NCBI RefSeq assembly: GCF_947494025.1 | Contig: NZ_CANLTQ010000009.1 | Location: 1 to 64,000 of the forward strand | From: an uncultured Jannaschia sp. | GTDB taxonomy: Bacteria; Pseudomonadota; Alphaproteobacteria; Rhodobacterales; Rhodobacteraceae | DNA: 64,000 bases | Direction: 5' to 3' | Part shown: one piece after another, positions 1 to 64,000 of the stretch | Numbering within the stretch: position 1 is the first letter of the stretch | Layout of the letters: each line of letters begins with the position of its first letter | Program-made: the position numbers and the translations under genes | Notes under the pieces: generated by a model | The model's database searches: none | Seen by the model: only the letters and a program-made list of their open reading frames with translations | What the model was told of the DNA's origin: nothing

Positions 1-65
1 CGGCGGCCCCATGGCCGGCCCTGCCGAGCGAGCAGCCTGAAAACAAGGACAGGCGACAACTCCTT

Positions 66-289
66 TGACAAATACCGTCGCCGAGCTTCTCGGACTTCTT
101 GCCATGCACGACATGGTTCAGCTCGGCGACCAGATGCTCGAGCCGCTCGACGATCTGCTTCAGGTCGACGGCTTCCGCCTTCAGGACCGCGTTCGCAGCC
201 AGCAGATTTGCGTGCTCCCGCAGGAGGTCGGCGATGATATCGCGCTGGCCCTCGGGCAGGCTCGACAGGTCGATCTTGGCGGCGGGCAT
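66..289 (-). pseudogene. IS66 TnpC transposase, N-terminal fragment
   Basis: From the ATG at 289 the reading frame gives an IS66 TnpC-like N-terminus: a leucine-rich coiled coil followed by the conserved GKKSEKL motif that precedes the zinc-binding region. After that motif the frame stays open to the window edge but no longer resembles the family. The catalytic DDE domain is absent, so this fragment cannot transpose. It starts just after tnpB, as in complete IS66 elements. Confidence 0.65.
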
Positions 290-344
290 GCTGCGAAGAT
301 ACCCCGAACCAACTAGAAAGAAACGCGGTTTCGACTGCGGAGAG

Positions 345-699
345 TCATTCCGCCGCAGCCGGTTTCCGGGCTTCCAGCGCCCGAACCTTGCGCCAGTCCA
401 AGCCCGAGAACAGGGCCTCGAACTGCGCCCGGTTTAGTGTCATCACGCCGTCCCCGATCGTGGGCCACGCGAAGGTCGTCTCTTCCAAGCGCTTGTAGGC
501 CATCACCAGCCCCCGTCCCGTCCCAGAACAGGATCTTCAGTCGATCCGCCCGCTTGGCCTGGAAGACGAACACCGTGCCGGTGATCGGGTCTTCCTTCAG
601 AGCCGACTGGACCAGGGCCGCCAGCCCGTCATGCCCCTTTCGGAAGTCCACCGGCTGCGTCGCCACCAGGATGCGCATCTTGTGCGACGGCAGCATCAC
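345..699 (-). pseudogene. IS66 TnpB accessory protein, frameshifted
   Basis: The first ~60 residues match IS66 OrfB/TnpB (Pfam TnpB_IS66), including the motif VFVFQAKRADRLKILFWDG. At the C5 run on the plus strand (510-514) the frame shifts. Removing one base restores the family ending, with MAYKRLEETTFAWP followed by a stop at 345-347. TnpB is needed for IS66 transposition but its biochemical role is not well defined. The start overlaps the end of tnpA by 4 bases, normal for this family. The break could be a real mutation or a homopolymer error in the assembly. Confidence 0.75.
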
Positions 700-1136
700 G
701 AGGGCTCGACAAGGGCACGGGCGATCTCGGCGACGCGTGCGGCCGGGGTCGAAGCATCGAGATGGACCACGACCTCGCCGATGCCGATCCGGATCTCGGC
801 CGGCGTACGAGTGGCTTCGGCGCCACGAACGGGAGGCTCGGCGTCACGCACGACCAGCGGCGCGAAGACCGCCTCGAGCGCATCGTCCTCCGGCACCGGT
901 AGAACCAGATCGCCGTTCTTCGCCTGGCGCCGCCAAGCAGACAGCTGGTTGGGCTGGACCCCGAACCGCGCGGCGACATCCTTCACCGTGGCCCCCGCCC
1001 ACAGGGTCTCCGCGACGGCCTGCGCCTTCACCTCGTCCAGCCAGCGCCGATGCCCCGACGCATGGATCTCCACACCCAGCGATCTGAGAAACGCATTCGT
1101 AGAACACATTGCGAAAAGCACTCCCTGCCTCATCAC
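696..1136 (-). CDS. IS66 TnpA accessory protein
   Basis: This 146-residue protein has a helix-turn-helix of the transposase-8/IS66 OrfA type: RRWLDEVKAQAVAETL followed by GVQPNQLSAWRRQAKNG. The C-terminal half is the usual variable linker. It is the first gene of the half-element and overlaps tnpB. It is intact but useless without TnpC. An alternative start at an internal Met about ten codons in is possible. Confidence 0.8.
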   Translation of the reverse strand: MMRQGVLFAMCSTNAFLRSLGVEIHASGHRRWLDEVKAQAVAETLWAGATVKDVAARFGVQPNQLSAWRRQAKNGDLVLPVPEDDALEAVFAPLVVRDAEPPVRGAEATRTPAEIRIGIGEVVVHLDASTPAARVAEIARALVEPS

Positions 1137-1170
1137 AGGGATGCATTCGCAACTCGTCAGACCAGCCGGA

Positions 1171-1194
1171 AGGCGGGGCTTAGCCGCCGCTTAC
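1171..1194 (-). repeat. IS66 terminal inverted repeat (left half-element)
   Basis: Read on the minus strand the end begins GTAAGCGGCGGCTAAGCCCC. The terminus of the half-element at 12,763-12,784 begins GTAAGCGGCGGCTGCGCCCC. The 8-bp flanks outside the two ends (gcaaggaa here, actaaagc there) do not match as a target duplication. Confidence 0.65.
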
Positions 1195-1289
1195 GCAAGG
1201 AACCGGTCCAACAGCGTAGCGGATTCCGTGTCCTGTGCGAGGACCGGGCCAGCCGCCAGAGCCGCTGCTGCGAGGAGAAGCCGTTTCAT
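1191..1289 (-). pseudogene. Secreted-protein gene truncated by IS66
   Basis: A minus-strand frame starts with a classic Sec signal peptide (MKRLLLAAAALAAGPVLAQ) with an AXA-like cleavage site, then runs only 13 more residues before a TAA formed by the IS66 terminal repeat. The insertion therefore cut a secreted-protein gene just after its signal sequence. The product is unknown. The gene lay downstream of res in the same direction. Confidence 0.5.
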
Positions 1290-1374
1290 TGAGGCCTTCG
1301 TCTTTCAAGCTGGGTCCAGACTACGCTGAAATACCACGATCCTTCGTTGCGAAGGCACCTGTTCCATTGTCACG

Positions 1375-4300
1375 CTAAGTGATCAGGTTCATCAGCTCAT
1401 CGTACCCATCGATCTTTTCGTAGCGCACGTCGTCCACGACATCGTCAAAGAACTGGCTTGCGCATTCGATGCGCTGTCGTTCACCGGGCCGCAAGTCCTC
1501 GTCCTGCATTGATCCCTTCGTCTCCGCGACGAAATAGATATGCTTGGTTCCAGCGTCTCGGTTATCCAAGGCGATGGCCCAGTCGGGGTTATAGTCGCCG
1601 CCAGGCGTCGGAATGACGAAGCCCCGTGGGAGCTTGGCATAGACGACAACCCGGTCCTCGCCTTCCAGCTTAGCCGCGAACGCAAGCTCCGTATCGGAAT
1701 CCGTCACGACGTGATCGAAAACGGACCGCGACGATTCAAGCGTTCGGGCCATGTCGACGGTCGGCTGATCCGACGTAAAAATTGCGGCGTCGTGGATCTC
1801 CATAGTCTTGTCATAGCGCAGCCGTTCGATGGCGAGGCGAACCTTCTCGGCCCTGATCAAATCGGCAGCCTTCTTGATGAATGTCTCGGGGTTCTGGCCA
1901 AACATGGCGAAGGTCTGCCCTTTAATTCTCTTGAGGATCGACCCCGTAGTCTGGCGAGTTAGACGCGTCTCGCCTGCTAGGCGGCCGACGAGGTCGTAGC
2001 GGATTGTGCTCCCGACGCTCGCAACCAGCTCGGTCGCGGCACGGTCCAGCTTGAAGCTTTGTCCCGAGCGCACCGCATCGGCGTCGAGCGTCTGTTTCTG
2101 TGCACCGCCCGTAACGACAACTTGCTGCTTAGGCACGCTCAAGTCTTTGTCGAGCCGACGGATGGCGGCCTCGATCAGCGCGGCGGTGTCGAAGGCGGTG
2201 AAGTAGACGGCCTTGCGGTTGATCCGGCCCCATAATTCCTGGAACGCTGCTTTGTCGAAGTTCTCGCGGCGCAGCCGGGGCGTGACCGTCGTACGACCGT
2301 TACCGACGATTTTCGCGGCCTGTGACGGATCGAAGACCGTGTCCACGAGGGCCAGAAGACCTTCTTGGATCGGGGCGAGGTCGTCTGGCATGGTAGCGAG
2401 TAGGCCTTTCTCCTTATGTTGATGATAGGACGGTTCGATACGATCGGCATCGTCAACGTAGCCCGCTCGGACAAGCCAGCGGTGCAGCTTGCGTGCCATC
2501 GCCTCGTCGACCGTGATGTCACCATCCTCGGTCTTGATTACCTTGCCGGTAAAGAAGGCCTCGTTCGCCTCCAGAGGACGCCCTTTCAGCGCTTCGCGCA
2601 TCTCGTCCTGAAGCGCCTTGGCGAAATCCTCGTAGCTCTCGGACGCGACGACAGTCAGCAGATTAATATCGTGGACGTTCGGGCCGTCCATCCGGCTGCC
2701 GTCCTTATCAACGGAAATGCGTAGGCCGCGCCCGACCTCCTGGCGCTTACCAACCTCGTTGTCCGAGTGCTTAAGTGTGCAGATCTGAAAGACGTTCGGG
2801 TTATCCCAGCCTTCGCGCAGGGCGGAGTGTGAAAAAATGAAGCGTACGGGCTCGTCCAGCGACAACAGGCGGCCCTTGTTCTTCAGGATCAGGTCGTAAG
2901 AGTCGGATCCCTTCGCCTCCCCTGCTTCGTCACCTCGACCGTGAACGTCAGGATCGCTTAGACGTCCCGTCTTCTTGTCGACGGAGAAGTAGCCCTCGTG
3001 AACGGCGGTCGCCGCATCGCGCTGAACATAACGATGCCAGGCCTCATCGGTCGCGTCGAGTTCGCCCAATTCGTCGACCGCAGCTTGATACTCCTCATCG
3101 AACATCCGGGCATACTCGCCCGCCGTCGCGTCCCCGTCCTCGCTGTAGAGGCGGTACTTCGCAACCTCATCGATGAAGAATAGCGATAGGACCTTAATCC
3201 CGCGGTCGTGGAGCTGGCGCTCGCGCTCGAAATGGGCGCGGATCGTCTCGCGGATCTGGATGCGGCGGACGGCGCTTTGGTCCTCGGTGCCATTGATCTC
3301 GCCCAACTGAATGCGGTCCCGGGTCGTGAAGGACAGCCAGCCCTCCCCTGCATGCATGTCCTCGATCAGCAGGCCCTCGTACTGGTCGAGCCCGCCCGAC
3401 ATCTCGTACAGGTTCGATCCCTTCTCGACCCAGCGGGATATGCGGCGCGGCTCGCCGCCCTTCTTGGCGACCTCCATGTGAAGCCGCGCGCGCGGGGCTT
3501 GACTGCCGCGCCGCTCGAACGCCTCCAGCACCATGTAGCCGGTGGTGCCGCCCAGGCCCTTCGAAGTCACGCCGCGCACCATGATCCGCTTCACGAGCTT
3601 GGCGTTGTAGGCGTCGAGCGCGTCGAGACGGTGGACGAGGTCGTGCCGTGTCTTGTGCGTTGCGGAGTAGCGCAGCGCGACGGGTGCCTTGAATAGGCCG
3701 AGCGCTGCTTTGACCTTCGGGCCATCCAACCGCTGCGGCTCGTCCAGGATCAGGATCGGCCGGTTTGCAGCGATTACGTCGATGGGGCGTCGGGAGCCGA
3801 ACTTGTCGGGCGTGTCAAAGATGACCCGTCCGCCGCCGGCCTTCTTGCCTTCTCTCGCCTTCTTCGCGGCGTCCACGTCGCCGGTGAAGGCCTGGCTGTT
3901 GATGATCATGCAGTGCAGACCGCGATCCTCGGAGAAGGTCGTCAGCTGCTCCAGCCGGCTGGAGTTGTAGATGAACCGGCGAACCTTGTGGCCGTACTTG
4001 CCCTGGAAGTGCGCCTCGGTGTCTTGGAACGTGTTGAACACGCCTTCTCGAATGGCAATCGAGGGGACAACGATGATGAATTTTGACCAGCCGTAATCGC
4101 GGTGCAGGCGGTACATCGTGTCGATGTAGACGTAGGTCTTGCCAGTTCCCGTCTCCATCTCGACGTCGAGGTTAATGGGTGCCGCGTCCGTGCGGGTCAG
4201 CGTCTCGGAGGGCGGCAGGAGGGCCTTGGCCTGGATGGAACGGATGTTGGCGAGCAGCTGGTCGTCCTTCAGCGCCACGGGGGCGTTGCGGGTGCCGGTG

Positions 4301-4452
4301 AACAGCTCGGCCTGGGTGGAAGCCTGCGCGCCGGGGTCGATCATATAGGCCGGCCCCGGATCGCGGGGCTGGCCTTCGAAGCAGGCGACGACCGCCTCGG
4401 CGGCGCGGTCCTGATGGGGGAGCGTCTTGAACTGCTGGACGGTGTCGCTCAT
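1375..4452 (-). CDS. Type III restriction enzyme, Res subunit
   Basis: This 1,025-residue protein is the helicase-nuclease subunit of a type III restriction-modification system. It has a superfamily 2 motor domain: Walker A METGTGKTYVYI, then a DEPQ box (LILDEPQR), and the C-terminal helicase lobe ending in QEVGRGLRI. The C-terminus has a PD-(D/E)XK nuclease signature, NPDWAIAL followed by YFVAETKGS. Known Res subunits cut DNA only in complex with Mod. Here res begins 4 bases after the end of mod, so the two are co-transcribed. The reading frame is intact at normal length even though mod is broken, which would leave Res without its specificity subunit unless the mod break is an error or is bypassed. 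Confidence 0.93.
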   Translation of the reverse strand: MSDTVQQFKTLPHQDRAAEAVVACFEGQPRDPGPAYMIDPGAQASTQAELFTGTRNAPVALKDDQLLANIRSIQAKALLPPSETLTRTDAAPINLDVEMETGTGKTYVYIDTMYRLHRDYGWSKFIIVVPSIAIREGVFNTFQDTEAHFQGKYGHKVRRFIYNSSRLEQLTTFSEDRGLHCMIINSQAFTGDVDAAKKAREGKKAGGGRVIFDTPDKFGSRRPIDVIAANRPILILDEPQRLDGPKVKAALGLFKAPVALRYSATHKTRHDLVHRLDALDAYNAKLVKRIMVRGVTSKGLGGTTGYMVLEAFERRGSQAPRARLHMEVAKKGGEPRRISRWVEKGSNLYEMSGGLDQYEGLLIEDMHAGEGWLSFTTRDRIQLGEINGTEDQSAVRRIQIRETIRAHFERERQLHDRGIKVLSLFFIDEVAKYRLYSEDGDATAGEYARMFDEEYQAAVDELGELDATDEAWHRYVQRDAATAVHEGYFSVDKKTGRLSDPDVHGRGDEAGEAKGSDSYDLILKNKGRLLSLDEPVRFIFSHSALREGWDNPNVFQICTLKHSDNEVGKRQEVGRGLRISVDKDGSRMDGPNVHDINLLTVVASESYEDFAKALQDEMREALKGRPLEANEAFFTGKVIKTEDGDITVDEAMARKLHRWLVRAGYVDDADRIEPSYHQHKEKGLLATMPDDLAPIQEGLLALVDTVFDPSQAAKIVGNGRTTVTPRLRRENFDKAAFQELWGRINRKAVYFTAFDTAALIEAAIRRLDKDLSVPKQQVVVTGGAQKQTLDADAVRSGQSFKLDRAATELVASVGSTIRYDLVGRLAGETRLTRQTTGSILKRIKGQTFAMFGQNPETFIKKAADLIRAEKVRLAIERLRYDKTMEIHDAAIFTSDQPTVDMARTLESSRSVFDHVVTDSDTELAFAAKLEGEDRVVVYAKLPRGFVIPTPGGDYNPDWAIALDNRDAGTKHIYFVAETKGSMQDEDLRPGERQRIECASQFFDDVVDDVRYEKIDGYDELMNLIT

Positions 4453-4456
4453 CGGA

Positions 4457-6495
4457 TCACAGCACCCGCAGCGTGGTGTCGGGGGCGAGCTGCTGGAAGC
4501 GGCTGGCCACGTTCTCCTTAGTGGCGTCGTCCACGAAGCCGTCGTCGCGGAAGACGACGCGCAGGGGCTTGAGGGCGGCGAGCGCGGCGGCGAGGTTCAC
4601 GTCTACGTCGCGGGCGAAGCAGGCGATCAGGGCCGCGCGCTCGGCAGTGTCATCGGGCGCGTCGACCAACAGGACGTCTCGGCCCTCTACGCGATCGCGG
4701 CGCACCGGCAGGGTGATGTCCACGCCCCAGGCGAGCAGTGCGCCGAACAGCAGGTCCTCGTCCGTGCGGCCGTCCTTGATGTGCGAGGTCAGACCGTCGA
4801 GCAGGTCAGCCCGTTTGGCGTCGTCCGTGGCGACGGCGGCGGCGTCCGCTACGGTTAGGCGGGTGTCGTGAAAGTTGGAGTCGTCGATGCGGAAGGCACG
4901 AAAGCCGACGTCGAGCGAGTCCTTGGCATCGGGGTGGTCGGTGAGGATCTTATGCCCGGCGCGGCGGATGCGTTCGCGCGATAAGGCCGCGATGCTCGGG
5001 TACTCGCCATATGCTGGGTTCTTCTCATCGATGTCTTCTGGCCATTGGATCATAACAAATGGTCTGTGCTCGCCGTCCTTGACGGATTGCTTGATAATGG
5101 CATGAGCTGTCGATGATGACCCGGCGAAAAAGTCCATGACCATATCGCCGTCATCAGTGACGAACTCGATGACCTTCTGAAGAACCTCTTCGTCCTTCGG
5201 AAAATCGAAGACGGTTCCGTCCATCAACGTTCGTAGCCGCTTCGACGCAGCGCGACCGTCTTGGTAGAACACGCTATAGGGAACTTCGTCCTCACGGTCG
5301 GCAAGGTAGGCCTTGATGCAGGGGACGCTGTCTTCCGTTTCTCCGAAATGCACTCGCTCGTCCGCGATCCATTCCTGCATCTTTTCCGGATCGGCTGTCA
5401 TCCATCCGCGCGAGGGAACTTTGACAGGTCTACGCGTGTCGGGATGCAGCACCTCATACTTCGGGCCACCGCCGCCAGGCCACGAAATATTGTCCGGAAA
5501 GTATATTCCGCGTCTATCAATGTGAGAATAGTGCTTGTGCCGCTTGGCGGGATGTCCATCATCCAAGCCCTTAAACCAGTCCTTCAGTCCTTGGGTTGAT
5601 GCTTTAAAGTCGTCACCGTGCGCGCGCCGCAGCTTCTTTGCCTGCGAATAAATCGCGTCGAGGCCGTCCTTGCGCTGACGCCAAGTCGTATCGTCCGCGC
5701 GCAGACTTTCGACGCTTTTCGCGTAGCAGACTATGTATTCATGCGATGTCGAGATCAGCCGGGAATCGTTTTTCTTCCGCCAGCCCAGACCAAATCCGAA
5801 ACCGCGTTTTCCTGACCGAATATGGTGTCGAGCATTCCGCGCATTCTGGAGTGCTCTCCTTCATCAATACTTACAAAAATCACCCCATCATCTCGCAGCA
5901 GCGACCGCGCCAGCTTCAGGCGCGGAGCCATCATGCTTAGCCAGTCCGAGTGGAAGCGCCCGTTGGCCTCCGTGTTCGCGACCAGCCGCCCCTCCTCGTC
6001 GGCCTGCCCCGACGCCTCCAACTCCTCGCCCGCCGAGCGGCGGAAGTCGTCGCGGTAGATGAAGTCCTTGCCCGTGTTGTAGGGCGGGTCGATGTAGATC
6101 ATCTTCACCTTCCCCAAATACGTCTCCTGAAGGATCTTCAGCGCCTCCAAGTTGTCGCCCTCGATGAACAGGTTCCGCGTGGTGTCGAAGTCCACGCTGT
6201 CCTCGCGCACCGGGCGCAGCGTCTTGGTGGTCGGCGTGTTGGCCAGCAGCATCGCCTGCCGCTTGCCCGGCCAGTCGAGCCGGTAGCGCTCTGTCGGCCC
6301 CTCCACGAGGTGATCCGATAGCGCTTGGCGCAGGAGGTCGAAGTCGATATGCGGCCCCTCACCGTCCGGCCCCTCGGTCACGACCTCGGGGACAAGCTCC
6401 GCGATCCGCTCCGCGTTCTGGCGGGCGAGGTCGGGCGTGGCCGGGTCCAGCTTCTTGATCGGATCCATCTTCTGCCCGTCTGTGCCGTCCATCAT
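4457..6495 (-). pseudogene. Type III DNA methyltransferase Mod, frameshifted
   Basis: Together the two frames give a full beta-class N6-adenine methyltransferase of about 680 residues. The N-terminal frame (6495 to ~5770) holds the catalytic motif DPPYNTG. The second frame (~5770 to 4457) holds the AdoMet motif MDFFAGSSSTAHA. The switch is at a T5 run on the plus strand, 5769-5773. Adding one base joins the frames through KNDSRLISTSHEYIVCYAKS, which is typical family sequence. As read, neither piece has both motifs. The start overlaps the upstream DUF4391 gene by 4 bases. Mod would supply target recognition and host protection for Res. Phase variation is known for mod genes, but a five-base tract is short for that. 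Confidence 0.88.
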
Positions 6496-7166
6496 GCATC
6501 CTTCATCTGCGTGAGCGCGGCCAGGCGCCGCTGCGCCTCCCGCAATTCCCTGTTCAACTCGACCTGCCGCGCAAAGCTCGTCTCACGCCTCACGCAACCC
6601 GCCATCCTATCCACCTTCCGCCGCTCGACCATTGCGGCCGCGACCCGTTCGGCCTGATCGCGCAAACTTTCTCCCGTTCGGTGCGGATGGGGCCAGAGCG
6701 ACCGTAGCAGGCCGGCATAGAGGCTGCCCAGATGCGTTGCGGGGGGAAGCGGCACGCGCGGCCCGTCTTCCGGCTGCCATTCCTGCCGGACATGGGGTCC
6801 GACTACCATGCGGGAGGCATCGCTTTCGTCCTGGCGTTTGTAAGCCACTGCCATCGCCGCTTCGGCCCCGCGGCGCAACTCGAACAGCGTGTGCCGCGGC
6901 AGGGCGGCATCGATATGGGCCAAGACCTTGTCGTCGAGCCGGTCGCCCTTGAGCGCGACCTCCAGCACGACGATCTCCTCGACCCCGTCACCGAGAGCGA
7001 GATTGATTGACCGCTCGAACAGCTTGTGCGTCCAGGTGATGCGCTCGACCTGGTCGGCATAAAGCGCGCGGATCGTCTTACCGCCACCCGCCTGCGCGAA
7101 GAGGCGGTCGCGTGGTACCCTCTGGTCGAACCGCGCCCCCTGTGGCCAAGCGAAGAGGCCCGTCAT
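6492..7166 (-). CDS. DUF4391-like protein of the helicase/type III R-M operon
   Basis: The 224-residue protein resembles DUF4391, a family often encoded beside SNF2 helicases and type III-like methyltransferases; its biochemical role is not established to my knowledge. Visible features are an N-terminal FDQRVPRDRLF segment, a beta-rich core with IVVLEVALKGD, and a charged C-terminal helix rich in Arg and Gln. There is no signal peptide or membrane segment. It overlaps the helicase gene upstream and mod downstream by 4 bases each, so it is translationally coupled to both. A role bridging helicase and methylase is inference from that position. Confidence 0.7.
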   Translation of the reverse strand: MTGLFAWPQGARFDQRVPRDRLFAQAGGGKTIRALYADQVERITWTHKLFERSINLALGDGVEEIVVLEVALKGDRLDDKVLAHIDAALPRHTLFELRRGAEAAMAVAYKRQDESDASRMVVGPHVRQEWQPEDGPRVPLPPATHLGSLYAGLLRSLWPHPHRTGESLRDQAERVAAAMVERRKVDRMAGCVRRETSFARQVELNRELREAQRRLAALTQMKDA

Positions 7167-10100
7167 GCCGCGTCGCGGACCACCACGAAGGCGATCAGCT
7201 CAAAATCGTCCAGCCCCGCCACGTCGCCCACGAGCGCCGTAGTCGGCCCGTCTCCGAAGAGTGAATCCACGTCCCGACCCGCCTTGGTTTCTACCATCGA
7301 GCGCACGGCGTCGCCCAGCAGGTCTGAATAAGTCGTCATCTCACGTCCGTCCTGCGTCTCTTCGTTGAACGGGCGGAAGAGGTTGGGATCGGGCTCGGTC
7401 CTGTTCTTGGCCGCTCCGCGCAGTAGGTCGAGGACACGCTTGGAGTCGGTGTGTCGGACATGCGCCGTACCGTTCATGCGGACGTAGACAAGGTAGTACG
7501 GGTGCAACCGGTTGTGCGAGGCCAGCTGATCGCCGGCCTGAAGGTTGCGCAGACAAAAGATTGCGCCCGGCGGCATGCTCGCCGTAGTCGTCACGATCGC
7601 ATGCATACCCAACGGAGCATTGTCGAGCGAGCCGTGCTCTCGAACCCAGGATACGAGGTCCATGCGGAAGTCGTTCAGCCCAAGGTCTGTGATCGACACA
7701 CCTTGACGGACATCTTCCGGCTCGATCACCTCGTCCTGCAAGCGGCGCAGTTGCTCGCGCCGGTAGACCATGATGATCGAGTGGGTTGTCGTCGCCCGTC
7801 GCGGTCATGTCGGCGATGACCATCCGGTTCTCCACCCGGTCCTTGAGATTGATGTAATCGTCGAGCGAGATATCCGGCCAATAATTCACCAGCTGGATCC
7901 GCTCGTTGGGCGACCCGATCCGATCGACGCGGCCGAAGCGCTGAATGATCCGAACCGGATTCCAGTGGATGTCGTAATTTACAACGACGTCGCAATCTTG
8001 AAGGTTCTGCCCCTCGGAAATGCAATCGGTTGCGATCAGCACGTCCACGCGACGGTCTTCGTTCGGCATCAAAAGGTCAGCGCGCTTCGAGCCAGGGCTG
8101 AACAGGGTGAGGACGTCGTTGAATGCGAAACCCGTGCCTAGCGTCGTACGCGGGTTACCCGACCCCGTAACGCAGGCCGCGTGGCGCCCGTCGCGGCCAT
8201 GGATCGTCTGACCGAGTTCCCGGTAAAGATACTCGGCCGTATCGGCGAACGCCGTAAATATCAGCACCTTTCGATTGCCGTCGTTGAGCGGCGCTTTCGC
8301 TTTCGCTGCGACGTAGTCGAGCGCGTGCTGTAGCTTCGTGTCGTGCGTCGGCGTCACGTGCGCAACGTCTGTCAGCAACGCGTCGAGGAGTGCCACGTCG
8401 GCTTCAAGCTCGCGCTTATAGGTAACGAGATCCAGATCGGCGAAGGCAATCTCGACGTCACCTCGCTGTAGGCTCGTGCCGATGGAGGGCAAGTTGTCCT
8501 CATCCTCCATTTCCGTGACGGTGACGCCGCCGTTCCCGCTGCGTTCGAACGCGGCAATCGCGTCGAGCGTGTTGCAATGCTGGTCGACCAACTTCTGCAA
8601 GGTGATACAGAACGCAGCAACGGAGCTTTCAAGACGCTTAAGCAAGTTGACTCGCATCAGCGACTTGATCGACGCTTCCCGGTCTTGGTGACGCAGACGG
8701 TTGGTAGCCGTGCGCGTATCGTAGCGCTCTTCGTAGGCTGCCACTCTGCTTGGCAGCACGTAGGTCAGCGGCGCATAGACTGCGAGTGTAAGGTCCGAAA
8801 GCCGCTCGTAGATGTCATTGAAGTCAGGGACGTCGTCGCGCTCGGTCAACGCGCAGCGGAAGGATTGCGGCGGTAGCCTGTCGGGGAACCGTCCGATCTC
8901 GGTTGTGTCGTAGTGGGTCGTGATATGCCGTCGCGATCGGGCAATCGTCACAGCGTCCAGCAACTCGAAAAAGTCGAAGTCGAGCCGCGCTTGGATGGCG
9001 TCCGGCGTACGCTCCTCGACGGGGAGGTCTTGCCATTCATTGAAAGCCCGTTGGGCCCGACGAATCGTCTCCTCGACGCTTTGCGCGCTCTTCAGCTTGC
9101 TTGTCAGCTGACCGGAGTCGCCCTCGTAGGCAAGCGCCAGTTGGTTACGTAGGTCTGAGAAGCGGTTGTTGACCGGCGTGGCCGAGAGCATCAGCACTTT
9201 CGTGCGCACGCCCGCTCGAATGACCTTGTTAAGAAGTGCACGGTAGCGCGTTCCTGTCTCGCCGTCGTCCTGAGTCGCATTGTCATTGCGGAAATTATGC
9301 GACTCGTCGATCACAACGAGATCGTAGTTGCCCCAGTTGACTTGGTTGAGCGGCATTCCCATCGACTCACCGCCCGTGCGCAGCAGATCCGTATGCGCAA
9401 GCACGTCGTAGCGCAGCCGGTCCTCATGGAGGATGTTAGTGGTCAAGTTGCGATTATAGGTCCGCCAGTTCTCTGAGAGCTTTTTGGGGCAAAGGACGAG
9501 GACGGACTTGTTGCGCAGTTCGTAGTATTTTATCACTGCAAGCGCCGTGAGCGTCTTCCCCAAGCCGACGCTGTCGGCGAGGATGCAACCGTTGAACGTC
9601 TCCAGCTTGTTGATGAGGCCGACCACAGCATCCTGCTGAAACTTATAAAGCGTGCTCCAGACTTTTGTGTCGCGGTAGCCTGTCCTATCATTGGGCAGGG
9701 TGTCTTCGCTCACTTCGTCGAGAAACGTTCCGAATATGAACGCCAAGATGAGGTGGTAGATGCGCGACGGCGAGTTCTCCGCATAGGTCGCCTCGATCTG
9801 ACGACAGAGGGCTTCAGTAACGTCCTCTAATCGAGCTTGATCGCTCCAGAGTTGATCGAAGACTTGACAGTACCGCTCGCCAGGAGCGCGGTCGATCGAC
9901 TTGTTGATCATGCTCAGCCCGCCATCGGGTTCATAGCCCAAGTCGGAGGCCGTAAAGCCTGATAGATTCGTGTATGTTGTAAATTCGTCGGTCCTCTCTA
10001 GGGATAGGAACCCGGGTACGTTCCCACCTGCGACGTTCGCTTTGAACCGCGCAGAAGACCTGATCCATTGTGCACACTCCTGCGCCGTCGCCCGCGCCGT

Positions 10101-10391
10101 CATGCGGTTGCGCAAGCGAATTTCGAAAGGTGTGCCCGTGAGATCACGTGGACGCATGGTCGGGGGAATGATGAACTGACGATGTGGTGGCGCGGCCCCG
10201 ACTCCGTCCGTGACAAATGATGGACCCGGAAAGATGAAGTCGAAGCGGTCAATTTGCTCGAGCTTTACCCGTAAAGCTTCGAAGGCGTATATGGAGAAGG
10301 AAGGGGCAACGCAGCGGACATGATCGCCTTGCTGTAAAGTGGCAGCTAAATCGTCACCGAAAAGTACCGAGACGTTATCGATTACATCCAA
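7163..10391 (-). pseudogene. SNF2-family helicase, frameshifted near the C-terminus
   Basis: The protein of about 1,075 residues has an SNF2-type superfamily 2 motor: Walker A DSVGLGKTLTALAVIKYY, DESH box VVIDESHNFRN, and a C-terminal helicase lobe with ISEGQNLQ and QRFGRVDRIG. The last ~200 residues lie in another frame that starts around 7771, and this tail carries the conserved YRREQLRRLQDEV segment. Deleting one C in the CCC near 7780 restores one continuous frame. The likely start is a TTG at 10391, eight bases after a GGAGG. It is the first gene of the operon. An N-terminal PLD-type nuclease was looked for and not clearly seen. Its likely role is DNA translocation in defence; activity after the break is doubtful. 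Confidence 0.85.
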
Positions 10392-10535
10392 AAAACGTGC
10401 CTCCGGGATTCTTCGACCGCGACAAGCTCACATTGCCTTAGTGAAAGTTAACGCGATCTTAATCCTCGTTGAGAATGAAGATGCGGGCACGAATACTGCG
10501 ATGCTAAGATTGACTACCGTCTGTTTGCTTCTCTA
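10392..10535. other. Upstream region of the helicase/type III R-M operon
   Basis: This gap is noticeably less GC-rich than its neighbours and must hold the promoter of the minus-strand operon. The only clear element is the Shine-Dalgarno GGAGG just before the TTG start at 10391. No convincing pair of promoter hexamers was picked out. Confidence 0.3.
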
Positions 10536-11046
10536 CTAGCACGGCAAATCCGAGTCGACCGAGCCTTCACGAAGCACGCAGAGCGTATTGACCATCGCCA
10601 TCTGCTCGACGGTGGAACACTTCGCCTCCAGCAACCGCGGCGAAGCGAAAACCAGGGCCAGCGCCTTGGCACGTGAGACGGCGACGTTGATGCGGTTCAG
10701 CGACAGCAAGAACTCAAGCCCGCGCGGCAAGTCGTCACCTGAAGACGCGGTCATCGAAACGAGGCAGACCGCCGCCTCCTGTCCCTGAAACTTGTCGACT
10801 GTGCCGACGCGGATGGCGTTGGGCAGCACCGCGCGCAGCGCATTTACCTGCAGGTTGTAGGGGGCGACGACGACGATGTCCTCGGGCTGCATCGGCCGGG
10901 CCGTTCCCCTTCGGTCCGTATAGGTCCCTTTAAGCAGCCTCAGCGCAGCGTCGCGGATCACCTCGACCTCTTCCAGCGCCGTCTGCGCGTTCCCGATGTG
11001 CGCGACCGGGACAAGATGCGCGCCGGCTTCGGGTAAGCCGTTCAGG
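10536..11046 (-). pseudogene. Duplicated 3' fragment of a TM0106-type nuclease-helicase
   Basis: This frame repeats the last ~155 residues of the large nuclease-helicase gene at 27,744-31,034, with about ten substitutions. It includes helicase motifs V and VI: GTVDKFQGQEAAVCLVSMTA and LNRINVAVSRAKALALVF. The match begins abruptly at NGLPEAG, near 11,046, and ends just before the stop, where the tails differ. It has no promoter-proximal part, Walker motifs or nuclease domains and cannot work alone. It joins directly to a PIN-like fragment upstream, marking a recombination junction. Confidence 0.85.
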
Positions 11047-11342
11047 CATCTCCGTCCCCACGACCTCGACCGTATCTCGCAGCTGGGCAATCAGGCCAGT
11101 CATGTGTTGATGCGTCACAGCGTTGTCTTCCGGACGCTGTTCGGTCTTAACAATCCGCCCATCCTCGAAGGAGAGAGAAAAAGTTGGCTCGTCTCCTGCT
11201 CCCACGAACGTCTCGGCATGCGCACTCAGTTCGTTCATTAAGGAGCTAGGCAACAGGACGCATTGGAAAGCGCTCGCGACGACTTCGAGCAAACCGAGAT
11301 CCTCGAGCAGCAGCGCAGTGTAGCTATCGAGGACCAGAGGCC
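11047..11342 (-). pseudogene. PIN-like domain gene fragment
   Basis: About 100 open codons read as a plausible protein: RPLVLDSYTALLLEDLGLLE, then a segment with LPSSLMNELSAHAE, and a helical tail. The start resembles the first strand and acidic residue of PIN domains (VLD followed by a hydrophobic helix). It is cut at its 5' side by the IS66 half-element and at its 3' side by the nuclease-helicase fragment. It overlaps no better candidate on either strand. Function cannot be assigned beyond the PIN-like resemblance. Confidence 0.4.
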
Positions 11343-12756
11343 GCGTGGTCGCGCCCGCCGTCAGCACGGCCCGCTCGCTGGCTCGCTCCGCCGCCGTCCC
11401 GTCCGAGGCGTGGACCGTACGACCCCGGGCTGCGCCGCAAGGTCGCTCCGGCGCAGCGCAACCGTGGGAACCTGCCTGCGGACTTGCCGCGAACCGAGCA
11501 GATCGTCGAACCGAACAGCTTCGAATGCCCGTGTGGCTGCGGGCAGATGCACAGGATCGGCGAGGATCGGAGCGTCTCGACATCGTGCCCGCGCAACTGC
11601 GGGTGATCGCCAACATCCGCCCGAAATATGCGTGTCGCATCTGCACCGACGGCGTTACGCAGGGCGAGCCATCGTGCGCCATCGGTTCGAGAACGATGGC
11701 GAGCGCGCCTGCATCCCTCATCGAAGGCGGCCTGCCACCGAGGGAGCCATTGCCCATGTGCTGGTCAGCAAGTATGCCAACCATCTTCCATTGTATCGCC
11801 AGAGCCAGATCCTCGCCCGGTCGGGCGTCAATATCCACCGCAGCACGCTGGCGGACTGGGTCGGTGTCGCTGGCTTCCATCTGCGGCCCGTCGTTGACCG
11901 GCTGGCCGAACATCTGAAATCCTCCGGCAAACTCTTCATGGACGAGACCACGGCGCCAGTGCTGGACCCGGGGCGGGGAAGAACGAAAACGGGCTACCTG
12001 TGGGCCCTCGCGCGCGACGATCGCGGCTGGGGCGGTGATGATCCACCCGGGGTGGTCTTCTTCCACACGCCAGATCGCGGCGGGCAGAACGCCGAGAGGG
12101 TCTTGCGCGGCTTCGACAGCACGCTGCAACTCGATGGCTATACCGGCTACAACCGCCTTACGCGCCCCTCCCGGAAAAGCGGAGGTTCGATCCGCATGGC
12201 CCACTGCTGGGCGCATGCACGACGCAAGCTGAAGGAGGTCTTCGATCGCGACGGCTCCGAGATCGCCGCCGAGGGCCTGCGGCGCATCGCCGAGTTCTAC
12301 GCCGTAGAGACCGACATCCTGGGCATCGACCCGGGCCAGCGCCTGTCGGCACGAAAGGTGAGGACCGCACCTCTGGTCGCCGCCTTCGGCGAGTGGCTCC
12401 AGGAGCAGCGCCTGCGCGTCTCGGCCAAGTCCCGTCTGGGGGAAAAGCTCGCTTGTATCCACCGCCATTGGGACGGCCTTCAGACCTTCCTCCATGACGG
12501 CCGCGTTGAAATCGACTCCAACGGCGTCGAGAACCTCATCCGGCCGATCGCCTTGAACCGGAAGAATGTGCTCTTCGCGGGTCACGATGAGGGCGGCAAG
12601 GCATGGGGCCGCATCGCGTCGCTGATCGAAACGGCGAAGATCAACGGGGTCGAACCCTTCGCCTACCTCAAGGCGACCCTCGAGGCGATCGCCAACGGTC
12701 ACCCCCACTCCGCGATCGACGAACTCCTCCCCTGGAACTTCAAGCACACAAGCTGA
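11343..12756 (+). pseudogene. IS66 TnpC transposase, 5'-truncated and frameshifted
   Basis: Family sequence runs through three frames. The first has RNRGNLPADLPRTEQIVEP and the cysteine motif CPCGCGQMHRIG. The second (from ~11,575) has IVPAQLRVIANIRPKYACRI. The third, open from about 11,735 to the stop at 12,756, has the DDE domain with MDETTAPVLDPG, QLDGYTGYNRL, MAHCWAHARRKL and DSNGVENLIRPIALNRKN. Two frameshifts and the missing N-terminus make it inactive. Confidence 0.85.
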
Positions 12757-12762
12757 AACGCC

Positions 12763-12784
12763 GTGGGGCGCAGCCGCCGCTTAC
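12763..12784 (+). repeat. IS66 terminal inverted repeat (right half-element)
   Basis: The sequence ends CAGCCGCCGCTTAC, complementary to the GTAAGCGGCGGCT start of the terminal repeat at 1171-1194. It lies just past the stop of the transposase frame, where the right end of IS66 is expected. Confidence 0.6.
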
Positions 12785-12976
12785 ACTAAAGCACCGGCAG
12801 CGATGGCTTTGACATGTTTGGAAAGAGCCCTTTCAAGGTGGGGCTTCGTCGCGTCGGTGTCCTCCGAGGGCGCCGGACTCTTGGCGATTGCGGAGGGACG
12901 CCATTCCCTGCTCGACGACGCCGATGCGGTGGAGGTCCGCGACACCCTAATAGATTGGCTCGTCGTCCGGCTGTGA
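12785..12976 (+). pseudogene. Possible 3' fragment of a gene cut by IS66
   Basis: Directly after the IS66 end a frame stays open, with an ATG at 12,803, and ends with TGA at 12,974. The tail has an even, protein-like composition (HSLLDDADAVEVRDTLIDWL). It has no recognised domain. It may be the remnant of a gene whose 5' part was lost with the IS insertion, or chance. The rest of the gap up to 13,123 shows no gene. Confidence 0.3.
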
Positions 12977-13123
12977 TCGCTCGACCGCTGACGAGGGTAT
13001 TCGTCTCGAAAACTCGTTGCGTACTTACCGTGCGGAGTGGGGTCGTGATGTTGATAGCGCTACAACAGCCAGCTTTTGGCAGACCCCGTGCGGTTCAGAA
13101 GATTGCTTGCAGGCAGAAGTGAA

Positions 13124-13606
13124 TCAGAGGGGCAAGGGATGGATGATGGCGCGGGGCCGGCCGGCTTCCTCCCAGAGGTAGGCCAGTGTGACGGGCAGAC
13201 GGAAGCGCCGGGGGCCGGAGGCACCGGGGTTCAGCCAGAGTACGCCAGCAGTCTCGTCGATGCTGGGCTTGTGGGAATGCCCCGAGATCACGACGTCCCA
13301 CCTCTCGGCCTCTGGATCGGCCTGCAAGGCTTTGCGATCGTGGATCATGTGAATGCGCAAGCCTCCGACCGAAAGGCTTACCGTCTCCGGCAGGGCCTTG
13401 GCCCAGTCGCCGCGGTCGATATTGCCGCGGATCGCCGTCACCGGGGCAATGCGCGCCAGCGACTCGAGGTGGCCGGGATTGCCGATATCACCCGCATGAA
13501 GAATGCAGTCGACGCCTTCGAGAGCCTCCAGAGCCTCGGAGCGTAGCAGTCCGTGGGTGTCGGAGATAACGCCGATCCGTTCCTTGGGGGATGGCTGGCT
13601 GAACAT
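13124..13606 (-). CDS. YfcE/MJ0936-type metallophosphoesterase
   Basis: The 160-residue protein is a small calcineurin-like phosphoesterase. All metal-binding blocks are present in order: GVISDTHG, HAGDIG, RGNIDRGD (the GNH/D block) and SGHSHKP. The length is normal for the YfcE/MJ0936 group, which act as cytoplasmic phosphodiesterases on small substrates in vitro; the physiological substrate is not evident. The ATG at 13606 gives a short tail before the first beta strand. It stands alone between an IS66 remnant and a dead regulator gene. Confidence 0.9.
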   Translation of the reverse strand: MFSQPSPKERIGVISDTHGLLRSEALEALEGVDCILHAGDIGNPGHLESLARIAPVTAIRGNIDRGDWAKALPETVSLSVGGLRIHMIHDRKALQADPEAERWDVVISGHSHKPSIDETAGVLWLNPGASGPRRFRLPVTLAYLWEEAGRPRAIIHPLPL

Positions 13607-13990
13607 TTGAATGGGTGTAGATCCTGTTCCTGCAAAGAGGGTGCCGCAGCGTCATCGTGACAAGCGAAAGTCAAGCCTAGGCAGCTTTGTCCACGGTGAC
13701 CGTTATCACTTTGGTCATTTCTTGATACAATTCGCAGCGAAGGTCCGAACCGACCCGTCGTCCGCGGATACTGCGAGGTGGCTGGACGACCGCATCGTTC
13801 GGAGGAGGGCTTCGTCAGGCATTGCAGGTCCTTCATCAGGGCGCTGGAGGCGAATTGTGATGCGTCCGCCTGAACGTTTCGCCAGCCCGTTGCGCATGGA
13901 TCGGGTCCAATCCGATCCACGCGCCGCACGCCACCCCCCTCTGTCAGGAGAGTTGTCGCCCGCTCTTGCACTGAAAGTGCCGACCTTCGC
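13607..13990. other. Gap without a convincing gene
   Basis: Open frames here have no recognisable protein composition. It must hold the promoter of the metallophosphoesterase gene (minus strand) and the lost 5' end of the GntR-type gene. No repeat or RNA gene was seen. Confidence 0.4.
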
Positions 13991-14980
13991 GCCAAGACAA
14001 GGCCTGCCGCGCGGCACGCCTACACGCGCATCGCCGATGTCCTGCGAAATGGGATCGCGACTGGCGCTCTTGAGGAGGGTCGCGTGCTTCTCGAGGGACC
14101 GCTCGCGGAAATCTTCGGCGCTAGCCGCAGCCCGGTGCGGCAAGCCCTTCGACTGCTTGAGCGCGAGGGACTGCTCCATGCCTTCGATGGCCGTGGCCTG
14201 CTCGTCGGGCGCGCGCGGGATCCGGTTCGGATCCCGGTTACACGGGGAATGTTCCCGTCGTTGACCGACCACGCGGAGATAACCGGTCCCCGCATGCCGG
14301 CCTAGCAGGAATTCTGGTACGCGTTCGAGCGCGAGATCATTTTGCGATCCCTCTACGGGACCGGTGTGCTAAACGAGCTTGCCCTGTCCCGGCATTTCGA
14401 CGTTGGACGCACCGTTGCCCGCGATCTCCTCCTGCACGCGCAGGAAGTTGGCATCGTATCGCGAGACCGACGGTCGCGTTGGTCCGTCGTCGCGTTCGAC
14501 GACGACCGGTTTGACGACCTCTACCACTTGAGGTTGATGCTGGAGCCGGCGGCATTGCGGATGGCGGCGGACCGCATCCCGCGGGCAGGTATTGCCGAAA
14601 TGATCGATCGCTGCGGGAGGCTGCTCGCCGGGGACGAGGACGACGCGCGCCTCGCGATGGACCGGCTCGAATACGACCTCCACGTCGACTGCATTGGCCA
14701 TGCCCGGAACGTCGAGCTGCCGCGCGCTTTGAAGATTTCGAACTGCATGCTCTATGCGGGAAAGCATATCCAAGCGGCGGTCGGCCGGGAGGGTGATCCG
14801 GTCCCTTCCATGGTGCGGGAGCATCGCGACATCCTCGTGGCTCTTGCCGTCGGGGCAATCGAAGATGCCGCCTCCGCATTAGTCCACCATCTTGAGATGT
14901 CACGTGGACGGTCTGAAATCAGGCTCCGCAAGTTTCTTGAGAGCAATCCTTGCTACGAAGTTGATTACGTTTCGGCTTAA
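13991..14980 (+). pseudogene. GntR/FCD-family regulator interrupted by an in-frame TAG
   Basis: Two pieces lie in the same frame, separated only by a TAG at 14,303-14,305. The first has a GntR winged helix: AYTRIADVLRNGIATGALEE and SRSPVRQALRLLEREGLL. The second begins with another helix-turn-helix-like segment (LALSRHFDVGRTVARDLLLH) and ends in an FCD ligand-binding domain (RLMLEPAALRMAADRIP, HLEMSRGRSE). FCD regulators usually control carbon catabolism genes. The layout with two DNA-binding segments is known in part of the family. No good start codon is visible upstream in frame, so the 5' end may also be damaged. It is most likely nonfunctional. Confidence 0.7.
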
Positions 14981-15319
14981 TGTGTGTCCGAGGCTTTGCT
15001 TGCCGGAAGCTCGTCGATGACACCCATCGAGAGTCCACCAACGTAACCGGGCGGAATATCCACGTCTGCCCTGAGCCGCTACCACACCGTTGATAGAGTG
15101 CCCCCCGTGTCACGGACAGGTTGGAAATACTTGTTCGGAGATATGCGGCCTGGGCGTACGGTCCGGAGCGAGCCGGCGTTTTGGACGGTCCTATGCTTTG
15201 TGACCCGCTGAAAGGCGCCTGATGGCGCCGCCGCGCTAATCGTCCTCTGATTTGGTATTCGTTGAGGGGGCGCTGCGGCAGCTTGTCCGTCACCAGACTG
15301 TCGTTGCTGGATCAGGTGG
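14981..15319. other. Gap without a convincing gene
   Basis: The stretch between the broken regulator and the IS3-family element has no frame with protein-like composition and no RNA gene that I recognise. Confidence 0.4.
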
Positions 15320-15369
15320 TGGTCTGCCCCCAGAAAAGTGGTCCTCCCTGAAGTAGGCTTTCAAGCCAG

Positions 15370-15684
15370 ATGGAGGACGAAGGAATGGGACAGAAGAAAC
15401 ACCAGCCGGAGGAGATCGTCGCGAAGCTTCGGCAGGTCGACGTGTTGGTATCGCAGGGCCGATCGGTGGCCGAGGCGGTGCGGTCGATCGGGGTGACGCA
15501 GTTCACCTATTACCGCTGGCGCAAAGAGTTCGGTGGGCTGAAGATCGACCCGGTGAAGCGCCTCAAGGAGCTTGAGAAAGAGAACGAGCGGCTACGGAAG
15601 GCGGTGTCCGATATCACGCTCGAGAAGCTGATCCTCCGGGAGGCCGCCTCGGGAACCGAAGGTCTGCGTCAGCAAAACTTCTGA
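15370..15684 (+). CDS. IS3-family transposase OrfA
   Basis: The 104-residue protein has the IS3 helix-turn-helix (EEIVAKLRQVDVLVSQG, SIGVTQFTYYRWRKEFGGL) followed by a leucine-zipper-like helix (LKELEKENERLRKAVSDITL). OrfA normally joins OrfB by a -1 ribosomal frameshift near its end. It is intact, starting at an ATG after the left terminal repeat. On its own it can only bind the ends or repress. Confidence 0.85.
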   Translation: MEDEGMGQKKHQPEEIVAKLRQVDVLVSQGRSVAEAVRSIGVTQFTYYRWRKEFGGLKIDPVKRLKELEKENERLRKAVSDITLEKLILREAASGTEGLRQQNF

Positions 15685-16534
15685 GCCCCGCCCGTCGCCG
15701 AGCCTGTGTCGATCATGTCAGGCAAAAGTTCTCCGTTTCGGAGTCTGTCGCGTACTTGGACAGCATCGCTCTACCCAGCGGAAGATGCCGCGGGGCCGTC
15801 CCGACGATGATGCTCTGACGGTGGACATCATCGCGCTCGCAGCCCAATACGGGCGCTACGGCTACCGCCGGATCGCGGCTCTTCTTCGGGATGCGGGCTG
15901 GGCCGTGAATGTGAAGCGTGTCGAGCAGATATGGCGGCGGGAGGGGCTGAAGGTGCCCTCGAGACAACCCAAGAAGGGCCGGCTCTGGCTGAACGACGGA
16001 TCGTGCATCCGTCTGCGGCCGGAGCGGCCGAACCACGTTTGGTCCTACGACTTCGTCGAGAGCCGGACGCACGACGGGAGGAAGTTCCGAATGCTCAACG
16101 TCGTCGACGAATTCACCCGAGAGTGCCTGGCGATCAGGATCGACAGGAAGCTCAATTCGACCGCGGTGGTCGATGCCCTGACGGACCTGTTCATCCTGCG
16201 CGGCGTGCCCGGCCACGTTCGCTCAGATAACGGGCGAGAGTTCATCGCCAAGGCGGTGCGGGATTGAATCGACGCCGTGGGCGCGAAGACGGCGTTCATC
16301 GAACCGGGGAGTCCTTGGGAGAACGGGTATTGCGAGAGCTTCAACTCGAAGCTCCGTGACGAGCTGTTGAACGGCGAGATCTTCTACTCGCTGGCCGAGG
16401 CCCGCGTGGTGATCGAGGTGTGGAAGGTTCACTACAATACAGCGCGGCCTCACTCATCGCTGGGCTATCGACCACCAGCTCCCGAGGCCATTCACTGGCC
16501 GTCCTGTGACGGCGGATCATCCCCACCTCAATAA
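15683..16534 (+). pseudogene. IS3-family transposase OrfB, frameshift and nonsense
   Basis: The frame after a -1 shift starts with LSPARRRACVDHVRQK, then another shift near 15,755 leads into the frame starting MPRGRPDDDALT. The integrase core follows with WSYDFVESRTHDGRKF and HVRSDNGREF (the two aspartates of DDE). A TGA at 16,265-16,267 replaces an expected Trp codon just before AVGAKTAFIEPGSPWENGY, so the glutamate part is cut off. The frameshift and the stop both disable it. Confidence 0.85.
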
Positions 16535-16652
16535 ACGATCTTGGCGCCGAGACCCGTCATGCACTAAGACTGAAACCGGACCGCTCGATAGGGGCAGGCC
16601 AGGAGGCCAACGGCGCTGGGATCGACGCTTGCAAAGGCATAACGTAGATCCC

Positions 16653-19019
16653 TCAGGCGTTGTAGCTATTTATCAACAAGCCCGAATTACCGCCTTCGCC
16701 GCGAACATAACGAAGTAGATCCTCCATGATCGGCACGTATCTCTCGCGTTTCCTTTTGAAAGCTTTGCTCGGAAGAGACCTGTCGATAAAGTCACAGCGG
16801 ACCGCATCGAAGGCACCCAAAAGCTTGTTGCCTAGTGGATCATGATCGACGAGCAGGGCGTGAGGCTCAATTCGTCGATAACGGAATATCCCGGCAGCCA
16901 ATAGATTAGTGTAATAAAATCTCGTATATTCTGTTCCCACCTCTCTTTGTATTTCGACAACGATACGCTGCCCGATGCAATCAATATCTTTTCGCGATAG
17001 AAGTTGCGGAGCAGTCTCGGATCGGGAGATAAGAAGGGCGAGGCACGCAATCTCGCGATTCCACTTCCAAGGTGTAGGATTGCTATCGAGGATTGCACGC
17101 AAGATCCGTTGCTCTATTTCCGGCCGTATCGCTGTTCGGGCCAAGCCTTGATAAAGCAATGTCCAGTTTGCCGCTGTCTGAGCGAATGGATGAGTGCCTA
17201 TTTGCCCCGCATGGTTCTCGATGCAGTCCAGAAGCCATTCGGAGACTACCGACGGGCAGCGTCGGAACTGCCAAGTCAGGAACTGAAGTGCCGCGTTATT
17301 GGACTCAGCGTGCATCGGTCCGTCTTCGAGACGCTGTCGGGTCACGGCGAGGGCCCTCGCGACTACCCGATCTAGATCCCATGCCGCCAAGTTGGGCAAA
17401 CCGATTGGCAACAAACCGTCACTGGAAACGCAGTAGTTGCCATGAGGCCGCGCCATCGCCTTCTGGGCTAACGTCTCCCAGTTGGGCGAACTGCTCTCCT
17501 GCGCCTCTGCCAGTAGGTTAATCATGCCGGGGCCCCTGTTCGACGCCTCCCATGGCTCCAACCCGCAGCTCAACACGAGCCGGTCGGGAATCGCGGGAGG
17601 CGGCGTAGCGAGGGAAGCGATGATGTCGTCCCAGTCGCGTGGGTCATCGTCAGCGTTGTCCCAATCCACTTGAAAACTTCGCGACATCGCAGAGGCATCC
17701 AAGACAATCTTTGCCCGACCCGCGGCAGGCTTCTGTTCGACCCAGACTGAAACAGGGATGTCGCACGTCGGGGCCATGTCCAAGGTGACGGTGGCCTTGC
17801 GCGGATGGGCCTCGGCGTCCTTGCGCAGGTAGATTGAGACGTCAACGACGCCCTTCGGGATCGCGAGCTTAGCTGGCTGCGGGCTGCGATAGATGCGCCC
17901 TGCCTCCAGTGTCTCGGTCTCGTCGATCAAGTCGTAATTCGTGGCTCCGGTCTTCCCGAAGACGATGGTCGAGATGCGGGGTAGGAAGTCATAATATACC
18001 GGATCGCCATTCGCCATGCGCTGCGCCGCGACCAGAGCGCCTCGTGCCACGGCATCGGGCAGGAGTGTCGTGTCGATGTTGAGGCCCCGGGTACGGGCAA
18101 GCGCTCTGACTTCCGCACATACACGGCCTTCGGTAACGGTTTCGAAGAATACCTCTGCGCAATCCGACAGGTCGACGACCCTTTCTGTCGGATTCAGAGC
18201 CGACGCCGGCAGCACGGGGGCGTCGATCACCTCCCAGCCCCCCTTGTCGAGCCGAACGATCTCTGGCTCATGCTGCATCCCGAACGCAACGCGGCCGATG
18301 GTGCGAGTCTGAGTCCGGTGCGCCGTTCGGGCTGAATAGCCATCCGCGCCAATTGCCGCCTGGCGCGCCAGCGTAACCAGTCCCCGCAATCCCGCGCTAC
18401 CTTCCAAGATCGTCGCGAGGGCCTTGCGTTCCGGCGTCAGGATGCCGCCTCGAGAACCAGCGGACCGGATACGCAATTTCTGGATCGACAGCCCTGACGA
18501 GACGTGGGAGACTATCCCGATAATGCATTCGTCTTGGATCAGACCAGCATCTATCGCATGGAGCGCCGCAAGGACCGTGCGCCAGACGAGTGTAGGCGTT
18601 CCGCACCGGGCTCTTGCCATCCCGTTCAGCAGCCGTTCCTGCATCGCCTCGATGGTGTCCGGGCTGTCCTCAATAGCCAGAACTGTATGATTGGCGCGCC
18701 TGGCGAAATCGGCGAAAGCGGCGGCAAGATGCGCTGTTTCTCCTCCGCGCCCCTCCAGTAAGTCCCGTACCGAGCGCCGTCGGGACACGTCACCGATCTG
18801 GCCCCAGCCGCCGCCCTTTCCGTGGGGCGCGAGATCGGCGGGCTGCCCACCGATCCAGAGCGCGGTCCTGCCCTCTCCGATCTGCACGACCGACGTCAGC
18901 GGTCCTGCCGACCCCACATGTATTCGGTCGATCACCGCATCCTCACCCGGTATCGTCGTCCAATTGCGCGCGACGTGATCGCGCCAGCCATTGACGTCCA
19001 GCCCCGCCGCTTTCTTCAT
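16653..19019 (-). CDS. Hsp70-like protein of a putative defence operon
   Basis: The 788-residue protein is the last gene of a five-gene operon. I place it with distant Hsp70-like proteins: the N-terminal ~300 residues have glycine-rich beta segments like an actin-fold ATPase, followed by a block (DAVARGALVAAQRMANGDP, YYDFLPRISTIVFGKTG) and a beta region (PAKLAIPKGVVDVSIYLRK) that resembles the end of the ATPase domain and the substrate-binding sandwich. The last ~300 residues are helical. I see no signal peptide or membrane helix. It overlaps the DUF2357 gene by 4 bases. In defence operons such proteins may act as ATP-driven sensors or scaffolds; that is inference. The family call rests on pattern only. 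Confidence 0.5.
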   Translation of the reverse strand: MKKAAGLDVNGWRDHVARNWTTIPGEDAVIDRIHVGSAGPLTSVVQIGEGRTALWIGGQPADLAPHGKGGGWGQIGDVSRRRSVRDLLEGRGGETAHLAAAFADFARRANHTVLAIEDSPDTIEAMQERLLNGMARARCGTPTLVWRTVLAALHAIDAGLIQDECIIGIVSHVSSGLSIQKLRIRSAGSRGGILTPERKALATILEGSAGLRGLVTLARQAAIGADGYSARTAHRTQTRTIGRVAFGMQHEPEIVRLDKGGWEVIDAPVLPASALNPTERVVDLSDCAEVFFETVTEGRVCAEVRALARTRGLNIDTTLLPDAVARGALVAAQRMANGDPVYYDFLPRISTIVFGKTGATNYDLIDETETLEAGRIYRSPQPAKLAIPKGVVDVSIYLRKDAEAHPRKATVTLDMAPTCDIPVSVWVEQKPAAGRAKIVLDASAMSRSFQVDWDNADDDPRDWDDIIASLATPPPAIPDRLVLSCGLEPWEASNRGPGMINLLAEAQESSSPNWETLAQKAMARPHGNYCVSSDGLLPIGLPNLAAWDLDRVVARALAVTRQRLEDGPMHAESNNAALQFLTWQFRRCPSVVSEWLLDCIENHAGQIGTHPFAQTAANWTLLYQGLARTAIRPEIEQRILRAILDSNPTPWKWNREIACLALLISRSETAPQLLSRKDIDCIGQRIVVEIQREVGTEYTRFYYTNLLAAGIFRYRRIEPHALLVDHDPLGNKLLGAFDAVRCDFIDRSLPSKAFKRKRERYVPIMEDLLRYVRGEGGNSGLLINSYNA

Positions 19020-20521
19020 GCCAGAGCACCGTAGAACTCGCTGCGAACGAAGGCACGGACCGCTTCCAGTCCTTCGGCCAGCGCCGGCCCCGATGCGCCG
19101 AGCGCGATCCCGGTCACGCGGCCACGCTGCCCGTTGGCTGACAGCGTCTCGGGCGTATCGTGGGCAGGGGTCAGGATCAGACCGTTGCGCAGAGACTCTA
19201 AGGTCGCCAGCACCTGTAACTGATCGAGCAGCGCCGCAGCCTCTGCAACACCGTTGGTCAAATCAATTCGATTCATAGCGTGCGGCGTCCAGATTGGCAC
19301 CCGTTGTGGAACCTCGTTCCGGGCCGGGTCGGTGATCCGCATGGCGACATGTGCCCGCGCCGCCGTCAGTAGCGCGCCGGGTCCTTCCGGTCGGGCTTGG
19401 ATCTCAACGATCCTCCCGGTTTGCCTTAGCCAGAACACGGCGATGGGGCGATCCTGATTGAACCATCGGCCCGTGACGGCCTCGGCGCGCCAGTCGATCG
19501 GGGACTGCGCGACCAGCTGCGCTTCGTCCAACTCGTCGACGGCCAGCGTGACGGCGAGCACGGCAAAGTCGGTCCAGGTCTGGGCCTGCCACGCCCATAG
19601 ATCGTCGATGATCCGTTCGCGTTGAAGCAAGAGCACCCAACAATCGTGAACGCGTCGATAGCCCGGATCCTGCGACAGCACGTAGTTCGGCGTCACCCCC
19701 GGTTCGGCCACCGAGATTCCCATCTCGGCCAGCGTGTCCGCCAGTGCACGGCACGTCTTCCGGAAAGCCTCGACCAGCGCATAGCGCGCGCTTTGGGTGG
19801 CGTGCGGGTGCTCGCGCATCCATTCACGGGCGACGTCGGCGGCTAGGCGGGCATAGGCATGCAGCACGCGATTTTCCAGCGTGTCAAAGTTCTCCTTGCG
19901 CACCGTCGCCAAGATGCGTTGCCCGGCCCCGGCCCGCTCGGCGACGGTGCGTCCCGGCTGGCGGCTCAGCCATACCATCGAGGCGCGATCCATCTCACGC
20001 ACGCGGTCCAGCGGTGTCAGCTCGCGGTGGCGCCGAAGCACGCGACGGATGCGCGCTTGCAGCTCCTTCAGGACGGGCCGGATCTCACGCGCTTGCCGCA
20101 CGATCTCGGCCATGCGCGGATCGGCCTCGTTCTCGGCCCGCTTCCAGGCGGCACGCAGGCGGGGCCAGACATCGGCCGGATCGTCCAGCGCCCCTTCCAG
20201 CTCCTGGATGCGGGCTAGTACCTCGTTCATGCGACGCAGGGCATCCGCGCCGCGGATCTCCGCATCGTCCTTCGGCTCCTGTCCCTTGCGGGGCCGTACC
20301 GGAAAGCCGACCCGGTCCGGCTGCACATCGCTCTCGCGCTTGGGATACGGAAAGAGCGCAAGGGATCTTTTCTCCCCCCGCACTGATCCCTCCATCAGAA
20401 GGACGTGCTTCGCCGTCGCGTCCGCCGACTTGTCGTAGGTTCCGACCAGGCAGTCGTTCGGCTCGAACGGGCGATCTTCAGGAATGGACCGCGCCGACCA
20501 GGGCCGGGACAATCGCCGCAT
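19016..20521 (-). CDS. DUF2357 (McrC-like) protein
   Basis: The 501-residue protein has the DUF2357 signature region with NFDTLENRVLHAYARLAADV, as found in McrC-related partners of McrB-like ATPases. The N-terminal part is beta-rich and charged, the centre is helical. Active relatives carry a C-terminal PD-(D/E)XK nuclease. Here the matching segment reads IAVFWLRQTGRIVEIQARPE, where I cannot find a convincing D...ExK triad, so the nuclease may be degenerate. It follows the McrB-like gene with a one-base overlap and precedes the Hsp70-like gene with a 4-base overlap. McrB-McrC pairing supports the call. Confidence 0.65.
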   Translation of the reverse strand: MRRLSRPWSARSIPEDRPFEPNDCLVGTYDKSADATAKHVLLMEGSVRGEKRSLALFPYPKRESDVQPDRVGFPVRPRKGQEPKDDAEIRGADALRRMNEVLARIQELEGALDDPADVWPRLRAAWKRAENEADPRMAEIVRQAREIRPVLKELQARIRRVLRRHRELTPLDRVREMDRASMVWLSRQPGRTVAERAGAGQRILATVRKENFDTLENRVLHAYARLAADVAREWMREHPHATQSARYALVEAFRKTCRALADTLAEMGISVAEPGVTPNYVLSQDPGYRRVHDCWVLLLQRERIIDDLWAWQAQTWTDFAVLAVTLAVDELDEAQLVAQSPIDWRAEAVTGRWFNQDRPIAVFWLRQTGRIVEIQARPEGPGALLTAARAHVAMRITDPARNEVPQRVPIWTPHAMNRIDLTNGVAEAAALLDQLQVLATLESLRNGLILTPAHDTPETLSANGQRGRVTGIALGASGPALAEGLEAVRAFVRSEFYGALA

Positions 20522-22557
20522 CAGCGCATCACCCCGCTCCAGACGAACTGGCCGATTTCTTCCGAAGCCTGCACCGAGTCCCCTATCGCCTGCCCCAGCG
20601 CATCGTCACCCAGCTCGGTCTCGACGAAACCGCGCAGCCGGTCGAACTGCGGCCCAGCCGTTTCCACATCGACACCGCGCAGCTTCGGAAGAAGGCGCAT
20701 CTCGACCTGGTCGGCCAGCGCGTCGGTAATCGGTCGGGCTCCTTCAGCCTGCGGGTAATTGGCGACATAGGCCATGATCGCCCGACCCAGACGATGACCG
20801 ATCGGGCGCTTCATTTCGCGCATGATCTCGACCATTGTTCCCACGCCGTCCCGAACGCGCGCCTCGCGTTCGACGCCCGAAACAGGCCGCACCCATCCCT
20901 GCCACTGGGCGCGGGACAGAGCCTGCAGGGGTGGAACGCTCCCCGCCGGATGCGACGTCTGGATCGCGCGGGGCGCGGCGAAGCGCAGGACGTTCGCGCG
21001 ATCGACTACCTTATCGGAGAGCGACTGCGTGCTCTCATCCTCGTTCATCGTGCCGGCGAAGAGCAGGTTGTAGCCGGGAAAGATCCGCGGCGGATTCACG
21101 AGCTTCGGGATCTCCAGCTCGATCTCGGCGTCTTTGCGCTCGTTTTCGTCGCCGACCGCGCCGGGGGCCGGCCGGCTCTCAAGACGGCTCAGGAAGTCCG
21201 AGAAATAGTATTCCACCCGCGCTAGGTTCATCTCGTCAAGCAGGATCATCATCATGCGATCCCGCACCGCGTACTCGTTGTTCTGCTCGTCCAGCGCCCA
21301 GAGCGCGCGAGCCATGTCGGTGGGGCGGAACTTGCCTTCGATGTAATTGTAGAAGCCCATCAGATCCTGCGGGCTGTCCCATCTCGGCTGCACCGGCACC
21401 TGCAAGAAGCCGATCCCCATACCGGCAGCGTATTGCCGGGGAAGCTGGCTCTTCCCGGTGCCAGAGATCCCTGCGAGCACCGCCATCTGCGTGCTCTCGT
21501 TCACCTTCATCGCGGTGTGGAAGGCGCGCAGCGTGCGCACCGGATAGTGCAGGCCTTTTGCCGCCAGCCGTTGTTCGACGCGGTGGAGCGCATCGGTTTC
21601 GGGAATGCGGTCGGACTCGGGCCAATCGATCATCTGACGAATGACGGGGGGCTTCTCGCGCAACTCCCGCAGCTTGTCGTCCCGGTCGTCGGCGTCCCCA
21701 GTGAGTGAGTCCATGCCCCTCGTATCCGCTTCGGCCTTTTCAATTTCGCCACGCAGATAGGCCAGTCGGGCCTCCAACGTGCTTCGCGTCTCTCCGATCG
21801 CTTCCAGTTCCCCCTGTCTGCGTTTTAGGTCGATGTTCTCGGCGGCGGTCAGGGCTTCGACGCGGGCATGTTCGGTCAGCGCATCGGCCAGCGCACTACG
21901 TTCGGCGATCCGGCGCGCGTCAATGTCGGCCAGATCGTCCGCCCGCGATGCGATTCGCCCATCCAGCCGGGCGGCGTCGGATTCGAGCATGCGTCCGCGG
22001 TCTTCCAGATTGGCCACGCGCGCCTCGGCCTCTTCCAGCCGCCGCAGCTGATCGCGCATTCCTTCGACCTTCTGCGCGATCGACTCGTGCTCGCCTTTCA
22101 GCGTGTCGATACGACCGACCAAATCTTCGGCCTTCTCCAGCCGGGCCTTAATATCGAGATATTCGTTGCGCAGCGGTACGATCTCGGCGTCGAGGGCCAG
22201 CTTTTCGGTTGCCGCATCCTCGATCTCCTCGCGCAGGGCCTGAACCTCCTGGCGTTTGTTCTCCAGGGTGTTCCACTCGGCAAGAAGATCATGCCGTTGT
22301 TTTCGCAGCGCATCGACCTCGGCACCTATGTCGGCGACGACCGCCATCGCCTCGCGCCGTTTTGCCAGTTCCTCCTCTAGATCATCCATCAAGCGGCGCT
22401 TCTCATCAAGTCGAGCGTCGTAGACGGACAGTTCCTCAATGGGACCGGCAGCGGCGTTCGCGCGGTCGTGGCGGATCGCCAGCGCTGTTTGAACGACGGC
22501 CAGAAGCGCCAGGACGCCGACAGCGGCGAAGACCAGAAGGGTGTTGTCGGTGATCAT
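20521..22557 (-). CDS. Membrane-anchored coiled-coil McrB-like AAA+ ATPase
   Basis: The 678-residue protein starts with one membrane helix (residues ~7-28), then a long coiled coil (~40-285) and a McrB-type AAA+ domain (~310-678). The motifs are Walker A GISGTGKS (363-370), Walker B MILLDEMN (437-444), the sensor-like GTMNEDEST (502-510) and DKVVDRA. The MNxxD-type sensor is typical of McrB-like GTPases/ATPases. It would form a ring that drives the McrC-like partner encoded just downstream. Joining it to a membrane anchor and coiled coil is unlike classical McrB. Its start overlaps the stop of the coiled-coil gene upstream (ATGA), indicating coupled translation. Confidence 0.85.
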   Translation of the reverse strand: MITDNTLLVFAAVGVLALLAVVQTALAIRHDRANAAAGPIEELSVYDARLDEKRRLMDDLEEELAKRREAMAVVADIGAEVDALRKQRHDLLAEWNTLENKRQEVQALREEIEDAATEKLALDAEIVPLRNEYLDIKARLEKAEDLVGRIDTLKGEHESIAQKVEGMRDQLRRLEEAEARVANLEDRGRMLESDAARLDGRIASRADDLADIDARRIAERSALADALTEHARVEALTAAENIDLKRRQGELEAIGETRSTLEARLAYLRGEIEKAEADTRGMDSLTGDADDRDDKLRELREKPPVIRQMIDWPESDRIPETDALHRVEQRLAAKGLHYPVRTLRAFHTAMKVNESTQMAVLAGISGTGKSQLPRQYAAGMGIGFLQVPVQPRWDSPQDLMGFYNYIEGKFRPTDMARALWALDEQNNEYAVRDRMMMILLDEMNLARVEYYFSDFLSRLESRPAPGAVGDENERKDAEIELEIPKLVNPPRIFPGYNLLFAGTMNEDESTQSLSDKVVDRANVLRFAAPRAIQTSHPAGSVPPLQALSRAQWQGWVRPVSGVEREARVRDGVGTMVEIMREMKRPIGHRLGRAIMAYVANYPQAEGARPITDALADQVEMRLLPKLRGVDVETAGPQFDRLRGFVETELGDDALGQAIGDSVQASEEIGQFVWSGVMR

Positions 22558-24401
22558 TCCACGGCCTCCAGTGCGGACGCTTCTTCCATGGTCTGCTCAG
22601 TCAAAGCGTCGTCTTCGGTTCCGGGCACGGACACTGGCTCGGTCGCGGATTGCTGTGTTACCGCATCCGCTATCAGCTCACGCTGCGCGGAAAGCTCGGA
22701 AGCGGCCTCGGCCAGTTCGCGTTCGCGTTCGGTCAGCGTCGCCTCGGCCTCGGCAATCCGCTGGACGAGTTCGGCACGGTCCTGCTCTGCCGCGTCGCGA
22801 TCGGTCTGCGCCGCCGTCACCGCGCTTTCCAAAGAGGCCAACACTTCTTGTGCTGCCGCTGCTGCCGATTCCGCGCCTCCGACGGTCTCGACGAGTTCGG
22901 CACGCCGCGCGTCGAGTTGCCCGATCTGTTCGCGTAGGGCAGAGGCCTGCCCGGTCAGCGCCGTCAGATCCTCTTGCGCGCCATTCCTTTCGCTCAGCGC
23001 CCCGGCGGTTTCACTCTTTAGCGCCGCCACGGTCTCGCGCGCTGCCATCGCCGCCGCTTCGGCGCCGTCGACTAGCTCGGCAAGTTCGGCCCGCCGAGTG
23101 CCCAGCTGACCGATCTGTTCGCGCAGGGCAGCCGCGCGCCCGGCAAGCGCCGCGACGTCTTCCCGCGCGCTGTCGAGTTCCCCCTGCGCCTCGACTGCCT
23201 CGGCCCGGGCTGTGTCGGCCTGCGCGCGCAGTTCCGGTAGGGCGTTTTCCAATGCAGTCTGCCGCGCCTGCAGGTTCTCGGCCTGCGCCGTCATCCGTTC
23301 GACCTCGCTGCGGAGGGCGATCACGTTGGCGATCCCGATCTCGGCGCCTTCGATCTGCGCGCGCAAGGAGGCGAGACGCGTCGTGAGTCCGGCCTGTTCC
23401 TCGCGGGCCATTTCTAGCTCGGTTTTGCGTTCAGCAAGCTGCGCCTGAACCGTCGCCAGCCTGTCCTGCGCTGCGGTTTCGCGCGCGGTGGCATCCGCTG
23501 CGGCAGCCCTGCCGGCCGCGATTTCGACCTGCATCATGCTGCGGCGTTCTTCCAGTTCGGCGAGTTCGGTTTGCAGCCCTGCTACGGTGGTTTTCATTGT
23601 GCCGGCACGCTCAGTCTCCGCGGCGAGGGCCTTTCGCACAGTTTCCAGCTCCTGCGTCGTCTGACCCAGACTGTTGCGCGCCGCGGTCAGGTCGGTGCGC
23701 TGGCTTTCCAGCGACCCCTCCAGCCGGTCCTCCTCGGCCCGCAAGTTCTCGACCTGTCGCGCGCGTGCTTCCAGATCGCGCGTCTGCGGACCCAGATCGG
23801 CGACTTGCGTGCGAAGCGCGTCACGCGTTTCGGTCAGCTGCCGATTGCTGTTTGTGATCTGTTCGTTCTGCGCAATGGTCTCTGCATTTTCCTCGGTCAG
23901 GGTCACGATATCCGTTTCGAGCGACGCGATTTGGGTCTCTAGATCGCGTCGGCGGGAGGCCATCTCGGTCATCTCTTTCGACGCGGCACGGGCTTCGGCA
24001 ATCATCGCGAGGGCCTCATTTCGATCCGCGTCTAGGTCTTGCAGCTCTTCCCGTGCGGCCTCGACTCGGGCCAGCGCGTCCGTTTCCCGCTGTTGCGCAC
24101 TGTCGCGGGCCAGCTCGCGCTCACGCAGCTTCGCGGCAAGATCGGCCTCGGCATTGCGGAGTTGGGCGATCTGGGAGCGCGTCGCGACAGCCGCGTCGCG
24201 TGCCGCGTCCCGCTCCGACAACGCCGTAGCCAGCTGCGACTGCAAATGCGGCAGGTCGCTTCGAATGCGGCCGTAATCCCGATCTAGCGAATTGATCTGA
24301 AAAACGAGGTAGCCTGACACCGCCAACGCGAGAAGCGCCAGCCCCAGTGCCAGATAGGTGTTCCGGCTCGACCTACGCGAGGTCCCGTTCGACGACATCA
24401 A
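22554..24401 (-). CDS. Membrane-anchored coiled-coil protein
   Basis: The 615-residue protein has one N-terminal membrane helix (YLALGLALLALAVSGYLVF, residues ~16-34) and then an almost unbroken coiled coil to about residue 580. Near the C-terminus two ~65-residue units repeat, each starting ALREQIGQL followed by RRAEL. There is no enzymatic motif. Its layout mirrors the N-terminal half of the McrB-like protein encoded next, so the two could pair as a membrane-bound coiled-coil complex. Its start lies 29 bases inside the 3' end of the helicase gene. The product is probably structural or a sensor of envelope or DNA-entry stress; that is inference. Confidence 0.7.
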   Translation of the reverse strand: MMSSNGTSRRSSRNTYLALGLALLALAVSGYLVFQINSLDRDYGRIRSDLPHLQSQLATALSERDAARDAAVATRSQIAQLRNAEADLAAKLRERELARDSAQQRETDALARVEAAREELQDLDADRNEALAMIAEARAASKEMTEMASRRRDLETQIASLETDIVTLTEENAETIAQNEQITNSNRQLTETRDALRTQVADLGPQTRDLEARARQVENLRAEEDRLEGSLESQRTDLTAARNSLGQTTQELETVRKALAAETERAGTMKTTVAGLQTELAELEERRSMMQVEIAAGRAAAADATARETAAQDRLATVQAQLAERKTELEMAREEQAGLTTRLASLRAQIEGAEIGIANVIALRSEVERMTAQAENLQARQTALENALPELRAQADTARAEAVEAQGELDSAREDVAALAGRAAALREQIGQLGTRRAELAELVDGAEAAAMAARETVAALKSETAGALSERNGAQEDLTALTGQASALREQIGQLDARRAELVETVGGAESAAAAAQEVLASLESAVTAAQTDRDAAEQDRAELVQRIAEAEATLTERERELAEAASELSAQRELIADAVTQQSATEPVSVPGTEDDALTEQTMEEASALEAVE

Positions 24402-27400
24402 TGCATCCCTCCATGTCTTGTGCCAGTTCGTCGACCCAGAAGCGGCGCACCCGCCAGCCCGCAGACTTCAATTGATGGTCGCGCCATATGTCCGATGTCT
24501 TGCGCCGCCCGTCCTGAGTTTGGTGCCAGCGGCGTCCGTCCACCTCGAGATCGAGCTTCACGCCATCCTTTCCGAACAGCGCGAAGTCGAGCCTGCGGCC
24601 CGCAATCTCGTGCTGTGGATGAGGATCGAGCCCGCGCGCCTTCAGGGCGTGATAGACGCGCCGCTCCCAGTCGCTGTCGAACACGCCCTCGCCGCTGCGC
24701 ACCCGTGGTTCGGTCGCTCGCGCGGCGAGGCTCGCCAGCGCTTTCGACCGGCCCGACCGCGCGAATTCCAGATCGCCGAAGATCATCGCGACGGCCCGTG
24801 CGCGCGATATGGCGACATTCAGCCGCCGCGTGTTCTTCTGAAAGAAGGTCAGCCCCGATTGCGGACTACGCGGGCCGATGCAGGGCGAGAAGAGGATCAG
24901 GTCCCGCTCCTGCCCCTGGAAACCGTCCACGGTCCCGATCTTCAGTTCCGCCGCGACGCGCTTGTGCTGAGGGATCTTTGCAGCCGCCTGTTCCAATGCC
25001 ATCACCTGCGCACGGAACGGCGTGATGACACCGATGCTGCCCTCGTAGCCCTGCTCTTCAAGCAGCAGCTGCAGATGCGCGACAACGGCTGCGACCTCGG
25101 CCGGATTGACGTTGCTGTTCTGCGCGAGCGCCGGTGCAGGCACGTCCTGCCATGCCAGTCCGGGCTTTGCGTTCTTGGGAACGACTAGGCCGGCGGGGTC
25201 ATAGGACGTCTGAAGTTGACCGCTATAGAAGTAGTCGCTGATGTAATCGACGATGGGCCCGGCCGAGCGATACTGGTGGCGCAATGCGACCCGCGGGGCG
25301 TTCGGCACCCGCGCAGCGAAGTCGAAGAGCGACCGTTTGCTCTGTGCGAACCGCGCCATCTTTGTCAGCGGCAGGTCTTGCGCCTGCATCAGGTTGCGGT
25401 CCTGCGCCTGGCCCAATTGTGCGATGAAGGACAGCTGCTGGTCGTCGCCCACCACGACCGCGCGCTTGGCACGGGCGAAGAGCGGAATGGCCGTAGCGAT
25501 GTCGCACTGGCTGGCCTCATCGAAGATCACCAAGTCGAATAGCCCGTCCTCCAGCGGGATACGTTTCGGCGTTCCTAGGATCGATGCGAGCCAAAGCGGA
25601 CGGTGCGACAGGACGGCCGAGGCCAGATCGAATGGCAGGTGCCCTTTACCGTCGCTGAAGCTCCAGTCATCATGGATCTGGGCGATGCTACGGCGTCGAT
25701 CGTCGGTAAGGAAGGTGCGCCCTGCCATCGTCGCAGGAAGCAACGTCTTGACTAGCGTCTGCGCCTTTTCACCAAGCGCGATGGGATCGCCTGCATCTGG
25801 CAGCCCGTCCCGCTCCTGCCGCGCCTGCTTCAACCGTTTGCGCAGCTCGACCAAACTGGGCGCGGCGGGAGAGCCATTCTTGGAGGACAGGATGTCTTGG
25901 CGACGGAGCGTCAGAATGCGAAGGATGGCAGCAAGTGCCGCCCTCAGACGCGATTGCCGCTGCTCAGGTACCTCCACGATCTCTTCCGCGCGCCCGCGAG
26001 ACTCGCGGAACGCGATGCGCTCCAGCAAATCGCCAATCTCGCATTCCAGAACGGCGCGACGTCGCATTCCGTCAATCGCATTACCTCGGTCGCACGCCAA
26101 TACCGTCAAATCGGACAGCGCCAGATCGTCGATTTCACCGCGTCCGGGACCGTCCTGGGTAAGGAGCGCTTTCAACGTCTCGGCAAAACCGACATCCACG
26201 TCGTCGTCGGGCTTGAGCGTACGGATTGCAAACGGTGCATCGGGTGCGAGCGCGCTGAGCCGATCCTCGACCGCGTCCAGCGCCTGATGGTTCTTCGACG
26301 CGACGAGAACGCTGCCACCCGAGAGCAGCACGGAGGCAGCCAGGGAGACGATGGCTTGGCTTTTGCCCGTTCCGGGCGGCCCGGTCACGACCGACAGGCG
26401 CGCGTGGCAGGCGTTGCGGACGGCATCGGTTTGTTCTGCATTCAACGGGCCGACATTGATTGCCGGAACATCCGGCACGTCGCTTTGAGGATCCAACCCG
26501 AAGATCGGCGCCAGCGCGGTCCGCGCGACCCGCTCCGTTGGCCATTCCGCGATCGCGTCGAGATCGCGCGCGGCGCCTGCAGTAAAACTCGAATCCGTTG
26601 GCAGGAAAAGCGCGGCCGCGTCGAAAAGCCCGGTCGAGGATATGTCGAGCCGCGAAGCCAGGTCATGGCCGGTCAGACGACCCCGGATCTGGGAGGCAAC
26701 GGCATCCTTCAGCTTCGCCAAGAAGTCCGGAGCGCGCAGGCCGACCTCCCTTTCGGTGTCAAACAGAGCCTGCAGTGCCGAGCGGTTCCAGCCTGTCAGT
26801 CCTGCCGCGCTGCGCAACCAGTCGGGGTTCACCAGAACGTCGTCGGCATCGACATGCAGGACCAGATTGGTCTCGCGCCGCTCCCACGACGCCGATAGCA
26901 GCCCCACCGGTTGGAACGTGGGCATCCCCCGGCTGCGGGTGACGGCAAGCGGCCAGCCGATGGCCAGCGCGTTCTCGTTGCCCTCGCGCCGCACGATGGC
27001 CTCGCGGAAGGAAGCAGGCAGGGCATCGAGCGCGACAGTCAGCGTCAGCGTTTCGCCCTCCGCCGGCGCGACCGGTCCACGACCTGAAACCAGCGTCCAC
27101 TCTACTCCATGTTTGTCAGCAACCTGCGTCGTCGCCCCACGCGGATCGGCGCGCAGAGCCGACCGCCAATAGCGCAGCACAGCTCGGTGATCGAGGCGCC
27201 GACGGTCCTCGTCCTCTACGATATCGGGAATGGCATTCACTTGCCGGCAGCAGTGCTGGAAATGGGCCGGAGAGGCCACCAATTCTTCGGATTGCACGTC
27301 CTGCAACCGGTATTCGAACTGCAGCGGCGTCGTTGTTATTCTGCCCGGCAGACGCGTAACAGCCCGCCACTTACCATCGTGTGCTTTCTCGATCCGACCG

Positions 27401-27537
27401 TCTCGAAGAAGTTCGTTTAGTTCGGCGAGCGCAGCGAGCCGTTTGTCGTGCGAGAACCCGGCTCCGGTCAGAACAAGCAATTCCTCAGTTGTACGGCCGC
27501 GCGGAAAGCTTTCTATCGTCCGATACACCAGAGACAT
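24373..27537 (-). CDS. SF1 helicase with C-terminal Vsr/DUF559-like nuclease domain
   Basis: The 1,054-residue protein opens the operon. The N-terminus has a winged-helix-like segment (residues ~1-60). The superfamily 1 motor (Upf1/AAA_12 type) has Walker A GPPGTGKS (386-393), Walker B LVIFDEASQCD, motif III VVGDDQQL, and motifs V-VI in GTVDGFQGQERDLILFSP and RRLNVAISRARAVAMIFGDL. The last ~100 residues are a Vsr/DUF559-like endonuclease fold: SDWERRVYHALKARG, then RRLDFALFGKDG and LDLEVDGRRWH. Such fusions occur in many defence loci. It starts at an ATG at 27537 downstream of an AT-rich promoter region. Confidence 0.88.
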   Translation of the reverse strand: MSLVYRTIESFPRGRTTEELLVLTGAGFSHDKRLAALAELNELLRDGRIEKAHDGKWRAVTRLPGRITTTPLQFEYRLQDVQSEELVASPAHFQHCCRQVNAIPDIVEDEDRRRLDHRAVLRYWRSALRADPRGATTQVADKHGVEWTLVSGRGPVAPAEGETLTLTVALDALPASFREAIVRREGNENALAIGWPLAVTRSRGMPTFQPVGLLSASWERRETNLVLHVDADDVLVNPDWLRSAAGLTGWNRSALQALFDTEREVGLRAPDFLAKLKDAVASQIRGRLTGHDLASRLDISSTGLFDAAALFLPTDSSFTAGAARDLDAIAEWPTERVARTALAPIFGLDPQSDVPDVPAINVGPLNAEQTDAVRNACHARLSVVTGPPGTGKSQAIVSLAASVLLSGGSVLVASKNHQALDAVEDRLSALAPDAPFAIRTLKPDDDVDVGFAETLKALLTQDGPGRGEIDDLALSDLTVLACDRGNAIDGMRRRAVLECEIGDLLERIAFRESRGRAEEIVEVPEQRQSRLRAALAAILRILTLRRQDILSSKNGSPAAPSLVELRKRLKQARQERDGLPDAGDPIALGEKAQTLVKTLLPATMAGRTFLTDDRRRSIAQIHDDWSFSDGKGHLPFDLASAVLSHRPLWLASILGTPKRIPLEDGLFDLVIFDEASQCDIATAIPLFARAKRAVVVGDDQQLSFIAQLGQAQDRNLMQAQDLPLTKMARFAQSKRSLFDFAARVPNAPRVALRHQYRSAGPIVDYISDYFYSGQLQTSYDPAGLVVPKNAKPGLAWQDVPAPALAQNSNVNPAEVAAVVAHLQLLLEEQGYEGSIGVITPFRAQVMALEQAAAKIPQHKRVAAELKIGTVDGFQGQERDLILFSPCIGPRSPQSGLTFFQKNTRRLNVAISRARAVAMIFGDLEFARSGRSKALASLAARATEPRVRSGEGVFDSDWERRVYHALKARGLDPHPQHEIAGRRLDFALFGKDGVKLDLEVDGRRWHQTQDGRRKTSDIWRDHQLKSAGWRVRRFWVDELAQDMEGCIDVVERDLA

Positions 27538-27606
27538 CTAGTTCGTTAACTCCAGACCGGAGGACCGCTCCCTCCACTTGCATTTGCAAATCGCTTTTTT
27601 AACCCA

Positions 27607-27635
27607 ATTATATCTCAACACTATAGAGTTAAGAA
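27607..27635 (-). promoter_or_regulatory. Candidate sigma70 promoter of the five-gene operon
   Basis: On the minus strand a perfect TATAAT lies at 27,612-27,607, with TTCTTA 17 bases upstream at 27,635-27,630. It sits about 70 bases before the helicase start in a clearly AT-rich gap. The -35 match is weak; spacing and position support it. Confidence 0.4.
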
Positions 27636-27743
27636 CTCGTCAATCATAATCGGCTTTCGACCCGGAATGTTTGGACATCGAGCATGCGATGATCCATACA
27701 AACGATCCCTTATAGTATCACCGCTTCCGTTTCATGCTCAGGA

Positions 27744-30700
27744 CTACTCCTCCGCTAAAGCGCAGAGCGTATTAACCATCGCCATCTGCTCAACAGTGCT
27801 GCACTTCGCCTCGAGCAATCGCGGCGAGGCGAAGACCAAAGCCAGCGCCTTGGCCCGCGAGACGGCGACGTTGATGCGGTTCAGCGACAGCAGGAACTCG
27901 AGCCCGCGCGGCAGGTCGTCGCCCGAGGAGGCGGTCATCGACACGAGACAGACCGCCGCCTCCTGTCCCTGGAACTTGTCGACCGTACCGACCCGGATGG
28001 CGGCGGGCAGCGCCGCGCGCAGGGCGTTGACCTGCAGGTTGTAGGGGGCGACGACGACGATGTCCTCGGGTTGCATTGGCCGGGTCGTCCCGTCGCGGTC
28101 GGTATAGGCGCCTTCGAGGAGCCTCAGCGCAGCGTCGCGGATCGCCTCGACCTCCTCCGGCGCCGTCTGCGCGTTCCCGTTGTGCGCAACCGGGACAAGA
28201 TGTGCGCCGGCTTCGGGTAATCCGTTCACCCCCGCGATCCGTTGTCGCGCGGTGTCGGGGTGGCTCTCCAACGTGCCGGCATAAACCTGCTCGGAGATGA
28301 AGGCACAGACGTCCGGGTGCATCCGCCGGGTGACGGGCAGGAAGATACCCCGGTCGGGTGCCACGACTGGCGCGTCGCCCTGCAGCCAATCGAGACAGGA
28401 GCGGTCGGAGGGCGCGGGGTGCGCTCCCTGCACCACCTGCGGTAGCTGTCGCGGATCGCCCACGAGCACGACGTTGCGTGCCGCCGTCGCCATTGCGAGG
28501 AGGTTCGCGAGCCCGACCTGCCCCGCCTCGTCGACGAAGAGGTGGTCGAAGGCTTGGCGGTTCTCCTCGCGTGCGAAGAAGTACACCGTACCGCCGACCA
28601 CGTCGGCCCCCGCGAGGGCGGGATCGTCGTTGCTTCGGGCCCGGCGGACCGGGCACTCCTCGGGATAGGTGTCCTCGCTCAGCTTGTGGGCGACGGCGAA
28701 ATCCGGATCGTTCCAGTCGTGCGCGGCGATTACCCCCATCAGAACGTTGCGGATCGCCTCATGGCTCGTGGAGGCGACGGCCACCCGCTTGCCCGCACGG
28801 ATTAGCGCCAAGATCGCATGCGCCGTGACGTAGGTCTTGCCGGTGCCGGGCGGCCCCTGGATCGGCAGCACGGTGTCGTCCATGTCGAGCACGGCGTCGA
28901 TCGTGCCTTCGACCGGGTCGCGGTCCCCCAGCACCGTCGTGCGAGATCCCGAGCGGAAGCGTGGCGCTGCCCGGGACAAAAGGTCGTCGATTGCGCGGAA
29001 TGCTTTCGGGCCGCATTGGTCGTCGATAGTGGCGTGAATGGCGGCCTGGATGACTTTGGTGGTGAGCGGGGCTTCGGGGTGCAGGGCTGTGACGGTCCCG
29101 AGCAGGTCCGCCTTGGCCTCGCCGATCTTCAGAACCACCTCACGTGTCGCATGGTCGATCTCGTCGAGGCCGGCAGAGACCGCAAACCCGTCCTCGCCGT
29201 AACCGACATTGGGCCGACCACCAGCCTTCAGCCGCGTTTCCTGGGGCGGAAAGCGGTAGCGTTGCGTCACGGACTGCTTCACAGGCTCGAGGCCACCGAC
29301 TGGCTCGAGCCCACCAAGCGCGTCGACGCTGTCGATCAATTCGTCAGTCTCGCGGCCCAAGCTGTCGTGGATCGACCACCAGACCGGCTTGTCCTCGCGC
29401 CAGTGATACTGCGCGAGGTCGAAGAGCAGACGCTGTCGATCCTCGGGCAACCCGGCTTCGGCAAGCTTCGCGCGCAGCGCTTCGGCCGCCTCGTCGGCGC
29501 CGGCCTCCTGCTCGGTTGCCGCTTCCGCCACGCGGGGCCAGGGCATGTCCGGGCGGATCGAGACGAGCCAGTCGCGCAGTTCCTCGGTCGAGACGCAGTC
29601 GACCTCGTTGTAGGCGCGGATCTCCTCGAGGATTGTCGCGTCGCCCGACGCGCGCCAGTCTTCGTAGGCCACGACCGAGCCGCCCGAAGTCGTGACCCCG
29701 CCGTCGCGGCCGCCACGGTAGAAGGCTTCCATCGACTTGATCGAGTAATTCCGCTCCGAGGCGACGAGACCGCCGCGCACTACGGCGTAAAGGTCGACGA
29801 AGCGCCGCTCGCGCAGGAGCCGGTCGAGGAACGCTTCACCGATGCCGTACTTGGCGGTAATCCGCTTCAGCGCCGTCACCTCGTATGGGGCATAATGGTA
29901 GATGCGGGCGTCGGGATAATCCGCGAGCCGGGCCCGGAACCAGTCGAAGAGATTGCCGAGCGCCGTCGCCTCCGCCCCGTGGTCGTGCGCCCAGAACGCG
30001 GTAAAGGCGCCGTCGGCCCAGATGCCGTGCAGGTATTCGAGACCGCCCTCATAATACGGGTCGCCCTCGATATCGTAGAACACGTCGCCGGGTGCGGGCT
30101 CAGGCAGTAGGTCGAAGCCCCGTCCCGCTTCCGCGGGGCGCAATTCGTAGGCCGGCACCCCGTCCTTCCGGGCATGCTGCAGCCGCGCCTGCGCCACGAG
30201 CTTTGCGAGCGTCGGTGCGGCCAGGCGGCGGACGGGCTCGTTGCGCTCCGCCAGCGCCGCCATCGTCGTGACCCCGGCCGCCGCAAGCTTGCCGATCTGG
30301 CCCGCCGTGATCCCCGCGACGTTGTAGAGACTGTCCTCGGCGTCCCAGACGGATTGGCAATGATCCTGCCAGCGGCAGAGCGTGCAGGCCGGCCCACGCC
30401 GCGGTGCGGTCTCCGGGCGTTCCGCAACGAAGGCTTCGAGCCGCTGCCGCGCCCGCCGGGCATAGGCGGCGTAGTCCGCGAGGCGGAAGGTCGCCCGTGT
30501 ACCGTCGCCGAGTTCCACATGCGCGCGCTCGGGCGCCACGCCCTGCAGCTCGGCGAGGAGGTCGGAATAGAGCACGAGTTGCAGCACGTGCTTCGGGTCG
30601 GGCCGTCGCTTCAGCTTGGTGTCGGTGACCTCGTAGCTCCAGCTTCCGAGTGCCGAGGGCTGCTCGACCCGCTCGAGGAAGTCCGACCACCCGCCCCAGG

Positions 30701-31034
30701 CCCCACCGGCCAGCGCTGCCTGAAAGATCACGTCCGGGCCGTCCTCAAGGGCCGACCGCGTTTGGACGATGCCCGTCGCGAGGCTCAGGCCGTCCCGCGC
30801 GATCTCGACGACGCGCTTGCCGCTCCCTTTCAAGGCTTCGAGATGAGCGACCTCGTGCGCGTCACCTTGGGCCTGCAGGAGCCGCGCTTCGGCGTCGTCG
30901 GCCCGAGGCTCCGGCCCCCGGCCTTCGAGGCGCTCAAGATCGAGCGTGGTGGCATGGGCGCAGCCGGTGAACCGCATCAGGTCCGACGCCGAGAACAGGT
31001 AGCTGCCGTCGATCCGCTGCATGGCCGGTCTCAT
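27744..31034 (-). CDS. TM0106-family RecB-like nuclease fused to SF1 helicase
   Basis: The 1,096-residue protein fits the TM0106 RecB-like family. The N-terminal part has a RecB-type nuclease region with CTLCRWQDHC, which could bind an iron-sulfur cluster with the early cysteine in TGCAHATTLD. A middle RNase H-like domain follows (YDIEGDPYYEGGLEYLHGIW, IYHYAPYEVTALKRI). The C-terminal SF1 helicase has Walker A QGPPGTGKTYVTAH, LFVDEAGQVGLAN, VGDPRQLPQV and motifs V-VI. All domains are intact. It lies 206 bases upstream of the five-gene operon on the same strand, so it may be part of the system or a separate gene. A truncated copy of its 3' end lies at 10,536-11,046. Confidence 0.85.
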   Translation of the reverse strand: MRPAMQRIDGSYLFSASDLMRFTGCAHATTLDLERLEGRGPEPRADDAEARLLQAQGDAHEVAHLEALKGSGKRVVEIARDGLSLATGIVQTRSALEDGPDVIFQAALAGGAWGGWSDFLERVEQPSALGSWSYEVTDTKLKRRPDPKHVLQLVLYSDLLAELQGVAPERAHVELGDGTRATFRLADYAAYARRARQRLEAFVAERPETAPRRGPACTLCRWQDHCQSVWDAEDSLYNVAGITAGQIGKLAAAGVTTMAALAERNEPVRRLAAPTLAKLVAQARLQHARKDGVPAYELRPAEAGRGFDLLPEPAPGDVFYDIEGDPYYEGGLEYLHGIWADGAFTAFWAHDHGAEATALGNLFDWFRARLADYPDARIYHYAPYEVTALKRITAKYGIGEAFLDRLLRERRFVDLYAVVRGGLVASERNYSIKSMEAFYRGGRDGGVTTSGGSVVAYEDWRASGDATILEEIRAYNEVDCVSTEELRDWLVSIRPDMPWPRVAEAATEQEAGADEAAEALRAKLAEAGLPEDRQRLLFDLAQYHWREDKPVWWSIHDSLGRETDELIDSVDALGGLEPVGGLEPVKQSVTQRYRFPPQETRLKAGGRPNVGYGEDGFAVSAGLDEIDHATREVVLKIGEAKADLLGTVTALHPEAPLTTKVIQAAIHATIDDQCGPKAFRAIDDLLSRAAPRFRSGSRTTVLGDRDPVEGTIDAVLDMDDTVLPIQGPPGTGKTYVTAHAILALIRAGKRVAVASTSHEAIRNVLMGVIAAHDWNDPDFAVAHKLSEDTYPEECPVRRARSNDDPALAGADVVGGTVYFFAREENRQAFDHLFVDEAGQVGLANLLAMATAARNVVLVGDPRQLPQVVQGAHPAPSDRSCLDWLQGDAPVVAPDRGIFLPVTRRMHPDVCAFISEQVYAGTLESHPDTARQRIAGVNGLPEAGAHLVPVAHNGNAQTAPEEVEAIRDAALRLLEGAYTDRDGTTRPMQPEDIVVVAPYNLQVNALRAALPAAIRVGTVDKFQGQEAAVCLVSMTASSGDDLPRGLEFLLSLNRINVAVSRAKALALVFASPRLLEAKCSTVEQMAMVNTLCALAEE

Positions 31035-31167
31035 CTTCGCACGTTGACGCAGCCCGTCCTAGATCGAAGACGTCAACGAGACGTTGCGCGAAGAGCAGTT
31101 GGGGAAGAAGGTTCTTAACTCGCGATCCGTATCACGGAGGCCGAAAGCCACAGAACCGAGAGACGGC

Positions 31168-31329
31168 ATGCCTCTGCTCGACAGACTCGCGCGTTTCCTC
31201 GGCGTGCTTGCGGGCGTCCTCTTGGTCGTCGTGATCCTCGTTGCCAGCTTTTTCCATGTCGTCATCTACGGCTTCGTGACCCTGCTCTCGATCGGCTGGC
31301 TCCTGTTCATCGTGTGGTTGTTTCTCTGA
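31168..31329 (+). CDS. Small membrane protein
   Basis: From the ATG at 31,168, after a GAGAGACGG stretch, the frame encodes 53 residues with a basic start (MPLLDRLARFLG) and one long or two short hydrophobic helices up to the end (LLSIGWLLFIVWLFL). An upstream in-frame ATG at 31,084 would add 28 polar residues and is less likely. It is divergent from the nuclease-helicase gene. Function unknown; it could be a real small protein or a chance hydrophobic frame. Confidence 0.45.
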   Translation: MPLLDRLARFLGVLAGVLLVVVILVASFFHVVIYGFVTLLSIGWLLFIVWLFL

Positions 31330-31978
31330 GGCCGATCGGCTTTCTGCCAGGCAGACCGCATCGCTCGCTGACCTTCACGTACGCTGGTGGCCTAAGCTTT
31401 GGTCGCGGCACCACATGAATTTGCCTCGGACGAAAGAATACGACTTGTCGGGCACAAAACATTACTATCTGACCCAGCGTCAAGTTCAGGAGATACAGCC
31501 ATAATACGGACGGTCTGCAGACAGTGCCCTTCGGCGCCTGAACCCGTCCAAATTGGTTTGGCGCTGTTTCGATCTCCGGAGCCCGCCATGATCTCTCGTC
31601 TTTCAGCAGCACACAACGACCGCCCGATTATCTTCCGCGGTTCGATACCCGAGATAGCCTCGCATTCCTGCGAGCCTGATCTGGTATCTCGCCCTTCGAT
31701 CGGACTGCTGCCTCGGTAACGCGTGTATCTACGTAAGAACCAGCTGCCCCTCCGACACGTCACAGGACCAGACCTCGGCTCGCCTAACTTCTCTCGAACT
31801 CACGTCTACAGTCATGTCTGCTATCTACCGTCACCGGCCCCGTTACGAGCCCTTCTGTCGGATGCTGCAGTTCCCTGCCACGACGGCTCCCGTCCGCCCG
31901 CTGAAGCGAAGACAGGAACGCTCGGCTAATGTACCTGTGAAAATCCTGCGCCCTGGAAAGACCTTTGTCGTGCCGGAG
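31330..31978. other. Gap without a convincing gene
   Basis: The 650 bases between the small membrane gene and the IS5 end contain only frames of unlikely composition. No tRNA-like cloverleaf, terminator or repeat stood out. Confidence 0.45.
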
Positions 31979-32423
31979 GGCTCTGTTGCGCAAATCGTTT
32001 GACGGACGGACTTTCCCTTCCCCCTTCCCCCTTCCCCCTTTCCCGTTTGACGTCAGCCGACGGGCTTCGTGACGGGGATGCCGGGCGCTGTGAAGCGGTT
32101 GAGGATGGCGATGCGGACTTGGAGCTCGGCGGTCTGACGGTCGAAGTCGCGGGACATGCGCCTTTGGCCGAGCAGTTTCGCTTCGCGGACCTTCGGTTCA
32201 TGCAGCTCATCCTGGTCTCGACGCGGCTCCGTCGATGGGAGCCGGACCAGTTGCGCCAGAGCGTTCGGCCGAAGCGCTCGATGGCGCGCAGGGCCTCGTT
32301 CCTCGCTCCCGCCCCGGGGCTGTCCGTCTTCCAGGGCTTTGCGTTCCGGCGGGGCGGGATGATCGCTTCCGCTCCACGGTCTGCGATGGCGTCGCGGCGG
32401 GCGCGGCCATCGCAGGCGCCATC

Positions 32424-32463
32424 CACTGCCCGGCAGGGTCATGCGAAGCATGATCCCGAGAGG
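32424..32463 (+). repeat. 40-bp hairpin repeat, copy 1
   Basis: The plus strand begins CACTGCCCGGCAGGG and continues with the stem TCATGC-GAA-GCATGA and CCCGAGAGG. It sits inside the transposase between the codons for VTA and DGA of the family sequence. The stem sequence differs from the other two copies but still pairs. Confidence 0.8.
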
Positions 32464-32685
32464 GGCGGTGACCGGGGCGACCGGCTCATCCGCGGGGATC
32501 TGCGACAGCGGGCCGGGCAGCATGGGCGCGTCGCCCACGCCGCTCCCGGTGATCTCGACCGCTCTGACGTCCATCGTCGCCTCGTCGACGGCGAGATGCA
32601 CCTTGCACCAGACGCGCCGCCTGGCCCCGCCATGCTTGCGGGCATGCCATTCGCCTTCGCCCCGGACCTTGATGCCCGTGCTGTC

Positions 32686-32725
32686 CATTGCCCGGCAGGG
32701 CATCACGAAGTGATGTCCCGAAAGG
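32686..32725 (+). repeat. 40-bp hairpin repeat, copy 2
   Basis: Same orientation as copy 1: CATTGCCCGGCAGGG, stem CATCAC-GAA-GTGATG, then CCCGAAAGG. It lies just upstream, in gene direction, of the DSTGIKV catalytic block of the transposase. Confidence 0.8.
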
Positions 32726-32904
32726 CGACGGGCAGGTGCGGCGGCCCGCCCGAGCCCCGATAGGGCAGTTGCACGGCCAGCGTCTTCTGACGACGGCACA
32801 GCGTCGAGGAGTCCGGCACCGGCCAGGCGAGGCCCGCCGGCTTCAGCAGGCTCGCCACGAAGCCGGTCGTCTGCCTGAGTGGCAGCCCGAAGAGGACCTT
32901 GAGC

Positions 32905-32944
32905 CCTCTCGGGACATCACTGCGTGATGCCCTGCCGGGCAGTG
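32905..32944 (-). repeat. 40-bp hairpin repeat, copy 3 (inverted)
   Basis: The minus strand begins CACTGCCCGGCAGGG, with stem CATCAC-GCA-GTGATG, then CCCGAGAGG. It is in the opposite orientation to copies 1 and 2 and interrupts the transposase between CLT and KVLFG. Confidence 0.8.
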
Positions 32945-33195
32945 GTCAGGCAGGCCTGGATCGCGGCGTCCGGGAAGGTTTGCCGACGGCCGCGCTTGCC
33001 CGAAGGCACTGCGTGCCACGCCGTGTCGGGATCGAACCAGACCGTGAGCGACCCGCGCTCACGCAGCGCAGCGTTGTCGCCGGTCCAGTTCAGGGTGCGG
33101 TAGCGGGTGGACGCAGGCCTGGACCTGCCGCCCGGCTATGCCGCTGGACCCGCAATGTGAATCCCGGGGCAGGCTTTGCGCAACAAGGCCATAAT

Positions 33196-34113
33196 TCAGC
33201 CTTCCAGCAGGCAGGACGCCATCGTGCGCGCCAAGTTGTCGAGCAGCGCCGGATAGAGGCCCTTGCCCGTGGGAATCAGCGTGCCGAGCGGGTCGAGCAC
33301 GGCGGTCCGGGCCTCGGTGCCCTCGATCAGTGTCCGCACGAGCCCGGCGCTGTATTGCGGCTCCGAGAAGACACACACCACGTCGTCCGCCAGAACCCGC
33401 TCGCGCAGGGCGGCGACGCCCGCGGCCGAGGGCGGCGACGCCTCGCTTGGCTGGATCGCGCCGCGGGCGGCGATGCGGAACCGTTCCTCGAACGCGCCAT
33501 AGGCGTCGTGGAAGACCACGAAGCCGCGGCCGCGCACCGGCGCCACGATCTCTTCGATCCGGGCCGTGAGCTTGTCGAGCTCGGCGCGGCCGGCCTCGGC
33601 ATTCGCCTCGTAGATCACCGCGTTCTCGGGATCGAGCGCGACCAGCGTCTCGCGGATCGTGTCGAGCCATGCCTTGCCGACCTGCGGATCGAGCCAGGCA
33701 TGCAGGCGGGCGTGATCGTGGTCGTCGTCACGCCCGCCCTGGCCCTCGTGATCGTCCTGCTCCTCGTGGTCGTCGTGATCGCCGGCTTCCTCATGGTCGG
33801 CCGCCGCCGGCACCAGCGCCACGGAATGCGCATCCGGCGCAAGGGCCCCGATCGCGTCGTCGAGCCAGGGTTCGAGGTCCGGACCGATCCAGAACACGAC
33901 CTCCGCGTTCTCGATCGTCCGGGCCTCGGAGGGCCGCAGGGCATGGCCGTGGGGGGATGCGGCGGGAGGCAGGATCAAAGCCGGCACATCGACCCCGTCC
34001 ATGACCCGGGCGACAAGCGAGTGGACGGGTCCGATATCGGCCGCGACCCGAGGCACTTGCGCCGCAGCGGGCATGGACAGGAGCATCAACAGGAAAAGGG
34101 ATCGGAGAAACAT
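33196..34113 (-). CDS. znuA: Zinc ABC transporter substrate-binding protein ZnuA
   Basis: The 305-residue periplasmic protein starts at ATG 34113 with a signal peptide (MFLRSLFLLMLLSMPAAAQ). It has the cluster-9 metal-binding fold: SPHGHALRPSEARTIENAEV with a zinc histidine, the acidic His-rich loop (~residues 112-138, rich in HDD/HE), LHAWLDPQVGKAWL with the second histidine, and VVFHDAYGAFEERF with the third. The loop is typical of ZnuA and may sense or hand over zinc. It is divergent from zur-znuC-znuB, with a Zur-like palindrome between them. An upstream in-frame ATG would place the start across the operator and is unlikely. Confidence 0.93.
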   Translation of the reverse strand: MFLRSLFLLMLLSMPAAAQVPRVAADIGPVHSLVARVMDGVDVPALILPPAASPHGHALRPSEARTIENAEVVFWIGPDLEPWLDDAIGALAPDAHSVALVPAAADHEEAGDHDDHEEQDDHEGQGGRDDDHDHARLHAWLDPQVGKAWLDTIRETLVALDPENAVIYEANAEAGRAELDKLTARIEEIVAPVRGRGFVVFHDAYGAFEERFRIAARGAIQPSEASPPSAAGVAALRERVLADDVVCVFSEPQYSAGLVRTLIEGTEARTAVLDPLGTLIPTGKGLYPALLDNLARTMASCLLEG

Positions 34114-34157
34114 CGCGCACTCGGAGACGGTCGGGAACGGATCGGTTGTTAATTCCA

Positions 34158-34169
34158 ATGTTATAACAT
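34158..34169. promoter_or_regulatory. Zur operator between znuA and zur
   Basis: A perfect 12-bp palindrome, ATGTTATAACAT, lies in the 67-base gap between the divergent starts. It matches the core of Zur sites known in alphaproteobacteria. One operator could repress both znuA and zur-znuCB when zinc is plentiful. Confidence 0.8.
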
Positions 34170-34180
34170 ATCAATCCCCC

Positions 34181-34657
34181 ATGACACCGATCGGCTTCGA
34201 GCCCCACGACCATTCCGACTGCATCGACGCCGCGGTAAGCGCGGCGCATGCGCAATGCGACGTGAACGGGTTGCAACTGACTCCCATACGGCAGCGCGTG
34301 CTGGAGATCCTCCTGCGTCAGCATCGTGCCGTGGGGGCCTACGACATCCTCGCCGTGCTGCGCGCCGAGGGGCAGAAGGCGCAGCCGCCGGTGGCCTATC
34401 GCGCGCTCGACTTCCTCGTCAGCCACGGCTTCGCGCATCGGGTGGAGCGCCGCAACGCCTTCGTGGCCTGCTCCGTGCCCGGTCAGCGTCACGCGCCGGT
34501 CCTGCTGATCTGTCGGGGATGCGACGCAGTGGCGGAAACGCAGGCGGATCGCGACGACGCGCTCGGAAAGGCGACCGCGGAGGCCGGCTTCACGGTGGAA
34601 CGCGCGGTCCTCGAGGCGGAGGGTCTCTGCCCGGCCTGCCGGACCGCCGCGGCGTGA
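34181..34657 (+). CDS. zur: Fur-family zinc uptake regulator Zur
   Basis: The 158-residue protein has a Fur-type winged helix (LTPIRQRVLEILLRQHRAVG, AYDILAVLRAEG) and a C-terminal zinc-binding dimer domain with CRGCDAVAET and the terminal pair in CPACRTAAA. These two CxxC pairs are the structural zinc site of Zur. The ATG at 34181 is chosen because it lies just after the operator and before the conserved N-terminus. It would bind the palindrome 12 bases upstream and repress zinc import. It overlaps znuC by 4 bases. Confidence 0.92.
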   Translation: MTPIGFEPHDHSDCIDAAVSAAHAQCDVNGLQLTPIRQRVLEILLRQHRAVGAYDILAVLRAEGQKAQPPVAYRALDFLVSHGFAHRVERRNAFVACSVPGQRHAPVLLICRGCDAVAETQADRDDALGKATAEAGFTVERAVLEAEGLCPACRTAAA

Positions 34658-35379
34658 GCCTGTTGTCGGTCGAAGGACTGGACGTCCGGCTGGGCCGGCG
34701 TCGCATCCTCCATGACGTAAGCCTCGCGATCCGGCCGGGCGAGATCGTGACCGTCGTCGGGCCGAACGGGTCCGGCAAGTCCACGCTGGTGCGGGCGCTG
34801 ATCGGCGCGCTGCGCCCCAGCGCGGGCCGGGTCCGGCGCGATGCCGGGCTTCGGATCGGCTACGTCCCGCAGAAGCTCGCCGTGGACGCGACCCTGCCGA
34901 TGACGGCGCGGCGGTTCCTCGGCCTGCCACGGGGGATCGGTAACGCGGCGGCGGCCGAGGCCCTCGCGGCGGCGGGCGTGCCCTCGGTCGGCGACATGCA
35001 GGTCGCGGACCTGTCGGGCGGACAGCTCCAGCGCGTGCTCCTCGCCCGCGCGCTCCTGTCCGAGCCGCAGCTGCTGATCCTCGACGAGCCGACGCAGGGG
35101 CTGGACCAGCCGGGCGCCGCCGCCTTCTACCGTCAGATCGAGGAGATCCGGTCGCGGAGCGGCTGCGCCGTGCTGATGGTCAGCCACGACCTCCATGTCG
35201 TCATGGCCGCCTCCGACCGGGTGATCTGTTTGAACGGCCATGTCTGCTGCCAGGGGCATCCCGAACAGGTCGCCTCCGCGCCCGAATACCGCGCGCTCTT
35301 CGGGTCGGGAACGCAGGGGGCGCTCGCGCTCTACCGGCACGAGCACGCCCATTCCCACGATCCCGCGCACCCGCATTGA
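34654..35379 (+). CDS. znuC: Zinc ABC transporter ATPase ZnuC
   Basis: The 241-residue ABC protein has Walker A GPNGSGKST, the signature LSGGQLQRVLLARALL, Walker B LLILDEPTQGLDQ and the switch histidine in VSHDLHVVM. The start is a GTG that overlaps the zur stop (GTGA). The histidine-rich tail (HEHAHSHDPAHPH) is common in ZnuC. It powers ZnuB for zinc entry from ZnuA. Confidence 0.93.
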   Translation: MSLLSVEGLDVRLGRRRILHDVSLAIRPGEIVTVVGPNGSGKSTLVRALIGALRPSAGRVRRDAGLRIGYVPQKLAVDATLPMTARRFLGLPRGIGNAAAAEALAAAGVPSVGDMQVADLSGGQLQRVLLARALLSEPQLLILDEPTQGLDQPGAAAFYRQIEEIRSRSGCAVLMVSHDLHVVMAASDRVICLNGHVCCQGHPEQVASAPEYRALFGSGTQGALALYRHEHAHSHDPAHPH

Positions 35380-36173
35380 TAGCCGCTCTCGACAGCTTTC
35401 TGGTCCGCGCCGCACTCGGCGGGGCGGGCGTCGCGGTGGCGGCGGGGCCGCTCGGCTGCTTCGTGGTCTGGCGGCGGATGGCCTATTTCAGCGATGCGAC
35501 GGCACATGCCGCGATCCTCGGCGTGGCGCTCGCATTGGCGCTCGACGCCCCGATTTTCGCAGGCGTCCTGCTCGTCGCGCTGGCCATGGGGGCGGCGATC
35601 GCGACGCTGGCGGGACGGGGCGCGGCGACGGACACGCTTCTCGGGGTGATGGCACATTCGGGGCTAGCCGCGGGGCTGGTGGCGGTGTCGTTCCTGCCGG
35701 ACGTGCGGATCGACCTGATCAGCTTCCTGCTGGGCGACATTCTGGCGGTGAGAGCGGTGGATCTCGCACTCATCTGGGGTGGCGCCGCGGCGGTGCTCGG
35801 CGTGCTCGCTTGGCGATGGCGGGCCTTGCTGACGGCGACGCTCGGATCCGATCTGGCCCATGCAGCCGGGATCGACCCGGACCGGGAGCGGATGGTCCTG
35901 ACGCTTTGCCTCGCGCTCGTCGTCGCGGTCGCGATCAAGGTGGTGGGGGTCCTGCTGATCGGGGCGCTGCTGATCGTTCCGGCGGCGGCGGCGCGGCGCT
36001 TCGCACGGACGCCGGAGTGGATGGCGGCCGGGGCCGTGGCGCTCGGGCTCGTTGCGGCGCTCGCGGGGGTGTGGCTGTCCTTCCGCTTCGACACGCCGAC
36101 GGGGCCGAGCATCGTCTGCGTCGCGGCGGCGCTCTTCGCGGCGGCGAACCTGTTCGGTCGGCCGCGAGCCTGA
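35376..36173 (+). CDS. znuB: Zinc ABC transporter permease ZnuB
   Basis: The 265-residue protein has seven to eight hydrophobic segments and the cluster-9 permease motifs MAYFSDATAHAAILGVALAL (coupling region) and VLLIGALLIVPAAAARRFA. The start is a TTG overlapping the znuC stop (TTGA), so the three plus-strand genes form one operon. Length is normal for ZnuB. Confidence 0.92.
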   Translation: MIAALDSFLVRAALGGAGVAVAAGPLGCFVVWRRMAYFSDATAHAAILGVALALALDAPIFAGVLLVALAMGAAIATLAGRGAATDTLLGVMAHSGLAAGLVAVSFLPDVRIDLISFLLGDILAVRAVDLALIWGGAAAVLGVLAWRWRALLTATLGSDLAHAAGIDPDRERMVLTLCLALVVAVAIKVVGVLLIGALLIVPAAAARRFARTPEWMAAGAVALGLVAALAGVWLSFRFDTPTGPSIVCVAAALFAAANLFGRPRA

Positions 36174-36236
36174 CGAGATGCGTGGGACGGGTATGGAATA
36201 CGGGCGACCTTTCGGCCCCCCAAGGATAGCCGGCCG

Positions 36237-37034
36237 TCAGGGTGGGCCGCGCCGCGTCCGCAGGCCCTTCGCGGGATCGTAGCCGAGAAGGGCCAGACCG
36301 AAGAACGCGGCGAAACCCAAGATCACCCAAAGGAGCGGCCAGAGCGCGAGTTGGCCGTAAAGCGCGAAGCGGATCAGCTCGACCGCCTGCGTGAACGGGT
36401 TGACCGCGCAGATATCGCGCAGGAGGTCCGAGCTCTCGGCCATCTTCCACAGCGGATAGAGCGCGGTGGACAGGAAGAACATCGGAAAGATCACGAAGTT
36501 CATTACCCCCGCGAAGTTCTCCAGCTGCTTCACGGTGGAGGAGATCAGGAGCCCGAGCGCGCCGAGCATCAGCCCCGAGAGGATCAGCGCCGGGAACGCG
36601 GCGACGTAGCCCCGGAGCGGCATCTCGATCCCGAAGGCCGCCGCGATGGCGAGGAACACGTAGACCTGAAGGAGCGAGACGGCGACGCCCGCCGCCAGCT
36701 TGCAGAACAAAAGCCAGCCGCGCGGCAGGGGCGAGGTCAGCAAGAGCCGCATGGAGCCCATCTCCTGATCGTAGACGAGGCTCAGCGAGGATTGCATCCC
36801 GTTGAAGAGCTGGATCATGCCGCAGAGGCCGGGAACGATGTAGACCTCGTAGGTGATGTAGGTCTGGTAGGGCGGGATGATCGACAGCCCGAGCGCGGCG
36901 CGGAAGCCCGCGGCGAAGACCACGAGCCAGACGAGCGGACGCACGAGGGCGGACAGGAACCGTCCGCGCTGATGCACGAAGCGCTGCGCCTCGCGGAGGG
37001 TGATGGCGCGGAGCGCGGTCAGGTAGCCTTTCAC
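36237..37034 (-). CDS. ABC-2 permease of the PQQ-alcohol dehydrogenase system
   Basis: The 265-residue membrane protein is of the ABC-2 type, with about six hydrophobic segments and an N-terminal cytoplasmic helix (AITLREAQRFVHQRGRF). It overlaps the ATPase gene by 4 bases. This transporter type recurs beside PQQ-dependent alcohol dehydrogenases in proteobacteria; the cargo is not known. Its ABC-2 fold argues for export or lipid/protein movement across the inner membrane. Confidence 0.85.
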   Translation of the reverse strand: MKGYLTALRAITLREAQRFVHQRGRFLSALVRPLVWLVVFAAGFRAALGLSIIPPYQTYITYEVYIVPGLCGMIQLFNGMQSSLSLVYDQEMGSMRLLLTSPLPRGWLLFCKLAAGVAVSLLQVYVFLAIAAAFGIEMPLRGYVAAFPALILSGLMLGALGLLISSTVKQLENFAGVMNFVIFPMFFLSTALYPLWKMAESSDLLRDICAVNPFTQAVELIRFALYGQLALWPLLWVILGFAAFFGLALLGYDPAKGLRTRRGPP

Positions 37035-37774
37035 GGCGCGCGCTCCACGCTCGGCGGCGCCCCGGCGGCGGTGATCGCCATGAAGGCGTCGGTCAGGCTG
37101 CTCGCGCCGGCCAGCGATCCGGCCGTCTCGCGCGCGAGGACCCGGCCGCGATGCAGCACGACCACGTCGTCGGCGGGCCGGATCTCGTCGACGAGATGGG
37201 TGGCCCAGAACACCGTCAGCCCACCCTCCGCCAGATCGTGGACGTGGCCGGTGATGGCCAGCCGGGCGGCAGTGTCGAGGCCGACGGTCGGCTCGTCGAG
37301 GAGCAGCACCTCCGGCTCGTGGACCAGCGCGCGGGCGATCTCCATGCGCCGCCGGTGACCGCCATTGAGCGCGCGGACCTTCTCCCCCGCCCGCTCGGCC
37401 ATGTCGAGCCGGTCGAGTGCGGCGTCGATCCGCCGCTCCGCGTCGCGCCCCGACAGGCCGTGCAGCGCGGCGAAGTAGCTCATGTTGCGCGCCACGCTCA
37501 TGTCGAGGTCGAGCGTCGATTGCTGGAATATGACGCCGATCTTGGACAGCGCGGCGCGCGGCGCGCGGGCCATGTCGTGTCCCGCCACCGCGATCCGGCC
37601 GCGCCGCGTGACGAGAAGGCGCGTGAGGAGCGCGAACAGCGTGGACTTGCCCGCGCCGTTGGGCCCGAGCAACGCGCAGAACCGTCCTGCCCCGACCTCG
37701 AAGCTCACGCCATCGAGCGCGGTCCGGGATCCGTAGGCATAGCTGACATCCTCGACGGAAAGCGCGGTTCTCAT
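37031..37774 (-). CDS. ABC ATPase of the PQQ-alcohol dehydrogenase system
   Basis: The 247-residue ATPase has Walker A LGPNGAGKST, a signature region reading ALNGGHRRRMEIARALV (the usual LSGGQ is changed to LNGGH), Walker B VLLLDEPTVGLD and the switch histidine in WATHLVDEI. The altered signature is typical for part of this family. It is translated just before the ABC-2 permease and forms an exporter with it. It lies at the end of a run of quinoprotein-associated genes on the minus strand. Confidence 0.87.
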   Translation of the reverse strand: MRTALSVEDVSYAYGSRTALDGVSFEVGAGRFCALLGPNGAGKSTLFALLTRLLVTRRGRIAVAGHDMARAPRAALSKIGVIFQQSTLDLDMSVARNMSYFAALHGLSGRDAERRIDAALDRLDMAERAGEKVRALNGGHRRRMEIARALVHEPEVLLLDEPTVGLDTAARLAITGHVHDLAEGGLTVFWATHLVDEIRPADDVVVLHRGRVLARETAGSLAGASSLTDAFMAITAAGAPPSVERAP

Positions 37775-37813
37775 GGCGTCACCATGCGCGGAGGAAAAGT
37801 GGGCCGCAACGCG

Positions 37814-38150
37814 TCACGCGAGCGTGGCGGCCTGACCGCCGAGGTGCGGGATGCGGTCGGCAAGCCACTCCTCCGTCATCCCCGGGCGCCAGCACGCCGC
37901 CCCTGGCGGTCGAATAACAATCGAACACGTCGTCGCGGCCGGCAGCGCGCTGGGTGGCGGCCCAGAGCCAGCGCGCCACGGCCATGTCCGTCTTCTTGCC
38001 GGCCGGCGCGATCCGGGTGTCGCCGTTGCCGGCCTGTTTCCGGAACACGAGGTTGGAGCCCTGCTCGACGCCGAAGCCACGATCCCCGATCGTGTTCAGC
38101 GCCCAGCCGGCGGCCCCGATCTGCAAGGTCGCCGCCCGAAGTCCGGACAT
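37814..38150 (-). pseudogene. Unknown gene with a homopolymer frameshift
   Basis: A protein-like frame (GDRGFGVEQGSNLVFRKQ, DMAVARWLWAATQRAAGRDD) shifts at the C4 run 37,880-37,883. Removing one base gives a clean end with PGMTEEWLADRIPHLGGQAA. No family was recognised, and no signal peptide or good start is clear (an ATG at 38,150 is the candidate). It lies between the ABC ATPase and a small secreted protein in the same direction. It could be intact if the run is an assembly error. Confidence 0.4.
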
Positions 38151-38229
38151 GTCCTGCGCCGGCGCGCGATGATGCCCATATCGGTCTCCCTTGCCCGTGG
38201 TCGCCGCCCTTCCAGGCGCGGCCCCGCGG

Positions 38230-38490
38230 TCATTCGGCGCGGCGGTTCACCTCGTTGAACGCCTGGTCGAGCTCGATGTCGTATTGCTGGCCGCCCTCGC
38301 AGATCACGTCGTCGAGGTCGTAGCCATCCGTTTCGGTCACCTCGATGTCGTCGGGGTCCATCTGGCAATTCATGTCTTCGAGAACCTCGGTGATCGTCGC
38401 GACGACCTCCTCGGATACCGCCTCCTGCGCCGTGGCGAAGGTCGGGACGAGGAGGGCGAGCGCGGCGAGCGGTGCGAGACGTCTGATCAT
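38230..38490 (-). CDS. Small secreted PepSY-like protein
   Basis: The 86-residue protein has a signal peptide (MIRRLAPLAALALLVPTFAT) and an acidic mature part with MDPDDIEVTETDGYDLDDV and two cysteines (NCQM, VICEG). The pattern resembles a single PepSY-like unit. It lies within the run of quinoprotein-associated genes. Its acidic character could allow metal binding; no function is assigned. Confidence 0.6.
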   Translation of the reverse strand: MIRRLAPLAALALLVPTFATAQEAVSEEVVATITEVLEDMNCQMDPDDIEVTETDGYDLDDVICEGGQQYDIELDQAFNEVNRRAE

Positions 38491-38502
38491 GGCGGGGCCT
38501 TT

Positions 38503-38937
38503 CTACTGGATGTTGAAGGTGACGCTCTGGGCATCGCCGGTGGAGCCGGGGATGCGCAGCGTGTGGCTGCCGGGCTTGATGGCGATGAAGGAGATCTCGG
38601 CCGTGCCGGCGGCGTCGAATTCGAGGCTATCGACGGCCATCGGCCGGATCTCGATCTGGTCGATGACAATCTCGTTGATCCAGATCGCCCGGAAGAAGTC
38701 CGGCCCGGAAAGGGCAAGCTCCGCCGAGCCGTCGGCGGTGATCCGGAGCTTGTAGTAGGCGCCCGACTGGAGCGTGCGGTCCTCGCCCAGAGGCTCGCCC
38801 GAGGCCAGCGTGAGTTCGATGGGATCGCCCCGGTTGCACGACGCCAGAAGCCCCGCGAAGCCCAGATCGTCGCAGAGCGGTGCGGCGGCGGCGGGGCCCG
38901 CGAGGGTGAGCAGGAAGGCGGTCGCGATGCGTTTCAT
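38503..38937 (-). CDS. Secreted protein of the methylotrophy cluster, unknown
   Basis: The 144-residue protein starts at ATG 38937 with a signal peptide (MKRIATAFLLTLAGPAAA). The mature part is beta-rich (GAYYKLRITADGSAELALSG, GTAEISFIAIKPGSHTLRIP), like a small cupredoxin- or C2-like sandwich, but with no copper ligand set. It follows the beta-propeller gene in the same direction. Unassigned. Confidence 0.6.
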   Translation of the reverse strand: MKRIATAFLLTLAGPAAAAPLCDDLGFAGLLASCNRGDPIELTLASGEPLGEDRTLQSGAYYKLRITADGSAELALSGPDFFRAIWINEIVIDQIEIRPMAVDSLEFDAAGTAEISFIAIKPGSHTLRIPGSTGDAQSVTFNIQ

Positions 38938-38962
38938 GGTGCCTCGTCTCATGTCTTCTCCC

Positions 38963-39937
38963 TTAATCCGTGACAGCCACGCCCCAGGGTTGCTGGCCCA
39001 CCGGGATCGAGCGGACGACCTCCTCGGCCGCCACGTCGATCACGCTCACGTCGTTCGAGTTTCCGTTGGTGGTGATGAGGTACCGCTCGTCGGGGGTGAA
39101 GGCCATCTGCCAGACGCGCTGCCCGACGAGGAGGTAGTCGAGCACTTCGTCCGTCGCCCCGTCGATCACCGCCACCCGGTTCGCGGGGCCGAGCGCCACG
39201 AAAACGCGCGATCCGTCCTGTGTGACCTTCACGCCCACGGGCTGCAGCCATTCCGGAAGCACGCCCGCCACCTCGAAGCCGATTTTGCGGGCGATCTCCC
39301 CGGTGCCGTCCTCTCCGATCTCGATCACGCTGACCGTGCCGCCGATCTCGGAGGAGACGTAGAGCTTGGAGCCGTCGCCGGTATATTCGGCGTAGCGCGG
39401 ACGCTGATCGACGAGGACGTTGTGGACGATCTCGTAGGTTTCCGTGTCGATGAAATGCGCCATGTTCGTCGTCTCCGACGTGTTGATGACGATGGCGGCG
39501 TCGGGGCTGATCGCCATGCCCTCGGGCTCCACGCCCACGGGGATCTCCTCGAGCACGGTGCGGGTCTCCACGTCCGTCACGGTGACGAGGTTGTCGTCCT
39601 CGTTGGCGATAAAGAGCGGGTTGCCGGACGGGTGGAGCACGAAGAGCTCGGGGTCGGGCCCCGAGGGTAGGGAGGGCAGCTCCTCGTAGGTCTCGGTGTC
39701 GAAGACCCGCACGAGGTTGTCGTCGGAGGCGCAGACATAGAGCCGCGTGCCGTCGGGCGAGAGCGTGATGCCGCGCGGCCGGTTGCCGGCGGCGAACTCT
39801 GCGAGCACTTCCCAGCTGTCGGTGTCGATCACGGTGACGGTGTTGCCGCGCTCGTTCGACACGAAGGCCTTTCCCGCGAGGGCGGGGCCGGCGAGGAGCG
39901 GCAGGATCAGGGCGGTGGCGGTGGCGAGCGTCTTCAT
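38963..39937 (-). CDS. PQQ-dependent catabolism-associated beta-propeller protein
   Basis: The 324-residue periplasmic protein has a signal peptide (MKTLATATALILPLLAGPAL) and a series of YVTN-type propeller blades such as NTVTVIDTDSWEVLAEFAAG and GTRLYVCASDDNLVRVFDTE. The composition matches the propeller protein found next to PQQ-dependent alcohol dehydrogenases. Its role is unproven; a scaffold or maturation part is likely. The ATG at 39937 is chosen because it directly follows the stop of the upstream gene; an ATG 15 bases earlier would overlap it. Confidence 0.88.
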   Translation of the reverse strand: MKTLATATALILPLLAGPALAGKAFVSNERGNTVTVIDTDSWEVLAEFAAGNRPRGITLSPDGTRLYVCASDDNLVRVFDTETYEELPSLPSGPDPELFVLHPSGNPLFIANEDDNLVTVTDVETRTVLEEIPVGVEPEGMAISPDAAIVINTSETTNMAHFIDTETYEIVHNVLVDQRPRYAEYTGDGSKLYVSSEIGGTVSVIEIGEDGTGEIARKIGFEVAGVLPEWLQPVGVKVTQDGSRVFVALGPANRVAVIDGATDEVLDYLLVGQRVWQMAFTPDERYLITTNGNSNDVSVIDVAAEEVVRSIPVGQQPWGVAVTD

Positions 39938-39938
39938 T

Positions 39939-41129
39939 TCATTCCTCTGCAAAGGCCGTGCAGGCCGATTCCGGCGCGTCGATCCCCAGCGTGTCGAGCG
40001 GCGAGACCTGGTGCAAGAACCCCTCCTGCGGCGACACGCTCACGGTGATGCGCCCATCGTGAAGCAGCACCGGCTGGCGGAGCTGGCCGTTCCAGGCCCG
40101 CACCGTGACCGGCACGCCCTTGAACGCGGCGAGTTCGAAGGCGTCCGACAGCACGTAGTCGCGCACCTCCGCGATCCCGGCCGTCCCCGTCCGCGTTACC
40201 GCCTCGCCCAGCACGCGCAGCGCCAGCCAGGTGTCGTAATCGGCCTCCCGCACATAACGCCCGGCCTGCGCCTCGAAGCGCCGCTGGAACTGCGTGGCGC
40301 CCCAGGCCTCGTGCGCGGGGTGGAAGCTCGCCGGGCGCAGGCCCCCCGACCCCAGCACCGGCCGCGGCGTCCACAGGTGGAACGGCAGGTAGGGCGCGAA
40401 CACGTCGGACGCGTCGGCGGCCACCACCACGTCGTGATCTCCGGCCCCCTGCATGAAGACCGGCAGCTGCCGCTGCACAAGCACGTGGCCGGTATCGGTG
40501 CGTCGCGCGCCGCCGGTATCCTCGAACAGCCGTTCCTCCACGATTTCCGCGCCGAACTTGGCGGCGGCCCGGCGGTAATCGTCGGCCAGCGCGAGGTCCG
40601 CGGGGTTCGAGCCGTGGACCAGCAGCCAGTCCGGCCAGCGTTTCCAGACCGCGAACTGCGCCACCGCGTCCGCCAGCATCGCGGCGCTCGGCGTGACGTG
40701 CAGCACGTTGGCGCGGCAATCGGCGTCGCGGAGCCGCGTGTCGCGCGCGCCGACGTTGTAGATCAGCGCCCGCTCGCCCGCCGCGTCGGCCAGCCGCAGA
40801 AGGTCGTCGGCGCGGGCGTGGATCGCGATATGGGCATGGCCCGCCGCGATCAGGTCCTCCAGCGCGGCCCCGGCCTCCTCGGGCGGCACGGCGCGGGTGG
40901 CGGTCTCGAAGCCGTGGCCGAGAAAGCTCCCCGTGGTCGCGTTGTCCTCCGTGGCGAGCGCGGCCCCCGCGAAGCCCAGATCGTCGGGCCGCGCCTCGAA
41001 GCGCGAGATCGGCGCCAGCGCGGGGTAGTCCACCCGCAGCACCGCCGCCCGCACCTCCACGGCCGCCGCCATATCCGCCCCGAAGAGCATCGCGAAGCCC
41101 AGGGCCAGCGCATGCGCCAGACGTTTCAT
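39939..41129 (-). CDS. Solute-binding-like protein of the PQQ-alcohol dehydrogenase ABC system
   Basis: The 396-residue protein has a signal peptide (MKRLAHALALGFAMLFGADM) and a two-lobed type I periplasmic binding fold of the branched-chain amino acid type. Segments with HVTPSAAMLADAVAQFAVWK and ADYDTWLALRVLGEAVTRTG match the group annotated with PQQ-dependent alcohol dehydrogenase transporters. It is the first gene of the operon that runs through the propeller, small secreted proteins and ABC-2 transporter. The ligand is unknown. Confidence 0.85.
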   Translation of the reverse strand: MKRLAHALALGFAMLFGADMAAAVEVRAAVLRVDYPALAPISRFEARPDDLGFAGAALATEDNATTGSFLGHGFETATRAVPPEEAGAALEDLIAAGHAHIAIHARADDLLRLADAAGERALIYNVGARDTRLRDADCRANVLHVTPSAAMLADAVAQFAVWKRWPDWLLVHGSNPADLALADDYRRAAAKFGAEIVEERLFEDTGGARRTDTGHVLVQRQLPVFMQGAGDHDVVVAADASDVFAPYLPFHLWTPRPVLGSGGLRPASFHPAHEAWGATQFQRRFEAQAGRYVREADYDTWLALRVLGEAVTRTGTAGIAEVRDYVLSDAFELAAFKGVPVTVRAWNGQLRQPVLLHDGRITVSVSPQEGFLHQVSPLDTLGIDAPESACTAFAEE

Positions 41130-41249
41130 CCTTCCTCCCCCGCCCCGGAAGGGCCGCGAACCCGACACAGAGGATGACAGACCGGCCAACGACGAAAACC
41201 GATACTTTCGGCGCATTGCAGGGGGCGGGGCCGGCGCTATCCTCGCGGC

Positions 41250-41771
41250 ATGCCCGACCGACACATGCTCCGCGCCGCGCTTCTCGTCTGCCTGCCCCTC
41301 GCCGCGGCGGCGCAGCCCGCGACGGACCGGGAAGTTCCCGAAGGCGCGTCGGTCGCGTTCCTCGGGATCACGCTTGTCGATACATCGACGGAAGGCGACT
41401 ATTTCGGCGCCCGGGAGGACGAGGCGGCGCGGATCGAACTGATCGAACGAGTGGTGCGCGACCGGTTCGAGGCCGAAGGGCCGCGCTTCGTCGACACCGC
41501 CCCCGTGGCAGAGGAACTCGGGCGGACGCGCAACCCCGCGCATTGCAACGGCTGCGAGGTCCGCATGGGTGGGAAGCTCGGCGCCGATCTCGTGCTGGTG
41601 GGGCAGGTGCAGAAGGTCTCGAACCTGATCCTCGCCATCGACCTGGCGCTGCGCGACGTGGCGACGGGCCGGTTCCTGCGCGGGCAATCCGTCGACATCC
41701 GCTCCAACACCGACGAGAGCTGGCGGCGCGGCGTCGACTACATCCTGAAATACAACGTCTTCGCGGAGTAG
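41250..41771 (+). CDS. DUF3280 periplasmic protein
   Basis: The 173-residue protein has a signal peptide (MPDRHMLRAALLVCLPLAAA) and a DUF3280-type domain: ASVAFLGITLVDTSTEGDY, then the Cys pair in HCNGCEVRMGGKLGADLVLV and KVSNLILAIDLALRDVATG. DUF3280 genes often occur next to quinoprotein methanol dehydrogenases. It is followed after 3 bases by a SoxYZ-like carrier gene, with which it must be co-transcribed, and is divergent from the solute-binding gene. Function unknown. Confidence 0.8.
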   Translation: MPDRHMLRAALLVCLPLAAAAQPATDREVPEGASVAFLGITLVDTSTEGDYFGAREDEAARIELIERVVRDRFEAEGPRFVDTAPVAEELGRTRNPAHCNGCEVRMGGKLGADLVLVGQVQKVSNLILAIDLALRDVATGRFLRGQSVDIRSNTDESWRRGVDYILKYNVFAE

Positions 41772-41774
41772 CCC

Positions 41775-42614
41775 ATGCGACGCGCGGTCCCGGCCATCCT
41801 TCTTCTTTCGGCCCTGCTCCTCTCGACCGCCATGCCCGTCGCCGCGCAGGCCCAACGGGATCCGGCCTGGCCGGACATCCGCGCGGCGATGTGGGGCGGT
41901 ACGGATCTCGGGGACGGCGCGCATCTGATCGCCATCGACAGCCCGGCGCGGACCATGAACGACCCCCGCACGCAGATCGCCGCCCGGATCCTCGCGCCCG
42001 AGGGCGACGCGCTGACCCGCGTGTCGCTGGTTCTGGACGAGAACCCGATGCCCGTCTCCGCCGTGTTCGACTTCGACGCGCCGCAACCCGGCTTCTTCTT
42101 CGACGTGACCGTACGGGTGAACGGACCGACGCCGCTGCATGTGGTGGCGGAGACGGCGACGGGCGCGGCTTTCGTGGCGGACACCTTCGTGAAGACCTCG
42201 GGCACCGGCGCCTGCGCCGCGCCGCCAGGCACCGACCCGGAGCTCGCCCTCGCGACGCTGGGCGATATGGAGCTCACAATCTCGCCGGTCGGCGGCGTTG
42301 GGGCGGACCCGATGCGGACGTTGCGGGCGATGGCCGCGGGGGAGCGGCAGGTGGATCTCGACATCATGCATCCGAGCCATTCGGGAATGCAGATGGACCA
42401 GATCTCCCTCCTGTTCATTCCGATGCGCTATGTCGAGACGCTGGAGCTCAACCTCGACGGGGCCGGTTTCGCAACCGTGACGGGCAGCATCTCGCTGTCC
42501 GAGAACCCGAGCCTTACCGTATCGGTGCCGGGCGGCGCGCAGGCCGTGGACGTGACGATGACAGATACGGACGGCACGACCACCCATGCGCGGGCGACGG
42601 TGGCGGGTTACTGA
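41775..42614 (+). CDS. Quinoprotein dehydrogenase-associated SoxYZ-like carrier (copy 1)
   Basis: The 279-residue secreted protein has a signal peptide and a fused SoxY-like plus SoxZ-like layout. The SoxY-like half ends near the cysteine motif SGTGACAAPPGTDPELAL; the SoxZ-like half has HPSHSGMQMDQISLLFIPMR. In Sox systems the carrier holds sulfur on a C-terminal cysteine; in this family a similar covalent carrier role is only assumed. A second copy with the same plan lies at 51,417. Confidence 0.87.
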   Translation: MRRAVPAILLLSALLLSTAMPVAAQAQRDPAWPDIRAAMWGGTDLGDGAHLIAIDSPARTMNDPRTQIAARILAPEGDALTRVSLVLDENPMPVSAVFDFDAPQPGFFFDVTVRVNGPTPLHVVAETATGAAFVADTFVKTSGTGACAAPPGTDPELALATLGDMELTISPVGGVGADPMRTLRAMAAGERQVDLDIMHPSHSGMQMDQISLLFIPMRYVETLELNLDGAGFATVTGSISLSENPSLTVSVPGGAQAVDVTMTDTDGTTTHARATVAGY

Positions 42615-42634
42615 GCGCCGTCGCGGCGGTCGAC

Positions 42635-43171
42635 CTAGCGTCCGCCCGGTCGCGGCTCCAGAACCTCCGTCGGGTAATCGTAGAACGCCCAGCCATCGGT
42701 CCCTTCGGGGAACCACATCACATCGACATAGCCGTATTCCATCGCGCGCTTGGCCGCATTCCACGACATCCAGCATTCCGCCAGGCAGAAGAACACGAGG
42801 GCGCGGTCCATGTCGCCGCCCGTGGCGGCGGTCAGCCCGTCGCGGAAATAGGCGTCGTTCAGCGGGGCCAGCGCACCGTAGCCGACATTCGGCATCCATG
42901 TCGCTCCGGGGATCGAACGCCGGGGCGGCTCCCGCCAGATCGTCCCGTCGGGCAGTCCCTCGGGCTTCGGCGGACGAGGAAGCACGTCGACGAAGACCGC
43001 CCCGCCGGCCCGCCAGATGGCATGCGCCGCCTCCGGCGACAGGACCCGCGCACCGGCGAGCGTTTCGGGCACCGGCGCGCGGTAGGCTTCGGTGCGGTAG
43101 CCCGCGGGTTCGGGAACGGCCAGGGCAGCGAACGGCCAGAGCAGCGCCAGCGCGATCCCGACACGGCGCAT
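42635..43171 (-). CDS. PQQ-dependent catabolism-associated CXXCW protein
   Basis: The 178-residue secreted protein has a signal peptide (MRRVGIALALLWPFAALA) and a rhodanese-like fold with FVDVLPRPPKPEGLP. The catalytic-loop cysteines appear as FCLAECWMSWNAAKRAMEYG; the CxxxCW spacing here departs by one residue from the family name motif. The family is tied to PQQ-dependent alcohol oxidation, possibly in redox or sulfur handling. It starts one base inside the stop of the upstream binding-protein gene. Confidence 0.85.
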   Translation of the reverse strand: MRRVGIALALLWPFAALAVPEPAGYRTEAYRAPVPETLAGARVLSPEAAHAIWRAGGAVFVDVLPRPPKPEGLPDGTIWREPPRRSIPGATWMPNVGYGALAPLNDAYFRDGLTAATGGDMDRALVFFCLAECWMSWNAAKRAMEYGYVDVMWFPEGTDGWAFYDYPTEVLEPRPGGR

Positions 43172-44010
43172 CAGCCGCTGTCCTTCGGCGCGTCCCCCAT
43201 GTCGTTGATCAGAGGCACACCGGCGTCGCGCAGGAGCGCGTCGATTTCGTCCTGGTTGCGGCGGATCAGCGAGTTCAGCTCCCGCTGCCACACCTTCTCG
43301 CCCTGCCGCACGCCCATCGTGATGCGGAAGAACAGGCGCGGCGGCAGCGTCTCCTCCAGAAGCGGAATCACGGCGAGGTCGGGATGGTCGGACTTCACCA
43401 GCGGTCCGGCCAGCGGCCCCCAGACGAGCGCCGCGTCGATCTCGCCCGCGTCGAGGTCGTCGAGCATGTCGACAATGGGGGATTCCGCCCGACGGTCCAC
43501 CACGAGGTTGTAGCCCCGCGCCTTCCCGATCAGGCCGTTGCGCACCATGTGCGTCGCCGGGGGCGAGCCGGCGACGACGCCGATCCGCAGATCCTGCAAC
43601 GCCGGGTCGGACAGGGTGGTGACCCCGGCGAGCGGTCCGTCCTTTGGCACGACCAGCGTGTAGACCGAGGTCATGTAATGGTTGGTGTTGAGGACCATTT
43701 CGTGTCCCTGCGCGTAGCCCATCACCACGTCGCACGTTCCGGCCTGCAGCGTGTTCCGCACGAAACCGGTCGCCATCGGGTACCAGGTGTACTGGACCGG
43801 CCGCTCCAGCTTGGCCGCGAGGAGTTCGGCCAGGGCGTTCTCGTAGCCTTCGCCCGCCTCGTTCGACATCGGCACGTTGGCCGGGTCGGCGCAGACGCGG
43901 AAGGCCGTGTCGGAGACGAGATCCGAGGTTTGCGCCGGCGCTCCCGTTCCGAAGATCAGCAGCGCGGCAAGACAGGCGGCGGGGCGCCGGAGGTCAGCCA
44001 AGGCAGGCAT
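43171..44010 (-). CDS. Quinoprotein-associated periplasmic binding protein (MxaJ/XoxJ-like)
   Basis: The 279-residue protein is of the family 3 solute-binding type placed beside methanol dehydrogenases (MxaJ/XoxJ-like). It has a signal peptide (PALADLRRPAACLAALLIFG), the conserved FRVCADPANVPMSNEAGEGY at the N-terminus, GTCDVVMGYAQGHEMVLNTN and VVAGSPPATHMVRNGLIG. XoxJ is thought to help activate XoxF rather than transport a solute. The ATG at 44010 is preferred over upstream ATGs because it directly precedes the signal peptide; it lies 17 bases inside the cytochrome gene. Confidence 0.87.
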   Translation of the reverse strand: MPALADLRRPAACLAALLIFGTGAPAQTSDLVSDTAFRVCADPANVPMSNEAGEGYENALAELLAAKLERPVQYTWYPMATGFVRNTLQAGTCDVVMGYAQGHEMVLNTNHYMTSVYTLVVPKDGPLAGVTTLSDPALQDLRIGVVAGSPPATHMVRNGLIGKARGYNLVVDRRAESPIVDMLDDLDAGEIDAALVWGPLAGPLVKSDHPDLAVIPLLEETLPPRLFFRITMGVRQGEKVWQRELNSLIRRNQDEIDALLRDAGVPLINDMGDAPKDSG

Positions 44011-45091
44011 TCTCCGCCTCGCGGATCGCGTCGGACTTGTCCTCCCTGTCGCCGGGGCGGCCGCGCGGGACGACGCCATCGCCGCGCGCGGCGAGATAGA
44101 CATAGATGTCGTCGAGGTAGCACATCACGTTGGCGTTGTCGCCGAAGGCCGGCATCACCGAGTTGCCGGCCGCGCCGACATGCTTCCGGCCGTTCACGAC
44201 CACGTCGTAGAAGTCGTAGTAATCCATGCGCACCGCCGAGTTCTTGATCGCGGGTGCGTAGCTCGACCCCTCGCCGTCGGGGCCGTGACAGACGTGGCAC
44301 TCGGAATGGTAGCGGCGGAAGCCCGAATAGGTGAGCCAGTCCACCGTGCCGTCCTCCCCGACATGGAAGGTCGGCGTGTCCTCGGCCGTCCAGTAGCGGC
44401 CGTCTTCCTCGTAGGAGACGGCGAACTTGCTTTCGGCGCCCGCCGCCCCACCGGCATCGGCGTCCTGCCCGCCGGTCGCGTCCGGCTGCTCGATCTCGCC
44501 TTCGGGCGCCTCGGGATCGGCTTCCGGATCGGTCATTTCCACCTCGCCGTCCGTGTCGCCCTCGGCCGGGACCGGCGCGGTTGCCGCGCCTTCCACGGGG
44601 CCGCGCTCGGAGGTCTCCCCCTCCAGCCCGCAACCCGGCTCGGTATCCATGTCTTCAGGGCAATCCTCGCCCTCGGCCGTGTCTTCCGAATTCACGAGGT
44701 CTTCCGTCGAATCGTCGGTCCCGCTTTCGGTGCCGGTGGCGCCGATCTCCCGCGCCGTGTCCTCGGTCGCGTCGGTGCCGGTCGAGGTGGTGCCGGTCGC
44801 GGCGGCGCCGGAGGTGGGATCGGTCTCGCCCTCCATGCCTTCCGGCGAGGCCAGCGTCTTCGCATCGTCGCCTTCGGCCGCTTCGGGGGCGACCGGGGCC
44901 GTCGCCGCGCCCTCGATCGGGCCGCGCTCGGAGGCTTCGGCGCCGTCCATCTGGCAGCCGGGCTCGGTGTTCATGTCCTCGGGGCAATCGGCCTCGGAGG
45001 TGTGCTGCTCCGCCATCGCGAAGCCCGACAGGGCGAGCATCATCGCGCCAGCCGCCAGCAGTGTGAAACCGTTCGTTCGCATCGCTTTCAT
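43994..45091 (-). CDS. Methanol metabolism-related c-type cytochrome with acidic duplicated insert
   Basis: The 365-residue protein has a signal peptide, a long acidic region and a C-terminal cytochrome c domain. One haem site is visible (ECHVCHGPDGEGSSYAPAIK), plus two further cysteines (NVMCYLDD and ENACLG), matching the four-Cys methanol-related cytochrome family. The N-terminal ~190 residues are unusual: two modules of CPEDM[N/D]TEPGC followed by SERGP[I/V]EGAATAPV, separated by Glu/Asp-rich linkers. It probably takes electrons from XoxF, whose gene is directly upstream. The acidic part could dock to basic partners or bind metal ions; that is inference. Confidence 0.83.
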   Translation of the reverse strand: MKAMRTNGFTLLAAGAMMLALSGFAMAEQHTSEADCPEDMNTEPGCQMDGAEASERGPIEGAATAPVAPEAAEGDDAKTLASPEGMEGETDPTSGAAATGTTSTGTDATEDTAREIGATGTESGTDDSTEDLVNSEDTAEGEDCPEDMDTEPGCGLEGETSERGPVEGAATAPVPAEGDTDGEVEMTDPEADPEAPEGEIEQPDATGGQDADAGGAAGAESKFAVSYEEDGRYWTAEDTPTFHVGEDGTVDWLTYSGFRRYHSECHVCHGPDGEGSSYAPAIKNSAVRMDYYDFYDVVVNGRKHVGAAGNSVMPAFGDNANVMCYLDDIYVYLAARGDGVVPRGRPGDREDKSDAIREAENACLG

Positions 45092-45108
45092 TCCTCCCTA
45101 AGCGAAGC

Positions 45109-45137
45109 GGCCGGCGCGCCCGTCCCGCGCGCCGGCC
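45109..45137. terminator. Strong hairpin between xoxF and the cytochrome gene
   Basis: GGCCGGCGCG pairs with CGCGCCGGCC around a 9-base loop, directly after the xoxF stop. There is no T-run, so it is more likely an RNA stabiliser or partial attenuator that keeps xoxF mRNA above the downstream genes than a full terminator. Confidence 0.45.
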
Positions 45138-45152
45138 TCGTTCATCGCCCGA

Positions 45153-46961
45153 TCACTCGGAATCGGGCAGCTTGAAGACGGTCAGCTGTCCGCCGAGCGC
45201 GGTGTAGTCGCTCAGCGCGGCATAGCCGCCCACGGCGCCCAGACCCTCGTTCGGGTTGGTCAGACCGGCCGCCAGGCCGATACCGGCCCAGCCGCCGACG
45301 CCGGAAAGGATGGCGACGTACTGCTCGCCGTCATGCTCGTAGGTCATGAAGTTTCCGATGATGCCGGAGGGGGTCTTGAACTTGTAGAGTTCCTCGCCCG
45401 TCTCGGCGCTCACCGCCTTCATGTAACCTTCCAGCGTGCCGTAGAAGACGACGTCGCCCGCGGTGGCCAGAGCCCCCGACCAGACCGAGAACTGTTCCGG
45501 AAGGGACCACTTCATCTCGCCGGTCGTCGCGTCCCATGCGATGAAGTTGCCCATGCCGCCGTGGCTGTCCGGCGCGGGATACATCGACAGGGTGGCGCCC
45601 ACATAGGGCTGACCGGCGGTGTAGCTTACCCGGAACGGCTCGTAATCCATGCAGACGTGGTTGGTCGGCACGTAGAACAGGCCGGACTTGGGCGAGAACG
45701 CCGCGGGCTGCTGATCCTTGGAGCCGAGCGCGGCCGGACAAATGCCGGTCGAGTTCGTGTCTTCGCCGTTCTGTTCGGTCGAGTATTCGGCCACGACCTG
45801 CGGACGCCCGTACTGGTCGCTTTCCGGATCCATTTCAACATGGGTCGCCCAGTTGACCGCCGGGTCGAACTTTTCGGCCGAGAGCAGTTCGCCCGACTCA
45901 CGGTCCATCGTGTAGACGAAGCCGTTGCGATCGAAGTTCACGAGCAGCTTGCGCATTTCTCCGTCGATCTCCTGATCGACGAGGATGTTCTCGTTCACGC
46001 CATCGTAGTCCCACTCGTCGTGCGGGGTCTTCTGGTAGAACCACTTGGCCATCCCGTCGTCCGGGTCGCGGGCCATGATGGTCATCGACCACCTGTTGTC
46101 GCCCGGCCGCTGCGCCGGGTTCCAGGTCGAGGGGTTGCCGGTCCCGTAATAGACGAGGTCGAGCTCGGGGTCGTAGCTGAACCAGCCCCAGGTCGTGCCG
46201 CCGCCGATCTGCCACTGGTCGCCCTCCCAGCTTTCGAGCGACGAATTCTCGCCGATCGGCTCGCCGAGATGCGTCGTGTTCTCGGGATCGACGAGCATTT
46301 CCTCGTCCGGACCTGTCGAGTAGGCCCGCCAGACCTGCTCGCCCGTCTCGATGTCGTAGGCGGTCAGGTGCCCGCGGACCCCGAACTCGCCGCCCGAGAT
46401 GCCGACGAGCACCTTGTCCTTGACCACCATCGGGGTCGCGGTGATGCTCTCGCCCTTGGTGGGGTCGCCGTTGCTGACGGTCCACTTCACCTCGCCCGTC
46501 TGCGCGTCGAGCGCCACGAGGGTCGTGTCGGCCTGCGCGAGGAAGATCGTGTCGTTCCCGTAGGCGACGCCGCGATTGACGGTGTCGCAGCACATGATCG
46601 GAATGACATCGGGATCCTGCTGCGGCTCGTACTTCCACAGGATGCGCCCGTCCTCGTTCAGGTCGAGCGCGTAGACGGTGTTCGGGAACGGCGCGTGCAC
46701 GTACATGATGTCGCCCACGACGAGGGGGCCGCCCTCGTGGCCGCGCAGGACGCCGGTCGAGAAGGACCAGGCCACCTGCAGATCGCCGACGTTGTCGGCA
46801 TTGATCTGGTCGAGTTCGGAATAACGCTGGTTCTTGTAGTCTCCGGTCTGGATCACCCACTGCTTGGAATCATCGATGCCGGACATGACCGACTCGTTGG
46901 CGAAGGCGGAACCTGTCACGCCGATCCCGATCGCGGTCGTCAGTGTAAGTAGCTTTCTCAT
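45153..46961 (-). CDS. xoxF: Lanthanide-dependent methanol dehydrogenase XoxF
   Basis: The 602-residue periplasmic quinoprotein has a signal peptide, eight tryptophan-docking propeller blades and the vicinal disulfide CC (124-125) next to the PQQ. Catalytic Asp318 lies in [13 protein letters not shown], with Asp320 two residues later. MxaF enzymes have Ala at that second place; the DYD signature is the mark of lanthanide-binding XoxF. It oxidises methanol to formaldehyde or formate and reduces cytochrome c. No mxaF or mxaI gene occurs in the window. A good RBS (AGGGAGAGAG) precedes the ATG. The cytochrome and XoxJ-like genes follow on the same strand. Confidence 0.96.
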
Positions 46962-47073
46962 TACTCTCTCCCTATTGCCGACCGACCCGCCGACCGCCCC
47001 GCGACCACCTGTCGATCCATTGTGCCGGATGCGCTCGAGACGGCGCAGCCGGCGTCAACTCCCTTGCGAGGCT

Positions 47074-47499
47074 CTAGGAGCCCTCCTCCGACGACACCCC
47101 GTTCTCCGGGAACGTCGCGAGATACGCGATCACGTCCGCCCGATCCTCGTCCTTGCGCAGGCCCGGAAACGCCATCTTGGTGCCCGGCACGTGCGACTTC
47201 GGGTTGAGGAGGTAGGCGTCGAGCTCCTCGGGTGTCCAGGCCATGCCGTTCTCGCCGGCCTCCACCATCGCATCCGAATATTCGAAGTCCTCGCGGACGC
47301 CGGCGGTCCGGCCGATGACGCCGTTCAGGATCGGCCCGACCTTGGTCCGAGCGTCCGGTCCGACCGCGTGGCAGGCCATGCAGCGGCGGAACACGCGCTC
47401 TCCGGCCTCGGCGTCGCCCGTGATCTCGGCGTCCTGCGCGAAGGCCGCCCCGGCGGCCAGGGCCAGAAATCCGGCGGCGGCGAAAGTCTTGACGGTCAT
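47074..47499 (-). CDS. Periplasmic class I cytochrome c
   Basis: The 141-residue protein has a signal peptide (MTVKTFAAAGFLALAAGAAF), one haem site (RRCMACHAVGPDARTKVGP) and the distal methionine in HVPGTKMAFPGLRKDEDRAD. It fits mitochondrial-type cytochrome c550/c2, which links methanol dehydrogenase to the oxidase. It is directly upstream of xoxF on the same strand. The ATG at 47499 is chosen over an upstream ATG because the signal peptide starts there. Confidence 0.9.
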   Translation of the reverse strand: MTVKTFAAAGFLALAAGAAFAQDAEITGDAEAGERVFRRCMACHAVGPDARTKVGPILNGVIGRTAGVREDFEYSDAMVEAGENGMAWTPEELDAYLLNPKSHVPGTKMAFPGLRKDEDRADVIAYLATFPENGVSSEEGS

Positions 47500-47551
47500 G
47501 TTGTCTCCCAGGGTCATGTTGTTAACGCCTCCTTCCGGAACCGCGTTCGGT

Positions 47552-48396
47552 TCATCGCCCGCCGCGGTGCAGACGCTCCGCGTGCCAGGCCACGTGATCC
47601 CCGGCGAAGGTGGATACGAAGTAATAGGAATGGTCGTAGCCGGCCTGCAGGCGCAAGTGGCCAGATTGCCGCTTTCGCGCCATCGCCGCGGCCAGCGCCT
47701 CCGGCATCAGCAGGTCGAGGAACTGGTCGTCGGCGCCCTGGTCCACGAGGATGTCGCCGTGCCAGCCCCGCTCCTCGATCAGGAGCGTGGTGTCGTGGTC
47801 GCTCCAGACGGCCTCGTCCTCGCCCAGATAGGCCGCGAACTGCTTGCGGCCCCAGTCGGAGCGCGTCGGATGCGCGATCGGCGCAAAGGCCGACAGCGAA
47901 GCATAGGCGTCGGGGTTCTTGATCGCGATGGTCATCGCGCCGTGGCCGCCCATGGAATGCCCGGTGATGCCGTGACGCCCCGTGTTCGGCACCTGCTCGT
48001 CCACGATCCCGCGCAGCTCGCGCGTGACGTAGTCGTACATGTTGAAGTTCGGCGCCCAGGGGTCGCATGTGGCATCCAGGTAGAAGCCCGCCCCCTGCCC
48101 GAGGTCGTAGGCCTCGTCGTTGGCGATGCTCTCGCCCCGCGGCGAGGTGTCGGGAAAGACGACGGCCAGACCCTGCTCGGCGGCATGGGCCTGAAAGCCG
48201 CCCTTCGCCATCGCATTCTCGTGGGTGCAGGTCAGGCCGGACAGGTACCACAGCACCGGCACCGGCCCGTCCGCCGCCTCTGGCGGCGTGAAGACGGCGA
48301 AGGTCATGTCGCAGCCGCAGGCGTCGGAAGCGTGGCGGTAGACCCCCTGCACCCCGCCGAAGCACCTGTTCTGCGAGACGACCTCCAACTCGGGCA

Positions 48397-48398
<2 letters not shown>
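47552..48398 (-). CDS. fghA: S-formylglutathione hydrolase
   Basis: The 281-residue cytoplasmic enzyme hydrolyses S-formylglutathione to formate and glutathione. It is an alpha/beta hydrolase of the esterase D family: WYLSGLTCTHENAMAKGGFQ at the N-terminus, the nucleophile elbow GHSMGGHGAM, the aspartate in DQGADDQFL and the histidine in GYDHSYYFV. It overlaps the stop of the upstream dehydrogenase (TGATG), so both steps of formaldehyde oxidation are translated together. Confidence 0.95.
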
Positions 48399-49509
<1,111 letters not shown>

Positions 49510-49669
49510 GTTTCCCTCCAAAATCCGGCGATTGCACCGGAATTCTTTTGTTCGTTCGGGGAAAGTATGAAACCCGGGTGGAGGCATGCCAACGCATACC
49601 TTGGTGGGTGTCGCCCCGGTGGACAGCCCCGCCCCCTCCCAGCACAGTCGCGAGTGGAAAGGATTCGAG

Positions 49670-50278
49670 ATGCGCCTTGATACCGTTTCGATGGCGATTG
49701 CGGGGCTGATCCTCGCGACCGCCGCTCCGGCAGCCGACTTCGCCGACCCGGCCTGGCCTTGTGTGCAGCGCAAGGTGGAGCGCCTGTCGGTCGGCCTGAT
49801 GTGGCCCGACCCGCCGCTGTCCGCGCCGGAGATGTCCGACGACACCGCGGCGGCGGTCGACGATCTCGTCGCGCGGCTGTCGCTGCGGCGCATTCCGGTC
49901 GAGGATCTGCCGCCCCGTGTCGAGGCCTTCACCAAGGCGCACGGGACCGACCGCACCCTGCTGGGCCATGTCTTCGCGCAGGTGTTCGACCGCCTCGCCC
50001 GCACCCGGTCGGAGGTGATGACGGGGATCGAGGATTATTCTCTCGACCAGATCGCGCTGTCCCGGCGCATCGACGCGGCGCGCGGGGAGATGGACACGCA
50101 GATGGCCCAGGACGCGCCGGATTTCGACCGGGTCGATGCGCTGGAAGAGCAGATCGACTGGGACCAGCGCATCTATACCGACCGTCAGCGCTCGCTGACC
50201 TATGTCTGCGAGACGCCGGTCCTGCTGGAAAAGCGGCTCTACGCCATCGCGCAGATGCTGGCGGCGGTGGCGGAGTAG
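49670..50278 (+). CDS. Secreted helical protein, unknown
   Basis: The 202-residue protein has a signal peptide (MRLDTVSMAIAGLILATAAP) and a mostly helical mature part with one cysteine near the start (PAWPCVQRKVERLSVGLMWP) and one near the end (TYVCETPVLLEKR), which could form a disulfide. It is divergent from flhA and convergent with the metallohydrolase gene. Its place suggests a periplasmic part of the quinoprotein machinery. Start chosen at the ATG after AAAGGA. Confidence 0.65.
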   Translation: MRLDTVSMAIAGLILATAAPAADFADPAWPCVQRKVERLSVGLMWPDPPLSAPEMSDDTAAAVDDLVARLSLRRIPVEDLPPRVEAFTKAHGTDRTLLGHVFAQVFDRLARTRSEVMTGIEDYSLDQIALSRRIDAARGEMDTQMAQDAPDFDRVDALEEQIDWDQRIYTDRQRSLTYVCETPVLLEKRLYAIAQMLAAVAE

Positions 50279-50282
50279 CCGC

Positions 50283-51317
50283 CTATTCCCATTCGAGTTC
50301 CGTGAAGGCGACCGTGGCGTTGCGCGCATTGTAGGCATCGAAGAGTGCCCAGTCGTCGGCCTCGGACGCGGCGATGCGCTCCACCGCCTCCGCCATGCGC
50401 ATCCCCGCCGCCAGCGCTGCCTCCGTATCGCCCGCGAGCGTTTCGAGATAGCGTCGCATCGGTTCCGCGCCCGCGGGCCAGTCGAGATACGGGCCGCCAT
50501 GGCCGGGGACCACGCCGGCGAACTCCATCTCCGCCAGCGTGTCGAGCGCGTCCTGCCAGCCGCGCAGCGCGCCGTCGAGCGCGGGAATGTGGTCGTCAAA
50601 GACGAGATCGCCCGCGAAAAGCGTGCCGCTTCTCCGGTCGAGCACGGTGACGTCGGTTCCGCTATGCGCCATCGGCCAGGCTCGCAGATCCAGCACCCGG
50701 CCGCCCAGATCGACCGTCGCCATCCCGTCGACCGCGATGTCGGTGGCGACCGCGCCGCTGCCGATGACGGCCGCGGCGCCGAGCGTCGCCTCCAGGCTCT
50801 CGAGGTAGTTCGCCTGCCGGTCCGCCAGCGCCCGGTCGAGCGTGGCATGCCCGACGATTTCGGCCCCCGCCTCCGCGAAGAACGGCGCGGCGAGCGTGTG
50901 GTCGGGATGCACATGGGTCAGGATCAGGTAGCGCACCGGCAGGTCGGTTCGCGCCCGGATCGCGCGCCAGACGCCCTCGGCCACGCCGCGCGTTGTCCCG
51001 GCGTCGATCACGGCCACGGCTTCCGATCCGACGACGAAGCCGATATTGGCGACGTCGCCGCCATTCCCGGCCGCCGGCTCCGCCACCGCGCCCCGATGGA
51101 CAAAGAGACCGGGCGCGGCCTCCGTGAAGGCGAGCGGCGCGGGAGCCTCGCGGCAGGCGGGCGGTGCCTTGGCGACGTGTTCCGCGGGCGGCACGTATTC
51201 CTGCGGCAGCGTCGTCTCGCAGGACGCGGCATCCCTTCCCGCGATACCGGGCAGGCGCGTTTCGCGGCAGATGTCCGGCGCGCCCGCAAGGCATAGCGTT
51301 ACGACGGCTTCGAACAT
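50283..51317 (-). CDS. Quinoprotein relay system zinc metallohydrolase (SoxH-like)
   Basis: The 344-residue protein has an MBL fold with HVHPDHTLAAPFF as the metal motif, WPMAHSGTDVTVLDRRSG and GDLVFDDHIPALDG, and the late histidine in VPGHGGPYLDWP. It matches the SoxH-like group that sits next to SoxYZ-like carriers and quinoproteins. An N-terminal extension with five cysteines may be secreted. The carrier gene at 51,417 starts divergently, which supports enzyme and carrier working together. The substrate is not known. Confidence 0.85.
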   Translation of the reverse strand: MFEAVVTLCLAGAPDICRETRLPGIAGRDAASCETTLPQEYVPPAEHVAKAPPACREAPAPLAFTEAAPGLFVHRGAVAEPAAGNGGDVANIGFVVGSEAVAVIDAGTTRGVAEGVWRAIRARTDLPVRYLILTHVHPDHTLAAPFFAEAGAEIVGHATLDRALADRQANYLESLEATLGAAAVIGSGAVATDIAVDGMATVDLGGRVLDLRAWPMAHSGTDVTVLDRRSGTLFAGDLVFDDHIPALDGALRGWQDALDTLAEMEFAGVVPGHGGPYLDWPAGAEPMRRYLETLAGDTEAALAAGMRMAEAVERIAASEADDWALFDAYNARNATVAFTELEWE

Positions 51318-51416
51318 GGCGTCCCTCCCCGCTCCCTACGAAGGTGTGCGTATCACGGCGGGTCCAGATCTGTCATACTTCGCGACGCGCCGTACGTCAC
51401 GGAAGGGAGACGCGTC

Positions 51417-52217
51417 ATGAAAGCCCTCACCCTCGCCGCAATCTTTGCCGGCCTCGCGCTGCCCGTTTCGGCGCAGGACAATCCGATGACCGGGAGCGAG
51501 ACCTGGGACATGATCTCCGGGGCGGTCCTGAGCGACGCGGACGCACCCGCCGACGGGGCTGCGCTCTTCGCGGTCGAAGCGCCCTACCGCGCCCACGACG
51601 CGGCGACCGTGCCGGTCGAGATCCGGCAGGTCGACGACGCGGCCGTGATCGAGCGGGCGACGATCGTCGTCGACGAGAACCCCGCCCCCGTGGCCGCCGA
51701 GATGACGTTCGGGGCGTCCATGCTGCCGCTCGACATGGAGCTGCGGGTCCGGGTCGACCGGTATTCGAACGTGCGGGTCATCGCCGAGACGGCGGACGGC
51801 GTCTACATGAACGGCCGGTTCGTGAAGGCCTCCGGCGGCTGCTCCGCGCCGGCAACGCGCGACCCGGAACTGGCGCTGGCCTCCATGGGACAGATGCAAC
51901 TGCGCAGCTTCGACGCGACGACGGACCCGCCGGACGGACGCAGCGAGGCGCAGGTGATGATCCGGCACCCGAACTATTCCGGGCTCCAGCGCGACCAGAT
52001 CACGCATCTCTTCATTCCGGCGCATTTCATCGACGAGCTGACCGTGTGGCAGGGCGACGAGATGCTGTTCACGATGACCGGCGGCATCTCGATCAGCGAG
52101 AACCCGGCCTTCCGCTTCCGCTACGACGACGACGGCTCGCCTGACCTGCGCATACGCGCGAAGGACACCGAAGGGAACGTGTTCGAGCAAAGCCTGCCGA
52201 AATCGACCGCGAGCTGA
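51417..52217 (+). CDS. Quinoprotein dehydrogenase-associated SoxYZ-like carrier (copy 2)
   Basis: The 266-residue secreted protein has a signal peptide (MKALTLAAIFAGLALPVSAQ), a SoxY-like half with the carrier cysteine in SGGCSAPATRDPELALASMG and a SoxZ-like half with HPNYSGLQRDQITHLFIPAH. It is a paralog of the protein at 41,775 with the same fusion order. It is divergent from the SoxH-like hydrolase. Confidence 0.87.
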   Translation: MKALTLAAIFAGLALPVSAQDNPMTGSETWDMISGAVLSDADAPADGAALFAVEAPYRAHDAATVPVEIRQVDDAAVIERATIVVDENPAPVAAEMTFGASMLPLDMELRVRVDRYSNVRVIAETADGVYMNGRFVKASGGCSAPATRDPELALASMGQMQLRSFDATTDPPDGRSEAQVMIRHPNYSGLQRDQITHLFIPAHFIDELTVWQGDEMLFTMTGGISISENPAFRFRYDDDGSPDLRIRAKDTEGNVFEQSLPKSTAS

Positions 52218-52509
52218 ACGCTTCGCGCGGGCGGACCACGGTGGCGATACGGTCGGGTGGCGATCGGGCACGAGCCATCTCATCGTCGCCACCCGTTCGG
52301 GTCAGCGTCGATCGGAACGTGGAACTCTACCGACGATATCTTGGACATTCCCACACCGCCCGCCAAAACGCCGGGCAGCCCCGTCCGCCCCCAGGGCGGC
52401 GGCTGCCGTCTCGCTTCGTTTATGTCGGCCCCCTGACGCACTGACGCACCGACGCCTAACAGGGCTTTGCCGCGCGCGGAGGCAGGTAAGCTTGTGACGG
52501 CCCGACGCG

Positions 52510-52854
52510 TCAGAAGCAGCGGATCTCGGCCTCGGCCTGGGCGCGCCGAAGGTCGGCGACGATGCTGTCGGCCGCGGCCCCGCGGAAGACCGACATGCGC
52601 TCGCCGCCGGTCTGGCGCAGCGACAGGACCGTCTCCGCCTCGACATATGTCTCGTAGGGCAGGATCTCCGCGATCGTGTCGATGGAGCAGGCGCATTTCT
52701 CGAGCACATCGCGCCCCTGCCCGTTCGCGGCCATGCAGCCGAAGACGTAATCGGCCCGCGTGGCGGTCGGGAAGTCGTTGAACCGCGCCCCGATATCCTG
52801 TGCCGAGGCCGGAAGCGCGAGGAGGAGCGCGGCGGCGACGAGACGGCCCGTCAT
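52510..52854 (-). CDS. Small secreted protein with conserved cysteines, unknown
   Basis: The 114-residue protein has a signal peptide (MTGRLVAAALLLALPASAQD) and cysteines at FGCMAANGQGRDVLEKCACS and IRCF. The pattern suggests one or two disulfides. It overlaps the upstream gene by 4 bases (ATGA), so the two are coupled. No family recognised; the place in the methylotrophy island suggests a periplasmic accessory. Confidence 0.65.
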   Translation of the reverse strand: MTGRLVAAALLLALPASAQDIGARFNDFPTATRADYVFGCMAANGQGRDVLEKCACSIDTIAEILPYETYVEAETVLSLRQTGGERMSVFRGAAADSIVADLRRAQAEAEIRCF

Positions 52855-53522
52855 TCCAGGGGTTCCAGCGTGATGGTGGAGCTGTAGATCGGCGATTCGC
52901 CGTCGATGGCGGGCACGGTCGCGTCGAGCGAGGCGTACCAGCCCGGCACCCCCTCCGACATCGTCACGGTCAGTGCCATGCGCTCGAAGCCCTGCATTCG
53001 CGCCGCGTTCGGATCGCCCTCGAATGGATGGAGCGTCACGGTGCGCGCCTCCACCGTCTCGTCGCCGAACGCCACCTCCCGCATCTCGATCTCCGCCGGT
53101 TCGAACAGCGCGGCCTTGACGCGGTTGCGGATGTAGAAGCCGCTGCCGCCCGCCGTCTCGGCCATGTCGCGCACGACGGTTTCGACGAAATACATGATGA
53201 TCGGGTTGCCGACGCTCGCGGGGAAGGTGCCGATCGCCTTGAACCGCTCGTCTTGCATGAAGCGCAGACGCGCCGCCTCGGGCTCGTCCCCCTCGAAGGT
53301 CAGCTCGATCTGCCCGGTGTCGCGCGCCTCCGCGTCGGGCATCAGGGCGCTTTCGACGGTGCGGTCGTAGACCAGCGTTTCGTCGCGCGGCAGGTCGTCG
53401 AGCGTGCCCGCCCGGAACAGCAGGTCGTAGGTCTCCTCTGCCCGGGTCATCCCCGTCTCCTGCGCGGCGCCGATACCGCCCGGCAGCATCGTCGCGGCGC
53501 AGATCGCCATCAGCAAACGCAT
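52851..53522 (-). CDS. Secreted protein of the methylotrophy island, unknown
   Basis: The 223-residue protein starts at ATG 53522 with a signal peptide (MRLLMAICAATMLPGGIGAA). The mature part is beta-rich with IELTFEGDEPEAARLRFMQD and IYSSTITLEPLE at the C-terminus, like a lipocalin- or hydrolase-associated beta sheet. There are no catalytic motifs. It overlaps the next gene and lies just downstream of the regulatory operon. Confidence 0.6.
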   Translation of the reverse strand: MRLLMAICAATMLPGGIGAAQETGMTRAEETYDLLFRAGTLDDLPRDETLVYDRTVESALMPDAEARDTGQIELTFEGDEPEAARLRFMQDERFKAIGTFPASVGNPIIMYFVETVVRDMAETAGGSGFYIRNRVKAALFEPAEIEMREVAFGDETVEARTVTLHPFEGDPNAARMQGFERMALTVTMSEGVPGWYASLDATVPAIDGESPIYSSTITLEPLE

Positions 53523-53569
53523 GTCGTGTCTCCTTCGGACCCTCAGGCTCCGCGATGCCCGCGCGGGTG

Positions 53570-55786
53570 TCAAAGTCGACTTTCGTCGGGGGCTGCGTCC
53601 GCTCCGTCCGCACCGCCGCTGCGGACGATGGTGCGGCGCAGCCGGGCGAGGTCGACAGGCTTCGGCAGCACGGTGACGTTCTCCCGCGCGCCCTCCACGA
53701 TCAGGGCCGGGCTCCGGTCGGCGGTGACGATGATCGCCGGGACGTCCTGTCCGGCGAAGTCGCGTACCGCGCGGATCGTCTCGAGCCCGTTATCCGTGCC
53801 GTCGAGCTGGTAGTCGACCAGCACGATATCGGGCGCCATCGCCGCGTCGCGGAGGAGGCCGAGCGCTTCGGCGGTGGAGGTCGCCGCGAAGACGCTCGCC
53901 CCCCAGCTCTCGAGCTTGCTCACGGTGGCGAAGAGGACGTCGGCGTCGTTCTCGACGACCAGGGCCAGCACGTCGAGCTCCCCCGTCTCGGACACGGCCG
54001 GCCTGCGGGCCGGCACCTCGCCCGCTTCCGCCCGCGTCATCTCGATGGAGAAGACCGAGCCCTCGCCTGGGCTCGACCGGACCTGAAGGTTGTGGCCGAG
54101 ATGGCGGCAGGTCCGCTCGACGATGGAGAGGCCCAGACCGATCCCGGTATCGGGCGCCGCGTTGCCCGCCCGCGTGAACTCCTGGAAGATCCGGACCTGA
54201 TCGGAGAGCGAGATGCCGACCCCGGTGTCCCAGACCTGCAACACCACCCGGTCGCCCCGCCGCCTGCACCCGACGAGGACGCGGCCCGTCTCGGTGTATT
54301 GCAGGGCGTTGACGACGAGGTTCTGGATCGAGCGCAGCAGGTAGCGCTGGTCGCTGCGCACCCAGACGCTGCTCGGCACGACGTCGAGGCGGATGTTCTT
54401 CTTCGCGGCGAGCGGCGCCTGATCCTCCGTCACCGCCTCCATCAGAGGGCCGAGGCAGACGTCCTGCGGCGTCAGCGCGGCGTCGGCGCTCTCCAGTCGC
54501 GAGATGTCGAGGAGCGCGTGGAGCAGCGTCTCGACCGACGTGAACGTGTCCTGCAGACGCGTGACCATGCTCGCGAGGTCGCCACCGCGCGACATGTCCT
54601 CCAGCGTGGAGATCAGGAGCTTGGCGGCGTTGATCGGCTGCAGGAGGTCGTGGCTCGCCGCGGCGAGGAACCGGGTCTTGGACGAAACCGCCGCCTCCGC
54701 GGCCTCCTTGGCGACGCGCAGTTCGTCCTTGACCCGGCTTTGCAGGCGGGACTGCTCCGTCAGGCGGCGGTTCGCCTCGGTCAGGTCGCGGGTGCGCGCC
54801 TCCACCTCCTTCTCGAGCACCTCGGTCGCCCGGTGCTCGAGCGTGACGTCGGTGATGTCGACGAGGAAGCCGCGATCGGGGAGCAGATGCACATGCAGGT
54901 CCAGCACCCACCCCCCGGCATGGCGGAGCCGGGCGCGCAGGCCCGACCGGCGGCGCAGCTTCAGCGGCCAGCCGTCGATCCCCTCGAGCTCCATCGCCGC
55001 GATCAGACCCTTCTCGCGCAGAAAGGTCAGGACGTCGGCAAAGGGCGTCCCGGTCCGCACCAGCCGCGCCGGCAGGCCGAGCAGGTCGCGGAACCGGTCG
55101 TTGTGGATCGCTAGACCGCCCGCACGCGAGAAGGTGGCAATGCCGATGGCCATGTTGTCGAAGGCCGCTTGCAGGTAATGCGCCTGCATGTCGATCAGCG
55201 CGTCCTTTTCCAGCCGGTTGGCGCGGACAATGCCGGTAATCTCGGTCAGGAGGATCACCAGCGAGCTCGCGGAGGTGCGCTGCCGGCTGAACTGGAACCA
55301 GCGATCGCCGCTGAGTTCGACGACGAAGGTCGCAAGATCGCCGCCGTCGTCGGCACGCACGCCGTCGCGTCCCTCGCGGCCGACGAGGTGGTCGCTGCCT
55401 GCCGCGAGATCGAGATAGGTCTCGAGCGGCAGGCCCGGCACGATCCGCCCGGAAATGTCGGGCAGGAGCCGGGCGAAGAGGTCGTTGCACACGTGCAGGC
55501 GCCCGTCCTCGAAGAGCGCGAAGCCCCCGTCGAGGACCGACAGCGCGTCGGCGAGGTTTTTCTGGGTTCGCGCCCGGTCGAAGCGGAGCGTCTCGAGTTC
55601 GCTCGAGGCGCGCTCGAGGTCACGGGTCTTGGCCCAGACCTGCCCCTGCAAGGCCATCGCCGACTGGAACGCGGCATAGGCAGAGGTCGAGACCTCGTGC
55701 TGGCGGCCCGCGCGCCGGATCAGCGCCGCGATGATCCGCGCCTGTCGTTCGATCTGGACCTCGGGCGGTTCCGTCGGATCGATCAA
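53570..55786 (-). CDS. Hybrid histidine kinase (FlhS-like)
   Basis: The 738-residue protein has an N-terminal coiled coil, two PAS-like domains (SVLDGGFALFEDGRLHVCND; DNMAIGIATFSRAGGLAIHN), a HisKA domain with the phospho-acceptor in AASHDLLQPINAAKLLI, an ATPase domain (VVNALQYTETGR, WDTGVGISLSDQ, GIGLGLSIVERTCRHLGH) and a C-terminal receiver with the aspartate in VLVDYQLDGTDNG. No membrane segment is seen, so it senses in the cytoplasm, probably through the FIST protein encoded just upstream. The start is a TTG overlapping the FIST stop (TTGA). FlhS kinases control formaldehyde oxidation genes in Paracoccus; the match is by context and layout. Confidence 0.85.
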   Translation of the reverse strand: MIDPTEPPEVQIERQARIIAALIRRAGRQHEVSTSAYAAFQSAMALQGQVWAKTRDLERASSELETLRFDRARTQKNLADALSVLDGGFALFEDGRLHVCNDLFARLLPDISGRIVPGLPLETYLDLAAGSDHLVGREGRDGVRADDGGDLATFVVELSGDRWFQFSRQRTSASSLVILLTEITGIVRANRLEKDALIDMQAHYLQAAFDNMAIGIATFSRAGGLAIHNDRFRDLLGLPARLVRTGTPFADVLTFLREKGLIAAMELEGIDGWPLKLRRRSGLRARLRHAGGWVLDLHVHLLPDRGFLVDITDVTLEHRATEVLEKEVEARTRDLTEANRRLTEQSRLQSRVKDELRVAKEAAEAAVSSKTRFLAAASHDLLQPINAAKLLISTLEDMSRGGDLASMVTRLQDTFTSVETLLHALLDISRLESADAALTPQDVCLGPLMEAVTEDQAPLAAKKNIRLDVVPSSVWVRSDQRYLLRSIQNLVVNALQYTETGRVLVGCRRRGDRVVLQVWDTGVGISLSDQVRIFQEFTRAGNAAPDTGIGLGLSIVERTCRHLGHNLQVRSSPGEGSVFSIEMTRAEAGEVPARRPAVSETGELDVLALVVENDADVLFATVSKLESWGASVFAATSTAEALGLLRDAAMAPDIVLVDYQLDGTDNGLETIRAVRDFAGQDVPAIIVTADRSPALIVEGARENVTVLPKPVDLARLRRTIVRSGGADGADAAPDESRL

Positions 55787-56937
55787 TGCAGCGCTCGCTC
55801 CCCTGGCGGAAAGAAGGCGACGCCGACGAAGGTCTGGTTCACGTGCACGCCGCAATGCTGCTCGCCATAGGTGTTGAACCCCACGACCCCGGCCCGGGCG
55901 ATGATCGCGGAGGCGGCCTCGGTCATCCGCTTTTCCTCGATCTCGAGCCGGCGGAGATAGCAATCGAAGCCGAGGATCAGCTCGGGTCGCCGCCCGGACG
56001 CGTCGCGCACGGCGAGCCCATCCTCGAGCGTGCGCAGGATCTCCGCCCCCCGGCCAAGCGTCAGGACGAGGCCGTCGTCGATGGCCGACAGGAAGGCGAG
56101 GGCCTGGTCGTCCCGCACGGACCCGATGGCGCGGACATGATAGAGCGCGTTGGTCCGCACCAGGACCGGGTTCTCCGCGAAGACCCGCGGCGACAGCGCC
56201 TCGACCGGGCAGCCGACGAGGCGGGCGTATTCCTGCGCGGCGGGCGCGCCGTTCAGCTCCCGCACGATGCGCTCTTCGGGGATCGCGTCGGTCACCACCA
56301 TCTGCTTTCCGGTCGGCAGGAAGTGGTCGAAGCCCAGGCCGGCGAAGTCGTGGTCCGTCTCCAGGACGAGCAGCAGCGCCGCGCATTCGTGGAACCGGCC
56401 GCCATGCAGCACGCGGGTATCGCGAAACGCCCCGGCATCGCCCGCGGAGCCGCCGAAGACCGGCATGTCGGGGAGCGCGGCCGTGAGGGTCGCGGCCAGG
56501 AGGTCTTCCTGCTTCGATAATCCGTCCGCGAAGGTGAGCGCGAGACGGCGCCACCCCGCCGTCCGCCGGAACTGGGCGTCGAGACGCCGCGCCTCCCTCG
56601 CGATCGCCTCGATGCACAGCGGGGCGAGCGGGCGGATCAGCAGCGAGGCACAGTGGAAATGCGCGCGCGGAAAGGCCACCACGAGCAGGGCGCCGGCCTC
56701 GTAGCCGTCGGGCGTGATCTGTCCGGCGGTGGTGCACCCGAAGACCGGCACGCCCGCGAACCGTTCCGTCAGGGCGGCGGCGAGCGCGTCCAGGTCGAGC
56801 CCGTCATGCGGAAAGACCAGAAGGAAGCACAGCCCCGACGGCTCGATTTCCGCGGCGATCTCCGCCACCGCCTCCCGCGCGCCTCCGGCACGGGACACCG
56901 CGATGCGAAGGCCGGACGCGGTTCCCGGACGCGTCAT
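55783..56937 (-). CDS. FIST-domain sensor protein
   Basis: The 384-residue protein has an N-terminal FIST domain (GLDLDALAAALTERFAGVPV, FGCTTAGQITPDGYEAGALL) and a C-terminal FIST_C domain (NGAPAAQEYARLVGCPVEAL). FIST proteins bind small ligands; one group, NosP, is a haem-based nitric oxide sensor that controls hybrid kinases encoded next to it. Here it is translated with the downstream kinase (TTGA overlap) and 4 bases after the regulator gene. The ligand is unknown; a C1-related signal is a possibility. Confidence 0.85.
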   Translation of the reverse strand: MTRPGTASGLRIAVSRAGGAREAVAEIAAEIEPSGLCFLLVFPHDGLDLDALAAALTERFAGVPVFGCTTAGQITPDGYEAGALLVVAFPRAHFHCASLLIRPLAPLCIEAIAREARRLDAQFRRTAGWRRLALTFADGLSKQEDLLAATLTAALPDMPVFGGSAGDAGAFRDTRVLHGGRFHECAALLLVLETDHDFAGLGFDHFLPTGKQMVVTDAIPEERIVRELNGAPAAQEYARLVGCPVEALSPRVFAENPVLVRTNALYHVRAIGSVRDDQALAFLSAIDDGLVLTLGRGAEILRTLEDGLAVRDASGRRPELILGFDCYLRRLEIEEKRMTEAASAIIARAGVVGFNTYGEQHCGVHVNQTFVGVAFFPPGERALH

Positions 56938-56941
56938 CGGC

Positions 56942-57673
56942 TCAATGGGTCAGGAAGTTGCGGGCTTCCGCCTGTTCCGGACGGTCGCGATCGGCCAGCG
57001 TCGCGCTTTCCATGAGAAGCGCGGCCTGCGTCCGGTTCTGCACGTCCAGACGGCGCAGGATCGCCGTGATGTGCGCCTTCACCGTCGCCTCCGCGAGCGA
57101 GAGCTCGTAGGCAATCTGCTTGTTCGGCATCCCCGCGCAGATCAGCTTCATGATCCGCGCCTGCTGCGGCGTCAGATCCGCGATCCTGCGCGCGACCTGC
57201 TGCGCGGGCGTGCGGGCGCATTCGGGTTTCCGACCGGCAAGGCTCCGGTATTCCATGGGCAAATAACGCCGTCCCGCCCGGACCTCCCGCAGGGCAGTCT
57301 GCAGCACCCCGATCGAGACGTCCTTCGGCACGAACCCCGCCGCGCCCGCCTCCATCAGCGAGGCGACGATCTCGGGCGAGGTCATCGCCGAGTTTATCAG
57401 GATCGGCACCGGGTCGGACGCCGCCTTGAGGCGCAGGAACCCGCTGATCCCCGTCACGTCGGGCAACTTGAGGTCCAGAACGATCAGACCCGGCGCGAAG
57501 CCGGATCTCAATACGTCGAGGCCGGCTTCGAGCGTGGTCGCCGTCCGGATGGTGCTGTCCGCGAAGACCCGCGTCAGAGCCGAGACGAGCGCGTCGCAGT
57601 AGAGCGGATGATCGTCGATCACCAACGCGGTTCCGACCCGGCCCGCGCGGCTCCCTGCCGACTGAACGTTCAT
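56942..57673 (-). CDS. flhR: LuxR-type response regulator (FlhR-like)
   Basis: The 243-residue protein has a receiver domain (ALVIDDHPLYCDALVSALTR, phospho-acceptor in LIVLDLKLPDVTGISGFLRL) and a LuxR/NarL helix-turn-helix (LTPQQARIMKLICAGMPNKQ, LSLAEATVKAHITAILRRLD). The ATG at 57673 is chosen because upstream starts lack receiver homology. It opens the regulator-FIST-kinase operon. By place and type it is the likely FlhR activator of xoxF, flhA-fghA and gfa. Confidence 0.85.
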   Translation of the reverse strand: MNVQSAGSRAGRVGTALVIDDHPLYCDALVSALTRVFADSTIRTATTLEAGLDVLRSGFAPGLIVLDLKLPDVTGISGFLRLKAASDPVPILINSAMTSPEIVASLMEAGAAGFVPKDVSIGVLQTALREVRAGRRYLPMEYRSLAGRKPECARTPAQQVARRIADLTPQQARIMKLICAGMPNKQIAYELSLAEATVKAHITAILRRLDVQNRTQAALLMESATLADRDRPEQAEARNFLTH

Positions 57674-57783
57674 CGCCGGTCCTCCCTTGCGGAAGGTTAG
57701 CAACGAAATCGACGGCAAGACAACACCCCGCGACGATGCGTCGTCGCGGCCGGCCATGCGACCCGATCGCGCCCCCGAGCGGT

Positions 57784-58428
57784 TCAGGCCGGCTCGGGCC
57801 TCTTCGACTTGGCCACATGCGTCGCGATCGCGTCCATCAACGGCGGCGACAGACAATCGTAGGGCTCCAGTCCGAGATACCCGAGACGGCCGCGCACCTT
57901 GTCCATCCGCTCCGGCGGCACGCCCCCCGTCTCGATGATCGACGACACGAAGGCGGCGAATTCCGGCGGCGCCCAGCCCGAGTCCGACGACAATTCCACA
58001 TGCACGAAGTCGAGGCCGTGGAACGGATGGTCCTCGCTCTCAATCCGTCCGTACATGTGCACGCCGCATTCCCGGCAGGCATGGCGCTGGATGGCCGCCG
58101 TCGGATCGACGACGTGCAGCTTATCCCCATGCGCCGTCACCTCCACCTTGTCGCGGGAGACGACCGCGACCTGCGAGAAGTCCGCGCCCTCGGGCTTCCA
58201 GCACTTGGAGCAGCCGCAGACATGGTTGTGCGCGACCTGACCGCCGATCGTCACCTCCACCTTGTCGGTCGCGCAGTGACATTCGAGCGTTCCGCCCGCG
58301 AAGCCCGGCCGCGCGGTGCCGAGCCCGTTGTCCACATCCGGGTGGATGCGGACGTCGCTATAGGACGGTTTCGCCGGAGACGCGGCAGCATTGCTTCCTC
58401 CGCCGAACAAGGATGACAGCAAACTCAT
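57784..58428 (-). CDS. gfa: Glutathione-dependent formaldehyde-activating enzyme Gfa
   Basis: The 214-residue protein has the Gfa zinc fold: [40 protein letters not shown] and the late pair in [16 protein letters not shown]. Gfa is described as speeding up the joining of formaldehyde to glutathione, feeding FlhA. The ATG at 58428 gives an ordinary length. It is upstream of the regulator operon on the same strand with a 110-base gap. Confidence 0.92.
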
Positions 58429-58541
58429 TACAACTCCCCCCTGACACAGAACGCCGGAGGCCGAGCCTTGCCCGACGTCGCCGCCAGCGTGCCCCGCCAA
58501 AGGCGCCGCGGCAATCCGTCCGTTGGTCTAGGGTCGAGCCC

Positions 58542-60512
58542 TCAGGGGAGCCGCACGTTCAGCCCGGCGTCGAACAGGAAGACCACGCCCAGGATCACCG
58601 CTAGGACGCTGCCCACCAGCAAGCCCCGGCCCCGCGGGGAGAACGTCTCATGCTGTGCCGGAACGATCAGGAGGAGCCCGAGGAGCGCCGCCGCGGCCGC
58701 GAAGCCCGCGAACGGAATGAGCGCCACCGAGAGCAGCATCGCCGCCGGCACGGCGGCGCTGCGCGGGAGCGAACCGCGCACCGGCTCCCCGGTGACGTGC
58801 CGCGTCAGCAGGAGCTTCACGACCGACGCGGCGATGACGAGCGCCATCGCCGTGGCGATCGTGCGCGGGAACACGGCCGCCTCCGGGTTCAGGCCCGCGC
58901 TCTGGACCAGCACGACCGCCGCGACGGCGCCGAAGGCCGCCAAGCCCACGAGATCCCAAGTCACCATCCGCCCCCCGGCACGCGGCCGGTCGAAGATGCC
59001 GGCAGGGGTGGCGTCGTCGCTGCGCCCCGCGATCCGCCGGATCTGCGGCCAGAACGGATACAGGAAGCTCAGCAATGTCAGCGCGATGATGACGAGCGAG
59101 ATCGGTCGGCCGAAGAACTGACCCCAAAGGTCGCCGATGGCGCTGCCAATGGTCCAGCTCTGCACGAAGCCCTGCTCCGCGATGCTGCCGAGGATCAGCC
59201 CGAGCACGATGGGCGACGCGCCGAAGCCCCGCTTCGCGGCCAGCCATCCGACGACGCCCAGGACAATCATGATGTAGATGTCGGAGACGCTGTTGCGGAT
59301 GGCGAAGGTCCCGATCACCGTCATGAAGGCCACGACCGGGACGAGGGCGGCCTTGGGCGCCTTCAGGATCGCGCCATAGGCGAAGCGGCCGATCAGCAGG
59401 CCGACGGGCAGCATCAGGACCGTCGCGAGCAGCAGGCCGAAGATGAAGGTGTAGACGATGTCGGCGCTGCCCTGGAACAGGGTCGGGCCGGTGCGCACGC
59501 CCTGCACCAGAAGCGCGCCGAGGATCACCGCGTCGGGCGGCGTGCCGGGAATGCCAAGCACCAGCGTCGGGATGAACCCGCCGCCCACGGTCGCGTTGTT
59601 GGCGGATTCGGTGGCGACGATCCCGCCGGGGTTGCCCTCCCCGTACTTCTCCGCACCGCGTCCGTTCCGCCGCGCCTCGGAATAGGCCACCAGACCGGCG
59701 ATGGAGCCGCCCGCGCCGGGCAGCGCGCCGACCATCGTTCCGATGACCGAGGAGCGCAGGACGTTCACGCCGTTGCGCATCAGGATCCGCGCCGCCTCCG
59801 GAAGGCGGAAGCCGCGCATGCCGCCGCCCGCCTCGTCGAGATGGCGGTCGGGCGTGGCGACGAGGTCGATCAGGACGGGGATGCAGTAGAGCCCGATCAG
59901 CGCCGAGACGGTCTCCACCCCGCCGAGCAGCACCCGCGAGCCGAAGGTGAACCGCACCTCCGCGCTGGTTTCCGACACGCCGATCGTGGCGATCAGGAGC
60001 CCGAAGCAGGCGCCGATCACGCCCTTGAGGAAGTCCCCCGTCGAGAGCGCGGCGATCAGCGACAGGCCGAATACCGCGAGCCAGAAATATTCGACCGGCC
60101 CGAAGGCCAGCGCGGCCCGCGCCAGCGGCGGAGCAAGGAACAGGAGCGCCAGCGCGCCGATCAGCCCGCCGATTACCGAGCTCAGGCACGCGATCGTGAC
60201 GGCGAGGTCACCGTCGCCACGCTTGGCCATCGGGTAGCCGTCGAAGGTCGTGGCGATGGCCGAGGGCGTGCCGGGCGTGTTGAGCAGGATCGCCGCGTAG
60301 GCGCCGCCGTAGATCGCCCCGGTATAGATCGCGCCCATCAGGATGAGCGCGCTGTCGGGCGACATGGTGAAGGTCAGCGGCACGAGAACGGCGACCGCCA
60401 TGGTCGCCGTCAAGCCGGGGATGGAGCCGATGATCGTCCCCGCGGCCACGCCGAGAAGCGCCAGCATCAGGTTGAACGGCGAGATGGCGTTCGCCATGAA
60501 GTCCAGCAACAC
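58542..60512 (-). CDS. tctA: Tripartite tricarboxylate transporter permease, TctA-TctB fusion
   Basis: The 656-residue membrane protein has the TctA domain over the first ~500 residues (GSIPGLTATMAVAVLVPLTF, YGGAYAAILLNTPGTPSAIA, GALPGAGGSIAGLVAYSEAR) and then a TctB-like four-helix region (~515-656) that starts near WDLVGLAAFGAVAAVVLVQS. TctB is usually a separate small protein; no separate tctB is present here, so fusion explains the absence. It works with the TctC protein encoded just upstream to import a carboxylate. Confidence 0.9.
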   Translation of the reverse strand: MLLDFMANAISPFNLMLALLGVAAGTIIGSIPGLTATMAVAVLVPLTFTMSPDSALILMGAIYTGAIYGGAYAAILLNTPGTPSAIATTFDGYPMAKRGDGDLAVTIACLSSVIGGLIGALALLFLAPPLARAALAFGPVEYFWLAVFGLSLIAALSTGDFLKGVIGACFGLLIATIGVSETSAEVRFTFGSRVLLGGVETVSALIGLYCIPVLIDLVATPDRHLDEAGGGMRGFRLPEAARILMRNGVNVLRSSVIGTMVGALPGAGGSIAGLVAYSEARRNGRGAEKYGEGNPGGIVATESANNATVGGGFIPTLVLGIPGTPPDAVILGALLVQGVRTGPTLFQGSADIVYTFIFGLLLATVLMLPVGLLIGRFAYGAILKAPKAALVPVVAFMTVIGTFAIRNSVSDIYIMIVLGVVGWLAAKRGFGASPIVLGLILGSIAEQGFVQSWTIGSAIGDLWGQFFGRPISLVIIALTLLSFLYPFWPQIRRIAGRSDDATPAGIFDRPRAGGRMVTWDLVGLAAFGAVAAVVLVQSAGLNPEAAVFPRTIATAMALVIAASVVKLLLTRHVTGEPVRGSLPRSAAVPAAMLLSVALIPFAGFAAAAALLGLLLIVPAQHETFSPRGRGLLVGSVLAVILGVVFLFDAGLNVRLP

Positions 60513-60565
60513 AATTCCTCGCGTCGAGAGGGCGGGGCGTGCCGCGGCCCGCCCCGGGGGTCAGG

Positions 60566-61516
60566 TCACTCGATGATGCCGGCCGTGCGGGCGGCGGGGA
60601 GATACTCCTCCGCCTTCTCGGCCATGAAGGCATCCATCTCCGCGCCGTAGGGCACGTCGGCCATCGCGAAGCCGCCGTCGATCATCTTCTGCTGGAACTC
60701 GGGATCGGCGTTGATCGCGGCGATCGCGTCCGAGACCTGCTGCTTGATCTCCTCCGGCGCATCCTTCGGCACGGCGATGCCGCGATAGGCGCCGGAAACG
60801 AGGTCGTAGCCCAACTCTTTGAAGGTCGGGACGTCCGGAAAGGCGGGGTGCCGTTCCTCCATCGCGACGGCGAGCATCCGCACCTCGTCGCCCTGCGCGC
60901 TGCCGACGGTCGTGTAGCCCCATTCCGCGGTCACCTGTCCGCCGAGCAGAGCGGTCACGGCCGAGCCGGTGCCGTCGAAGGCGACGTAGGTCGTCTCGAT
61001 CCCGGCCATCTCGTCGAACTGCAACTGCGCGAGGTGGTTCGCCGAGCCCTTGCCGGAGCCCGAGAAGATCACCTGTTTCGGATTGGCCTTCGCCTGCTCG
61101 ATCAACTGGTCGAGGGTCTCGATTTCGCTGTCGGCCCGCACGAGGATCGCGTCGGGCGTGTAGTGGAACCAGTAGACCGCGGCGAGATCCTCGGTCTCGA
61201 AGCCGACATTGCCCTGCTTCGGCTTGACGATGATGTGGGGCAGGTTGACGCCCATGATGACCGAGCCGTCCTCCGCCATCGAATTGAGCTGCGCCCAGCC
61301 GACCGCGCCGCCGCCGCCGGGCTGGTAAGAGACGACCAGCTGCTCGCCGAAGTGGTCCTGGAAGTAGGGTTGCTGGAGCCGCGCCGTGATATCGGATTCG
61401 CCGCCCGGCCCGAACGGGATGATGTAGTCGACACTGCCGGACGGGAAGTCCTGCGCGTGGGCCACGCCGACCGCGAGGATGGCGGCGGCCGCGTGCGTGA
61501 GGATGGTGCGTATCAT
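60566..61516 (-). CDS. tctC: Tripartite tricarboxylate transporter binding protein TctC
   Basis: The 316-residue protein has a signal peptide (MIRTILTHAAAAILAVGVAH) and the TctC/BUG fold: DYIIPFGPGGESDITARLQQ near the start, VSYQPGGGGAVGWAQLNSMA and VIFSGSGKGSANHLAQLQFD. It binds a carboxylate or related compound in the periplasm for the TctA-TctB permease. The ATG at 61516 follows a good RBS-like GGGAGAGAT. The ligand cannot be told from sequence. Confidence 0.92.
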   Translation of the reverse strand: MIRTILTHAAAAILAVGVAHAQDFPSGSVDYIIPFGPGGESDITARLQQPYFQDHFGEQLVVSYQPGGGGAVGWAQLNSMAEDGSVIMGVNLPHIIVKPKQGNVGFETEDLAAVYWFHYTPDAILVRADSEIETLDQLIEQAKANPKQVIFSGSGKGSANHLAQLQFDEMAGIETTYVAFDGTGSAVTALLGGQVTAEWGYTTVGSAQGDEVRMLAVAMEERHPAFPDVPTFKELGYDLVSGAYRGIAVPKDAPEEIKQQVSDAIAAINADPEFQQKMIDGGFAMADVPYGAEMDAFMAEKAEEYLPAARTAGIIE

Positions 61517-61615
61517 GGTATCTCTCCCTTTCTCCCTGTCCGCCGCACGTCCGCGCGGACCGATCGCTCCGTCACCTTGGGAAAAACGCGCCCGGATGAC
61601 CACGGGTTTCTTGGA

Positions 61616-63022
61616 TCACGCTTCCGAAAGCTCCCGGTAGAGCGCGGCGTATTCCTCGGCCGAGCGGTCCCAGCCCACGGGCTGGCGCATGGCGTTGCGC
61701 TGCATCCGGCGCCAGACCTCCGGCTGGGCGTGGAGCGCGCAGAGCCGCGCGAGGGCGCGGCCGAGCGCGTCGGACGTGATCGGGAACACCTGCAGTCCCG
61801 TGGCCACGCCCGCTCGCAGACCGGCCGGCGTGGCCGGGATCACCGTATCGGCAAGCCCGCCGGTCAGCGTGACGACCGGGATCGTGCCGTGCAGCAACCC
61901 GTAAAGCTGTGTCAGGCCGCAGGGCTCGAACCGGGACGGCACGAGGATCGCGTCGCCCCCGGCGACCAGCATCCGCGACAGCGCCTCGTCGTAGCCCAGA
62001 CGCACGGCGACGTTCGGATCCCCGGCCGCGCGCTCGAAGGCCAGCTCCAGATCGGCCGCGCCGCTGCCCAGAAGCGCGAGCTGGCCGCCGTTCTCGAGGA
62101 GCGCGGGGAGCGCCTCCAGAAGCAGGTCGAGCCCTTTCTGCTCCGTCATGCGGGAGACGACGACGCAGAGCGGCCCCGTCGCCTCCGGCAGGTCCATCTC
62201 GGCGCGGATGCGGGCCTTGTGCCTCGCCTTGCCGGAGGCGAGGCGGAAGGGGGGCGCCCAGTCCGCGAGGTCGACGCCGTTCAGGATGCCCGAAAGACGG
62301 TCCTGCCGGGCCCTGAGCACGCCGTCGAGGCCCATCCCGAACTCCGGCGTCAGGAGCTCCGCCGCGTAGGTCGGGCTGACCGTGGTGATCCGGTCGGCCC
62401 AGACCAGCCCGGCCTTGAGCGCGCCGATCTGCCCCCAGTACTCGAAGCCTTCGGGCGTCATCCCGGACCGGGGCAAGCCGAGCGCGTCGAGGCGATCGAC
62501 GGGCACGAGGCCCTGGAACGCGACGTTGTGGATGGTCTGCACGATGCCCGCCGGGGCGTCGGGAAAGCGGTCGCGCAGATAGACGGGGGCGAGCCCGGCC
62601 TGCCAGTCGTGGCAATGCAGGATGTCGGGCCGCCAGCCATCGGCCCCCCGTGCCGCGATCTCCGCCGCCGCAAGGCACAGGGCGGCGAAGCGTTCCGGAT
62701 TGTCGGGCCAGTCCCGCCCGTCCGGGCCGAGATAGATCTGTCCCGGCCGGTCGAAGAGATGCGGCGCATCGAGGACGAGAAGATCGAGCGCATCCGTCCG
62801 AGCTGCAAGCACGCAGGCCGGCCCGCCGAAGAGCGCGTCCGACCGCCAGACCGCCCGCGCCTTCCCGATCCCCGCCATCACCTGCGGATAGCCCGGCAGC
62901 AGGGTCCGCATCCGAAGGCCGAGCGGGCGGAGTGCCCCGGGCAGCGCGCCGGCCACGTCGGCGAGCCCGCCGGTCTTGACCAACGGGGCGCATTCGGAGG
63001 CGACGGACAGGATCTCCGTCAT
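61616..63022 (-). CDS. glgA: Glycogen synthase GlgA
   Basis: The 468-residue cytoplasmic enzyme is an ADP-glucose-dependent GT5 glycosyltransferase. It has the N-terminal [20 protein letters not shown] with the KxGGL motif, [40 protein letters not shown], and the C-terminal ExxE-type region [20 protein letters not shown]. It extends the glucan chain from ADP-glucose made by GlgC, whose gene overlaps by 4 bases. Confidence 0.96.
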
Positions 63023-64000
63023 CCGGCGCGCCGGTCCAGCATGGACTGGGTGATCAGCGTCACGCCCGCCTCGGTGACGCGGAACCACCTGCGGTCCTCC
63101 TCCGGATCTTCTCCGACGACGAGGCCTTCGGGAATGACGACCCCCCGGTCGACCACGCAATCGGTCAGCCGCGCCGAACGCTGCACCACCACGTCGGGAA
63201 GCGCGACCACGCGGGTCAGGGCGGCGTAGGAATTGGTGTGGACGCGCGTAAAGAGCAGCGACTCGCGCACCTCCGTTCCCGAGATGATGCAGCCGCCCGA
63301 CACCATCGAGGAAATGGCAAGGCCGCGGCGGCATTCCTCGTCGTGGATGAACTTCGCGGGCGGGACGGATTCCGAATAGGTCCAGATCGGCCAGTTCGTG
63401 TCCCACAGGTCGAGGTCGGGATTGAAGTCGGTCAGGTCGATATTCGCCTTCCAGTAGGCGTCCACCGTGCCGACGTCGCGCCAGTAGGCGGGGGCGTCGG
63501 GAGAATGTTTCACGCAGCTCTCGGAAAAGCGGTGCGCCATCGCCTTGCCGTTCTTCACGATGTACGGGATCAGGTCTCCGCCGAAATCATGCTTGCTGTC
63601 GGCGTCGTCGGCATCCTTCCGCAGCAGGTCGCGCAGGAAATCCCACCGGAACACGTAGATGCCCATCGAGGCGAGGGTGATGTCGGGATCGTCCGGCGTG
63701 CCCGGCGGATCGGCGGGCTTCTCGAGAAAGCTCGTGACCCGGTCGGTCTCGTCGATGGCCATGACCCCGAAGGCCGAGGCCTCGTGCCGCGGAACGGTAA
63801 GGCAGCCCACGGTCACGTCCGCGCCGCTCTCGACGTGCTGGCGCAGCATGACCTCGTAATCCATCTTGTAGATGTGGTCGCCGGCCAGCACCACAACGTA
63901 GTCCACGTCGTAGCTGTCGACGATGTCGATGTTCTGGAACACCGCGTCGGCCGTACCCCTGTACCAGTGCACCTCGTCCACGCGCTGCGAGGCGGGCAAG
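63019..64000 (-). CDS. glgC: Glucose-1-phosphate adenylyltransferase GlgC (5' end outside window)
   Basis: The last ~326 residues are present; the N-terminal nucleotide-binding GGG motif lies beyond the window edge. Visible parts include [20 protein letters not shown] (sugar-binding region), [10 protein letters not shown], and the C-terminal left-handed helix with [20 protein letters not shown]. It makes ADP-glucose for GlgA. Its stop overlaps the glgA start (ATGA), consistent with a glgC-glgA operon. Confidence 0.95.

Follow-up and report, generated by a model that had tools for sequence, protein, structure and literature searches.

The operon at 16653-27537 of the window (the whole 64,000-nucleotide stretch of DNA analysed here) is, judged from gene content and order, not an undescribed system but a match to Type III-B CoCoNuT. 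The kinship with McrBC and CoCoNuT proposed in the first-pass annotation is borne out by the components and their order; the label "undescribed" has to be dropped, since a named system with the same components exists (PMC11090510). The sequence itself shows five genes in this order, with motifs of a helicase, a GTPase and a nuclease, and one conserved N-terminal hydrophobic helix each in CnuA and CnuB. We consider it likely that this is a complete Type III-B CoCoNuT, predicted to work as a membrane-anchored McrBC-type restriction system.

The operon and its five proteins

ORF reading of the window gave five minus-strand ORFs with overlapping ends, as first annotated. From gene 1 to gene 5, the consecutive overlaps are 29 (26 if the ATG of CnuA is used), 4, 1 and 4 bases. 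A promoter scan returned 0 promoters, and terminators were at background level (9 vs 8.3 in shuffles). The genes and the motifs within them are:

24373-27537, minus strand: CnuH, gene 1, 1054 aa
24388-24666, minus strand: nuclease domain of CnuH (MTES_1575, residues 958-1050, E 4.7e-14)
22554-24401, minus strand: CnuA, gene 2, 615 aa from TTG (alternative ATG at 24398)
20521-22557, minus strand: CnuB, gene 3, 678 aa
21037-21471, minus strand: GTPase motifs of CnuB (Walker A GISGTGKS, Walker B LLDEMN, signature MNEDE, i.e., NxD)
19016-20521, minus strand: CnuC, gene 4, 501 aa
16653-19019, minus strand: CnuD, gene 5, 788 aa

The flanks, noted earlier for a decayed R-M island and IS elements, do carry a Type III restriction enzyme, a methylase split in two, the gene of an IS66 transposase and a short transposase fragment (rve/HTH_21).

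CnuH is an SF1 helicase (Pfam AAA_12, E 2.1e-33, plus AAA_11) with a C-terminal MTES_1575 domain in the same ORF, which confirms the annotated helicase-nuclease fusion. The nuclease family matched is Vsr-like PD-(D/E)xK and not Vsr itself, and the best PDB relatives of CnuH include SMUBP-2, SEN1, UPF1/NAM7 and DNA2. The nuclease motifs E[VIL]DG and LDxA are present in all 64 stop-terminated CnuH ORFs, five of which are IS-truncated at the front; the strict helicase patterns were found in 58/64 (Walker A) and 49/64 (DEASQ). Besides its predicted membrane helix, CnuA gave matches of the coiled-coil type only (Pfam, PADLOC and SMC/Rad50 models), and in the relatives an ORF occupies its position between CnuH and CnuB.

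CnuB carries Walker A, Walker B and an NxD signature (alignment A1) and scores as a coiled coil with the SMC/Rad50 models, in agreement with its annotation as a coiled-coil McrB-like AAA+ protein. The motifs are invariant in 5/5 aligned proteins, these being the window protein and four relatives found without the MNEDE pattern, and the Walker A and Walker B patterns each occur in 82 of 83 loci. Among 85 CnuB proteins read, the signature was MNEDES/T in 73 and MNQDET in one III-A protein, with 11 not located by pattern, a count that is partly circular because GTMNEDE served as one genome-scan probe. The sole PDB match of CnuB is a viral coiled coil (E 0.0069).

The window CnuC matches DUF2357 in Pfam (E 3.3e-5, barely past the cut-off), as do 56/56 aligned CnuC proteins at E up to 0.1, which upholds its annotation as a DUF2357 McrC-like partner. 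Read by eye, its C-terminus has RPI..EIQ where RPD..DTK would be expected, possibly a dead PD-(D/E)xK remnant. A profile comparison with McrC nucleases (2-3 comparators) gave no signal. In the reading preferred here, CnuC most likely no longer cuts. Its PDB matches were chance-like hits to T-cell receptors (E 0.15-0.28), and they were rejected as showing no meaningful relative.

CnuD, encoded by its own gene, gave no Pfam match in the window protein; across 56 members there were 0 HSP70 matches and 7 scattered other ones. When profiles were compared, the N-terminal domain of Hsp70 was matched weakly (E 2.4e-4, with one control at 0.51), in register from residue 3. Of the five weak PDB hits with E up to 1, four carry the name "putative heat shock protein" (E 0.19-0.27), and the top-scoring one (E 0.1) is unrelated. 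Together these hits weakly suggest that CnuD is Hsp70-like, with ATP-binding motifs that have degenerated.

Predicted membrane helices in CnuA and CnuB and their probable orientation

Both coiled-coil proteins were annotated as membrane-anchored, and each indeed has one predicted N-terminal hydrophobic helix:

24300-24356, minus strand: predicted membrane helix of CnuA (Kyte-Doolittle 19-window 2.15; flank net charge +3 before, 0 after)
22483-22539, minus strand: predicted membrane helix of CnuB (Kyte-Doolittle 19-window 2.48; no basic residue before, RHDR after)

An N-terminal membrane helix was predicted in 62/63 CnuA and 71/73 CnuB proteins tested (74/83 CnuB when cut or broken proteins are not dropped) and in 2/217 partner proteins (CnuH 0/64, CnuC 1/82, CnuD 1/71). 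Start codons were chosen by script. The counts out of 63 CnuA and 73 CnuB leave out two loci of other types (L012, L013), as well as L032, L045, L054, L055, L058, L081, L085, L086, L091 and L094, in which CnuB is broken or cut, or the locus is cyanobacterial and III-C-like. The helix is strictly N-terminal and single in each protein, is as hydrophobic as the control helices of FtsB and RmuC, and ranges among the relatives from Alphaproteobacteria to Verrucomicrobia.

We compared the charges on either side of the helix with those of the controls (FtsB: 30 loci, 29 with a start, 24 past the helix cut-off; RmuC: 28 of 30 loci past the cut-off). In all of these proteins, the flank was taken to begin at the first charged residue bounding the hydrophobic core, and by this definition any flank that is not empty contains a charged residue. 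For CnuA, the net charge is higher before the helix in 58/62, and likewise in 21/24 of the FtsB controls; counting K/R only, the split is 39 to 9, a count that does not resolve CnuA-like proteins because the FtsB control splits 5 to 5. For CnuB, K/R is absent ahead of the helix and occurs at least once behind it in 71/71, and RmuC has more K/R behind its helix in 27/28, although the missing K/R ahead of the CnuB helix says little, given the shortness of that N-terminal flank. Net charge gives a mixed picture for CnuB, with 33 inside-C, 13 opposite and 25 ties (n = 71). The RHDR after the helix of the window's CnuB, together with the absence of a basic residue before it, makes the GTPase probably cytoplasmic.

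The cysteine content of the coils was also compared. CnuA coils hold 4 cysteines in 25,481 residues vs 36 in 15,374 for CnuB, and the control coils hold 0 in 1,560 (FtsB) and 3 in 3,300 (RmuC); this scarcity in CnuA is suggestive, at best, of a periplasmic location. The Ser/Thr content, which is higher in CnuA than in CnuB in 50 of 51 pairs, was discarded as a sign of the periplasm because the cytoplasmic RmuC coils are just as rich in these residues (0.129) and the periplasmic FtsB coils are poor (0.061). In summary, CnuB very probably sits in the inner membrane with its coil and GTPase in the cytoplasm, and we lean towards the reverse orientation for CnuA, which would put its coil in the periplasm. 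The coiled coils had been annotated as parallel, which does not agree with flanking charges that suggest opposite orientations.

It is less likely, though still worth serious consideration, that the system has the same anchors but that both coils are cytoplasmic and paired, with CnuA tethering or scaffolding the ring formed by CnuB and CnuC. Bell et al. suggested that CnuA may bind the coiled coils of the other proteins (PMC11090510), and the membrane protein ZorA of Zorya has a long tail in the cytoplasm (PMC11890865), both of which would fit such an arrangement. However, basic residues precede the CnuA helix in nearly all members, and cysteine is nearly absent from its coils. Covariation of the coil lengths would also be expected if the two coils lay side by side, and they are uncorrelated in 53 pairs (rho 0.05, p 0.72), a null result that proves little.

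Distribution and relation to described systems

The five genes travel together, as the earlier reading would have it: of the 58 loci that extend far enough in both directions, 53 have the order H-A-B-C-D. This count takes in the window and near-copies as well as five loci with a split CnuH, and CnuA was called in it by position. The genome scan retained the best 80 of 200 confirmed stretches. The full set, in the same order, also occurs in Thermodesulfobacteriota, in Competibacteraceae and on one Planctomycetota contig. In the CnuB tree, the window groups with same-layout loci from Alphaproteobacteria and is separate from the CnuB proteins of three III-A loci and of the III-C locus, but the layout is not established as one clade because some same-layout loci sit outside the main branch.

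The families of the UPF1-like helicase and the Hsp70-like protein are ones that handle RNA and protein, which could point to a cell-envelope or RNA-housekeeping machine instead of defence. The distribution makes this improbable. CnuB is matched at E up to 1e-3 in just 8/194 relatives (the window's genome included), and only one other of these matches spans nearly the whole protein; this patchy presence is accompanied by copies carried on plasmids, among them one of Rhizobium leguminosarum, and on a contig catalogued as viral. In addition, neighbours at related loci include, among the families listed, restriction subunits, Cas3, BrxL and Shedu (92 of 160 flanking ORFs scanned; first 25 of 184 and of 73 families), which is a statement of presence with no enrichment claimed because there is no background control.

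Type III-B CoCoNuT, as described by Bell et al. (2024, eLife, PMC11090510), consists of a CnuH helicase fused to a Vsr-like nuclease, a lone coiled-coil CnuA, an NxD CnuB with a coiled coil, CnuC and a separate Hsp70-like CnuD, and is found mainly in Alphaproteobacteria, without TerY-P. The window has the same helicase-nuclease fusion, lone coiled-coil CnuA, NxD CnuB, DUF2357 CnuC and own-gene CnuD, and no kinase, phosphatase or vWA match was obtained among 26 window ORFs scanned with Pfam. The published CnuH has an N-terminal winged helix and OB fold, and the published CnuC an inactivated PD-(D/E)xK domain; five N-terminal CnuH queries gave no Pfam match to a winged helix or OB fold at E up to 5.

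The same account gives the CnuB of Types II and III coiled coils only and the III-B CnuA no other domain, and its main text makes no mention of membrane helices in these two III-B proteins, so the predicted anchors are a real addition. The published domain content would fit a soluble Type III-B system, whose hydrophobic N-termini are packing helices and not anchors. This is slightly more improbable still than a housekeeping role, given a hydrophobicity equal to that of the control helices and the single, strictly N-terminal placement from Alphaproteobacteria to Verrucomicrobia.

Related systems differ in definite ways. The three III-A loci, typed here from gene content (Caballeronia L012, Klebsiella L192, Photobacterium L193), share with the window a CnuH-like AAA gene and CnuB, but they have an extra gene between helicase and CnuB, a CnuB without the membrane helix (0/3) and one long DUF2357 protein in place of CnuC and CnuD. 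Their TerY-P genes are a vWA, a phosphatase and a kinase gene at L012, with only the kinase gene in view at L193. CoCoPALM (PMC11090510) resembles the operon in that its NxD GTPase is joined to a coiled coil that has a membrane helix (FtsB-like in CoCoPALM); it differs in the signal peptidase-family genes nearby, of which none was found among the 26 window ORFs scanned, and no helicase-nuclease or Hsp70 gene is given in that account of it. The flank charges of CnuB are also unlike those of FtsB, to which a domain of the CoCoPALM GTPase is homologous. Canonical McrBC combines NxxD with an active McrC nuclease, whereas the window has NxD and a CnuC without a PF10117 match at E up to 0.1.

That the operon is a new system distinct from CoCoNuT, or a form of another catalogued one such as Mokosh, is very improbable: PADLOC-DB of 2023 returned no CoCoNuT label among its matches, with CnuH matching MkoA best (E 1.4e-55), CnuB the candidate PDC-M26A (E 7.6e-41; none of the papers listed in a literature search mentions PDC-M26) and CnuC and CnuD nothing, but every component and the order are already in the Type III-B description, and the MkoA match is confined to the helicase part (residues 364-932, against 615-1082 of the 1112 profile positions), with no Mokosh match in PADLOC-DB for the other four proteins.

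Proposed mechanism and its meaning

In the working model of the Type III-B system, the membrane helices of CnuA and CnuB would relay a signal, set off when a phage adsorbs or its genome enters, to the GTPase ring of CnuB and CnuC. That ring would recruit or license the CnuH helicase-nuclease, which would act close to the membrane, unwinding and cutting nucleic acid that is entering or newly synthesised. The choice of target, probably RNA or nascent complexes, would fall to CnuD; RNA as the target was proposed by Bell et al. (PMC11090510). More tentatively, and with somewhat less than even confidence, we suggest that Type III-B is an envelope-spanning immune machine, in which a periplasmic CnuA coil would sense adsorption of the phage or entry of its genome, CnuB in the opposite orientation would keep a McrBC-type GTPase at the cytoplasmic face, the helices would couple the two and the nuclease would act at the entry site.

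Two described systems offer models for parts of this scheme. SNIPE (PMC13190303) is a membrane-located nuclease defence acting where phage DNA enters and illustrates how tethering could be of benefit, though it is a different protein and no McrBC ring is mentioned in the account drawn on here. Zorya (PMC11890865) couples an inner-membrane complex to a nuclease effector but uses a MotAB-like ZorA/ZorB motor, for which the five proteins gave no PADLOC or Pfam match (MotA/MotB-like) at E up to 0.1.

Type III-B CoCoNuT is named but little studied; within the sources covered, our literature search found no experimental study of CoCoNuT Types I-III. What looks new here is the pair of conserved predicted anchors and the apparently opposite-facing coils, which would provide a cheap and concrete handle on the site of action and the trigger of the system. 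If this reading is true, an McrBC-type machine would stand beside the envelope-acting SNIPE and Zorya.

The operon and its identity

The five genes with overlapping ends that the first-pass annotation had placed at 16653..27537 were found exactly there, on the minus strand, running from 27537 down to 16653.

Genes of the operon
24373..27537, minus strand: CnuH, SF1 helicase with a C-terminal MTES_1575 nuclease (Pfam)
22554..24401, minus strand: CnuA, coiled-coil protein
20521..22557, minus strand: CnuB, McrB-like AAA+ protein with a coiled coil
19016..20521, minus strand: CnuC, DUF2357 protein
16653..19019, minus strand: CnuD, 788 residues, no Pfam match

We examined the protein content of the operon and found that the helicase Walker A and DEASQ motifs are both intact in the window CnuH, whose closest solved relatives in the PDB include SMUBP-2, SEN1, UPF1/NAM7 and DNA2. 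The E[VIL]DG motif of the nuclease occurs in 64/64 CnuH ORFs that run to a stop; of the strict helicase patterns, Walker A is matched in 58/64 and DEASQ in 49/64. In PADLOC, the best match of CnuH was MkoA (E 1.4e-55, covering the helicase part only), CnuB matched the candidate PDC-M26A (E 7.6e-41), CnuA matched coiled-coil models only, and CnuC and CnuD had no match.

According to the main text of Bell et al. (2024, PMC11090510), the CnuH of a Type III-B CoCoNuT has a winged helix at its N-terminus and carries a Vsr-like nuclease fused to its helicase. CnuA is described there as a lone coiled-coil protein in which no other domain is recognisable, CnuC as having a dead nuclease domain and CnuD as a separate Hsp70-like protein; CnuB completes the set, and TerY-P is absent. 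The window operon is alike in components and gene order, and its CnuB carries the branch-defining GTPase signature, NxD, as MNEDE. Hence, the kinship to CoCoNuTs suspected at first was borne out, and the description of the operon as undescribed has to be withdrawn: it belongs to a named system, of which it seems a complete and good example. A literature search found no experimental study of Type III-B CoCoNuT and, on its proteins, yielded only PMC11090510, its preprint and a YprA-helicase preprint.

The alignment of the CnuD profile (56 proteins) with an Hsp70 profile (30 proteins) starts at residue 3 and extends across 177 columns, with an E of 2.4e-4 for one comparison and a probability of 44%; the single control, the CnuC profile against Hsp70, gave an E of 0.51. 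Five PDB matches of CnuD were obtained at E up to 1, the best (E 0.1) unrelated and the other four each a 'putative heat shock protein' (E 0.19-0.27), which we take to be Hsp70s. The Pfam HSP70 family matched none of the 56 CnuD. Where Hsp70s have DLGTT as the phosphate-binding motif, the window CnuD has DVNGW and the CnuD consensus DLNGW, which fits the degenerate Walker A-like motifs of CnuD in the main text of PMC11090510. DUF2357 was matched in 56/56 CnuC at E up to 0.1, and CnuC, read by eye, appears to hold a dead nuclease core.

Gene linkage and genomic setting

A genome-contig scan confirmed 200 stretches, of which the best 80, representing 79 loci, were kept. The order H-A-B-C-D (CnuH to CnuD), with CnuA called by position, is complete in 53 of the 58 loci that have room on both sides. 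These 58 come from 83 examined loci, a set that counts the window and near-copies but omits two loci of other types. The five genes do travel together in other genomes. The departing loci are L032, L076, L085, L090 and L092, and the helicase lies after CnuD in the Verrucomicrobiota loci L092 and L095. In five Rhizobium copies counted within the 53 (L011, L034-L037), CnuH is split in two; L011 has an annotated IS21 element separating the pieces, and the pieces of L034-L037 equal those of L011 in size and score. The hosts of these copies are R. tropici, R. lusitanum (two strains), R. leucaenae and R. freirei. Their profile scores are equal, and CnuB, CnuC and CnuD stay open in all five.

Among 194 relatives, 8 genomes, counting that of the window, matched CnuB at E up to 1e-3. 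Apart from the window, a single match spans nearly the whole protein; six are partial (three within the GTPase domain, two in the coil, one near the C-terminus). Even sampling of the class (385 genomes) yielded 2 matches at E up to 1e-10, of which the window is one. Among plasmids, 258 records were found, 4 of them covering at least 80% of the query, one with a Type III-A layout. Within L066-L096, Thermodesulfobacteriota, Competibacteraceae and one Planctomycetota contig have all five genes in order, so that the range is wider than the 'primarily Alphaproteobacteria' of the main text of PMC11090510. In Lentisphaerota, the sets within view are incomplete. L191 (IMGVR_UViG_3300033183_000484), a contig catalogued as viral, carries CnuH, CnuB, CnuC, CnuD and an ORF in the CnuA place. 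At L060, CnuA reaches 1067 residues, about double its usual size, and the adjacent CnuB is of normal length.

A CnuB GTPase-domain tree (78 rows) pairs the window with Rhodovulum marinum (97/98). Both belong to a large clade of alphaproteobacterial proteins, from which three III-A proteins and the cyanobacterial III-C ones are separate. The main group does not take in every locus with this gene layout: several, such as L080, L084, L087 and L096, branch elsewhere. Support is lacking for some of the deep branches, and the outgroup includes three very long rows.

The G+C content of the window in 2-kb bins is 0.58-0.68 before 32 kb and 0.67-0.72 after. A decayed restriction-modification island with IS elements had been proposed beside the operon, and its parts are present: a Type III restriction enzyme and a broken methylase, with transposase sequences also to the left, namely an IS66 gene and a short rve/HTH_21 piece. 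The right side of the operon holds, besides a TM0106-family nuclease-helicase, a partial DDE transposase, followed by znuA and ABC transporter genes.

Features flanking the operon
1375-10391: Type III restriction-modification cluster with DUF4391 and SNF2 helicase, left of the operon
4457-5566 and 5755-6495: methylase split into two ORFs, matching two halves of one family model
27744-31034, minus strand: TM0106-family RecB-like nuclease fused to SF1 helicase, immediately upstream of CnuH, same strand

Caballeronia (L012) likewise has a TM0106 gene, located downstream of its III-A-like system. Around related loci (92/160 flanking ORFs scanned, no background control), the first 25 families listed include the Type I restriction specificity domain at least five times and the R-subunit N-terminal domain at least three times; Cas3, BrxL and GmrSD also occur among the matches listed. 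One Rhizobium copy adjoins Shedu.

Predicted membrane anchors and their orientation

CnuA and CnuB each start with one hydrophobic helix (Kyte-Doolittle 19-residue mean of at least 1.6). The anchors claimed for both coiled-coil proteins are therefore upheld as predicted N-terminal helices, conserved in 62/63 CnuA and 71/73 CnuB with broken, cut and other-type rows dropped (74/83 CnuB when cut and broken ones stay in), and neither protein has a second hydrophobic segment of that strength. In the first 70 residues of the partners, the same test was positive in 0/64 CnuH, 1/82 CnuC and 1/71 CnuD. It found no helix in a Type I-like protein or in three CnuB of Type III-A; two other McrB-like proteins fell below the cut-off (1.17 and 1.31), and the N-terminus of a Synechocystis III-C protein is hydrophobic in a different way (2.39). 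Cyanobacterial III-C-like CnuB begin with a glycine-rich hydrophobic stretch in L013 (8074-10233), L081, L085, L086 and L091 (2.39, 1.86, 1.72, 1.99 and 1.58), not found in L094. This stretch is possibly a membrane hairpin, and III-C proteins may also associate with the membrane, in a different form.

The main text of PMC11090510 gives the N-termini of Type II and III CnuB as coiled coils only, and its six uses of 'transmembrane' all concern other proteins or a reference title; the helices of CnuA and CnuB are absent from it. The accessible part of the YprA-helicase preprint does not use the word.

We then compared the charges flanking each helix, with FtsB and RmuC families from related genomes as controls. 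The FtsB coil is periplasmic, and RmuC was taken as cytoplasmic. Net charge over 15 residues was higher before the CnuA helix than after it in 58/62 proteins (2 opposite, 2 ties; means +2.29 and -1.16), and 21/24 FtsB were charged likewise, with 1 against. In 71/71 CnuB, K/R are missing ahead of the helix, where the flank is very short, and present behind it; 27/28 RmuC resemble CnuB in having more K/R behind the helix, with 1 against by net charge. The net flank charge of CnuB is mixed (33 to 13, 25 ties). With near-copies removed, the counts were 51/55 for CnuA (2 against) and 59/59 for CnuB. Plain K/R counts gave 39 to 9 for CnuA and, since the FtsB control splits 5 to 5, are blind here. 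A stronger argument than the flank charges places the CnuB GTPase in the cytoplasm: the domain has to encounter GTP and its protein partners in that compartment. In 51 pairs, cysteines number 4 of 25,481 residues in the CnuA coils versus 36 of 15,374 in those of CnuB, a scarcity which would fit a periplasmic CnuA coil. Serine/threonine content did not discriminate coil location in the control families, and the coil lengths of CnuA and CnuB do not covary. From these sequence features, we lean towards CnuA and CnuB being oppositely oriented in the membrane.

A proposed membrane-sited mechanism

The anatomy alone is shown here, and the working of the machine is our proposal. Membrane-anchored CnuB would form a GTPase ring with CnuC on the inner face, CnuA would sense from the opposite face, the ring would license the CnuH helicase-nuclease, and CnuD would help to choose the target. 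In a rival reading, both coils are cytoplasmic and CnuA, instead of sensing from the other face, scaffolds the CnuB-CnuC ring there. Defence sited at the envelope has precedent, because SNIPE reportedly cuts phage DNA from the membrane during injection and Zorya is said to be an inner-membrane motor-like complex joined to a nickase effector. The predicted anchors of CnuA and CnuB give Type III-B CoCoNuTs a conserved membrane-anchoring feature that is unmentioned in the published main text and directly testable.
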